Shown: piece by piece, positions 1 to 34,065 of the stretch
Layout of the letters: each line of letters begins with the position of its first letter
Position numbering within the stretch: the stretch's first letter is position 1
DNA from: a virus
IMG/VR virus record: IMGVR_UViG_3300028146_000026
Location: 1 to 34,065 of that record
Length of the DNA: 34,065 nt
Strand: one strand, 5' to 3'
Notes under the pieces: generated by a model
Told to the model about the DNA's origin: nothing
Database searches by the model: none
What the model saw: only the letters and a program-made list of their open reading frames with translations
Made by a program: the position numbers and the translations under genes

Positions 1-58
1 CCCACCCCAACTAGTCTAGCGGCTCCGAAGGGCTGGCCGACAACCTGAGAGGCCCGCC

Positions 59-1141
59 GTGAATGACCAACTCTTCCAGCTCCTCCTTGTCTCCATCGGT
101 GGCGACAAGCTCGCCATTATCGGCCTCCTCCTCCTCCTCGCGTGGTCGGCGGGTCTTCTGGGTGGCTCTGGCGCTGGTCGTGTTGTCACAGACCCCCACT
201 ATCCTCCTCCTCCTCCACCACCTCCGCCCCCACCCCCTCCAGGTCCCCCTCTACGAAGCGCCAAAGGATCCTGGTATTCCCAGTATCAAGGAAAATACGT
301 CTGGGTCGATAACGGAGACGCCCCCGGCAGTAATGCCCTCGGCGTGCCCGATGCCGATCAAGGCATCTCTTTCCTCGACCGATCGAGCCTCGGCCGGTGG
401 TTCGAAGTCCACGCACCAAACGGTATCGTCTCGATCGAACAGCAAACCGATATCGGCCCGGCGAGTTCAACGGGCAGAGGCATCGATATCTCGGCAGCCT
501 GCGCGGAACGCTTCGGATATTCGCCGAAAACCTTCCCCACAGACGGCACATTCCAATGGCGACCGGTCCCAGCGCCGGCAGAAGTAGCAGGCCTTTCGCC
601 TGTCGCGCAGGCCATAGCCTACCAGAAGGTTCGCGGCACTGCGCCAACGCCGACGCCGCCGGCGACGAGCACGCCACCATGGCTAACGCTCGCCCGCTCA
701 TTGATCGGCATCAACGAGAGCGACAATCCCTCCCAGATCGTCAATTGGTCGAAGGCCATCGCGGCGAAGTTCCCGGATATGGCATCCTATTCCGCGCAGT
801 ACACGTCAGCAACCATTCCGTGGTGCGGTCAGTTCGTGGCTTACGTGCTTTCCCAAAGCGGAATCCGTCCCGTCTATGGCCCGACAGATACCGACAAATA
901 TTTGTGGGCCTTTGCATGGGAGGATTGGGGCACGGACGCCACCGGCAATCCACAGCCGGGGGATGTCCTCGTGTTCAAATGGTCCAGCGGTGGCGGGCAC
1001 GTGACGCTTTACGATCATGAAGTGGATGATGACTATTACCATTGCACCGGAGGAAATCAGGGCAACCCCGGCCAAGTCTCGACTGAATCAATGCCCATGT
1101 CGGCCTGCGTAGCAATCCGCAGACCACCCTCATCCCGATAG
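59..1141 (+). CDS. Membrane-anchored endolysin with RlpA-like and NlpC/P60-like (TIGR02594) domains
   Basis: Predicted cell-wall hydrolase of 360 residues. A hydrophobic, Gly/Ala-rich segment at about residues 16-40 looks like a signal anchor or SAR segment. It is followed by 13 consecutive prolines (49-61). Residues ~65-190 resemble an RlpA-like double-psi beta-barrel (motifs QTDIGP and GRGIDIS). Residues ~205-355 match the TIGR02594 cysteine-peptidase type: the WCGQF cysteine near residue 258 and the GHVTLY histidine near 318 are the likely catalytic pair. The start is GTG at 59 with GAGAGG six bases upstream (47-52). It is the first gene of a run of small membrane-protein genes, which supports a role in lysis. 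The domain calls are motif-based; the SAR behaviour is inferred. Confidence 0.82.
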   Translation: MNDQLFQLLLVSIGGDKLAIIGLLLLLAWSAGLLGGSGAGRVVTDPHYPPPPPPPPPPPPPGPPLRSAKGSWYSQYQGKYVWVDNGDAPGSNALGVPDADQGISFLDRSSLGRWFEVHAPNGIVSIEQQTDIGPASSTGRGIDISAACAERFGYSPKTFPTDGTFQWRPVPAPAEVAGLSPVAQAIAYQKVRGTAPTPTPPATSTPPWLTLARSLIGINESDNPSQIVNWSKAIAAKFPDMASYSAQYTSATIPWCGQFVAYVLSQSGIRPVYGPTDTDKYLWAFAWEDWGTDATGNPQPGDVLVFKWSSGGGHVTLYDHEVDDDYYHCTGGNQGNPGQVSTESMPMSACVAIRRPPSSR

Positions 1142-1150
1142 GAGGCCGTC

Positions 1151-1399
1151 ATGGCCTGCATCCTTAATCCAGCTTTCTGGGTGTACCTGATTTGTATGAT
1201 CGGGTTCATCATGATCATCCGTCTGGTGATCCCATGGTTTATCGGCTTCTTCGGGTTTCCTGAGCCCGTCGCACAGGTGATTATGATCATTCTCTGGGTC
1301 GTAATCGCGTGCCTCGGCGTTTATTTCCTATTCGGTCTGCTGAGTTGCCTATTCAGCGGGGGCGGCCTTGGCCCGCTGACCTTCCCCCACGGCAGATGA
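1151..1399 (+). CDS. Small two-helix membrane protein, lysis-cassette candidate
   Basis: This 82-residue protein is almost entirely hydrophobic, with two predicted transmembrane helices (about residues 9-33 and 41-68) separated by a short Phe/Gly/Pro turn. An AGGAGG-like site (TAGGAGG at 1139-1145) precedes the ATG. Its position directly after the endolysin, its size and its topology fit a holin, but no holin family motif is recognisable, so the function is inferred from context. Its stop codon overlaps the ATG of the next gene in an ATGA junction. Confidence 0.7.
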   Translation: MACILNPAFWVYLICMIGFIMIIRLVIPWFIGFFGFPEPVAQVIMIILWVVIACLGVYFLFGLLSCLFSGGGLGPLTFPHGR

Positions 1400-1605
1400 A
1401 TACGATCGAAGAAGGCGCAAAGGTAGCGAGTGGTTTCATTGAGGCAATGAAGCGCGAGCCCTTGGCGCTCGCTCTGGTCGTGATGAATCTATCGCTGCTT
1501 GTCCTCTTCTATATCCTGATGACGCACCGAGAGCGCGAAATAGAGTTGATCTATGCAGACAAGAAAGAAGTCCGCGAGATGCTAGCGCGGTGCGTCGTGC
1601 CGTGA
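1396..1605 (+). CDS. Small single-span membrane protein
   Basis: This 69-residue protein has one central transmembrane helix (about residues 24-43) followed by a charged, probably helical tail rich in Glu and Lys. The ATG at 1396 overlaps the stop of the preceding gene (ATGA), so translation is probably coupled. The reading frame stays open upstream to 1309, but that extension lies inside the neighbouring gene and reads as out-of-frame sequence. The protein could be a holin, antiholin or spanin-like component of the lysis cassette; no specific family is recognised. Confidence 0.66.
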   Translation: MNTIEEGAKVASGFIEAMKREPLALALVVMNLSLLVLFYILMTHREREIELIYADKKEVREMLARCVVP

Positions 1606-1800
1606 ATGATCGGTTTTGTCACATATGGGATTTCGACCTATCAGATGGTGGAAATCACCGAAGACCAGATGGATGAACTCGTCCGCAATGGCGGCGACGG
1701 CCGCGAGTGGCCGCATCGATTCTCTCCGGTGACCAAGCGCATTTGGCCGCCGCTCAGGCCAAATGGGGAGGCATTCTTCCGTGGCGATATCGTTCGCTGA
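1606..1800 (+). CDS. Hypothetical protein in the lysis cassette
   Basis: A 64-residue soluble protein whose ATG immediately follows the previous stop codon (TGAATG). The first half is acidic and the second half basic, with several Trp and Pro residues. No strong Shine-Dalgarno sequence is visible, so the gene probably depends on translational coupling. Its end overlaps the next gene by 20 bases. No family is recognised and the gene call rests on its place in a compact cassette. Confidence 0.48.
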   Translation: MIGFVTYGISTYQMVEITEDQMDELVRNGGDGREWPHRFSPVTKRIWPPLRPNGEAFFRGDIVR

Positions 1801-1981
1801 AATCGCGCAACTGATCACAGCCATAGCCGCACTCGGCGCGGTTCTCATGAGTGTCCGCAACGGACACAAGATTCAGGAGGTTCATCTTTCGATCAACAGT
1901 CGCATGGACGAGCTTTTGAAGGCGGCCAGTGAGGCCGCTAGAGCGGCCGGCGCCACAGAAGAACGGAACCGAGAAAAATAA
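1781..1981 (+). CDS. Small membrane protein with C-terminal helix
   Basis: A 66-residue protein with an N-terminal hydrophobic helix (about residues 5-24) and an amphipathic C-terminal helix containing HLSINSRMDELL, a pattern I associate with small membrane proteins of rhizobial phage lysis regions. I chose the GTG at 1781 because GGGGAGG lies at 1765-1771, nine bases upstream; an in-frame ATG at 1763 would precede that site. It overlaps the preceding gene by 20 bases. A holin or antiholin role is possible but unproven. Confidence 0.68.
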   Translation: MAISFAEIAQLITAIAALGAVLMSVRNGHKIQEVHLSINSRMDELLKAASEAARAAGATEERNREK

Positions 1982-2027
1982 GTGGTATGTGCAATACAGC
2001 ACATTCAATGTGAAGTGGAAGCGGTAA

Positions 2028-2354
2028 ATGTTGCCCAACATCGAATGGTCGTTCAACGCTTATACCGTTGGAGCGCTCATTTTTACCGTTTCCGGCTTCT
2101 ATTGGGCGACGAAGATCAGCATGGGTACGCTGGAGAAAAACGTTGTCGGCATCAAAGATGAGCTGCAAAAGCTCACGGAACTAATGAGAGATGTTGCTGT
2201 TCAGAAGACGGAACTGGAAAATCTTCGCGGCTTAGTCACCGCACAGGCCGGCGAACTCCGCACAGTCAATGAGCGACTGTTCAAGATGGCGCAAGGCCAA
2301 GGCTTTATGCAGCGTGAACTTGATGGGGAATACACACGTAAAGGAAAGACGTGA
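2028..2354 (+). CDS. Membrane-anchored coiled-coil protein
   Basis: A 108-residue protein with one N-terminal transmembrane helix (about residues 13-31) followed by roughly 60 residues of heptad-like coiled coil and a basic tail. This layout resembles i-spanin-like or phage structural membrane proteins, but no lipoprotein partner gene with a lipobox is visible nearby. The ATG at 2028 has a weak purine-rich GGAAGCGG upstream. The 46-base gap before it shows nothing notable. Confidence 0.66.
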   Translation: MLPNIEWSFNAYTVGALIFTVSGFYWATKISMGTLEKNVVGIKDELQKLTELMRDVAVQKTELENLRGLVTAQAGELRTVNERLFKMAQGQGFMQRELDGEYTRKGKT

Positions 2355-2357
2355 GCC

Positions 2358-2819
2358 ATGCCTTCGCTCATGGGAATAGCTGGCCACGCGCCCAAGGCGG
2401 TGTCCTATTTTGCCATGTGTCTTCTTTCGATCGCCCTTGGGATTTTCACGGTCAATCAATTTCGAAGACTTTATCTTGCCAACACAAACCCTGTTACCTT
2501 CCATGACATGATCATTGATCCTGATGTCGTGGAACCAGGCGAGCCAATCTTCGTGACGGCCGTCCTGACACGGCACCGCTATTGCCGATCGGATAGAGAT
2601 GAATTCGTCGCTGATGTCGCCACGAACACCAATCAATGGCAGGCCCGTTTTGCGTCAGCCTCGACTGCTCTGGGCTATGTCAGGATTAGGAACAAATACA
2701 CAATCCCAGTGCTGCCGCCGGGCGAGTACGTGTTGCGGATGGTGTCGTTCTATCAATGCAGTGATGGCGACACACACACGATCCATGGGCCAGAGGCAAG
2801 GTTCATCGTTCGGGAATAG
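2358..2819 (+). CDS. Membrane-anchored protein with beta-rich external domain
   Basis: A 153-residue protein with one N-terminal transmembrane helix (about residues 15-35), followed by a domain whose alternating hydrophobic pattern suggests an immunoglobulin-like beta sandwich (residues ~45-150, with PGEPIFVTAVLTR and LPPGEYVLRMVSFYQC). Two or three cysteines could form a disulfide outside the inner membrane. It is the last gene of the lysis cassette, three bases after its neighbour. A host-surface or exclusion role is possible, but no family is recognised. Confidence 0.62.
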   Translation: MPSLMGIAGHAPKAVSYFAMCLLSIALGIFTVNQFRRLYLANTNPVTFHDMIIDPDVVEPGEPIFVTAVLTRHRYCRSDRDEFVADVATNTNQWQARFASASTALGYVRIRNKYTIPVLPPGEYVLRMVSFYQCSDGDTHTIHGPEARFIVRE

Positions 2820-2944
2820 GCCGACTGCCCCAATTCTGCCCGTCGTCCCGCGCCGGGTTCCCGCCATGTTCCGCCACAACCGGCCGTGATCCGCCGCGGA
2901 AGCCCACCAAAAACGGCCATTTTGCTTGCGCCACAGGCATTATG

Positions 2945-2980
2945 AAAAAACGGGCGGCCCTGGGGGATGGGCGCCCGCAA
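2945..2980 (-). terminator. Rho-independent terminator of the integrase operon
   Basis: Read on the minus strand, a GC stem with arms CGGGCG and CGCCCG (2972-2977 and 2951-2956, 15-base loop) is followed directly by six T residues (2950-2945). It lies about 60 bases beyond the integrase stop codon and fits the end of the leftward operon. On the plus strand the hairpin is followed by A residues rather than T, so it should not be efficient for the lysis cassette. Confidence 0.72.
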
Positions 2981-3008
2981 ATAAAAAACTCAATTGTTTC
3001 AACACTGC

Positions 3009-3022
3009 GTTCCACGTGAAAC
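3009..3022. promoter_or_regulatory. parS-like palindrome (candidate ParB binding site)
   Basis: GTTCCACGTGAAAC matches all 14 core positions of the widely conserved bacterial centromere consensus tGTTNCACGTGAAACa; only the outermost base on each side differs. It lies 16 bases beyond the integrase stop, where attP is commonly found. I see no parA or parB gene in the window, so it would have to use host ParB. Whether it is a centromere, part of the attachment site or coincidence cannot be decided from sequence alone. Confidence 0.55.
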
Positions 3023-3037
3023 CTTCCACTGCCCCAT

Positions 3038-4057
3038 CTATGCCCCAACTTTTTTCATCCCCGGCAACTTCTCCACCAACTCCCAAACGTCTCTCGCCTT
3101 GACGTGCGCATACCGTGCGGCGCTCCCCGCGTCCCGCCAGTTGCCTGTGGCCACCAAGCCTTGCACGTCTGTCCCGCCGTACTGCCTCATCCAGCTTGCC
3201 CACGTGTGACGCCACGTATGGAAATTGACCCAACGCAGCCGATGCGGCGGTGATGGCTCGTTGCGCGAAGGGGGCGCCACGCCGCAGGCGAGGCAGGTCG
3301 CGCGCTTCAAATAGACTTTGAGTTGGCCACCATAGCGGAAATCGAAAACGGCCCCGGCGGGCTTCCTTCGTCTCTCCAGATCGCCCACCAAATCTTCCCG
3401 CAGGCGCACCGTGCGTGGATCGTCGTTCTTGGAGGTGCGGATGTAAGCCATCCCATTGTGTATGTCAGGCCATTCAAGGGCCAGTGCCTCTCCAAGACGA
3501 CATCCCATATAGAGCAAGGAACGTAAGAGTAGCGCGAACTCTCCATCGAACGTCTCCGCAGCCTCAATGATCCTGAATGCGTCGTCCGGGTTGAGGTAGT
3601 CCGTCCTGGCCTTCCCCTTCGCGCCTGGAGGCCGGCGAATCCGGAGGGCGGCGCCTTGGTGCCTTAAGATCGCGGCAACGGGGGTATACACACAGCGATT
3701 CCTCGTCGCAGGGGACGCGGCCGGTCTCAAAGCCACAGCCGCGCGATCGATAGCGCCTTGATCTATTTCGCGCCACGCCTTCCCCTCGAAGTGCTTCACC
3801 AGCGCCGCCACATATCTCGGGCTGCCTCCGGTCTGGATGTACGACAGCGCCGCCGCAGCGAAGCTCACGTCTTCACCAGACTGAGCCTGCGTCCATTCCT
3901 TTCGTTCGATCTTTCCTTCGATCTCGTCCCGGATGGCAACAGCGACCGATCTCCGGTGAGTGCCGCTAGACTGGTCAACACGGACTCCGAGGTAGGTGCC
4001 CCGGATGCGCCAGTTCGGCGACGCCCTGGTTTTCCCTGGCTTGTAGACCTTGAGCAT
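3038..4057 (-). CDS. int: Tyrosine-recombinase integrase
   Basis: A 339-residue site-specific recombinase of the phage integrase family. The catalytic set is visible: Arg187 in GCRLGEAL, Lys210 in RTSKNDD, His280 and Arg283 in FHTWRHTWASW, Trp307 at the His/Trp position in GNW, and the nucleophile Tyr316 in AARYAHV. The N-terminal ~60 residues resemble the beta-rich arm-binding or short-form region of alphaproteobacterial phage integrases. A GGGAG five bases upstream of the ATG supports this start. It is the last gene of the leftward operon and its first 193 bases overlap the excisionase-like ORF in another frame. It would catalyse integration and excision at attP, which probably lies downstream near 2820-3037. 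Confidence 0.93.
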   Translation of the reverse strand: MLKVYKPGKTRASPNWRIRGTYLGVRVDQSSGTHRRSVAVAIRDEIEGKIERKEWTQAQSGEDVSFAAAALSYIQTGGSPRYVAALVKHFEGKAWREIDQGAIDRAAVALRPAASPATRNRCVYTPVAAILRHQGAALRIRRPPGAKGKARTDYLNPDDAFRIIEAAETFDGEFALLLRSLLYMGCRLGEALALEWPDIHNGMAYIRTSKNDDPRTVRLREDLVGDLERRRKPAGAVFDFRYGGQLKVYLKRATCLACGVAPPSRNEPSPPHRLRWVNFHTWRHTWASWMRQYGGTDVQGLVATGNWRDAGSAARYAHVKARDVWELVEKLPGMKKVGA

Positions 4058-4221
4058 GCGCGCTCCCGAAGTCGCTGCTTGATTCTGGCGATGTCCTCGG
4101 GATCAAATCGCTTTTTGTGGCCGACCGCTATATAGCAGTCGCGGTTTTCCCGCAGCCACCTGTTCAGCCATCGGACGGTGGCGCCAAGCTCTTCGGCGGC
4201 TTGTTCGAGAGTGAGAGTCAC
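3865..4221 (-). CDS. Excisionase-like helix-turn-helix protein
   Basis: This 118-residue ORF begins with a MerR/excisionase-type helix-turn-helix (residues 1-50; LEQAAEELGATVRWLNRWLRE, then GHKKRFDPEDIARI), the pattern of small DNA-bending directionality factors. The start is GTG at 4221, with GAGGGG somewhat far upstream. The last ~64 codons overlap the integrase gene in a different frame and are low-complexity (Arg, Ser, Thr), so the functional part is probably residues 1-55. Its place just upstream of int supports a role in excision control. The identity is inferred from the fold pattern and context. Confidence 0.68.
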   Translation of the reverse strand: MTLTLEQAAEELGATVRWLNRWLRENRDCYIAVGHKKRFDPEDIARIKQRLRERACSRSTSQGKPGRRRTGASGAPTSESVLTSLAALTGDRSLLPSGTRSKERSNERNGRRLSLVKT

Positions 4222-4229
4222 GGCTTAGC

Positions 4230-4568
4230 CTACCCCTCACCGGCCTGGGATATCTGCGCCAGGGCGGCGCGGGCAATCCCGATTGATGGGGTCTGGCCCT
4301 CAATACCATGAGCGATCTGCTCCAAAGCTGCCTTGGCCTCGGCGAGTTGGGCTTCGGCCTGTTCGGCATCATCTTGCGTCGCGACAAGCATCCGGTTCAT
4401 TTCGGTCATTGCCGCCTCCAACTCCGCAACGCGCTTGCGCAGGGCCTCGGTCTCGGTTCGGAGGCGATCGGCTTCGGTGGGCACAAAGAACCAGCATAAC
4501 TCTCCGTTAGGACCGCGATGCGCGCACCCTCCTGTCGTCTGACACTCGCTGCGCCAACACATATTCAT
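4230..4568 (-). CDS. Hypothetical protein, cysteine-rich head plus coiled coil
   Basis: A 112-residue protein with four cysteines in its first 25 residues (C4, C9, C15, C25) that could bind zinc, followed by a long Ala/Glu/Leu-rich coiled coil (about residues 33-90). GAGGAT lies about eight bases upstream of the ATG. It sits between the annealing-protein gene and the excisionase in the left operon, nine bases from the latter. No family is recognised. Confidence 0.62.
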   Translation of the reverse strand: MNMCWRSECQTTGGCAHRGPNGELCWFFVPTEADRLRTETEALRKRVAELEAAMTEMNRMLVATQDDAEQAEAQLAEAKAALEQIAHGIEGQTPSIGIARAALAQISQAGEG

Positions 4569-4639
4569 GTCGGTTCATCCTCGGGCTGGGGCGGGGAGAT
4601 TTGTGCGAGGGCGGCGCGGCCGAATACGCGGCGTGCCGT

Positions 4640-5686
4640 TCATTCTTTGTCGACCTCTGCCGCTCGTACTTTGGCCTTATCCTTGTCCGCCATCAGTGCC
4701 GCCCGGTATCGCACAGGAACTTGTTTCCACTCCGCGGATAGCGCCGCCATTCCAGCTTCGGCCGCATTAAACAAATCAGTGGCAAACCGCGCTATACTCT
4801 CGGACTCGCTCAAAACCGCCGCCCCACCATTGCCGGGATGAACAGGCGGGGCGGCGGTCATCGCCGGCCGGGAGGGCGTCGGCGATTCAAAATCTTCCGG
4901 TGTCGCGGGGCGCTCGCCATTATCTTCCCACACCACCACGCCATCGGCATCGTGTTCAGCAACGGGAACCACGATGTCTGCTAAGGCTTGCTCTCGTTCC
5001 TCAATTTGAAGTCGCAGGATTTGCTCCCAGTCTTCAGGTAGCTTCTGGAAGCGACCATAATTATCGTTGTACCATTTGCCCAATTGCGAAATGGATGCGC
5101 AGGAAGCCAACTCAGCGCCGAAACGCTCATACATTTCGCGAGCGTCTTTCTTCGGTATCCGACCAGAGGCGGCAATCATGTCCGCCTTTTTCACGATCGC
5201 CGGTCGTTGATCCTTCGGGATTTCATCGACCTCCGTCTCATCCAAGAAGCCGAGGCCGCTAATTGAAAGCGTAACGCGGCGCTTGGCCTTGGTGATGCCC
5301 TTAAGGATCGTATTGGCGCGGGCCTCGCCCTTGAGCGTATCCGGTAGCGCCACGACGCCGAAATCCTCGTCAGTTCTGTTGTCCCGATCCTTCGCCCGAA
5401 CGTGAACGGTAAACAGGCCATCCTCGATGCTGCGGCTGACGATCTCGATCGAGATGCCCCTGATTTTGCGAAGCTGGTCGGCCGCGTCACGCTTGGCATA
5501 GAGCGTCAGTTTGCCGTTTAAAGTGATGTACGCGAAGGGCTGAGTATGCGGGTTCAAGCCCATCGATTGGCAGAGTTGGACATAATAATTCGTCCGCTCC
5601 TCTGGGCTCAGGCGACCAAGATCGCCCTTCGTGATGACGCTTTCGATCACGTCGCCCCGTGCGACAGTACGAGCCGGTACGTTCAT
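4640..5686 (-). CDS. Red-beta/RecT-like single-strand annealing protein
   Basis: A 348-residue protein resembling lambda Bet in its N-terminal two-thirds. LCQSMGLNPHTQPFAYI corresponds to the Bet segment containing YGLNPFT; it is followed by a beta-rich region and then ITKAKRRVTLSISGLGFLDE and EVDEIP, which parallel the Bet CARLAFGF...DEAE region. Such proteins anneal complementary single strands during phage recombination and replication. The C-terminal ~100 residues are Pro/Ala-rich and less conserved. I prefer the ATG at 5686 because AAGGGGG lies five bases upstream; the ATG at 5713 forms an ATGA overlap with the preceding gene but lacks a good ribosome site. I see no partner exonuclease in the window. 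Confidence 0.72.
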   Translation of the reverse strand: MNVPARTVARGDVIESVITKGDLGRLSPEERTNYYVQLCQSMGLNPHTQPFAYITLNGKLTLYAKRDAADQLRKIRGISIEIVSRSIEDGLFTVHVRAKDRDNRTDEDFGVVALPDTLKGEARANTILKGITKAKRRVTLSISGLGFLDETEVDEIPKDQRPAIVKKADMIAASGRIPKKDAREMYERFGAELASCASISQLGKWYNDNYGRFQKLPEDWEQILRLQIEEREQALADIVVPVAEHDADGVVVWEDNGERPATPEDFESPTPSRPAMTAAPPVHPGNGGAAVLSESESIARFATDLFNAAEAGMAALSAEWKQVPVRYRAALMADKDKAKVRAAEVDKE

Positions 5687-5709
5687 TTCATCCCCCTTGT
5701 GAATATCGT

Positions 5710-6021
5710 TCATTGCCCAGTAGCCTTCGCAATGGCGGCGCGAACCTGTTTCTCACAGCGCAGCCCATAGCCTTCGCGCCATTCGTCCATGACCGCCTCT
5801 AGCGCCGCCAGCAAATCCGGTGCGGCGGCGATTAGGCGGGCATTCGCCTCGACCTCAATACTCGTTTGACCGACATGGCGCGTCGCCCATGCGACTATTC
5901 CGCGAGACGGATTGCTGATCTTCCGTTCGTCATGGGATGCGACAACGCCACAGCCGGCATCGGGTGATTTGCCCGAGCACCACCCCTCGGCTATCCACGG
6001 CCCTGGCGTATGATCACTCAC
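5710..6021 (-). CDS. Small phage protein with APDLLAAL motif
   Basis: A 103-residue protein beginning SDHTPGPW and carrying EANARLIAAAPDLLAALE, a signature shared by many small early phage proteins of unknown function (the Ead/Ea22-like neighbourhood). I chose GTG at 6021 because GGGGGAG lies six bases upstream and the SDHTPGPW motif normally starts such proteins; an ATG at 6051 overlapping the previous stop is an alternative. It lies directly upstream of the annealing-protein gene with an ATGA overlap. Confidence 0.7.
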   Translation of the reverse strand: MSDHTPGPWIAEGWCSGKSPDAGCGVVASHDERKISNPSRGIVAWATRHVGQTSIEVEANARLIAAAPDLLAALEAVMDEWREGYGLRCEKQVRAAIAKATGQ

Positions 6022-6047
6022 CAATCGCTCCCCCTCATTAAGATCGT

Positions 6048-6248
6048 TCATCCGACGCAACGTATGTAAGTGACGCGCGCCCGCTCTCCGGTTTTCTTGA
6101 ACCATCGCGCCTTCGCCTTCTCTCGCGCCTTGATGCGTGCGGCACGAATATCGGACTTTTTGAATGAACGAGCGTCGGCTGATGATAAATACATGCCTTC
6201 ACGCGTGCGGGCTTTTGTTTCCAATTCGACGTACCACATTGCAGACAT
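6048..6248 (-). CDS. Small basic hypothetical protein
   Basis: A 66-residue protein, beta-like at its N-terminus and followed by a strongly basic helical stretch rich in Lys, Arg and Ala (about residues 28-50), suggesting nucleic-acid binding. The ATG at 6248 overlaps the previous stop as TGATG; a GTG at 6251, six bases after GGGAG, is equally plausible. Its stop overlaps the ATG at 6051. No family is recognised. Confidence 0.55.
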   Translation of the reverse strand: MSAMWYVELETKARTREGMYLSSADARSFKKSDIRAARIKAREKAKARWFKKTGERARVTYIRCVG

Positions 6249-6619
6249 CACCAATCGCTCCCTTCGGCCAAATCATACGAAATACGATCCATCTGTCCGG
6301 AAAGATCGCTGATCGTGTCGAGGATTTGGAAATGCGCCTCTCGGTCAATCCTGCCCGTGTTCAGCTTGTCTGCCGTGTCATCGATCAGTTCTTCGATGTA
6401 CGCGGCAAAGGCTCTGCCGATTGCCGTGATGTGCTCTGATCGTTCATCCAAGTCTCGGGCATCGGCGACGAAACGGATGATGTTTGGCTGTGACTCGACC
6501 AGCGCGGCGATTAGTTCCGCATAGCGGACGCGGATGCCCTTCTGGACGATCGGCGTCTTAACCTGCTCGGCGATGACCTCGGCGGAAGCCAGAGGATTGA
6601 TACCGATACGCTCATTCAT
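6248..6619 (-). CDS. Hypothetical helical protein
   Basis: A 123-residue, largely alpha-helical, acidic protein with no transmembrane segment. GGAAAGGA lies upstream of the ATG at 6619, and the start overlaps the end of the preceding 29-residue ORF. It ends in a TGATG junction with the next gene. It belongs to the leftward early operon, between tiny membrane ORFs and recombination genes. No family is recognised. Confidence 0.66.
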   Translation of the reverse strand: MNERIGINPLASAEVIAEQVKTPIVQKGIRVRYAELIAALVESQPNIIRFVADARDLDERSEHITAIGRAFAAYIEELIDDTADKLNTGRIDREAHFQILDTISDLSGQMDRISYDLAEGSDW

Positions 6620-6701
6620 GACGCATCCTTTCCATATACAAAATCAGGACAATCTCATTGAAGATGAGCCATAGTTTGAGGGCGACGATCAGGGTTTCCA
6701 T
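6612..6701 (-). CDS. Tiny membrane protein, 29 residues
   Basis: This short ORF encodes 29 residues, with a hydrophobic helix over about residues 4-22 (LIVALKLWLIFNEIVLILY). Its start lies within the end of the preceding 28-residue ORF and its end overlaps the following gene by eight bases. Its coding status rests on the chain of tight overlaps and the consistent hydrophobicity. It also carries the ribosome site of the next gene. Confidence 0.4.
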   Translation of the reverse strand: METLIVALKLWLIFNEIVLILYMERMRHE

Positions 6702-6775
6702 AGCGCGATGATCAGATTGATGCTGAAGCACAGGCCCCAGCCGGCAATGATGCCGAAGAGAAAGCCGGTGATCAC
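6689..6775 (-). CDS. Tiny membrane protein, 28 residues
   Basis: A 28-residue ORF with a GTG start overlapping the stop of the preceding ORF (GTGA). Nearly the whole peptide forms one hydrophobic helix rich in Gly, Ile and Leu. It overlaps the next tiny ORF by 13 bases. No family can be assigned at this length. It is one of three nested membrane ORFs in the left operon. Confidence 0.4.
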   Translation of the reverse strand: MITGFLFGIIAGWGLCFSINLIIALWKP

Positions 6776-6900
6776 GGCTGCACCACGATCCAGAACACGA
6801 CGATGGACGTGGCCAGCGCGCCGATGACGATCAGCTCGAAGCACGCGCCGAGCGATACGGCGATGGCGGCTTCGCGAAGAACTTCCTTGATGGGGGCCAT
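6772..6900 (-). CDS. Small single-span membrane protein, 42 residues
   Basis: This 42-residue ORF has a charged N-terminus (MAPIKEVLREA) and one transmembrane helix over about residues 14-40. The ATG at 6900 follows the previous stop by one base, consistent with coupling. It could act at the membrane early in infection, for example in exclusion or inhibition, but the sequence does not show which. Confidence 0.5.
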   Translation of the reverse strand: MAPIKEVLREAAIAVSLGACFELIVIGALATSIVVFWIVVQP

Positions 6901-6901
6901 A

Positions 6902-7051
6902 TCAGCCCCGCAACCAATGGGGCCGAACCTGCATGCGGGCGATGCCGCGGACGGTCTGCGCCAGCGTCATGTTGCTGGGCAGCGACCTATACTTGGCGAG
7001 CAGAATCAGGCAGCGGGGGAAGTAGGTCAGGTCCCAGTAGAGGTTCGACAT
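6902..7051 (-). CDS. First gene of the left operon, 49-residue hypothetical protein
   Basis: A 49-residue basic protein rich in aromatic residues (SNLYWDLTYFPRC near its start). GGGAGCC lies upstream of the ATG but sits in a hairpin (see 7058-7079). It is the first ORF after the operator-covered leftward promoter, so it should be expressed immediately on derepression. A plus-strand ORF covers the same DNA but lacks context. No family is recognised. Confidence 0.58.
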   Translation of the reverse strand: MSNLYWDLTYFPRCLILLAKYRSLPSNMTLAQTVRGIARMQVRPHWLRG

Positions 7052-7057
7052 GGCGGC

Positions 7058-7079
7058 GGCTCCCGTTGATCTGGGAGCC
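7058..7079 (-). promoter_or_regulatory. Leader hairpin covering the first left-operon ribosome site
   Basis: On the minus strand, GGCTCCC and GGGAGCC form a perfect 7-bp stem with an 8-base loop. The second arm includes the only good Shine-Dalgarno sequence for the gene at 7051. The fold would hide the ribosome site, giving possible translational control. No T run follows, so it is unlikely to be a terminator. Confidence 0.5.
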
Positions 7080-7080
7080 A

Positions 7081-7108
7081 CTGTGCATCACGCGCACATC
7101 GATGTCAA
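7081..7108 (-). promoter_or_regulatory. Leftward early promoter overlapping an operator
   Basis: On the minus strand, a perfect -35 hexamer TTGACA (7108-7103) is followed 16 bases later by GCACAG as a weak -10. The operator at 7082-7098 fills the spacer and -10, so a bound repressor would block polymerase. The promoter faces the left operon (recombination and integration genes). Confidence 0.5.
7082..7098. promoter_or_regulatory. Operator 1 (TGTGC-N7-GCACA)
   Basis: A perfect inverted repeat, TGTGC-ATCACGC-GCACA. The same arms and spacing recur at 7416-7432 and 7482-7498, and with one mismatch at 7116-7132. It overlaps the leftward promoter and is the probable binding site of the repressor at 7138-7413 and/or the Cro-like protein. 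Confidence 0.72.
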
Positions 7109-7115
7109 CAAGAAA

Positions 7116-7132
7116 AGTGCGTCACATGCACA
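7116..7132. promoter_or_regulatory. Operator 2 (AGTGC-N7-GCACA)
   Basis: Inverted repeat AGTGC-GTCACAT-GCACA with one mismatch to the consensus arm. It lies 17 bases from operator 1, between the repressor stop codon and the leftward promoter. Paired sites suggest cooperative binding. Confidence 0.6.
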
Positions 7133-7137
7133 AATTT

Positions 7138-7413
7138 CTACGAGCCGGTTTTAACGATCTCCTGCGGAATTTCTTCGGGCCTCGGCGGCCTCATCAACAA
7201 GATTCCGGGATGACATCCAAAAACATGCGCGGCTTTTTCTAGGAATTGCTGCGTATAGGCAGTCTGCATTGTCTCAACGCGCTGCACCGTAGAGTGGGAA
7301 TATCCCATGCGCGCGGCGAGTTCTTCTTGGCCAAGCTTAAACGCCTCGCGCCACTCAAGCACGAAATGCTTGGTAAACTTCGGTTTGCGCTTTTGCTTCT
7401 TTGCCTTTGCCAT
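7138..7413 (-). CDS. Small XRE-type phage repressor (CI-like)
   Basis: A 91-residue DNA-binding protein with a basic N-terminal arm (AKAKKQKRK) and an XRE helix-turn-helix (residues ~26-55, GQEELAARMGYSHSTVQRVE). It has no C-terminal LexA/CI-like autoprotease domain, so SOS cleavage is unlikely to inactivate it. I chose the ATG at 7413: the frame stays open to 7887 upstream, but that extension runs through operators and the divergent cro-like gene. TAGAAT seven bases before the ATG could be a -10, giving leaderless mRNA. It is flanked by two operators on each side, which supports the immunity role. Confidence 0.75.
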   Translation of the reverse strand: MAKAKKQKRKPKFTKHFVLEWREAFKLGQEELAARMGYSHSTVQRVETMQTAYTQQFLEKAAHVFGCHPGILLMRPPRPEEIPQEIVKTGS

Positions 7414-7415
7414 GC

Positions 7416-7432
7416 TGTGCATTCTACGCACA
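7416..7432. promoter_or_regulatory. Operator 3 (TGTGC-N7-GCACA), at the repressor start
   Basis: A perfect inverted repeat, TGTGC-ATTCTAC-GCACA, ending two bases before the repressor ATG. It contains the putative TAGAAT -10 of the repressor promoter (minus strand, 7426-7421), so binding here would give negative autoregulation. Confidence 0.7.
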
Positions 7433-7470
7433 GTGGAACTCAAGTCCACGGCACCAGATGCACAATCTGC

Positions 7471-7499
7471 TTGACAGAAAATGTGCTTGTGGTGCACAA
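7471..7499 (+). promoter_or_regulatory. Rightward early promoter with operator 4
   Basis: TTGACA at 7471-7476 is followed after 17 bases by GCACAA (7494-7499), a weak -10. The perfect operator TGTGC-TTGTGGT-GCACA occupies 7482-7498, filling the spacer. The geometry mirrors the leftward promoter. Transcription would start at or very near the ATG of the Cro-like gene at 7508. Confidence 0.55.
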
Positions 7500-7507
7500 A
7501 GTGATTC

Positions 7508-7714
7508 ATGACCCTAGCAGACTGGATGACAAAGCACGGCTTCGATGATGCCAGCTTCGGTAAGCGTGTCGGAGTCGATAGAACCGCAATCTCCCGCATT
7601 AGGCGCGGAATCAATCGGCCATCCTGGGAGTTGGCGGCACGCATTAAAGCCGCCACCGGAGGGAAGGTATCGCCCGACGAGTTTCTGCCCCGCCCCTCCG
7701 AGGCTGCCGAATGA
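7508..7714 (+). CDS. Cro-like helix-turn-helix regulator
   Basis: A 68-residue protein with a compact XRE/Cro helix-turn-helix (residues ~12-52, DDASFGKRVGVDRTAISRIR). It is divergent from the repressor across a 94-bp region with two operators, the classic cI/cro arrangement. The ATG at 7508 has only a weak ribosome site (AAAGTG) and may be read from a very short leader. The stop overlaps the next ATG (ATGA). Confidence 0.75.
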   Translation: MTLADWMTKHGFDDASFGKRVGVDRTAISRIRRGINRPSWELAARIKAATGGKVSPDEFLPRPSEAAE

Positions 7715-7905
7715 TCGATCTCGTATGCACACAATTCGAGCGCGCCAGTAATTGGCGTGATGCTTACCAGGCGCATGTTTCGCCCCGTGCTGCATCGTGG
7801 CAGAAAATTGTCGGTAGTGTGACACCAACTGCGACATTTAGTCAATACCCTGTTGCAAAAGTTCCACTGAGTGATGCCATTATGCAACTGGGGGTTTTCA
7901 TATGA
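7711..7905 (+). CDS. Hypothetical protein after cro
   Basis: A 64-residue ORF joined by ATGA overlaps to both the Cro-like gene and the GIY-YIG gene, the main evidence that it is translated. No transmembrane segment or recognisable motif is present. The opposite strand is also open here, as an upstream extension of the repressor frame, but that reading lacks support. Confidence 0.5.
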   Translation: MIDLVCTQFERASNWRDAYQAHVSPRAASWQKIVGSVTPTATFSQYPVAKVPLSDAIMQLGVFI

Positions 7906-8225
7906 AAGGTTTCATCTACTTTTTCCAGTGTGAGCAGTTCATCAAGGTTGGCTTTGCCTTAGACCCCGCGGCGCGGCTCGCCATTCTTCAGATCGGATGT
8001 CCCTTCCCCATCTCGACACTTGCGCTGCATGCGGGACGCCTCACGCAAGAAAAGAAATTGCACAGACTTCTGGCTAACCATCGCCACCACGGCGAATGGT
8101 TTCGCGATCATCCTGATGTTCGTCAGTTTGCCGAGAGCGGCCCTCCCGCAATTGATGATTCCCCAAAACCAACGTTAATTCCCCCGCCTGTGCAGTGGCC
8201 ATCCGTTCTCATGGGGAGAATGTGA
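7902..8225 (+). CDS. GIY-YIG-like nuclease domain protein (T5orf172-like)
   Basis: A 107-residue protein with the pattern of the GIY-YIG superfamily branch that includes T5orf172: IYFFQ near the start, FIKVGFALDPAARLAILQIGCP (the Tyr-Ile-Gly-like strand and conserved Arg), then EKKLHRLLANHRHHGEWFR (Glu and Trp-Phe motif). It may be an endonuclease or a DNA-binding derivative. The first GIY Tyr is replaced in context by IYFF, so activity is uncertain. ATGA overlap with the preceding gene. Confidence 0.65.
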   Translation: MKGFIYFFQCEQFIKVGFALDPAARLAILQIGCPFPISTLALHAGRLTQEKKLHRLLANHRHHGEWFRDHPDVRQFAESGPPAIDDSPKPTLIPPPVQWPSVLMGRM

Positions 8226-8233
8226 TGCATAAA

Positions 8234-8407
8234 TCACGCACGCAACTTTGCCGCGATAGCGTTGGTCAGGCCGTTGGCGTCGATCGTTCCGCCGTTGCCA
8301 TGAACGATGTCTCTGACCTCGGCATCAGTCAGCAACCCCCTAATTTGCAGCAGAATCAGCAGCCGGCCGAGCATGGCCGCGAGCGCTTCCAGCTTCACTG
8401 TGTCCAT
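8234..8407 (-). CDS. Small antisense-oriented hypothetical protein
   Basis: A 57-residue protein with a Leu-rich helical N-terminal half and an acidic middle (LTDAEVRDIV). GAGGGAGGA lies eight to ten bases before the ATG at 8407, a very good ribosome site. It runs against the surrounding operon and is divergent from the gene at 8446. A competing plus-strand ORF (8225-8449) has an unnatural Gln/His-rich composition. No family is recognised. Confidence 0.6.
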   Translation of the reverse strand: MDTVKLEALAAMLGRLLILLQIRGLLTDAEVRDIVHGNGGTIDANGLTNAIAAKLRA

Positions 8408-8445
8408 GAGCAATCCTCCCTCTCGTCGCACGCGGATGATGCCCG

Positions 8446-8814
8446 ATGAGCTTTGCTGTCGCAAATCCAGTCAATGAACAGCAGTTCGGCAAATCCGCAC
8501 CGCTGTTCGGTCATTGGGATCGGCTGCACGATCTCATCCGCAGCCTTTGGCCTACCAAGACTTCGGTGCATCTCGCTCATGCGGCTAAGCTTTCACAGCG
8601 AGCGGCCGAGCTTTCGTTGGCCGAGCGACGGCAGTTCGCCCCAGACACCCTAGTCGCCCTCCTCGACACGCCTCACGGCCCCGATGTGTTGATGGCTCTC
8701 CTTGAGCATTCGGAGCAGCCGTGGGTGAAAGACTTCAAGAAAATCGTGCAGCTCGAAAAGCTCAAAGCTCAACAAGCAGAACTCCAGAAACGTATCGACG
8801 CTCTATCCAAATAA
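8446..8814 (+). CDS. Hypothetical protein with possible HTH (LWPTKT type)
   Basis: A 122-residue helical protein with LWPTKTSVHLAHAAKLSQRAAE, followed by a helix pair, a pattern I have seen in small rhizobial phage proteins that look like degenerate helix-turn-helix regulators. The C-terminal 30 residues are a Lys/Gln-rich coiled coil. The start is ATG at 8446 with GGATG upstream. A regulatory role is possible; the function is unassigned. Confidence 0.62.
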   Translation: MSFAVANPVNEQQFGKSAPLFGHWDRLHDLIRSLWPTKTSVHLAHAAKLSQRAAELSLAERRQFAPDTLVALLDTPHGPDVLMALLEHSEQPWVKDFKKIVQLEKLKAQQAELQKRIDALSK

Positions 8815-8826
8815 GCGGGAGAAAAC

Positions 8827-8922
8827 ATGACGCTTTGGTTAGCGCGGCTATTCCAGCGCATCGCCGGCTATTTTATAGCGCGGGCCGAGAAACAAAATAC
8901 GAAACGGAGGAGATCGTTTTGA
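8827..8922 (+). CDS. Short ORF upstream of gcrA, 31 residues
   Basis: A 31-residue basic amphipathic peptide (TLWLARLFQRIAGYFIAR near the start). GGGAG lies five bases before the ATG at 8827 and the stop overlaps the TTG start of gcrA as TTGA. It could be a leader peptide that couples gcrA translation, or a real small membrane-associated protein. Confidence 0.5.
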   Translation: MTLWLARLFQRIAGYFIARAEKQNTKRRRSF

Positions 8923-9368
8923 ATTGGACAATTGAGCGCGTTGAACGTCTCACGACCATGTGGGCGGAAGGGTTATCAGGCGGACAGATCGCAGCAGAAC
9001 TTGGTGACGTATCGAGGAATGCCGTAATCGGAAAAGCCCACCGCCTTAAACTAGCCAAACGCATGAATGTCGCCATGCCAAGAGCCAAGCCAGAACCGCG
9101 CATTCACAAACGCCAGCGTTTCCGCGAGGTAAAGCCACTATTCGAGGAATTACGTGATAATCCCCCAACGGTTGACGAGGCAAAACTTATTGCCGAATTG
9201 TGCGCTCAGCCAAATGAGATACAGGGCTGCACGTTGATGGAATTGACGGAAAAGACATGCCGTTGGCCGCTATGGGATGATGTGGTGTCGGATCAGTATT
9301 GCGGGGCGAAGCCGGTTGTCGGCTCCTCATATTGTCCAGTCCATTCCAAAAAGGCATGGCGCCGATGA
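8919..9368 (+). CDS. gcrA: GcrA-like cell-cycle transcription regulator
   Basis: A 149-residue homologue of GcrA, the alphaproteobacterial regulator that binds sigma-70 and CcrM-methylated GANTC promoters. The N-terminal helix-turn-helix (residues 2-45) contains WTIERVERLTTMWAEGLSGG and AVIGKAHRLKL. The C-terminal domain has the sigma-binding motif TCRWPLWD and paired cysteines (CG and YCPVH). I chose TTG at 8919: GGAGGAG lies seven bases upstream and NWT is the family start. The frame continues to 8721, but that extension overlaps the previous gene. It is expressed in the early/middle operon and is well placed to activate late transcription at 14244-14280. Confidence 0.9.
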   Translation: MNWTIERVERLTTMWAEGLSGGQIAAELGDVSRNAVIGKAHRLKLAKRMNVAMPRAKPEPRIHKRQRFREVKPLFEELRDNPPTVDEAKLIAELCAQPNEIQGCTLMELTEKTCRWPLWDDVVSDQYCGAKPVVGSSYCPVHSKKAWRR

Positions 9369-9547
9369 CCGGCAAGGAGGCCATCGCGCTGTCCGGTCGC
9401 AGCGAGACATGGCTGCGCCGACACTCATGCTCATGGTGCGAGCAAACGCTCTGGCGCGCGCTGACCGTAGGATGCGGCTCGATTTACGAGCGCTGTAATC
9501 CCACCTTCAAAAATTTTCATACTGATATAAGGCTGCCCAGAGAATGA
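9365..9547 (+). CDS. Small cysteine-rich, possibly zinc-binding protein
   Basis: A 60-residue protein with CSWC, a later Cys in VGCGS and a last Cys in YERC, giving four potential zinc ligands in about 28 residues. The N-terminal EAIALSGRSETWLRRH may be a helix-turn-helix. The start at 9365 and the end both form ATGA overlaps with gcrA and the next gene. No family is assigned. Confidence 0.62.
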   Translation: MTGKEAIALSGRSETWLRRHSCSWCEQTLWRALTVGCGSIYERCNPTFKNFHTDIRLPRE

Positions 9548-10074
9548 CCCCGCTGCGCGCCAGACTAATGAATCCACCCAATGCCGTGCCTGACACCGGC
9601 ATAAACCTGCGCAATGGTCGTCCGGTGCTCAAGGTCGCGCCGCTGCCCAAACCGGAACCGTCACGATGGAAAATGCCGACGCTGACCCTCGTCTGGGAAG
9701 TGACGCCGTATGAGCCGCCAGATACTTACCGAGTTGTCGCAACTCCGCCGGGATATTCCAAGCCAAAAGCAACCGCGATATTAATCATCAACGAAATCTG
9801 TGCGGCGTGGGGCATCCCACAATATAGGCTTGTGGGAGATGAGCGCTTTAGCGAGATCGTGCGACCCCGTTGGGCTGCGATGGCGATCATCCGGCGAATA
9901 ACGCCGTTGAGCTATCCCCAGATCGCCAAATTTGTCGGCAAGCGCGACCATTCATCGGTCATGAGCGGCTGTAGGAAGATGGATGACCATATCGCTGCGT
10001 TGGATCAGGAACTCAGTGATTGGAGCAGCCCCGCCGAATGGGTGCGGGCGCTCAAGGCGAGGATCGAGGCATGA
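9544..10074 (+). CDS. DnaA domain IV-like DNA-binding protein
   Basis: A 176-residue protein whose residues ~80-150 resemble the C-terminal DNA-binding domain of DnaA: WGIPQYRLVGDERFSEIVRPR, then SYPQIAKFVGKRDHSSVM and SGCRKM, paralleling the DnaA signature GRDHTTVLHACRKI. There is no AAA+ ATPase domain. Such proteins could bind an origin or act as regulators. It lies between the Cys-rich gene and the RusA-like gene with ATGA overlaps on both sides, consistent with a replication module. Confidence 0.75.
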   Translation: MTPLRARLMNPPNAVPDTGINLRNGRPVLKVAPLPKPEPSRWKMPTLTLVWEVTPYEPPDTYRVVATPPGYSKPKATAILIINEICAAWGIPQYRLVGDERFSEIVRPRWAAMAIIRRITPLSYPQIAKFVGKRDHSSVMSGCRKMDDHIAALDQELSDWSSPAEWVRALKARIEA

Positions 10075-10484
10075 GCGTTCTTGCCAAAGCGGAAGCGTTA
10101 GTAGCAGCAGCCTGCCCCGATAGGATGACCGGCACCCCGTGGCTGGAATTCGAAATACCCTGCCCGCCGTCGTGCAATCGATTTGTCTCAAGGCTCGGCA
10201 ATAAGACGCCGGGCGTCCGAGCCTGGTCGAGACAGGCAGATATGGCCTTCATGGCGTCGCCGACTAAACTTTTCCGCATTAAAGGAAAATTCGAAGCCGA
10301 GTTCCTATTCGGTCGCGATCGATCGGATTTCCACAATCGAGAGAAGTGCTTGTTCGATTGGCTCCAATCACGCGAGTTCGTTGAAAACGACAAACTGTGC
10401 GAATGGCGTGCGTCGGGATGGAGCGATGACGTGCCGAAGGGGCGGGTGAAGGTGCGGCTTAGGCCGTGGGCGACAACCCCATGA
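10071..10484 (+). CDS. RusA-like Holliday junction resolvase
   Basis: A 137-residue protein with the RusA-type organisation: an N-terminal IPCPPSCNRF strand, then FGRDRSDFHNREKCLFDWLQ with acidic residues D83, D86, D96 and Lys92, and VENDKL with D107. RusA enzymes cut four-way junctions during phage replication and recombination. The spacing around the first Asp pair differs from the usual DxDN, so activity should be considered likely rather than certain. The start at 10071 overlaps the previous stop (ATGA). Confidence 0.72.
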   Translation: MSVLAKAEALVAAACPDRMTGTPWLEFEIPCPPSCNRFVSRLGNKTPGVRAWSRQADMAFMASPTKLFRIKGKFEAEFLFGRDRSDFHNREKCLFDWLQSREFVENDKLCEWRASGWSDDVPKGRVKVRLRPWATTP

Positions 10485-10639
10485 TCTGTCCCGTCGTCAA
10501 ATACGTCCGCCATAGCCGCGTCGAGGACCATCTGCGCCTCGGGTGGATGGTCCTGGCCGAGCTGGGACCGACGCATGGCGAGTGGTCGATCCTCATGGGC
10601 TTCTGTTGTGACTGCAAACTCGTGGAGCCTTTGCCATGA
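10481..10639 (+). CDS. Small CCDC-motif protein
   Basis: A 52-residue ORF with Cys3 near its N-terminus, GEWS, and a C-terminal CCDC, giving possible metal ligands. It is bounded by ATGA overlaps with the RusA-like gene and the next gene, strong evidence of translation. Small proteins with the pattern LGWMV...GEWS...CCDC are familiar from rhizobial phages, but no function is known to me. Confidence 0.65.
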   Translation: MICPVVKYVRHSRVEDHLRLGWMVLAELGPTHGEWSILMGFCCDCKLVEPLP

Positions 10640-11205
10640 GTGCCGGGGCCTCCACCATGTGGTTTTGGTCGGACTGGCTCGGCGACCAGGAAGTGCGTCG
10701 GCTCACACCAGCGGAGCGCGGAGTATGGATTGATTTGCTGGCACTCGCGGCAGCGGCCGCACCTTACGGTTATGTCTGCGATGGTAAAGGGAGTCCACTG
10801 ACCCTCGAGGAGATTGCCCGCGTGACGAACGCCGGCTCTCCAGATGAGGTGGGCAAGCTCATCGCAGGGATACTGGAAAAGGGCGCCGCCAGCCGTGACC
10901 GCACCGGGCGGTTATTCAACCGGCGCATGGTGCGCGAAAAAGCACTGTCACGAAAAAGGTCTGAAGCAGGCAAGTTGGGAGGTAAGTCAACCGCAAACAA
11001 ACATTGGGGAAAAAACCACTTGCTACAGCACCTGCCACAGCAATTGCTACAGCATGGGTGCTACGCCCCATACCTTAAGAAAGTAAGTAAGAAAGAAAGC
11101 TTTTCTTTCTCTGGGACGAGTCAGAGCGCGCCGCCCCTTCCCGAAGGGGCAACCGAGGAAGAAAGCGAGCTTTCCCGCCTCGTCAAAGCGAAGGGCTGGA
11201 AATGA
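10636..11205 (+). CDS. DUF1376/replisome-organiser-like protein
   Basis: A 189-residue protein whose first ~90 residues resemble the winged-helix region of phage replication-initiation proteins such as DUF1376: WFWSDWLGDQEVRRLTPAE, then WIDLLALA and LTLEEIARVTN. The middle is basic (KALSRKRSEAGKLGGKS) and the C-terminal 60 residues look disordered. It may load host helicase or organise the replisome. ATGA overlaps join it to both neighbours. Confidence 0.62.
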   Translation: MSAGASTMWFWSDWLGDQEVRRLTPAERGVWIDLLALAAAAAPYGYVCDGKGSPLTLEEIARVTNAGSPDEVGKLIAGILEKGAASRDRTGRLFNRRMVREKALSRKRSEAGKLGGKSTANKHWGKNHLLQHLPQQLLQHGCYAPYLKKVSKKESFSFSGTSQSAPPLPEGATEEESELSRLVKAKGWK

Positions 11206-11318
11206 CCCCCGACCTCAAATTCTCCCTCGGCCTAGCGGCGACGGGATTGGCCCTGCTGGGGCTGGTCATCATCGCCCTGCTGGTGGCGGGGCAAATCTAC
11301 GTGGAGATGCCGCGATGA
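11202..11318 (+). CDS. Small single-span membrane protein, 38 residues
   Basis: A 38-residue ORF with one hydrophobic helix (about residues 8-31; Leu/Ala/Gly/Ile-rich). It is bounded by ATGA overlaps with the replication-like gene and the NusG-like gene, so it is probably translated. No function can be assigned. Confidence 0.6.
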   Translation: MTPDLKFSLGLAATGLALLGLVIIALLVAGQIYVEMPR

Positions 11319-11815
11319 CTGAATGGCACGCTGTCAAATCGAGGCCGGGCGCCGAGGGCAAGGCGCTCATCGGCATCGAAGCTTGCGGAATAACCGGGTT
11401 TCTCCCAGTGGAACTCGTCCGTATCAACCACCGAACCGGTCCGGAGACCACTTGGCGGGCGCTCTTCCCCGGATACCTCTTTGCCAGATGCGACCTCGGA
11501 CGCGATTTCTCCCGAATTCTGGAGATCGACGGGATCGAGGACATCCTAAGGGGCCGCCACGGGCCTACGCCGGTCGCTGATGCGGCAATCGAGGCCATCC
11601 GTAGTGCGGAGAGGGCCGGTGCATTTGACAGAACCAGGACCCCACGGCTGGCCCATGGCGACGATGTGGTAATTGGGGACGGTCCGTTTGCCCATCTGGT
11701 GGCCAAAATCAAGTGCGAGCGACCGACCAAGAGGATGGCGCGCTGCATGGAGCTTGTGGGCAATTTCCCGTTCAGGTTGACGGCATCAACGAACAAGGTG
11801 GAGAAGGTGGCATGA
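11315..11815 (+). CDS. NusG/RfaH paralogue (NGN-KOW transcription factor)
   Basis: A 166-residue protein with an N-terminal NGN domain (WHAVKSRPGAEGKA, then FLPVELVRI and ALFPGYLFARCDL, the family hallmark) and a C-terminal KOW segment (LAHGDDVVIGDGPFAHLVAKI, about residues 111-131). NusG-family proteins bind RNA polymerase and alter pausing and termination; specialised paralogues such as RfaH act on particular operons. In this phage it may allow readthrough of the structured late leader at 14285-14381. Housekeeping NusG is normally near 175-180 residues. ATGA overlaps on both sides. Confidence 0.82.
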   Translation: MTEWHAVKSRPGAEGKALIGIEACGITGFLPVELVRINHRTGPETTWRALFPGYLFARCDLGRDFSRILEIDGIEDILRGRHGPTPVADAAIEAIRSAERAGAFDRTRTPRLAHGDDVVIGDGPFAHLVAKIKCERPTKRMARCMELVGNFPFRLTASTNKVEKVA

Positions 11816-12093
11816 ACAGACGAGGATTCTTTGCAGCGCTGGCGACTTTGCCATTGGCTCCGGTGGCACTCAAGGCGGAATCGCCGTCGGTCGATTTGAA
11901 GTTTGGGCCGCTGCCTAAGCGCTTGATAGACAAATTTCGAGAACGGGCGCTAGCGCTCAGCAATGAGCCGCGTCTATTGCCGTCCCCCTGGCCTCCGGAA
12001 ATGCTGGAAGCTCTACGTCGCGATCTGAAGGAAGCGCGTCGCATGGAAAGGTTTCGCGCACATGCGGCGATGAAAACCATTGAATGGACCTGA
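11812..12093 (+). CDS. Hypothetical protein with Tat-like signal
   Basis: A 93-residue protein beginning NRRGFFAALATLPLAPVA, which has the twin-arginine and hydrophobic features of a Tat signal with a possible cleavage after ALKA. The rest is basic and helical with no recognised domain. It is ATGA-coupled to the NusG-like gene. An exported product inside a replication/regulation operon is unexpected. Confidence 0.6.
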   Translation: MNRRGFFAALATLPLAPVALKAESPSVDLKFGPLPKRLIDKFRERALALSNEPRLLPSPWPPEMLEALRRDLKEARRMERFRAHAAMKTIEWT

Positions 12094-12872
12094 CAGCCAT
12101 GAAGATCACAGCGTTTAGCGCCGCCCTTGATCGGGCTGGCTTCGACAGAGCATTGTTTGATCTACGGGCGATAGCAGAGAATTTCATCAAATCAGGCGGC
12201 ACGCGAGATGCCTGGATGCGGGCTTTTGATGTCGCCGCAGGAATGCTGGGCGAGGACCATCTGCCGATTTTCCGACAGGACCAGACCAGTCGCGTCCCCG
12301 TCCAGCAGCCTAATGCGAGCGAGGAGGCCAATTCCAGTGTGCCCGCCGGGGCCACGACCCACCTGCCTCCCGCTCGCAACCCAATGCTGGATGAGGGCCA
12401 TGCGATCTCTGCTCACGAGAGCCCTACGAGCGCCGCCCCCATCCGGCAGCCAGATCGGAGTGAGGGCCATACGGAGGATGTCCAACAGGACCACCGTATA
12501 GGCGCCCCCACTCCGACCCCCATCACGAGCGGGAAGGCCGTTGGCAAGTCGCCCGTAAGGGCCGGTCACACCATGCCTCCCGCTCGTGAACCTTCTCGCG
12601 GATTCATCAATGCCACGATAGCCGCAAACCAAACCGCGGCTCGCTCGGTGCTGCACACGGTCAAGACCAGTGATGGCCGATGGTGGGCTGAGGTTTGCCC
12701 CTATGAGGTTAACGCCATGCAGCGCGACGCAATTCGTGGCATGGCGCTTCTATCGGCATGCGGTGCCCTGAATGATCGCCAGTCGAGAATGACATTTGGC
12801 GAGTTGCTTAGCCCAGAACGCGCAAAGCTGGCCCTCGACCAGGCGCAGAAGGAGCTTGGCCATGTCGCGTGA
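12084..12872 (+). CDS. Hypothetical protein with disordered, repetitive centre
   Basis: A 262-residue protein. The N-terminal ~60 residues are helical, the centre (~65-170) is Pro/Ala/Thr-rich and disordered, and the C-terminal ~90 residues form a globular domain (WWAEVCPYEVNAMQRDAIRG). The 13-base sequence TGCCTCCCGCTCG occurs twice in the centre (12364-12376 and 12574-12586), and GAGGGCCAT also recurs, so the linker has probably expanded by duplication. It overlaps its neighbours by about ten bases each. No family is recognised. Confidence 0.62.
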   Translation: MDLTAMKITAFSAALDRAGFDRALFDLRAIAENFIKSGGTRDAWMRAFDVAAGMLGEDHLPIFRQDQTSRVPVQQPNASEEANSSVPAGATTHLPPARNPMLDEGHAISAHESPTSAAPIRQPDRSEGHTEDVQQDHRIGAPTPTPITSGKAVGKSPVRAGHTMPPAREPSRGFINATIAANQTAARSVLHTVKTSDGRWWAEVCPYEVNAMQRDAIRGMALLSACGALNDRQSRMTFGELLSPERAKLALDQAQKELGHVA

Positions 12873-13632
12873 GATCATAGACGCGATCACGGCCCTTCAT
12901 CGTAAGCGTAACTTTGCAATGGAGCAGCGCAAGCGCGCCAATCTAGCGCTCGGCGCGTTCCTTCGGCTGGCGCTTGGCTGGCGCAAAGACCTTCCAGACC
13001 TTGAGCGCAAGCGCATCGCCAATCAGGCGGACGAATGGATGGAAACCGGAGAAGGGCCATTCATAGACATCTTGGCGGCTTCAGACCTCGCCCGCGCGCC
13101 TTATGAGAAGATTGAGAAGGACTGCCTGCGAGAGATGGAAAGGCTAGCGAAGCAATTGCCGATATGGGCGGCGTTCGGCGAACCGGTCCGGGGCTTCGGC
13201 GCCGCGTCACTCGCGGTGATCGTGGCGGAGGCGGGCGATCTCAGCATCTATGCCACCGAGGCCAAGCTGTGGAAGCGCATGGGCCTTGCTGTGATCGACG
13301 GCAAGCGCCAGGGCGGCCTACCGAAGAACGCCGGGGCTGAAGCGTGGATCGAGCATGGTTACAGTCCGCTGCGCCGCTCGCGCATGTGGAACATTGGAGA
13401 CGCGCTGATCAAGGGCAATCGGGACGGTAAATATCGCACCTCATATCTGGCCCGTAAAGAGATCGAGCTACAGCGCAACCCGGAGATGAGCAAAATGCAT
13501 ACGCATCGCCGGGCTCAGCGGTACATGGAAAAACGTCTGCTGCGAGACTTGTGGCGGGCGTGGCGGCGGATCAGCGTAGGGGTGGCCGAAAGGCCCAGAG
13601 CCGCCAAATCTTCCCGTGGCATTGACAGATAA
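12862..13632 (+). CDS. Protein with IS110/IS116-type helix-hairpin-helix domain
   Basis: A 256-residue protein whose middle (about residues 90-150; PVRGFGAASLAVIVAEAGDL then KLWKRMGLA) resembles the C-terminal helix-hairpin-helix domain of IS110/IS116/IS902 transposases (Transposase_20). The DEDD catalytic domain of those transposases is absent, and no insertion-sequence ends are visible, so this is probably a domesticated DNA-binding phage protein. I chose ATG at 12862 with AAGGAG upstream rather than the longer frame from 12796. Confidence 0.62.
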   Translation: MSREIIDAITALHRKRNFAMEQRKRANLALGAFLRLALGWRKDLPDLERKRIANQADEWMETGEGPFIDILAASDLARAPYEKIEKDCLREMERLAKQLPIWAAFGEPVRGFGAASLAVIVAEAGDLSIYATEAKLWKRMGLAVIDGKRQGGLPKNAGAEAWIEHGYSPLRRSRMWNIGDALIKGNRDGKYRTSYLARKEIELQRNPEMSKMHTHRRAQRYMEKRLLRDLWRAWRRISVGVAERPRAAKSSRGIDR

Positions 13633-13646
13633 GCTGAAATAGGTGC

Positions 13647-13787
13647 ATGACTAGTTCAGTCGGCTATTGGGCTCACACCTTTCGGGTGACCAAGGTCGGC
13701 CGCGATCATGACCGCGATCGCATAGGGCTGATGGCAAAATTGCCTCGCCCGGCGGAAGAATTACCCCAAATCCCGAGGCCAGCATGA
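13647..13787 (+). CDS. Small hypothetical protein, 46 residues
   Basis: A 46-residue ORF with AGGTGC before the ATG and an ATGA overlap with the next gene. The first half is basic with VTKVGRDHDRDRIG and the end is Pro-rich. A minus-strand ORF covers the same DNA but lacks a ribosome site. No family is recognised. Confidence 0.48.
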   Translation: MTSSVGYWAHTFRVTKVGRDHDRDRIGLMAKLPRPAEELPQIPRPA

Positions 13788-14227
13788 CCCTCAGCGCCAA
13801 ATCCCTCCACCGTTCGGGTTCCATTTCGGACAAACAAATGGCCAAGCTGCAAGTCTTGAGGGGCACTAAGGCTCAGAAATCCAAGATGGCGCCATTCGAG
13901 CAGAAAACCAAAGACGAGGGCCACCAGCGCAACAAGGGCATCCCCGAAATGCGCGTGAACGAGATCAACAATGGTCGCGTCCAGGACAAAGGCGGCAGCT
14001 TCGGAGTCGGAGGCAAACGCGGCCCGCCCTCGAAAGGCGGCCGAGCCGGGCCGGAAGGCCAGACTCACGTCGACGAGATCGATCGCGCTGACTATCAGCG
14101 GCCCAAATTCCCCGCGGGAGGCAACGTCAAAGCTTCCAATCCGAAGACCGGGAACACGAAAATGAAGGCCAAGCGCAAGCAGCCCTCGCTGCCGATGTAT
14201 GGTAAATTCGGAGGCCGGCCGGCGTGA
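13784..14227 (+). CDS. Basic, low-complexity hypothetical protein
   Basis: A 147-residue protein rich in Lys, Gly, Arg and Gln and probably disordered. Its N-terminus has SGSISDKQMAKL, resembling ISDKQHEKM in the protein at 14631-14864, so the two may share an interaction motif. It is the last gene before the candidate late promoter. It may be a minor virion or nucleic-acid-binding protein. Confidence 0.58.
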   Translation: MTLSAKSLHRSGSISDKQMAKLQVLRGTKAQKSKMAPFEQKTKDEGHQRNKGIPEMRVNEINNGRVQDKGGSFGVGGKRGPPSKGGRAGPEGQTHVDEIDRADYQRPKFPAGGNVKASNPKTGNTKMKAKRKQPSLPMYGKFGGRPA

Positions 14228-14243
14228 CCGTCTTTCGGTTCGC

Positions 14244-14280
14244 TTGACTTGACGAATCGAGGTGATTCGCCCATATAAAG
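14244..14280 (+). promoter_or_regulatory. Candidate late promoter with paired GANTC (CcrM/GcrA) sites
   Basis: TTGACG (14249-14254; TTGACT also at 14244) is followed after 17 bases by CATATA (14272-14277), overlapping TATAAA at 14274-14279. The spacer holds GAATC (14254-14258) and GATTC (14264-14268), an inverted pair of CcrM methylation motifs, and a third GANTC lies at 14301. GcrA-controlled promoters in Caulobacter carry methylated GANTC close to the -10/-35 elements. With gcrA encoded upstream, this looks like the switch to packaging and virion genes. Confidence 0.62.
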
Positions 14281-14284
14281 GGAC

Positions 14285-14381
14285 GAGCAGGCAAGCGCTG
14301 GATTCACCCCGAGTTGCCCTCACGGGCGGCAGCACCCTCAGCGGTGTGGATCAGGGGCCAGGGGCCTGCTCATTCTTTTTT
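14285..14381 (+). ncRNA. Structured leader RNA of the late operon, possible attenuator
   Basis: The predicted transcript starts at about 14284-14286. GAGCAGG (14285-14291) is complementary to CCTGCTC (14365-14371), which is followed by a six-T run (14376-14381). Inside, GCCC-TCAC-GGGC and CACC-N6-GGTG form small hairpins. The 5' end thus closes a multibranched fold ending in a terminator-like T run. It may be an attenuator or an RNA that modifies polymerase. This is inferred from complementarity only. Confidence 0.42.
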
Positions 14382-14416
14382 GGCCTGTTACCCCGCTATG
14401 GTTCTGGGAGGTCTAA

Positions 14417-14626
14417 ATGCCCGCCACAGTCCCGCAGGCCACCGCAGTCGTTACCGCAATCACCGCGCTCCAGGCGAGCGCGAACAATATCGTCGCTGCG
14501 ACTTCTGCCGCTCAGCGGGCAAACGGTCCCGTGACGCCCGCCATGCAGGCCGCCCTCACAACCCTCAACACTGATCTTGCCGCCGCCCTCGTCCTCGCCA
14601 ACATCGTCCTCACGAATACGCCGTAG
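14417..14626 (+). CDS. First late gene, small Ala/Thr-rich protein
   Basis: A 69-residue helical, Ala/Thr/Asn-rich protein with no transmembrane helix. GGGAGG lies six bases before the ATG. It is the first gene after the structured leader. Composition and position fit a small virion-associated protein; no family is recognised. Confidence 0.62.
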   Translation: MPATVPQATAVVTAITALQASANNIVAATSAAQRANGPVTPAMQAALTTLNTDLAAALVLANIVLTNTP

Positions 14627-14630
14627 GCCC

Positions 14631-14864
14631 ATGCCCAGCGTTTCCCAAGCCCAATCCAGACTGATGGCCGCCGCAGCCCATACCCCAGGCGGCTATGGCG
14701 GCGTGCCCCAATCAGTCGGCAAGGAATTCAACGAGGCAGACACCGGGAAGAAGAGATCAGCGCTCCCCAAGCGCGTCGGACATCTGCGCAAGCGCGGAAT
14801 GATCTCGGACAAACAGCACGAGAAAATGGAAAGCCGCAGCAAAGAGCGGATGGAAAGGCGGTAA
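14631..14864 (+). CDS. Small basic protein, DUF3008-like start
   Basis: A 77-residue basic protein starting PSVSQAQSRLMAAAAHTPGG, the type of SxxQxxLM start seen in small phage proteins such as DUF3008. The C-terminus is very basic with ISDKQHEKM. The ATG at 14631 follows the previous stop by four bases. The function is unknown. Confidence 0.6.
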   Translation: MPSVSQAQSRLMAAAAHTPGGYGGVPQSVGKEFNEADTGKKRSALPKRVGHLRKRGMISDKQHEKMESRSKERMERR

Positions 14865-14870
14865 TGGAAT

Positions 14871-15230
14871 ATGGGCGCTGATCGGGCTCTCAGAAAGCAT
14901 GTTGGTGGGTCAGTTGATATGGCGTGGGAGCTAAAAGCCCGCTCCATGATCAAGTCAAGCAATGTTCTTAAGAAATTGATCTCTCATGCAAATGGAGATT
15001 GCCCGCTTGAGCCTTCCCAGGTTACCGCAGGGATTGCTTTAATGCGCAAGGTCTTGCCTGATCTCACGTCGTCTGAGGTCACCGGAGAAGTCGTTCACCG
15101 ATTTGCGATGGTGCCGCAGGTCATGCCGAAAGAACAATGGCTTGCGACACGAGGCGATCCATCGAAGCTCATTGAGCATCAGCCGATCGAGCCTGAGAAG
15201 CCGAAGGACCCGAATAGCAAGTTGAATTAG
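14871..15230 (+). CDS. Terminase small-subunit-like phage protein
   Basis: A 119-residue protein with a core LEPSQVTAGIALMRKVLPDL near residues 46-65, a pattern common in short phage proteins encoded just before the large terminase, often suggested to be small terminase subunits. No clear helix-turn-helix is visible. Position supports a packaging role, but homology is not certain. It ends in a convergent TTAG overlap with the minus-strand gene at 15227. Confidence 0.5.
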   Translation: MGADRALRKHVGGSVDMAWELKARSMIKSSNVLKKLISHANGDCPLEPSQVTAGIALMRKVLPDLTSSEVTGEVVHRFAMVPQVMPKEQWLATRGDPSKLIEHQPIEPEKPKDPNSKLN

Positions 15231-15424
15231 GCTTTGGCTCTCCGTTTCCGCATGTACTCGCGCATATAGGCGACCTTATCGAACTTGGGCGCAGACTTCA
15301 GATAGGACTCCAGCGCGTCGCATATGAGTTTGACATCGTCGTCGCGCACGACCCGCCATGCACCATTACGTAATCGGGTGCGACTGCGCAATCGGGCGAT
15401 GGCCTCGCGGAGTTGGGTGGTCAT
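15227..15424 (-). CDS. Moron-cassette gene 3, small basic protein
   Basis: A 65-residue helical, Arg/Lys-rich protein (ending AYMREYMRKRRAKA), which may bind nucleic acid. The ATG at 15424 overlaps the previous stop (ATGA). It is the last gene of a three-gene minus-strand unit inserted into the packaging region. No family is recognised. Confidence 0.6.
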   Translation of the reverse strand: MTTQLREAIARLRSRTRLRNGAWRVVRDDDVKLICDALESYLKSAPKFDKVAYMREYMRKRRAKA

Positions 15425-15636
15425 CGATATGCAGCCGTGTTCTCGCACTTCGCAACAATGGTGCAGCCGGGATTGAGATCGCGGATCGAGGCGCGAACCA
15501 TATCGAGGCTCGCTGACGCGCCAAATGCAGTCGGGATTGTCGCTGTACCGAACAGCGACTCAACGTGACAAGCATGGGGGCCGCTAAAGGTTGCGACCCA
15601 TCCGGTGGGCAGGCGAGTGAGTCTGATCTTGTTCAT
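15421..15636 (-). CDS. Moron-cassette gene 2, hypothetical protein
   Basis: A 71-residue soluble protein, probably mixed alpha/beta (LPTGWVATF and LFGTATIPTAFGA). GGGGAACGGA lies upstream of the ATG at 15636. The upstream 14-mer GGAACACGGGGAAC is repeated before gene 1 of the cassette. No function is known. Confidence 0.6.
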   Translation of the reverse strand: MNKIRLTRLPTGWVATFSGPHACHVESLFGTATIPTAFGASASLDMVRASIRDLNPGCTIVAKCENTAAYR

Positions 15637-15675
15637 GTCCGTTCCCCGTGTTCCTATTCGCGGCGGGTGGAAGGT

Positions 15676-15852
15676 TTAGGCAGCTTCCTCTGCCTCTTGC
15701 ATGAGGCGAGCCGCGGTCATCGGTGAATAATTGGCGTTGTAGTAGTAGCGCGCATCGCCAAATCCAGCCTCGGCCGCGTTAAGAGTAGCAAGCTCTTTAT
15801 TGAGAAGTTGCCACCAATCGCCAAATGCCCAAGTATCGTTTTCTCTGGTCAT
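15676..15852 (-). CDS. Moron-cassette gene 1, small acidic protein
   Basis: A 58-residue acidic, Trp/Tyr-rich protein (WAFGDWWQLLN and ARYYYNANYSP). The ATG at 15852 follows GGGGAACACGGAA. It is the first gene after a leftward TTGACA promoter. The composition recalls small phage inhibitors, but this is speculation. Confidence 0.58.
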   Translation of the reverse strand: MTRENDTWAFGDWWQLLNKELATLNAAEAGFGDARYYYNANYSPMTAARLMQEAEEAA

Positions 15853-15883
15853 TTCCGTGTTCCCCGTGTTCCCGTGTTTCGAT

Positions 15884-15917
15884 GTAGTAAGACTATCATA
15901 GTCTAACGGGATGTCAA
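15884..15917 (-). promoter_or_regulatory. Leftward promoter and palindromic operator of the moron cassette
   Basis: On the minus strand, TTGACA (15917-15912) is followed after 16 bases by a weak -10, TAGTCT. The perfect palindrome AGACTAT-C-ATAGTCT (plus strand 15890-15904) covers the -10 region, suggesting control by a repressor. The operator differs from the immunity-region operator. Confidence 0.48.
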
Positions 15918-16020
15918 CAGGGATTTTGAAAAATATGATCGCCCACTTGAGGTAATATGGCTATGTCGCCCTTGCCATCTTTTAGAACATCGAACGTGAA
16001 ACCCCGAAAGGAGTAACACC
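15918..16020. other. AT-rich intergenic leader before the packaging genes
   Basis: This stretch holds AT-rich sequence with TAATAT near 15953 as a possible rightward -10, but no convincing -35. AAAGGAG just before 16021 is the ribosome site of the next gene. No GANTC site or strong hairpin is visible. Confidence 0.35.
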
Positions 16021-16218
16021 ATGGTCGCACATGCCCATCACGAAGATGAACCAAAGGCACCGAAGGTCAAGGAGCCGACCTTCGCCGAGCGCGCACAGGC
16101 CTTGCTCGATCACGTCAACCATTCGGCGGAGCACAACGCCCCGATGACGAAGCAAGTCGTTGACGAGCTAACGGCGGTCCTGAATGGCCTCATGGGGCAC
16201 AAGACGCCGCACGCCTGA
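16021..16218 (+). CDS. Small hypothetical protein before the large terminase
   Basis: A 65-residue His/Lys/Glu-rich helical protein (AHAHHEDEPKAPKVKEP at the start). AAAGGAG lies eight bases before the ATG. It sits three bases upstream of the large terminase. It may assist packaging, but no family is recognised. Confidence 0.62.
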   Translation: MVAHAHHEDEPKAPKVKEPTFAERAQALLDHVNHSAEHNAPMTKQVVDELTAVLNGLMGHKTPHA

Positions 16219-16221
16219 TGT

Positions 16222-17682
16222 ATGAACGCCCCGATCGCTAGCTGCGTCTGGACGGCACAGGACGGCCCCCAGACCAGCCTGATCAACTGCCCGATATTCG
16301 AGGTGTTCTATGGAGGAGCGCGCGGTGGAGGTAAAACTGATGGTGTCTTGGGTGAATTCATTCGGCACGCATCAGACTATGGAGCGGACGCTATCGGGAT
16401 CATGTTTAGACGCGAACGTACCCAGCTTATTGAAACTATTGAACGCTCACGATCCATCTATTTACCCCTCGGATGCCAATATCACGAACAGGATAAGGTC
16501 TGGCGATTCCCCAACGGAGCGCGACTGAGGTTCGCATACCTCGAAAGAGACGCCGATGCGGAGGCCTATCAGGGACACTCTTACAGCCGGGTCTATGTGG
16601 AAGAGATCGGAACATTTCCCACCGAGGGACCTGTTCTTAAGCTCATGGCAACCCTCCGATCAGGCGCTGGCGTTCCTGTGGGATTTAGAGCAACCGGCAA
16701 TCCTGGGGGTCCGGGCCATCTCTGGGTCAAGCGTCGCTACATTGATGGTGCACCCGGCGGATGGCGGCTCATCGTTGATCCACTGACGGGGCTTGAGCGC
16801 ATCTACATCCCGTCGCGGGTCAGCGACAATCATTACCTCGGTCCCGACTATGTGCAGCGATTGCGGGCGTCCGGTTCTGCGGAGCTTGTCCGCGCCTGGC
16901 TAGAGGGCGACTGGAATGCGATCGAAGGGGCGTTCTTCCATGAGTGGTCGCAAAAGAACGTTGTGGCGCCATTCGTCATTCCCCGAGACTGGATACGATT
17001 TCGGTCAGGAGATTGGGGTTCTGCTAGCCCGTTTAGTATCGGCTGGTGGACGGTCGTCCAAGATGATCATTACCTTGAAGAGGCCATGCTGCCCCGCGGA
17101 GCACTCGTTCGTTATCGAGAATGGTACGGTACGGACAATCCTGCGGCCGGGGGAAAGGGCCTCAAGCTGACCGCCGAACAGGTCGGCGACGGCATAGCCA
17201 AGCGTGAAGCGAACGATCCCAAGCTAGCCTATGGCGTCATGGACCCGTCCGCATTCAAGGAAGACGGCGGTCCATCGATCATGGAGCGATTGAATGGCAG
17301 GCTCACAGCGGCAGGACTTGCTGCGTTTCGTGCGGCAGACAATACACGAGTCGCAAGTGGCGGAAGCCATGATCGACGCGGCCCTATGTCAGGTTGGGAT
17401 GCAATGCGCGCACGCATCCTTGGAAAAGGCAACCGCCCAATGGTGTTCTGCTTTGACACGTGCGTTGCTTCAATACGAACAATCCCTGTACTCCAGCACG
17501 ACCCTGACAAAGCCGAGGACCTCGACACCGAGTCAGAGGACCATGCGGCCGACGACTGGCGCTATGCGTGCAGCTCCCGGCCATGGCGCCGGTTCATAGA
17601 GCCGCCCGATCCTGCCAAGGATGCCTACCGCGTGCCTAACGATGACATGGATGGCGTGTCGAGTAGCGTGAAACTCCTATGA
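16222..17682 (+). CDS. terL: Terminase large subunit
   Basis: A 486-residue DNA-packaging motor. The N-terminal ATPase has Walker A GGARGGGKT (residues 31-39) and a Walker B-type RVYVEEIG (~123-130); RATGNPGG (~156-163) fits the coupling motif. The C-terminal nuclease shows Asp264 in RSGDWGSASP and Asp341 in GVMDPSAF, in an RNase H-like fold. No good Shine-Dalgarno precedes ATG 16222, so coupling with the previous gene is likely. Length is normal for the family. It cuts and translocates genomic DNA into proheads at the portal. Confidence 0.93.
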   Translation: MNAPIASCVWTAQDGPQTSLINCPIFEVFYGGARGGGKTDGVLGEFIRHASDYGADAIGIMFRRERTQLIETIERSRSIYLPLGCQYHEQDKVWRFPNGARLRFAYLERDADAEAYQGHSYSRVYVEEIGTFPTEGPVLKLMATLRSGAGVPVGFRATGNPGGPGHLWVKRRYIDGAPGGWRLIVDPLTGLERIYIPSRVSDNHYLGPDYVQRLRASGSAELVRAWLEGDWNAIEGAFFHEWSQKNVVAPFVIPRDWIRFRSGDWGSASPFSIGWWTVVQDDHYLEEAMLPRGALVRYREWYGTDNPAAGGKGLKLTAEQVGDGIAKREANDPKLAYGVMDPSAFKEDGGPSIMERLNGRLTAAGLAAFRAADNTRVASGGSHDRRGPMSGWDAMRARILGKGNRPMVFCFDTCVASIRTIPVLQHDPDKAEDLDTESEDHAADDWRYACSSRPWRRFIEPPDPAKDAYRVPNDDMDGVSSSVKLL

Positions 17683-17969
17683 TGATTGGCGCACACCAGC
17701 CCATTCATGAGGCGAATAAGGGCGTCGATTTCTGGTTAGACCGGACCTTGGAACGGCGGAAACAGGATTGCGCAAGAACGACCCTGCACAACATCGACGC
17801 GCTTATGGGAACTGATGCGATCGCGGATTTCAAACTCTGGCGCATCGCAATGGCTCGCCGCGGTGAGCATGTATGCGGCGACGGCCGCGATCAATTCATC
17901 GAAGAAATGAAGGCCAGCCAAGCACGATTGCTTCGGTGGACAACATTGAGTCGGATATGGGGTAACTGA
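17679..17969 (+). CDS. Hypothetical protein between terminase and portal
   Basis: A 96-residue helical protein joined to terL by an ATGA overlap and to the next gene by TGATG. Two cysteines and several Trp residues are present, with no recognised motif. Conserved position in the packaging operon is the only clue to function. Confidence 0.6.
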   Translation: MMIGAHQPIHEANKGVDFWLDRTLERRKQDCARTTLHNIDALMGTDAIADFKLWRIAMARRGEHVCGDGRDQFIEEMKASQARLLRWTTLSRIWGN

Positions 17970-18340
17970 TGGGCGAAGCCAAACGCAAGCGCCGAGAGGC
18001 GACGATTGAGGATTTGATGGCGGCGCAAGTCGCGCCTGTCATCGCACAGGACGACATCCCGCCGAACCTCAACGTCTTCGCCACCATGGAAGCCGCATGG
18101 AATGATCTCGTTGACCGCTGGTTCCATGAAGGCATGCCGGACAAGCTCAAGCAGGATGGCAAGTTCATCTTCTATCATGGCGTGCAGGCCGCAGCGAACC
18201 TGATGATGTACTGCGAGGGCCAGGACATGTTCGGCGCCGCGGCTGATCAGGTGCAGGGCGATTGCATCGCCTATGAGAAGGAAGCCGAGGCCGTGCTTGC
18301 AGAGCGTAAGGCTGACGAATGGCGCACGGGGGAAATCTGA
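17969..18340 (+). CDS. Hypothetical protein with MGEAKR start
   Basis: A 123-residue acidic helical protein beginning GEAKRKRREATIEDL. The first residues match the start of the portal gene (GEAKRRSE), and the DNA around both starts is nearly identical. The C-terminus contains CEGQDMFGAAADQVQ. No domain is recognised. Confidence 0.62.
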   Translation: MGEAKRKRREATIEDLMAAQVAPVIAQDDIPPNLNVFATMEAAWNDLVDRWFHEGMPDKLKQDGKFIFYHGVQAAANLMMYCEGQDMFGAAADQVQGDCIAYEKEAEAVLAERKADEWRTGEI

Positions 18341-18341
18341 G

Positions 18342-18590
18342 ATGATCTGCAATTGCTGCGGGCGCGATGACGACTGCCGGATGGGCATCTGCTTTGATTG
18401 CGCGACCGCAGCAGAGATCAGGGCATCGAAGCGATCGGTGTTGCAGCATGTCGGAAAGGCTCTGGGCCATCTCAGGCGTGGCGATTTCACATTCGCTCGT
18501 ATCTCTTTGGCTTGGGCGTGGGAGCGGCTGACCAAGACCGGAGATTACGCGCCCGGTGGGGAATTTGAGGGCTACCGTGGGCGAAGCTAA
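18342..18590 (+). CDS. Small zinc-ribbon-like protein
   Basis: An 82-residue protein whose first 20 residues contain CNCCG, DDCRMGICFDC, giving six cysteines in the spacing of a zinc ribbon or treble clef. GGGGGAA lies eight bases before the ATG. The rest is helical. Its end overlaps the portal start by 14 bases. It may bind nucleic acid or protein; no family is assigned. Confidence 0.65.
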   Translation: MICNCCGRDDDCRMGICFDCATAAEIRASKRSVLQHVGKALGHLRRGDFTFARISLAWAWERLTKTGDYAPGGEFEGYRGRS

Positions 18591-20562
18591 GCGTCGTTCT
18601 GAGATAGCATCAAGAGACGAAGACTGGGACGGCGACGAGCAAGGCTTCCTGCCGGTATCGCGGCTGCGCGAGAAGTACATTGGATATCTTACAGTTAAGG
18701 TCCAAGAGTATGAAGAACAGAAGTTGTCTAGACATTACTATCATGGTGCACAATGGACACCCGAGGAAATCCGCATCCTCAGACAGCGCCGGCAGCCTAT
18801 CATCACGTTCAATGAGATATCTACAAAGATTGACAATCTGGTATGGATTGCCCAGCGATTCAGGGCCGATCCAAAGGCGTACCCCCGCAACCCGAAGAAT
18901 GCTTCAGGTGCCGAGATTGCCACTCAATGCGTGCGGTCCGTGCTGGACGGCTGCGAGTGGTCGTACCTTGATAGCTACTGTGCTGGCCAAGCAGCCACGG
19001 AGGGAATAGCTGGCATCGAACTCAAGCTCATCGAAGGGGATCATGGTGACCCAGACATCTCTGCCGACTTTATCTTTGGTGACGACTTCTTCTATGATCC
19101 TACCTCATTTAAGCCCGACTTTTCAGACGCCAGATATAAGGGCATCAGCAAATGGCTTCATGAAGAGGCAGCTATTGAACTCTTCCCCGACAAGGAAGAA
19201 CAACTTCGATCCCTGATGGTGGAGACGGGCTTCGACCTGACCACTCACGCCGATCGTGAGTTCAAATGGGTGTATGCAAATGAGCACCGCGTACGGCTTG
19301 TTGAGCATTGGTACAAAAACCGGGGCAAGTGGCATTGGGCCTTCTATGTCTCCAATCTCCTGCTCGATCAGGGCGTGTCTCCCTTCGTGGATCATCGCAA
19401 GCGGTCGACGGATCGCTTCATTATGTTCTCTGCCGCGGTCGATCACGACGGGGACCGTTATGGTTTCGTACGAAATCTTAAGGGTCCGCAAGACGAGGTT
19501 AACCAGCGCCGATCGAAGGCACTCCATATTAGCAATACGACACGCCTTACAGTCGAAAAGGGCGCTGTTGACGATGTGGAGACGACTCGGCGTGAGAACG
19601 CGCGCCCTGACGGTGTTGTTGAATACAACAAAGGCTTCGAAGCTCCCAAAGAAAAGGACAAGCAAGAAGACCTATCGGCGCATCTCGCCCTCATGCAGGA
19701 CGCAAGGCAAAAAATCGTTGGTTTTGCCAATATCATGCCGGATCGTGTCACTGCGGCTGAGCAAGGTGAGCATTCCGGCGTGGCGATCGATCGCCTCCAA
19801 AAGGCTGCATCCGCTGACCTCGGCACGTTCCTGCGCAATTACAAGTCGTGGAAGATGCGCGTATACCGGGCCGTCTGGTCCGCGATCCAACATAATTGGA
19901 AGGCGGAGCGTTATATCCGCGTGAACTCTGGCAATGATGAACTCGTCCAGTTCCTCCAGATCAACGCACTTACAGTGAACGAATGGGGCCAGCCTACCAT
20001 TCAGAACATGGTGGGTTCGATTGATGTCGATATCGTCATGGATGAGGGGCCTGACACCGCGAACCTGATGCAGGACGCGTACGAGGTCATCAAGGACGAT
20101 CCGACCATCCCGTGGGCTGTGAAGCTTGAATTCATGCCCATGCCAGCCAGCTTCAAGCAATCGCTGCTGCAAAAGATTCAGCAGCAGAGCCAGCAGCCCG
20201 ATCCCAAGATGCAGGCTGAACAGATCAAGGCTCAGGTGGCCCAGCAAAAGGGCCAGGCCGACATTCAGAAAGCGCAGGTATCCGCCGAGGCTGAGAAGTT
20301 CAATGCGCAGCAGGATGCTATGGCGCGGGTGCAGGATCAGCAACAGGCCCGCGAACAGCATATCAGCGACATGCGTATTGAGGCGATGCGCATCGAAGGC
20401 GAGCGCGAGAAAATCCATATGCAGATCGAGCAGGCTCGGCAGCAGCATATCTTCGATATGGCCGAGCTGCGGGAGCAACACATCACGCGCAAGGCCGACC
20501 ACGAGATGAAGCGCAAGGAAATTGCGATGCGACCCAAGCAGAAGGCAAAGGCATCCGCATGA
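18577..20562 (+). CDS. P22-type portal protein
   Basis: A 661-residue homologue of the podovirus P22 portal family: SRLREKYIGYLTVKVQEYEE, then RQPIITFNEISTKIDNLVW near the start, GDDFFYDPTSF in the middle, and a long Gln-rich coiled coil (residues ~530-650) like the P22 portal barrel. It forms the dodecameric DNA channel at one head vertex and binds the terminase. I chose GTG at 18577 (GAGGG seven bases upstream); GTG at 18556 is an alternative. It is followed by the exported fibre cassette and not directly by the scaffold, unlike P22. Confidence 0.88.
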   Translation: MGEAKRRSEIASRDEDWDGDEQGFLPVSRLREKYIGYLTVKVQEYEEQKLSRHYYHGAQWTPEEIRILRQRRQPIITFNEISTKIDNLVWIAQRFRADPKAYPRNPKNASGAEIATQCVRSVLDGCEWSYLDSYCAGQAATEGIAGIELKLIEGDHGDPDISADFIFGDDFFYDPTSFKPDFSDARYKGISKWLHEEAAIELFPDKEEQLRSLMVETGFDLTTHADREFKWVYANEHRVRLVEHWYKNRGKWHWAFYVSNLLLDQGVSPFVDHRKRSTDRFIMFSAAVDHDGDRYGFVRNLKGPQDEVNQRRSKALHISNTTRLTVEKGAVDDVETTRRENARPDGVVEYNKGFEAPKEKDKQEDLSAHLALMQDARQKIVGFANIMPDRVTAAEQGEHSGVAIDRLQKAASADLGTFLRNYKSWKMRVYRAVWSAIQHNWKAERYIRVNSGNDELVQFLQINALTVNEWGQPTIQNMVGSIDVDIVMDEGPDTANLMQDAYEVIKDDPTIPWAVKLEFMPMPASFKQSLLQKIQQQSQQPDPKMQAEQIKAQVAQQKGQADIQKAQVSAEAEKFNAQQDAMARVQDQQQAREQHISDMRIEAMRIEGEREKIHMQIEQARQQHIFDMAELREQHITRKADHEMKRKEIAMRPKQKAKASA

Positions 20563-20798
20563 GGACCGTTCTCGCGCTAGCGCTGATGACATCGCCTGCA
20601 ATGGCGCAGAACTCATTCCCGACCCCAGGCAATGCGTCGGTCCCTGGCATTCTTCTCATGTGTCTTGTCAATGGCCGGGCCGTTCCATGCTCCGGGACGG
20701 TCACGGGGGATGATTCCAGTTTTACGACGCCTGGGAATTCCCAGGTCGGCGGTGGCGTGCGGATGTGTATCATCAACAATCAGGCGGTCCCATGCTGA
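20559..20798 (+). CDS. Small exported protein with two copies of a disulfide module
   Basis: A 79-residue protein with a clear Sec signal peptide (cleavage after AMA, about residue 16). The mature part is two ~25-residue copies of a module F-x-TPGN-x-x-V-x-G...MC-[LI]-x-N-x-[RQ]-AVPC. A third copy begins the next gene. Two Cys per copy suggest disulfides. ATGA overlap with the portal gene. No family is recognised. Confidence 0.68.
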   Translation: MRTVLALALMTSPAMAQNSFPTPGNASVPGILLMCLVNGRAVPCSGTVTGDDSSFTTPGNSQVGGGVRMCIINNQAVPC

Positions 20799-21835
20799 AA
20801 GCTTTGCGCCATCTCTGGCTTCTAGCCGTGTTGGGCTTCACGCCCGCGGCTGCACAGGATCACTTCTTCCCAACGCCTGGCAATGCCATCGTTCCCGGCT
20901 ATGTAACGATGTGCATCGTCGCTAACCAAGCTGTTCCCTGCACACCAGCGAGCGGCAGCAGCATCATCTCGGGCACGACGCCAACGACGGGCTGCGGCGC
21001 GCAAGGTGTGCTATTCAGCAATGCTGGAGTAGTCGGATGCGATACGGCTTTTACCTATGCTGGGGCGGGCGGAACATTGAAAGTTCCAAACGCCATCACC
21101 AACACAGCAGGTAATATTACCATCACTCCCGCGGGAGAGTTGCGCGTGATCGCAACGAATACGGTTCGGCTAAACGCTGACACCATATATTTTAACAATA
21201 CGGCAACTACCACTGTCATGGGCATGTTGACTGCCGTGACAGGCGTTGGAACCAATGGCGTTATCGCTTGGGTGGATAATACTGGCTCAGCGTTCCCCGG
21301 CCGCATGGGCTTTGGCGGCTTTACCGCTGCGTTCCCTGCCATTGCCCGCAATGGTACGCAAATGCGGATTGTGCTGGCAGACGGCAGCGCTGCGGCGCCT
21401 CTGAGCGCTGGCGTGATCTCTGCCAGCCTTGCCTCAGCCACGGGTACGAACGCCGTTTGCAACACGCCCGGCACAGAAACAGCCCTGACCGTTCAGGTGT
21501 GGGCAACCGGTTGCGCAGCCTCCTCAGCACGCTTCAAGGAAGGCATCGCATCGATTGATCGGGTGAAGGCCCTAGATGACGTGATGCGCTTCGAACCGGT
21601 CTCGTACACCTACAAGCCCGAGTTCAACATGGGCTCGGACAAGCATATCGGCTTCACCGCTGAGCAAATCGGCAGCGTCGATCCGCAATGGATCACTTAC
21701 GAGAATGACGGCGTCACACCGCACGCGGTCAAGTATAACGAGATGGCCCCGCTGCTCGTCTCCGCTATCCAGCAACTCAAGGCCGACAATGACAACCTAC
21801 GTGCTGAGATAGAGGCACTGAAGGCGCGACGATGA
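20792..21835 (+). CDS. Exported tail fibre/spike with C-terminal S74 chaperone
   Basis: A 347-residue protein. It has a signal peptide (cleavage after PAAA), one copy of the TPGN...AVPC module (residues ~25-52), a Gly/Thr/Asn-rich beta region, and a C-terminal intramolecular chaperone of the peptidase S74 type (ARFKEGIASID, HIGFTAEQIG, VKYNEMAPLLVSAIQQL, then a coiled coil). S74 domains trimerise phage fibres and then cleave themselves off. I chose ATG at 20792, overlapping the previous stop. Confidence 0.78.
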   Translation: MLKALRHLWLLAVLGFTPAAAQDHFFPTPGNAIVPGYVTMCIVANQAVPCTPASGSSIISGTTPTTGCGAQGVLFSNAGVVGCDTAFTYAGAGGTLKVPNAITNTAGNITITPAGELRVIATNTVRLNADTIYFNNTATTTVMGMLTAVTGVGTNGVIAWVDNTGSAFPGRMGFGGFTAAFPAIARNGTQMRIVLADGSAAAPLSAGVISASLASATGTNAVCNTPGTETALTVQVWATGCAASSARFKEGIASIDRVKALDDVMRFEPVSYTYKPEFNMGSDKHIGFTAEQIGSVDPQWITYENDGVTPHAVKYNEMAPLLVSAIQQLKADNDNLRAEIEALKARR

Positions 21836-22008
21836 AGTTTCTAGCCGCTTCCCTTGCCGTCGCTGGTTTTGCGGCATTTTCCTTCGGGTATTGGCGGGGC
21901 ATCCGCGCCCGCAGCCAGCGGGATCGTCTTGTCTATATGGCCTTCATTTTGTTTGGCATCGCCGGTGCGGTCGGTGGCGGAATTTGGTTTTTCGCATGGG
22001 GTTCTTGA
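21832..22008 (+). CDS. Small two-helix membrane protein in the fibre cassette
   Basis: A 58-residue protein with two transmembrane helices (about residues 3-20 and 34-54) separated by a basic loop WRGIRARSQRDR. ATGA overlap with the S74 fibre gene and a 13-base overlap with the next gene. A membrane protein inside a virion cassette is unusual. Confidence 0.62.
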   Translation: MKFLAASLAVAGFAAFSFGYWRGIRARSQRDRLVYMAFILFGIAGAVGGGIWFFAWGS

Positions 22009-23414
22009 AGGACTTGCCGATAAGATATTTAGTCGTTGCGTTGGTCTTCCTGGCAAGCCCTTGTCACGCCTTGTCGTGTGATCTGGCCTGGAACTACGTC
22101 GCGTGCATGTATCCCATCATGCGGCTCGATCCGTCCAATCCGATCATGGGGATCAATCAGTACGGGGACAACGCTGCGTTCCTCAATGGAGTGTTCCTGC
22201 AACAGAGGTTCACAGATGCCAGGGCCGGCAACATCCAGACGATGCAGGTCTATGCCGAGCCGTACAGCGGCGGGGTGAACCAGAGCGGTGGCCCGAAGAC
22301 CAACTATTCCACCCTGTTCGGCGTTATGGTCGCTCGCACGCCTGGGCAGCATACGGGCGTCACCTCGATCGCCTCCAATTTCTCCAACGGCGATACGAAC
22401 GCCTTTGGCGGCTATGCGATGTCGTGGGGCCGCAACAATGCCATGGGGGATGAGGGGGCCGAGGGCATTTCGGTAGGCGCCTATCAGGGCAACACGGTCA
22501 TGACTGCGACCGTCACAGGCGTGGCCAGTAACGTCATCAGCTATGCCAGCCCAGTCAACGAGAACACCCGCGGAGAGGGCCGCCCGCTCATCATCACCAC
22601 ACCCACCAAGGTCTACAGTCAGGGCACCATCACGGCGGTTGCCGGGGCTCCCCCAGTCATCACAGGAATCGGGCAGGACTTCACGACGCTTGGCACTGGC
22701 CCAGTCTCGAATCTGTTCATGTCATTGGATACCCAAGTGGGGAGCGGCCTCAAGCTCGTGGTGCCTATTCGCAGCATTACCGACGCAACGCATCTCGTTC
22801 TCGATTACATGTCCGAGGGCGTGGACGGCGCACTGCCGGCGGCAACCATGCCGAGCACGTACAAGATATTCCGGGGCGGCAATGTCACAGCGCTGACATC
22901 GCAACCCGGCAGCATGACGGTAAGCTCGGCGACTGACTTCGCGATCGGCGACACGGTGGAACAGCCGCTCGGATACTCGCATGCCCTCGTCGGCGGTCAT
23001 TTCACGGTAGCCGAATATCTCCCTGCCGGAACCAACTCTGGCAGCGTGGGTGTCCAGATCATCAACGTCGGGCCGCGCAGTGTACGAAACGGTCTCGTGA
23101 TGTCCGGCGCCTTCGACTTTGGGGTCGAGTTCACCGGCCCCATGACTGAGGGCATTCGCTTCGATGTGAACCCATCGGGCGCGCTGCTTCGCTCGAATGC
23201 ATTCGTCGCGGGCGCCACGACCAATCTTCTCGGCGTCTTCGATAGTGCCGGCCAAAACGCCTTCATGAGCTATGACCGCTCCGTCGATATGTGGAAGACG
23301 ACACGGCCGGTGTCCGCTCCCTCATTCGCTTGCGCTGGCGTGGTCGGCGTCAACTGCAACGGCCCGCTGAGTCAGACTGCAACAATCCGTTGCGGTATCA
23401 TCACGTCCTGCTAG
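21996..23414 (+). CDS. Exported tail fibre-like protein
   Basis: A 472-residue protein with a signal peptide (hydrophobic stretch ~8-26, cleavage after CHA) and a beta-rich body with GSVGVQIINVG and repeated Gly/Asn/Thr patterns typical of tail spikes. The end is Cys-rich (FACAGVVGVNCNG and ITSC). I chose ATG at 21996 rather than the longer frame from 21891. Function inferred from cassette context and composition. Confidence 0.68.
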   Translation: MGFLKDLPIRYLVVALVFLASPCHALSCDLAWNYVACMYPIMRLDPSNPIMGINQYGDNAAFLNGVFLQQRFTDARAGNIQTMQVYAEPYSGGVNQSGGPKTNYSTLFGVMVARTPGQHTGVTSIASNFSNGDTNAFGGYAMSWGRNNAMGDEGAEGISVGAYQGNTVMTATVTGVASNVISYASPVNENTRGEGRPLIITTPTKVYSQGTITAVAGAPPVITGIGQDFTTLGTGPVSNLFMSLDTQVGSGLKLVVPIRSITDATHLVLDYMSEGVDGALPAATMPSTYKIFRGGNVTALTSQPGSMTVSSATDFAIGDTVEQPLGYSHALVGGHFTVAEYLPAGTNSGSVGVQIINVGPRSVRNGLVMSGAFDFGVEFTGPMTEGIRFDVNPSGALLRSNAFVAGATTNLLGVFDSAGQNAFMSYDRSVDMWKTTRPVSAPSFACAGVVGVNCNGPLSQTATIRCGIITSC

Positions 23415-23424
23415 GAACTCTCAA

Positions 23425-24135
23425 CTGTATATAAACCCCGTTCTCCTGCCGCAGTTCTCCAATCGTGAAGACCTGCTGCTGACGGTATCGTTTTTCGATG
23501 ACGATACAGGGCAGCCGATCAAGCTGGATGGATGCACGACGGCGCTTCCGTTCGCATTCACGGGCTCGGCTTGGACCGTCACGGATGGTGCGATCGTTAC
23601 GACATCGACCACGCCGTTGACGGTGCCGGTATTTCCGATATTCAGCGCGGCCCAGCTCGCCTTGGTCCTGACTGTTGGCGTTAATCTCAGCATTGTCGGC
23701 GGCGACCCCATCGTGATCAAGGACACCGCAACCGGCCTCAACACGATGGCTGGTTATGTGAGTTCATACTCGCCATCAACGGGCATGCTCATTGTGCAGA
23801 TCGGCATATCGTTCCTGTTTGAAATCAGGCGCGCCGCGCCGCGGAATGATGGCTCTGGCTATGTGCCATGGTACGACTTCGGCACTCCGAATGAATGCGG
23901 GCCATTGCTCAAAGCGACCAACGGTGCAGGCATCTCCATCATAGACATCGGCGTCATTCAAATCCTCATTCCCGCAGCCACAATGCAACAGCTTTCTGGC
24001 GGCACTTATCAGACGGGCCTGATTATGACTGACGGTGCTAACACGCGGCAGGTATCGATCGGCCCTCTCCCGATCTTCCAGGGCGGCGTGTCCAGGCTTC
24101 CCATCTCAGCCGATCCGGGGCCAGTATGGAACTAA
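23425..24135 (+). CDS. Tail-associated structural protein, probable CTG start
   Basis: A 236-residue protein lacking a signal peptide. The frame is open from 23371 but has no ATG, GTG or TTG before TTG 23617. The sequence from 23425 (YINPVLLPQFSNREDLLLTV, then SFFDDDTGQPI) reads as a normal virion-protein N-terminus, a type seen in baseplate/fibre-attachment proteins. AGGAA at 23413-23417 is seven bases from CTG 23425. The non-canonical start is inferred. It overlaps the next gene by ten bases. Confidence 0.62.
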   Translation: MYINPVLLPQFSNREDLLLTVSFFDDDTGQPIKLDGCTTALPFAFTGSAWTVTDGAIVTTSTTPLTVPVFPIFSAAQLALVLTVGVNLSIVGGDPIVIKDTATGLNTMAGYVSSYSPSTGMLIVQIGISFLFEIRRAAPRNDGSGYVPWYDFGTPNECGPLLKATNGAGISIIDIGVIQILIPAATMQQLSGGTYQTGLIMTDGANTRQVSIGPLPIFQGGVSRLPISADPGPVWN

Positions 24136-25814
24136 AACGTCTTATTCTTGCGTGCGCTCTCTCGTTCTTCCTGGCGTGCGCTGGGAGCGCGCAGATACAG
24201 ACGCAATCGACCGTCAATCCGAATGTGCCGGTTCCCGGAACGCTCGTTGAGCAATCTGGGCCGCTATTCCGCTCGAATTGGCAGGCCACAATCAATGACA
24301 TCAATGTCCTATTTGGACGCCTGGCCGTAGGAACGGTTGGCTTTGTCGATGTGGCGAGCGCTACCCCTCCGATTGTATGTGACGGGTCTGATCAGACCGC
24401 CAATCTCAATACTTTGTTGACCACCCTCCAAGGCGCTCTGACCGGCGGCACTCTTCTCTTTCATGCCTGTACCTATACGTTCCTATCCCCGATCATCCTC
24501 CCGAACGATGGGAGCGGCGGCGCACCACATCAGGTCGCCATCATCTTTCAGGGCATGGGCTCTCAGCGCTCGGGCGAGACTGGAGCATATCCCGGCAGAG
24601 CTACGGTACTTGACATCCGCACTTCGAACGCCAATGGCCATATCCAGACCTACGGTCTGGGTTCTCTCACTCTTCGCGATCTCACCATAACGGACGGTGG
24701 ATCATCGTTCGGCAATCCATTTGTCTATACAACGAACACAACCGTCTATGCCTATCATAACCTCATACTCGGGAATGCATCATTCAACGGTACGACTAAT
24801 AATCAAGATGCTTTTGTCCTCGGCGGGACGACGACCGGGATCAACGGGACGGCGACCGCCGCATTCCAAGGGTATGGAACCGTAATCTCGGAGAACCAGT
24901 TCGACCGCATCCGCCGAATGGTCTATTGCCGAGTGTTTTGTAACGGAGTGGTTATTGAGAAAAATTGGGTAGAGCGAAATTCCGGTAACCCTCTAGCGAA
25001 CGGCTCAGTCATTGAAATCGACGGCACGGGTGCTGGCGGGGCTCCGGGGCAAACGGCAGTAGGAACGAGCATCCGTGACAATGTTATCGAGATTTCTAAT
25101 TACCCCTATTTTGTAAACAATTTAGTAGGAAATTACACTCACGTCATTGGAAATAGCCTGTTCGATCCGACTGCCACGACCGTGGCCGGTGTTCTCAATA
25201 GCGTAAATTCCGTTGATACCTTCATCATCGGCAATCTTCTCACGGGGAAGCCCTATGTAACTGGAACGGTGTCTCCGAATGTAACCTTCATAGGTCAAGC
25301 TCAGGATGGCGTCCCATCCGTATTGCCTGCCGGCGTCGGCCCGCTAACTGTCACCGGAAATTTGACAGCTACAGGCATCAACACTCTCCTCGGAACGGCT
25401 GGGAGTAACAATCTAGTCACATTGCCGCAGACTTCCGGGTTGGCGACATTCAATGCTGACGGATCGAACGTCGTTTTTCGTAATACCGGGACCGGAACGA
25501 TGTTCTTTGACAGCGCTAGTGCTGCTGGCCCCTTCATATTCCGAAGTACCGGCAGTTTTACGAACGTGCTTAACTACAACAATGCCGTCTCCAACACTTG
25601 GGTGACATCCAAGCCTCTCGCCGCTCAGGACCTCCAAACAAAGACAATCTATAGCGCAGCGGGAACGGCCGTCCCGACCTGCAATGGCACCAATGAGGGG
25701 CGCCGCGTATCGGTATCAGACACGACCGCGCCGACTTATCGCAGTGTCTACGCTTCCGGCGGAGCCGTTCATGGTTCTCTCTACTGTGACGGCACAAATT
25801 GGCTGAACGACTAA
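24126..25814 (+). CDS. Exported tail spike with pectate-lyase-like beta helix
   Basis: A 562-residue protein. It has a signal peptide (cleavage after GSA, about residue 22), then a conserved adaptor-like segment PVPGTLVEQSGPLFRSNW and NDINVLFGRL, a likely right-handed beta-helix (residues ~95-400; Asn/Gly/Ile-rich turns) and a C-terminal RVSVSDTTAPTYRS...CDGTNWL module common in phage fibres. It may bind or cut host polysaccharide. No catalytic residues can be assigned by eye. Confidence 0.75.
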   Translation: MELKRLILACALSFFLACAGSAQIQTQSTVNPNVPVPGTLVEQSGPLFRSNWQATINDINVLFGRLAVGTVGFVDVASATPPIVCDGSDQTANLNTLLTTLQGALTGGTLLFHACTYTFLSPIILPNDGSGGAPHQVAIIFQGMGSQRSGETGAYPGRATVLDIRTSNANGHIQTYGLGSLTLRDLTITDGGSSFGNPFVYTTNTTVYAYHNLILGNASFNGTTNNQDAFVLGGTTTGINGTATAAFQGYGTVISENQFDRIRRMVYCRVFCNGVVIEKNWVERNSGNPLANGSVIEIDGTGAGGAPGQTAVGTSIRDNVIEISNYPYFVNNLVGNYTHVIGNSLFDPTATTVAGVLNSVNSVDTFIIGNLLTGKPYVTGTVSPNVTFIGQAQDGVPSVLPAGVGPLTVTGNLTATGINTLLGTAGSNNLVTLPQTSGLATFNADGSNVVFRNTGTGTMFFDSASAAGPFIFRSTGSFTNVLNYNNAVSNTWVTSKPLAAQDLQTKTIYSAAGTAVPTCNGTNEGRRVSVSDTTAPTYRSVYASGGAVHGSLYCDGTNWLND

Positions 25815-25815
25815 C

Positions 25816-26373
25816 ATGACTCTCCCCGCAAATATCCGCTTTAACACAGCGGTCCCATTCCCGGCTCTTGTGCTCGGGAGCGGCCCGGTCACGATTTCGA
25901 AGAATAATGGCATTTGGACAATCGGCTTCACAATCACTGCGTTTGGAACGCAGGTTCCGTTGCCGGGGAACTATCCGACCGATTTCCTGATGGGATGGGA
26001 CGCGGTAAATCTGACGTTCTTCAAGGTATCGATTACCAATCTTATATCGTCGCTCAATATCCAATCAGGCGCCGCACGGGCGCAGCGCACCACGACACTC
26101 ACACCGATCACGGTTGCCGGTAGCGATTCCATCATCAGCTGTAATGTCTCGTCCGGACCTGCCGCATGCACATTGCCATCTGCCGCGTCGCGGCTTGGCG
26201 TGCCCGTGACCTTCAAGGATTTGGGACAGGCGACCGCGCATCCAATCACATTGACGGCGGCCGGCGGAGATACGATCGATGGGCAAGCGACCTATGTGCT
26301 CAACAACAATCGCGCCTATGTGACGCTTGTGCCATTCAATGACGGCACCAACACCGGATGGATGGTGCTATGA
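25816..26373 (+). CDS. Fibre-like virion structural protein
   Basis: A 185-residue beta-rich protein without signal peptide. It begins with an adaptor-like part (DFLMGWDAVNLTFFKVSI) and ends in a short repeat domain (FKDLGQATAHPITLTAAGGDTIDG, abbreviated here to its key residues FKD, GDTIDG) typical of phage fibre tips. It starts one base after the previous stop and ends in an ATGA overlap. It may connect fibres to the tail. Confidence 0.65.
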   Translation: MTLPANIRFNTAVPFPALVLGSGPVTISKNNGIWTIGFTITAFGTQVPLPGNYPTDFLMGWDAVNLTFFKVSITNLISSLNIQSGAARAQRTTTLTPITVAGSDSIISCNVSSGPAACTLPSAASRLGVPVTFKDLGQATAHPITLTAAGGDTIDGQATYVLNNNRAYVTLVPFNDGTNTGWMVL

Positions 26374-27551
26374 GGAAGCTTCTTACCGCCATCCTGATAT
26401 CTCTCGCGCTTTGCGGAAGCGCGTTTGCTCAGAGCGGCGTCGGGCAACTTCCAGCATTCAATGTTTCAGGCAATCCGACTGCATCCGCTGCGCCGCCGAC
26501 CGCATTTCCGATCTTCTCAACGGCAAATGCCTGGACTGCAACCCAGACCAACACTCCGCCGGGCCTCACGAATGCTTTCGTGGGCAACCATGCCCTAAGT
26601 GGCTCGATAGGCGGCTCAGTCGAGAGTTGCATTTCCGTTTGCGTCAATATTACTTCCGATACGGTCGCATCGGGTCTTGGTGTAAATGCCATTCAGGTAA
26701 CTCAGAGTTTTGGCGGCTCGTCGGTAACCGGAACGCGCTCTAGTCTTCTGACGCAACTCACTCAGACAGCGCCGACGAATGCCGCCAATCCTTTCCCGGC
26801 CTATGTCGGCGCTACCCCGATCGTTATTACGAGCGGGACGGGCGACGGCGGGACCAATACCGGCGCAGGCGCCAAGGGCACATATTTTGGAGCCAATCCC
26901 CAAGCTCGCAGTTCGGCCACGAATGTACTGCAACTGACGGGAACCGAAAGCGATGTCTTCGGCACGTCAGCCGCCACCCAGCATTTCCAGTTTGGGCATT
27001 CCGCTGTTGGCCTGTTCGTCAACAATGCTGCGACACTGGATGCAGCCTATGAAATCCATATGGGCGCCTCGGCTCCTTTTGGAGCCGCCGCCGCTCCTGG
27101 CCCCGGCTGGAAGTTCGGACTTGTAGCCGCGGAGTTGAGCAATGGCTATGTTCCGATTGCCCCGACCGGAACATTCATTGGCACATTTCTGGGCTCTATC
27201 GGCACGATTCCGGTTCTCAATGTCATTGACATCCGTGGGTTTACGCCGTCTGGAAGCGCGATCATTGGAAACGGTTTCAGTATCGATCCGAGCGGCAACA
27301 TCGGAGCAAATTCCTTTGTTACGAGCAATACAGTCACCGCATCAACGGTCACAAACGGCGCTAGTAAACTGATTATCGGAACGTCTTCTGGTGTGCTTCA
27401 GATTGGCAGTACTGGCGCATACACAGCCAACGGCAGCGTTGCAACGGTTCTCGGCAGCCTCGGCCCCGTTGGATCGCATACCACCGTTCAGAAATGGCTA
27501 ACGATCACCGAAAGCGATGGGTCGACCGTTGGGTGGATTCCCGTATTCTAA
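26370..27551 (+). CDS. Exported tail fibre-like protein
   Basis: A 393-residue protein with a signal peptide (cleavage after AFA, about residue 20), a Thr/Ala/Gly-rich beta body and a C-terminal VGWIPVF similar to many fibre ends. The central NAATLDAAYEIHMG and GNIGAN segments are typical of phage collar or receptor-binding proteins. ATGA overlap with the preceding gene. Receptor binding is inferred. Confidence 0.68.
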   Translation: MRKLLTAILISLALCGSAFAQSGVGQLPAFNVSGNPTASAAPPTAFPIFSTANAWTATQTNTPPGLTNAFVGNHALSGSIGGSVESCISVCVNITSDTVASGLGVNAIQVTQSFGGSSVTGTRSSLLTQLTQTAPTNAANPFPAYVGATPIVITSGTGDGGTNTGAGAKGTYFGANPQARSSATNVLQLTGTESDVFGTSAATQHFQFGHSAVGLFVNNAATLDAAYEIHMGASAPFGAAAAPGPGWKFGLVAAELSNGYVPIAPTGTFIGTFLGSIGTIPVLNVIDIRGFTPSGSAIIGNGFSIDPSGNIGANSFVTSNTVTASTVTNGASKLIIGTSSGVLQIGSTGAYTANGSVATVLGSLGPVGSHTTVQKWLTITESDGSTVGWIPVF

Positions 27552-27565
27552 GGGGTGATAGGTCT

Positions 27566-27781
27566 ATGAAGTTTCTTATTGTGATGCTCGCTGGTCTCAT
27601 TGCCGATTCCGCATGCGCCCAGGATCGACAGCAGACCCCCTTTGAGAAGGCTTTGAGCGATAAACTCAACACGGAAATAAACTCAGGTCTTGTGTGCTCC
27701 GTGACGCTAATCGCAGCCCAGCGCGATCTAGAGATCGCCAAGGCGCGTATTAAAGAACTGGAAGCGCAAGTCTCTAAATGA
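27566..27781 (+). CDS. Small exported coiled-coil protein
   Basis: A 71-residue protein with a signal peptide (cleavage after ACA, about residue 18) and a mature part forming one helix (AAQRDLEIAKARIKELEAQV). AAGGGG lies upstream of the ATG at 27566. It is the last gene of the fibre cassette. It may be a spanin-like or fibre-assembly factor; this is not established. Confidence 0.6.
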   Translation: MKFLIVMLAGLIADSACAQDRQQTPFEKALSDKLNTEINSGLVCSVTLIAAQRDLEIAKARIKELEAQVSK

Positions 27782-27803
27782 ATCGCCGGCCCCGAGCGAT
27801 ATA

Positions 27804-27836
27804 GGGGCAACCTCTGCGGCAGGTTAAAGCCGCCCC
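27804..27836 (+). ncRNA. Candidate pseudoknot/hairpin RNA upstream of the scaffold gene
   Basis: AACCT (27809-27813) and AGGTT (27821-27825) form a stem whose loop contains GCGGC, complementary to GCCGC just downstream. The whole is enclosed by GGGGC (27804-27808) and GCCCC (27832-27836). The alternatives are mutually exclusive, suggesting a pseudoknot or switch in the 121-bp gap. The remaining gap shows nothing else clear. Confidence 0.35.
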
Positions 27837-27902
27837 GGACGCACCGCCGATACAGGCGCGCACGCATCACAGCGAAACGTGAAGGACTGAGGACGCACCA
27901 CT

Positions 27903-28853
27903 ATGGCTATGCAAGTTCCAACTGAGGAAGAAATTCTAGCAGGCGCCATTGCCGGCACGGAGCAGGAAATCTTTGACGAAGCTACCGGCCAAGAAGAGGC
28001 AGAGAATAACGGCGACCGCTCCCTAGAGGAGATGGACGACGATATTCCCGGCGAAACGGAGGAGGGCGAGGAGCCCGATGACGATGCGCCGGATGGCGAA
28101 GCTGATGAAGATGATGCTGAAGACGGAGAAGATATCGACGCTGCCTCCGATGAAGACGGCGAGGAACCGGAACCAACTCGGTCTGAGGACCGAGGCCGGA
28201 TACCCTCCAGTCGTCTACGCGAGGAGACAGAACGCCGTCGAGCGATCGAGCAGGAACGCGACACGTTGCGCGCCCAGCTCGCCGCCTTCCAAGTTCAGCA
28301 GCAACAGCGCCCGCAACCTCAGCAGGAACAACCCGCAAAGCCGGACATCTGGTCTGATCCGGAGGCCTGGGCGGCCGAACAGCGTGCGCAGATTGCGCAG
28401 GAATTCACCGCCCGCCATGTCAATGCCGCTCTCGCCGAGGCCCACGAAACCCACGGCGACGAGTTCGTTGCGGCATACAGGCAATTGACATCGCTCAACC
28501 CCAGCGATCCCGTCGCTCGGGCAACCGTACAACGCATCTGGGAAGCGCCCAATCCGGGCAAGGCTCTCATGCGCTGGCACGGCGAGCAGCAAATCCTCCG
28601 TGAAGCCGGTGGCGATCCGTCTGCCTATAAGCAGCGCGTTGCCAAGGAAATCATGTCCGACCCCGAGTTTCGCAAGCAGATCCTCCAGGAAATGCGCGGC
28701 GAAGCAGAACGGGGCGATGGTGGCCGTCCTCGCACATCCACGCGATTGCCGAGATCATTGAACGGAGCAAGTGGAGGCGGGTCCGTCCGAACGGGCGACC
28801 CCGAACTTTACAACGACTCCGATGCCTCGGCCTTCGCATACGCGATGAAATAG
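27903..28853 (+). CDS. Scaffolding protein
   Basis: A 316-residue protein with a strongly acidic N-terminal third (Asp/Glu runs, residues ~15-95), a central coiled coil with Gln/Arg richness (residues ~100-150), helical middle and a basic C-terminal part (GRPRTSTRLPRSL). This is the usual layout of podovirus scaffolds, which guide coat assembly and leave the head. Its place directly before the capsid gene supports the call. Confidence 0.78.
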   Translation: MAMQVPTEEEILAGAIAGTEQEIFDEATGQEEAENNGDRSLEEMDDDIPGETEEGEEPDDDAPDGEADEDDAEDGEDIDAASDEDGEEPEPTRSEDRGRIPSSRLREETERRRAIEQERDTLRAQLAAFQVQQQQRPQPQQEQPAKPDIWSDPEAWAAEQRAQIAQEFTARHVNAALAEAHETHGDEFVAAYRQLTSLNPSDPVARATVQRIWEAPNPGKALMRWHGEQQILREAGGDPSAYKQRVAKEIMSDPEFRKQILQEMRGEAERGDGGRPRTSTRLPRSLNGASGGGSVRTGDPELYNDSDASAFAYAMK

Positions 28854-28902
28854 GCCTAGACGACGCCGCTAAATCCGGGCCGTAGCCTCAAGGGCCACGA
28901 CC

Positions 28903-30051
28903 ATGGCAGTCACGACCGTTCAAGCCAATAACAAACTCATTGTCTTCCGAAAGGAAGTCACTCGCGAATACATCCGCCAGAACCTCTTCTCGCCGTACAT
29001 CGGATCAGAAATGACCGCGATCATTCGCGTCATCAACGATCTCAAGAAGGGCGGCGAGCAGATCAACATCCCCCTGATCGCACGCCTCAGGAACGTGCCG
29101 ATCGCCACCGGGACACTGGTCGGAAACGAAGAGAACATTGACAACTACGGTGATCGCGCCTGGATCGACTGGGCACGTAACGCCGTCCGCATTCCCCGTT
29201 CCGAAGAGCAGAAGTCCAGCATTGACCTCTTTGGTCAGGCCCGGCCGCTGCTGGAAGACTGGGGCAAGGAGCTTCAGCGCGATGAGATCATTGACGCGTT
29301 CTATGCGGTGCCCTTGGCCTCCACTGCGCCTGCGGGTTTGGGTTCGGCCAACGGACAGAGAGTCAATGGTGTTTACTTCGATGCTGCCACAGCAGCCCAG
29401 CGTAATACTTGGATTGTCGATAATGCCGATCGCGTGCTCGTCGGCGGCGCCACCGGCAACATCAACGTAGTCTGGGCCACTGCGCTCGCCAACGTAACGG
29501 CGGCGATGACCCTCTCTGCGGCATCGCTCAACAAGATGAAGCGTTTGGCGAAAAAGGCAAACCCGCGCATCCGGCCGTACAAGCTCAAGAATGGCTGTGA
29601 ATACTTCGTGGTGTTCGCCGGCAGCAATTGCTTCCGCGACCTCCAGAACGACACGACCATCATCACCGCGAACACGCAGGCTCGCCCGCGCGAGGGGGAC
29701 GGTCTCGACAAAAATCCGCTCTTCCAAGACGGTGATCTGCTGTACAACGGCATGATCATTCGGGAAATCCCAGAAATGGATGTCCGCCTGCCTGTGACTT
29801 ACACCACGGCTGGTGCCGGCGGCACGGTCGCAACAGCGCCGGTATGGCTCACTGGTCAGTCCGCCATGGCCTGGTGCTGGGGCCGCATGCCAACGCCGAC
29901 TTTCCTCAAAGAGGATGACTACCAATTTTTTCGCGGGGTGGGAATAATGATGGCATATGGTATGAAGACAATCGCTAAACTAAATCCCGCAAATAACTAT
30001 AAAAATTGGGGACTTTTCACTGGTTACTTTGCCAGTGCAGCGGACACCTAG
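28903..30051 (+). CDS. Major capsid protein (HK97-fold, P22/N4-gp56-like group)
   Basis: A 382-residue coat protein. The start VTTVQANNKLIVFRKEVTRE, KKGGEQINIPLIARL, and AWIDWARNAVRI segments match a widespread capsid group of podoviruses; an ANPRIRPYKLKNG stretch and FRGVGIMMAYGMKTIA follow. It forms the icosahedral shell around the scaffold. From about 29930 to the stop, codon use turns AT-rich relative to the rest, next to the homing endonuclease gene, which may mark recoding or co-conversion. Confidence 0.88.
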   Translation: MAVTTVQANNKLIVFRKEVTREYIRQNLFSPYIGSEMTAIIRVINDLKKGGEQINIPLIARLRNVPIATGTLVGNEENIDNYGDRAWIDWARNAVRIPRSEEQKSSIDLFGQARPLLEDWGKELQRDEIIDAFYAVPLASTAPAGLGSANGQRVNGVYFDAATAAQRNTWIVDNADRVLVGGATGNINVVWATALANVTAAMTLSAASLNKMKRLAKKANPRIRPYKLKNGCEYFVVFAGSNCFRDLQNDTTIITANTQARPREGDGLDKNPLFQDGDLLYNGMIIREIPEMDVRLPVTYTTAGAGGTVATAPVWLTGQSAMAWCWGRMPTPTFLKEDDYQFFRGVGIMMAYGMKTIAKLNPANNYKNWGLFTGYFASAADT

Positions 30052-30070
30052 TAATATACTATATATTACT
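30050..30070. repeat. Perfect AT-rich inverted repeat between capsid and HNH genes
   Basis: AGTAATATA and TATATTACT are perfect 9-bp complements separated by CTA. The repeat covers the capsid and HNH stop codons, which converge seven bases apart. It could be a bidirectional terminator, without a T run, or a mark of the endonuclease insertion. Confidence 0.6.
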
Positions 30071-30799
30071 TAGGTGCTTCCATCTTTTGCCTAGCAAAAT
30101 GCGTCCAACTTGCTGTTGTGTAATATCGCAGTTTGCGGCTATGGCTCTTTGGCTCAGACCATCTCGGCTCATAGCGAAAATCTTAGCGATGTCATCTTCA
30201 GTAAGCTTGGCGCGCGCATTACCCGAGCCCCGGCTAGGTGGGGATGGAAAGGCAGGGGCTTCGCTCTTAGCGAGGCCGGTCAAATGCCCCCAGTTCTGTC
30301 CCTTCTCGATGAGACGAACAGCTACGGGGGAGACGTTGAATTTCTCGGCAACTAAATAGCGCCGCACTCCGGCCCTACGCAGCTCCAGAATTTTCAACAC
30401 GTCTTCTTCCCAGAGCTTTGCCTTCGGGTGATGGGTGCCTTTTATGCGATTGCGGCTGAAGCCCAGTTCGCGAAAACCGTGGAGCATATTTTCAGATCGA
30501 GTAGCGAGTTCTAAGTTCACAAGACGGTTGTCGAACTTGATGCCGTTTTTGTGGTTGACCTCGATGCCCTTCTGAATTGGCCCATTGAATGCCTGCCAGA
30601 CGATGCGATGCGCTAGAGGGTGTCTTTGTTTCCCATCCGCCCCGTAAAGATGGAAGGTGACATAGCCGTTGCCCTCGATGCGACCCGCCAGAAGTCTCCG
30701 TTGCTGGCGATTACCTCGGGTAAGCACCCGAGCGCAATGCCCCTGATCAGAAACCAAATATCGGTCAAAGTCAGGGGCGGGTCTCCATTCTTCATCCAT
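30059..30799 (-). CDS. HNH homing endonuclease (NUMOD4-HNH)
   Basis: A 246-residue mobile endonuclease. Residues ~5-45 carry a NUMOD4-like start (EWRPAPDFDRYLVSDQGH), followed by an HNH_3 motif (LAHRIVWQAFNG, VNHKNGIKFDNRLVNLELAT) with the His-Asn-His ligands, and a C-terminal region with two helix-turn-helix-like repeats (LWEEDVLKILELRRAGV and LTEDDIAKIFAMSRDGL). I chose ATG at 30799 with AGGAGGA eight bases upstream. It lies against the virion operon between the capsid gene and a hairpin, as a freestanding homing gene. It would cut endonuclease-free relatives. Confidence 0.87.
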   Translation of the reverse strand: MDEEWRPAPDFDRYLVSDQGHCARVLTRGNRQQRRLLAGRIEGNGYVTFHLYGADGKQRHPLAHRIVWQAFNGPIQKGIEVNHKNGIKFDNRLVNLELATRSENMLHGFRELGFSRNRIKGTHHPKAKLWEEDVLKILELRRAGVRRYLVAEKFNVSPVAVRLIEKGQNWGHLTGLAKSEAPAFPSPPSRGSGNARAKLTEDDIAKIFAMSRDGLSQRAIAANCDITQQQVGRILLGKRWKHLSNI

Positions 30800-30902
30800 G
30801 ACAAATCCTCCTAGAAACACTCTAGTTTCTCCGAGGCGTCATGTCAACCAAATCTGGCGCTGATACCTAATAGTCCTCCCGACGCGTAGGATCAGCTCAG
30901 AC

Positions 30903-30934
30903 GGGCGGCGGTTCCCGTGTTCGCACCGCCGCCC
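30903..30934 (+). terminator. Strong hairpin downstream of the capsid region
   Basis: GGGCGGCGGT and ACCGCCGCCC form a perfect 10-bp stem with a 12-base loop. No T run follows, only ATTTCCC. It may be the original capsid-gene processing or termination hairpin, now separated from the capsid by the HNH gene. It lies 30 bases before the next ORF. Confidence 0.55.
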
Positions 30935-30964
30935 ATTTCCCATTCCCTCTCAAGGATCAAACCC

Positions 30965-31561
30965 ATGCGCAAACTCGTTCGCAATATGCTTGGCTCGGTT
31001 GCTGCGGGGCTGTTCGCCATCGCAGCGCTCGCCACCACCATCACGCCCATTGCGGCACAGCCATTGCCGCTCACGCCTCGCTCGTTCGCGGCTCGTATGT
31101 TCCCGACCGAGCAGACGCACTATCTGCGCTTTCCGATTACCTTCACGTCGTGCGTTCCGGTCTCGCTTACCTGCACGTTCAAGGTGGGAAGCGTTCCCTA
31201 CAATTCGTTCATGGTGCGGGCCTTTACGCAGACCTACACCACATTTACCGGCGCAACCACGGCAACGGTATCGTTCGGCACGACCTCAACCGCCGCTGTC
31301 AACCTCATGGCCGCGGCGACCATCCTCACCGCCGGCAACGCGGTTGCCCAGACCATCGCGGCCGGTGGCCTCGGCACGACCGTCACCGGCAACGGCATCG
31401 CCCAAACCGGAACGCTCGGCGGCTTCGATATCTTCGCCACGATCACCTACACGGTGGCCGTCGCGACTGCCGGCAACGCGGTCGGGATCATCGAGTACAT
31501 CGCCCCGAACGATGGCGCCTGCACCGCTGTCGGCACCGGCGCAACCGCTCCGGGCTGCTAA
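30965..31561 (+). CDS. Exported head/decoration-like protein
   Basis: A 198-residue protein with a signal-like N-terminus (hydrophobic ~8-30, cleavage after IAA) followed by a beta-rich Thr/Ala/Gly sequence (ITYTVAVATAG and VGIIEYIAPND) similar to small structural proteins encoded after podovirus capsids. Four cysteines are present. AAGGATC precedes ATG 30965. A signal peptide on a capsid-neighbour protein is odd. Confidence 0.65.
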   Translation: MRKLVRNMLGSVAAGLFAIAALATTITPIAAQPLPLTPRSFAARMFPTEQTHYLRFPITFTSCVPVSLTCTFKVGSVPYNSFMVRAFTQTYTTFTGATTATVSFGTTSTAAVNLMAAATILTAGNAVAQTIAAGGLGTTVTGNGIAQTGTLGGFDIFATITYTVAVATAGNAVGIIEYIAPNDGACTAVGTGATAPGC

Positions 31562-31610
31562 CGATCCTCCGGCCGGGGAGCCCTCCCTGTTTATCCCCGA
31601 CCCACCTTGG

Positions 31611-31629
31611 CGCGGCAGACAAAGCCGCG
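31611..31629 (+). terminator. Hairpin between two head genes
   Basis: CGCGGC and GCCGCG form a perfect 6-bp stem with a 7-base loop, followed by a pyrimidine-rich TTCCTTCTCCTCTTT. It may be a weak terminator or an mRNA-processing hairpin that lowers expression of the downstream genes. Confidence 0.45.
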
Positions 31630-31658
31630 TTCCTTCTCCTCTTTGAAAGGTCGCCGTC

Positions 31659-32039
31659 ATGTCGGTCACCAACAATGCCGTCTTGTTCGTGTTCTCGAAT
31701 GACGGCCAAACCATCGTTGAACTCGTTCCCGGACCTGCCGCTGCGCAGAACACGGCCGTCAGAATCAACAATGAGGTCATTCGCGTCCTCAAATCGGTTT
31801 CCACCGGCAGCCTTCAGTTGCCGAGCATGCTCAACGGCGAAGCCAATGAGGCCATTGTTGTCGTCAACGAGACGGCCGTCACGATCAACATCTATCCCGC
31901 GGTCGGCGAGAAGACGAACGGCAACACCAATACGGCCTTTCAGATTACGACCGGTATCAGCGGGATTTTCATCCCCGTTCTGGCCTCGGTCGGCAATTAC
32001 CCCAGTACCCTCGATTGGCGCTGTGCGCTGATCCCATAA
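31659..32039 (+). CDS. Head structural protein
   Basis: A 126-residue beta-rich protein (VLFVFSNDGQTIVELVPG, VVVNETAVTINIYPAVG) without signal peptide. GAAAGG lies upstream of the ATG. Its place after the capsid and its composition fit a decoration or head-completion protein. No specific family is recognised. Confidence 0.65.
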   Translation: MSVTNNAVLFVFSNDGQTIVELVPGPAAAQNTAVRINNEVIRVLKSVSTGSLQLPSMLNGEANEAIVVVNETAVTINIYPAVGEKTNGNTNTAFQITTGISGIFIPVLASVGNYPSTLDWRCALIP

Positions 32040-32050
32040 TCGGAGGACAC

Positions 32051-32533
32051 ATGACGAAGGTTACCTACATTCCGCAGGACTCTAGCGATCCCGCCATGAA
32101 CATCTGGAACGGGGTCAAGTTCCAGGCGAATGTTCCAGTTGAACTCGATCCAAAAAACCGGGCGCATGGCTATCCGGTGCCAGTGCGAAGAACGATCACT
32201 GACCCAGTAACCGGCCGTGAAATGTTCGAATACAAGGAGACGTGGGTTTCCATGATCGAACTCGCCAAGACAAACCCGAGTTTTCAAGTCGAAGGCGAAG
32301 TTCCGGCTGTTGCCCGCAAGCCCGGCCGTCCACGCATCCCGCGGACCTCCGAGGACTATCGCAGCCATGCCCAAGCGTGGATTGCCGCGGCGGACAATCA
32401 CGAGGAGCTTGAGGAGCGCTGGACCGAAGAGGAACCACTGCGCGAGCGCTGCGGCGTCGGCGATGACGATCTGTCCTACCTGCGGCCGTTCTTCGAAGCC
32501 AAGCACCATGAACTGAAGAAGCAGGCCGCCTGA
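32051..32533 (+). CDS. Head-tail region hypothetical protein
   Basis: A 160-residue protein. The N-terminal half is beta-rich (VKFQANVPVELDPKNRAHG, VPVRRT) and the C-terminal half acidic-helical. GGAGGA lies close to ATG 32051. TGATG overlap with the gp4-like gene. Probable virion assembly function by position. Confidence 0.63.
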   Translation: MTKVTYIPQDSSDPAMNIWNGVKFQANVPVELDPKNRAHGYPVPVRRTITDPVTGREMFEYKETWVSMIELAKTNPSFQVEGEVPAVARKPGRPRIPRTSEDYRSHAQAWIAAADNHEELEERWTEEEPLRERCGVGDDDLSYLRPFFEAKHHELKKQAA

Positions 32534-32916
32534 TGCCCGGCGCCTACCGCACGCAGACTGATCTCGTCCTAGAGGCGCTCGCGAACCTCGGCGTCCTCGC
32601 GTCGGGACAAGCGCCCGATGTCGAGGACGTGCAGTACGTGACGGAAAAGTTGGACGCGATCTATCGCATGCTGGCGGGCCTCGATATCTGCTACATCCCG
32701 GATCCCAACAACATCCCCGGAGCGTTCTTCTCCCCCCTGGCCGATATCGTCGCCGGGGATTGCGCGACCAAGTTCGGAAGCAATCCCGATGACTTCGCAA
32801 AACTGACTCAGAAGGGACTTGGTGTACCCCCCGGAAGCGGAGCGGCGGCCATGGCCCTCAAGCAGATCAGCAGGGGCCGGCCGACGTTCGAGGCCTTGCG
32901 GGTGCATTACTTCTGA
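32533..32916 (+). CDS. P22 gp4-like head-tail connector
   Basis: A 127-residue helical protein with the length and pattern of P22 gp4 tail accessory factors (QTDLVLEALANLGVLASGQ, then VQYVTEKLDAIYRMLAGLD). Gp4 binds the portal after packaging and begins tail formation. Its position directly before the gp10-like gene matches P22. The homology is read by eye. Confidence 0.72.
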   Translation: MPGAYRTQTDLVLEALANLGVLASGQAPDVEDVQYVTEKLDAIYRMLAGLDICYIPDPNNIPGAFFSPLADIVAGDCATKFGSNPDDFAKLTQKGLGVPPGSGAAAMALKQISRGRPTFEALRVHYF

Positions 32917-34065
32917 TGCGCGGCCCATTCCCTATCAACTGGCCCATTAGCAGCTTTCCCGGCAATACATCGCAGGAAAGCGCGGGCAGGGTGCTGAATT
33001 GTTGCTCGGAACCTCTCGGCCCAGGCGGACCATCGCCCGCTGCGTACCATCGCCAGCCGGGCCTGTCGCAACATGCCGTCACTACGCAGACCGGCTATCG
33101 CGGCGGTCTCATCGTCAATAACCTCTCCTATGAGACATGGCTGAACGAGGCTGCGACAATTGATACCGGGGGGAACGTAACGCTGCTTGGCGCCTTCCCC
33201 GGCTCCAAGCATGTGTCGATCGCCAGAAACCAGAACGCGCATCCCGACGTGGTGGCGGTCGATATCGACAATGGCGCCTATATCCTCGATACGTCAGCGC
33301 TCGCCAGCGCGACGGCAACGGCCACGATCGGCGGCTCGGTCTTCATTGCCGGTGATCAGGTCTCACTCACGTTCACCAATAGCACTCTCGCCGGCTTCCC
33401 GGTTACGGTTACCTATACGCTCGGATCATCGGAAACCGTCACCACCATCGCGACGGGCCTCAAAAACCTCATCAATGCCAGTGCGCCGCTAATTGCCGCC
33501 AATCTTACTGCGCTCTCTGCGCTTGGCGTCATCACCATTTCCCAGCAGGGAAGTGTTGGAAATCTAACGACGGTCTCCTCGTCCGTGGTGTTCGTCGGCG
33601 ATTCAACTAACCTTGTGAGTTCCATCACCGGCACCGGCAATGAGACGGTAACGATTGTTCCCGGAACCGGCAGTGTCACCGCTACCATTGGCGGAACGAT
33701 CTTCACGGCCGGCGATACGGTGTCGCTGACATTCTCGAACACTTCGATCCCGACCTTTCCGGTAAAGATCACCTATACACTTGGCGGCGGCTCCTCGGCC
33801 ATCATCATCGCTAACAACCTCGTTGCGCTGATCAACGCTAATGCCACGCTAACCGCCGCGAGCATCAGCGCATCGAACGGCGGCACGGCCGTCATCACGA
33901 TCCTGCAGCCGATTGGAAATGAAACCGTAACCCTGACCGCGATGTCGGGCGGCTCAGGAACGCCTGGCATCGTGTTCGCAGGGACACCGCTGGCCTATAA
34001 TGGCCTCGGCAGGATGCCGCAGCCGAATTCGGTCTGCTTTCAGGACGGCTATTTTTTCTTCACGA
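32916..34065 (+). CDS. P22 gp10-like tail hub protein with inserted repeats (partial)
   Basis: The gene runs off the window; 383 residues are visible. The N-terminus (PINWPISSFPGNTSQESAGR, VLNCCSE) matches the start of packaged-DNA stabilisation proteins of the gp10 type, and GLGRMPQPNSVCFQDGYFFFT resumes that pattern at the end. Between them, two related beta domains (residues ~130-240 and ~252-350) appear inserted. Gp10 forms the tail hub closing the portal. TGATG overlap with the gp4-like gene. Confidence 0.72.
   Translation, partial: MRGPFPINWPISSFPGNTSQESAGRVLNCCSEPLGPGGPSPAAYHRQPGLSQHAVTTQTGYRGGLIVNNLSYETWLNEAATIDTGGNVTLLGAFPGSKHVSIARNQNAHPDVVAVDIDNGAYILDTSALASATATATIGGSVFIAGDQVSLTFTNSTLAGFPVTVTYTLGSSETVTTIATGLKNLINASAPLIAANLTALSALGVITISQQGSVGNLTTVSSSVVFVGDSTNLVSSITGTGNETVTIVPGTGSVTATIGGTIFTAGDTVSLTFSNTSIPTFPVKITYTLGGGSSAIIIANNLVALINANATLTAASISASNGGTAVITILQPIGNETVTLTAMSGGSGTPGIVFAGTPLAYNGLGRMPQPNSVCFQDGYFFFT
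33310..33970 (+). repeat. Tandem beta-domain duplication inside the gp10-like protein
   Basis: Two copies share ATIGG-x-x-F-x-AGD-x-VSLTF, FPV-x-x-TYTLG and L-x-x-LINA, starting at about 33312 and 33676. They are spaced about 121 residues apart and are diverged at DNA level, so the duplication is not recent. Confidence 0.68.

Follow-up and report, generated by a model that had tools for sequence, protein, structure and literature searches.

Which transcript starts from the promoter-like sequence at 14244-14280 of the viral record IMGVR_UViG_3300028146_000026, and do the GANTC sites within it place this transcript under the control of GcrA? The whole stretch of 34,065 nucleotides that was analysed is referred to as the window. 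In the preliminary description the sequence was taken for a late promoter activated by a phage-encoded GcrA, through which the late genes would read the methylation state of newly copied phage DNA. Our analysis led to another reading, which we consider probable: the promoter would belong to a self-contained orphan RNA moron and would probably be tuned by GcrA/CcrM, and it would not act as a late switch. The promoter and the RNA unit comprise the following features.

14249-14254, + strand: -35 element TTGACG (sequence, promoter scan)
14253-14259, - strand: GANTC site 1, CGAATCG, the reverse complement of which, CGATTCG, fits the YGAKTCK motif (PMC7987155)
14263-14269, + strand: GANTC site 2, TGATTCG, the exact extended GcrA motif (PMC7987155)
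14272-14277, + strand: alternative -10 element CATATA with a spacer of 17, chosen in the preliminary description
14274-14279, + strand: -10 element TATAAA with a spacer of 19 (promoter scan; -10-like box common to the RNA family)
14286-14375, + strand: DUF3800-VII small structured RNA (RF02967), containing the third GATTC (Rfam covariance model)
14376-14386, + strand: U-rich tail past the closing helix, probable intrinsic terminator (sequence, fold)

The sequence agreed with what was first noticed, in that GAATC (14254-14258) and GATTC (14264-14268) form an inverted pair in the spacer between TTGACG and CATATA, and the third GANTC was confirmed as GATTC at 14301-14305. In the promoter scan TATAAA was a better fit for the -10 element than CATATA. 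The two spacer sites are the arms of a perfect dyad, CGAATC-GAGGT-GATTCG (14253-14269), which was unique within the window at fewer than three mismatches. A repeated phage operator was rejected, as the dyad occurs only once in the window. Both spacer sites fit the extended motif YGAKTCK, of which only 13 sites exist in the 34 kb window, and the third GANTC (14301) does not.

Rfam identified one RNA in the window, DUF3800-VII, directly downstream of the promoter. The match to RF02967 spanned all 90 model positions with 65.5 bits compared to a gathering score of 36.2 (E-value 1.5e-11), and the first base of the RNA lies 6 nt past the TATAAA box. The minimum-energy fold of the window RNA contained the helices of the family. 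Since this fold was no more stable than those of shuffled sequences (z -0.31), the assigned structure is based on the family match together with covariation, which was detected in 10 of the 23 predicted pairs in an alignment of nine RF02967 members. The other eight members originate from Rhizobium phage RHph_TM3_3_3 (L079), a Rhizobium plasmid (L080), a viral contig (L096), one alphaproteobacterial genome (L078) and four genomes from the order of a Tateyamaria genome (L097-L100). Each of the nine RNAs (9/9) is preceded by a -10-like hexamer that ends 5-7 nt ahead of the RNA start, and for this reason we assign the promoter to the RNA; by this comparison across the family, the promoter spotted earlier is the RNA's own. 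The third GANTC can be ascribed to the RNA as well, because the RNA sequence accounts for it: two Rhizobium-phage-type RNAs read GAATC at the equivalent position. Exact DNA-pattern scans for the RNA gave no match in viral contigs and two matches in genome contigs, neither of which fits RF02967, and the family was absent from the 48 gcrA-bearing viral records searched.

The closing helix of the RNA is followed by a U-rich stretch, CATTCTTTTTT. A terminator scan gave a terminator-like match at 14355-14367, which was not above the regional shuffle expectation. As the U-run starts 5 nt beyond the stem, termination may be incomplete, with some read-through into the genes that follow, and we concluded that the RNA unit is probably self-terminating, perhaps leakily. 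Thus a sigma-70 promoter, TTGACG/TATAAA, would start the DUF3800-VII RNA at approx. 14286, and the closing helix and U-run would end transcription. We regard this part of the proposed mechanism as very likely, and the output of the promoter would then be the RNA and not the late operon.

The surroundings of the RNA unit were compared with those in related phages. The following features are needed for this comparison.

8919-9368, + strand: phage gcrA, 149 aa, with DNA-binding and sigma-interacting domains (Pfam, structure match)
11315-11815, + strand: NusG-like transcription antiterminator (Pfam NusG 4.1e-11; phrog_6386 3.9e-18)
13784-14227, + strand: ORF immediately upstream of the cassette, kept in relatives
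14228-14416, + strand: whole cassette (promoter, RNA and terminator), absent from the nearest relative
14417-14626, + strand: first ORF after the cassette, with 84% identity to its counterpart in L056/G001

When the phage collection was searched with positions 8000-24000, no DNA-level match was obtained. The closest relatives, found via the terminase (80-85% identical), were five phages of approx. 42 kb each. In the nearest of them, L056, the two flanking ORFs are approx. 10 nt apart, compared to 189 nt in the window, and on this ground we regard the cassette as an insertion. RF02967 was found in 0/5 relatives and gcrA in 5/5, and the order of the block formed by the nusG-like gene, the ORF at 13784 and the terminase was kept in all five. 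Independently transcribed units with a sporadic occurrence between phage genes are usually termed morons. Judged from this gene-by-gene comparison, 14228-14416 is an inserted small-RNA moron. The window further encodes an integrase (3038-4057) and an HTH repressor (7138-7887); the phage is probably temperate and its host probably alphaproteobacterial.

According to the original proposal, the phage GcrA activates this promoter and the late genes follow the methylation of phage DNA that has just been replicated. The location of gcrA upstream, the GcrA-type sites in the spacer and the late genes downstream on the same strand are in line with it, and in Brevundimonas a prophage operon that includes genes for a portal protein and a terminase was found to be GcrA-dependent (PMC7987155). 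However, the predicted transcript is a separate RNA, which ends in its own terminator-like U-run and does not fit a late promoter, and when related phages were compared the promoter was missing from all five relatives, although these retain gcrA and the same late-gene order. Nor was an N6/N4 methyltransferase found when the record of the window was searched, which left the late genes' reading of the methylation of newly copied DNA unsupported. Among gcrA-bearing viral contigs no excess of GANTC was detected at promoter-like sites (1.8% versus 2.7% in the control, score of at least 9). Newly copied DNA is hemimethylated, so that activation by GcrA should be lower on it, not higher; from the known biology of GcrA, the proposed direction would therefore oppose activation. 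We rejected the late-promoter model on account of the insertion and of the RNA having its own terminator-like end, and consider a GcrA late switch at this site highly improbable. Alternatively, the cassette could serve as a late leader resembling that of lambda pR', in which a short RNA ends at approx. 14386 and the NusG-like protein allows read-through into the late genes. A promoter, a structured RNA and a terminator do precede the late block, and the NusG-like antiterminator is encoded upstream of it. Against this, the relatives keep the nusG-like gene without a promoter or terminator at this site, and the eight other DUF3800-VII RNAs are stand-alone units facing a DUF3800 gene and not leaders of late operons, which makes such a leader unlikely. 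The NusG-like protein itself, which is encoded shortly before the late block and kept in 5/5 relatives, is likely a simpler candidate for late control than the promoter.

The RNA cassette could also be real and the GANTC pair a product of chance or an unrelated dyad, for instance an operator of a repressor dimer, with no role for GcrA; to this we assign somewhat less than an even chance. The perfect inverted repeat, with its arms about one helical turn apart, is what a dimeric repressor would bind, and seven of the nine homologous promoters contain no GANTC. Chance alone would moreover be expected to produce close pairs of GANTC at some place in a genome of this kind: for a pair at a distance of at most 10 anywhere we obtained P 0.63, an over-estimate since overlapping distances were allowed. 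On the other side, both arms fit the extended GcrA motif and lie within the spacer, and further copies of the dyad, as would be expected for a phage repressor, are missing from the window. GANTC is otherwise depleted: instead of once per 256 bp, as was first assumed, it occurred once per 598 bp, with 57 sites observed versus 166 expected from shuffles, a depletion of approx. threefold. With the promoter placed independently from the 5' end of the RNA, the probability of at least two GANTC in the spacer was ~4e-4, and that of two YGAKTCK sites ~2e-5 (Poisson model, dyad arms taken as independent). The spacer sites owe their significance solely to this independent placement of the promoter. Clustering of GANTC as a significant signal by itself was rejected, as a triple equally tight arises anywhere among 57 random sites with P ~0.14.

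The five relatives were depleted of GANTC too, approx. 1.8- to 7.6-fold relative to a second-order Markov expectation. Depletion was thus common to all six phage records and was strongest in G003, with 21 sites observed compared to 159 expected.

The gene at 8919 was indeed found to encode a full-length homologue of GcrA (PF07750; Pfam 2.6e-32, 112.8 bits), and residues 1-147 could be aligned with the Caulobacter GcrA structure 7ye1 (3.6e-18). Like gp222 of phiCbK-type phages (PMC3556154), it is a PF07750 protein encoded by a phage and has regions for DNA binding and for sigma interaction, but it occurs in a temperate phage with a record of 34 kb, and the promoter is only a putative target. 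In Caulobacter, activation by GcrA has been proposed to require TGATTCG, or more broadly YGAKTCK, while no preference for YGAKTCK was seen in Brevundimonas (PMC7987155). The GcrA-dependent mipZ promoter of Caulobacter contains two juxtaposed GAnTC sites, the mutation of which cripples its activity (PMC3667746). The promoter in the window resembles such GcrA/CcrM sigma-70 promoters in its two close GANTC sites, both fitting YGAKTCK, but differs from them in that it would drive a small RNA of a phage and is a predicted candidate. In a scan of the window and the five relatives it was the sole promoter-like site with two GANTC. We propose that CcrM would methylate the GANTC sites of the dyad and that GcrA would then tune the promoter, where either the host GcrA or the phage GcrA could be the acting protein. 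That the two spacer sites make the promoter responsive to GcrA when methylated by CcrM is, in our estimate, about an even bet.

The homologous promoters did not conserve the spacer sites. GANTC was present in the spacer of two of the nine RF02967 promoters, twice in the window and once in L078, and the genome of L078 gave no GcrA match. The four other RF02967 genomes carrying GcrA (4/4) had no GANTC in the spacer. In the five relatives, 5/149 promoter-like sites contained GANTC, and 2/19 at a score of at least 10, an excess too small to interpret. That phages with gcrA use GANTC promoters in general was rejected, given the frequency below that of the control.

The gcrA genes were only 25-37% identical among the window and G001-G005, compared to approx. 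78-92% for the terminase and major head proteins, which suggests that the phage gcrA is fast-changing or has been replaced. Close downstream of gcrA, 9544-10074 encodes a protein with the C-terminal DNA-binding domain of DnaA (PF08299, 1.6e-17), for which no tblastn match was obtained in the five relatives. Hence relatives of two cell-cycle regulators are encoded side by side.

At the eight other RF02967 loci the RNA and a DUF3800 gene are arranged tail to tail. The window RNA is like these in its full-length match, its helices and its -10-like box, and unlike them in the two GANTC sites of its promoter and in the missing gene: PF12686 (DUF3800) was not found in the record of the window or in the five relatives, whereas the Rhizobium phage, viral contig and plasmid records matched. 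Within its record the window RNA is an orphan, without a DUF3800 gene. This absence is firm only beside the RNA, as the record of ~34 kb is shorter than the ~42 kb of the relatives and may be incomplete. The RNA may act in trans as a structured RNA, whose usual partner, the DUF3800 protein, is missing here. DUF3800 has been predicted to adopt an RNase H-like fold in which the catalytic site is rearranged, and a link with putative ncRNAs was noted (PMC10910872).

Solitary phage RNAs that act as decoys are known from pseudo-ToxI (PMC3475682) and Racr (PMC10651486). Here as well, of the two components of a protein-RNA system of the host, the phage encodes the RNA and not the protein; in contrast to those cases, DUF3800 and its RNA are only a putative toxin-antitoxin or defence pair, and no PADLOC model matches these DUF3800 proteins. 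By analogy, the solitary RNA might be a decoy or antitoxin mimic directed against a host DUF3800-RNA system and expressed from a promoter gated by GcrA/CcrM, a speculative reading to which we give little credence. If it were true, only cells in the appropriate state of methylation and cell cycle would make the counter-measure. A GcrA-type promoter at this position would, if real, be an instance of a phage gene coupled to the methylation clock of Alphaproteobacteria. The RNAs of the DUF3800 type form an orphan class, and a phage cassette with the RNA only allows a direct test of trans action on a DUF3800 protein.

Two of the Rhizobium loci showed different states of the pair. In plasmid pRlX6 (L080:9997-10908) the DUF3800 match was partial (~207 nt) and apparently decayed, located ~600 bp from the RNA. 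Rhizobium phage RHph_TM3_3_3 (L079:9996-10917) carries a complete DUF3800 gene and the DUF3800-VII RNA beside a gene for an S24-family repressor.

Follow-up and report, generated by a model that had tools for sequence, protein, structure and literature searches.

Gene content of the window and its viral context

The window, i.e., the whole stretch of 34,065 bases that was analysed, is the linear IMG/VR virus contig IMGVR_UViG_3300028146_000026, whose gene content includes an integrase, an HTH regulator, a GcrA gene, a terminase, a P22-type portal (Pfam P22_portal, 8e-90 [7.8e-90]), and a Phage_capsid_3 capsid gene, the product of which is 36% identical to the Pam1 major capsid protein at 94% cover. 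The GcrA gene (Pfam, 1e-32) indicates an alphaproteobacterial host, and the window covers the larger part of a temperate podovirus of the P22/Pam1 type with such a host, belonging to a little-known family of soil-type viruses of these bacteria. Because the window ends inside the nozzle gene, while relatives with the same gene order occur in records of approximately 41 to 46 kb, the usual fibre region is missing from it. The features discussed below are collected in Table 1.

Table 1. Coordinates and properties of the window features (SP, signal peptide; predicted leaders are given with the residue that follows the cleavage site)
Feature	Coordinates	Strand	Length (aa)	SP	Other properties	Basis
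Portal	18556..20562	+		none	P22-type	Pfam P22_portal
Gene a	20559..20798	+	79	MRTVLALALMTSPAMA, then Q	4 Cys in mature part	
Gene b	20792..21835	+	347	MLKALRHLWLLAVLGFTPAAA, then Q	one a-type motif, tail-fibre body, C-terminal S74 chaperone domain, 6 Cys	Pfam S74 1e-9; PHROG tail fiber 4.4e-16
Gene c	21832..22008	+	58		two predicted membrane helices	no family match
Gene d	21996..23414	+	472	MGFLKDLPIRYLVVALVFLASPCHA, then L	6 Cys in mature part	no family match
Gene e	23425..24135	+		none	CTG start	relative of Pam5_17 "receptor-binding protein" slot
Gene f	24126..25814	+	562	MELKRLILACALSFFLACAGSA, then Q	tailspike-like body, 6 Cys in mature part	
Gene g	25816..26373	+	185	none	resembles N-terminal region of Pam5 tailspike (Pam5_18)	alignment
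Gene h	26370..27551	+	393	MRKLLTAILISLALCGSAFA, then Q	fibre-like	no family match
Gene i	27566..27781	+	71	probable: MKFLIVMLAGLIADSACA, then Q	short coiled coil	
Scaffold protein	27903..28853	+		none	no Cys	
Major capsid protein	28903..30051	+		none		Phage_capsid_3 1.5e-33; Pam1 major capsid protein 36%
Gene j	30965..31561	+		predicted	capsid cement (decoration) protein, 4 Cys	profile, synteny, fold

The cassette between portal and scaffold

The named genes between the portal and the scaffold gene are all real and share a single orientation, which substantiates the placement of the cassette at this site in the original prediction. The accompanying statement that P22-type phages carry the scaffold gene directly after the portal gene was confirmed in Pam1 and in the Devosia and Bradyrhizobium relatives, and several distant lysogens display this order with no SP genes at the junction; in the window, 7.3 kb of other genes intervene, and relatives vary at this site, with portal-scaffold spacings from 0.3 to 9 kb. 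Six cassette genes had been proposed to begin with signal peptides. Five of these (20559, 20792, 21996, 24126, and 26370) possess strong Sec/signal peptidase I (SPase I) signal peptides, from which export is predicted, whereas that of gene i (27566) is weaker: its leader appears correct by eye, yet the Asp preceding the cleavage site fails the strict rule when read from its own ATG, and its mature part contains one Cys. Genes e and g carry no signal peptide, and the two-helix membrane protein mentioned in the original prediction corresponds to gene c.

Following its leader, gene a encodes two copies of a motif of approximately 25 residues (F.TPG...MC......AVPC), which is also present in proteins at the same position in related loci. 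The portal stop codon overlaps the start of gene a (ATGA), as the start of gene h does gene g (ATGA), and such overlaps with portal and fibre genes indicate that the SP genes are late genes. Gene e was aligned with homologues beginning MY.NP.LLPQ.SNRED, and its CTG start codon was checked.

The designation of the cassette as one of fibres applies to part of its content. Gene b is identified as a fibre by its predicted S74 domain, and the body of gene f resembles that of a tailspike, being 32 to 38% identical to L003:6741, in which the similar body follows an SP-less g-type N terminus in place of a signal peptide. Genes a, c, and i were not identified as fibres, and genes c, d, and h were without a family in Pfam/PHROG-type profile searches. 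In one relative (G015), the end of the fibre module is ordered e-g-fibre-i, terminating in a relative of gene i; this order resembles e-f-g-h-i of the window, which suggests relocation of a fibre module as the origin of the cassette.

Signal peptide frequency across gene classes

Signal peptides were called with a self-written rule based on a basic n-region, a hydrophobic core, and an AxA-type site (Sec/SPase I). When calibrated against 119 Escherichia coli K-12 proteins at their annotated starts, the rule called 17 of 17 exported and 0 of 76 cytoplasmic proteins, while 3.4% of shuffled N termini passed; some inner-membrane proteins (5/26) were also called. Portal searches provided a comparison set of 78 viral and 14 bacterial loci, mostly of Hyphomicrobiales, within which the near clade was defined by a portal at least 55% identical; the following counts are those of the near clade in 67 non-redundant related loci. 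Signal peptides were called in 53 of 112 post-portal genes (38/82 in the portal-scaffold interval and 15/30 further post-portal genes), in all 25 cement genes (see below), in 6 of 434 other genes, and in a single one of 211 core structural genes, the exception being a TerL gene (L017/G012) whose signal looks like a start-codon artefact. The signal peptide prediction that had been put forward as a check supports the original observation. The Fisher P value of 6e-28 for post-portal versus core structural genes overstates independence, as homologous cassettes are over-represented.

Signal peptides are not a uniform property of such proteins. The portal-scaffold cassettes of L031 and L050 are devoid of SP genes, though the cement gene of each has one, and several long, Cys-rich g-type spikes (L005, L006, L007, and L067) lack a signal peptide, implying that not every outer protein would be exported. 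As S74 proteins of Hyphomicrobiales in general are mostly without a signal peptide where readable, it does not represent a trait of S74.

Gene j as a predicted capsid cement protein

The original prediction had confined the phenomenon to fibres within a 7-kb cassette, a limit which does not hold: related genomes carry signal peptides in the fibre module at its usual place, and gene j, whose signal peptide had been overlooked, lies outside the cassette. On the basis of profile, synteny, and fold comparison, gene j is assigned as the capsid cement protein of Pam1-like podoviruses, with a predicted location on the capsid surface. It is positioned directly after the major capsid gene in all assessed loci, an HNH-like gene on the opposite strand separating the two in the window. 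The j profile alone retrieved no match in a direct PDB profile search, and homology was reached via SP-less positional homologues of distant lysogens, whose profile aligns with that of j (hhalign, 93.9%, E 1.6e-7) and which match the Pam1 cement protein (7eel_H) at 2e-16. The structural model of j (mean pLDDT 74) is a beta-sandwich with the cement fold, its signal peptide being predicted as a helix, and the best PDB fold match is likewise 7eel_H (E 3e-4), followed by GP4 capsid and KHP40/KHP30 cement entries. By scanning with the j profile, additional genomes were identified in which an SP-less gene immediately follows that of the capsid protein.

A second, portal-independent search yielded 54 distinct j genes, 50 of which carry a signal peptide by the rule; among the remaining four, a leader is obvious by eye in two, the contig end truncates a third, and the fourth passes when its portal-anchored copy is read from a different start, such that the signal peptide is present on j in all assessable relatives. 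Identity across the family is lower in the leader (30%) than in the mature part (49%), while the charge, hydrophobic core, and AxA site of the leader are kept. In a capsid-protein tree, all rows with SP-bearing cement fall within one group (support 80/98), which also includes two unassessed rows, and all known SP-less cement rows fall outside it, making a single gain of the signal peptide possible. The cement gene of Pam1 and KHP30 ORF15, the gene after the structural protein ORF14, are without a signal peptide; at 126 aa, ORF15 is as long as the solved cement chain, indicating that no leader is removed there. No solved cement protein known to this analysis carries a signal peptide.

The Rz-like spanin label given to the j family by PHROG was rejected in view of the modelled beta-sandwich cement fold and the lack of a lipobox, and looks wrong. 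Gene k, an extra cytoplasmic gene located after j in some near-clade loci, was considered as a substitute cement gene and set aside, having no PDB relative.

Fibre p and other signal peptide-bearing spikes

In related full genomes, a further fibre, here termed p, is encoded after the ejection proteins. Among 30 distinct p proteins, 25 possess a signal peptide by the rule and two more by eye. The signal peptide directly precedes a domain matching the head-binding domain of the Pam1 tailspike (7eeq_A, 2e-6), and the mature part of p aligns with the tail fibre of Pam5, which has the same p-e-spike order without signal peptides. The SP-less p of L267 contains no Cys. The predicted structure of p (mean pLDDT 35) was left out of the evidence. 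One SP protein of another relative (L057) matches tail spikes.

Cysteine parity

The number of Cys residues is even in 46 of 51 mature SP-bearing interval proteins, compared to a share of approximately 40% elsewhere (interval proteins without a signal peptide, 35%; core proteins, 41%; all remaining proteins, 39%). When counted by family, even outnumber odd numbers by 14 to 2 among those with signal peptides versus 56 to 105 among all others (P 5e-5). Mature j contains 4 or 6 Cys in 50 of 50 cases, all even, while the SP-less cement homologues that were read contain 0 to 1, and the ejection proteins of related full genomes contain none. Even Cys numbers are preferred among exported Gram-negative proteins (PMC7678975), and parity thus offers evidence, independent of the leader, that points to an oxidising compartment.

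Comparison with known systems

Pam1 and Pam5, P22-like podoviruses of Pseudanabaena (cyanophages), encode portal and capsid proteins 30 to 36% identical to those of the window. The cement fold and the tailspike head-binding domain are common to Pam1 and the window group, as is the fibre-RBP-spike module to the latter and Pam5; unlike in the window group, however, the Pam1 cement, Pam1 spike, and Pam5 fibre have no signal peptide. The gene order of Pam1 is portal-scaffold-MCP-cement-adaptor-needle head, without the cassette that separates portal and scaffold in the window. Prophages of Devosia, Bradyrhizobium tropiciagri, Mesorhizobium, and Chelatococcus (L081 to L093) represent alphaproteobacterial lysogens with the same head-gene order, in which cement is without a signal peptide (0 to 1 Cys where readable) and no SP cassette follows the portal.

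The coat proteins pIII and pVIII of the filamentous phage M13 are made with signal peptides, yet such coats surround extruded ssDNA filaments with no tailed capsid, unlike the window virus. An inovirus-type exported coat was rejected here, the window bearing tailed-phage genes (terminase, portal, and capsid) and not filamentous ssDNA genes. Phage L Dec, T4 Soc/Hoc, and lambda gpD are outer capsid proteins added after expansion, as is proposed for the present cement protein, but are cytoplasmic and not known to have a signal peptide. A review that covers the in vitro binding of Dec makes no mention of signal peptides, the periplasm, or disulfides (PMC7602432).

Among 50,697 records of isolated phages, none matched h, j, or either of two SP proteins from a relative (L019), and the matches to gene b are confined to the stretch between its middle and its S74 end. 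In a literature search of open-access papers, Sec signals were nowhere described for the cement or fibres of tailed phages. While the individual components (podovirus cement, fibres, and signal peptides) are of known kinds, their combination was not found in the isolated-phage collection and literature searched.

Proposed export and late assembly of outer virion proteins

Signal peptides are thus predicted on outer virion-type proteins, namely, cement, several fibre/spike proteins, and small partners, and are lacking from the inner parts (portal, scaffold, major capsid protein, adaptor, nozzle, and ejection proteins). The textbook view is that tailed-phage assembly takes place entirely in the cytoplasm, a compartment which disfavours disulfide bonds. 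We consider it somewhat probable that the outer proteins of this virion are exported and disulfide bonded, and that they join particles of cytoplasmic origin when the inner membrane is broken at lysis; cleavage, export, virion incorporation, disulfides, and timing are inferred from computed signals, homologies, and the Cys pattern. The SP proteins would be expressed from the late operon that includes the portal, cross the inner membrane via Sec, lose the signal peptide, and fold and form disulfides in the periplasm, where they would wait while DNA-filled particles assemble in the cytoplasm. Opening of the inner membrane by holin and endolysin would then allow particles to meet the periplasmic proteins, upon which cement would bind the expanded capsid and fibres the tail. 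The gains may be a disulfide-hardened outer shell and the separation of cement and receptor-binding proteins from procapsids during their assembly. We see an even chance that this division extends to a whole clade of tailed phages, with a DNA-filled core formed in the cytoplasm, cement and fibres acquiring their disulfide bonds in the periplasm, and the two joined only at or after lysis.

The absence of cement during packaging would be unexpected where cement resists packaging pressure. A parallel for late decoration is provided by Dec, which binds mature P22 capsids in vitro (PMC7602432).

The main rival explanation, which we regard as unlikely, is that the SP proteins are exported but remain outside progeny virions and act in the envelope or the medium, for example, in superinfection exclusion, as receptor decoys, or as adhesins that descend from former fibre and cement genes. 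Phage exclusion proteins that act in the envelope are known, SP-less g-type spikes which could be the real spikes lie beside SP genes in some loci, and gene k might replace cement in the near-clade loci that possess it. However, k was not detected in at least nine loci with SP-bearing cement, the SP genes overlap the portal and other structural genes and do not form a separate unit, and the tail-attachment domain retained by p behind its signal peptide, together with the place of cement directly after the capsid gene in every assessable relative, is explained less well by this reading than by export and late assembly.

The original prediction had left export beside use of the N termini as anchors, and export is by far the better supported of the two. 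Leaders that stay uncleaved, as hydrophobic tails anchoring fibres and cement or aiding membrane passage of DNA at the next infection, would accord with the predicted helix of the j leader and with the interaction of podovirus ejection proteins with membranes. This appears quite improbable, given that a similar n/h/c layout with an AxA site precedes unrelated domains, that the cement leader varies more than the mature part, that even Cys numbers point to an oxidising compartment, and that the SP-less homologues of Pam1 and Pam5 work without such a tail; moreover, the domain behind the signal peptide of p is itself a homologue of the head-binding domain of the Pam1 tailspike, so that no further anchor is needed. 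A comparably small probability is assigned to partial export, whereby slow or saturated Sec would leave a cytoplasmic pool to assemble, export being a by-product: phages express late genes strongly and precursors can build up, yet the paired Cys and the signal peptide in all assessable cement proteins would be left unexplained. Finally, the leaders were read from the sequences of metagenomic contigs, and the sole core-gene signal itself looks like a start artefact; an origin in start-codon choice or chimeric contigs is nonetheless scarcely credible, as the pattern recurs in dozens of contigs independent of one another, in which the leaders are in frame and begin mostly with ATG.

Should export and late assembly apply, part of a tailed-phage virion would be finished outside the cytoplasm, with disulfide bonds, which would explain a possible hardening of the shell in soil phage, and whether decoration can wait until lysis becomes a directly testable question. 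For annotation, phage genes bearing signal peptides can be structural, the spanin call within PHROGs serving as a warning, and portal-scaffold gaps can hold fibre modules. Some members of the group derive from records numbered like isolate genomes, candidates being IMGVR 2511231028, 2747843221, 2551306670, and 2903768456, so a test in culture is perhaps possible.

Cassette genes between the portal and scaffold genes

A motif of approximately 25 residues with two cysteines, F.TPG...MC......AVPC, is present in two copies in gene a and in one copy in gene b, a tail fibre gene, with higher copy numbers in relatives, such as the related loci L004 and L007. Gene c, for which no match was found in the related loci searched, specifies a two-helix membrane protein and overlaps both b and gene d, to which, judging from these overlaps, it is predicted to be translationally coupled; its product could be holin-like. 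The apparent start codon of gene e is CTG, with ATG occupying the same place in its homologues.

Coordinates and properties of the genes discussed
Feature	Locus and position	Strand	Remarks
a	window 20559-20798
b	window 20792-21835
c	window 21832-22008
e	window 23425-24135
CHAP-domain protein	window 59-1141		hydrophobic N-terminal helix and proline run ahead of CHAP domain
HNH/NUMOD-like gene	window 30059-30820	-	read by eye; between capsid and cement genes, on opposite strand
Small genes with twin-arginine-like leaders (MNRRGFFAALATLPLAPVALKA)	window 11812-12093; related loci L028, 11914, and G013, 16253

Genes outside the cassette

The CHAP-domain protein is probably a membrane-tethered endolysin. 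Annotated HNH genes likewise adjoin the capsid gene in phage RHph_Y1_10. Some of the small genes lie close to the terminase or portal gene, and their twin-arginine-like leaders are possible Tat signals; a Pfam search with the window copy returned no match.

The family phrog_20969, whose description, “Rz-like spanin,” is probably wrong, was matched by 15 of the 23 cement (capsid decoration) proteins and by one cement gene lacking a signal peptide. A short distance past the signal peptide-less cement gene of prophage locus L277 lies an open frame of 448 residues (L277:2051-3394) which bears a predicted signal peptide.
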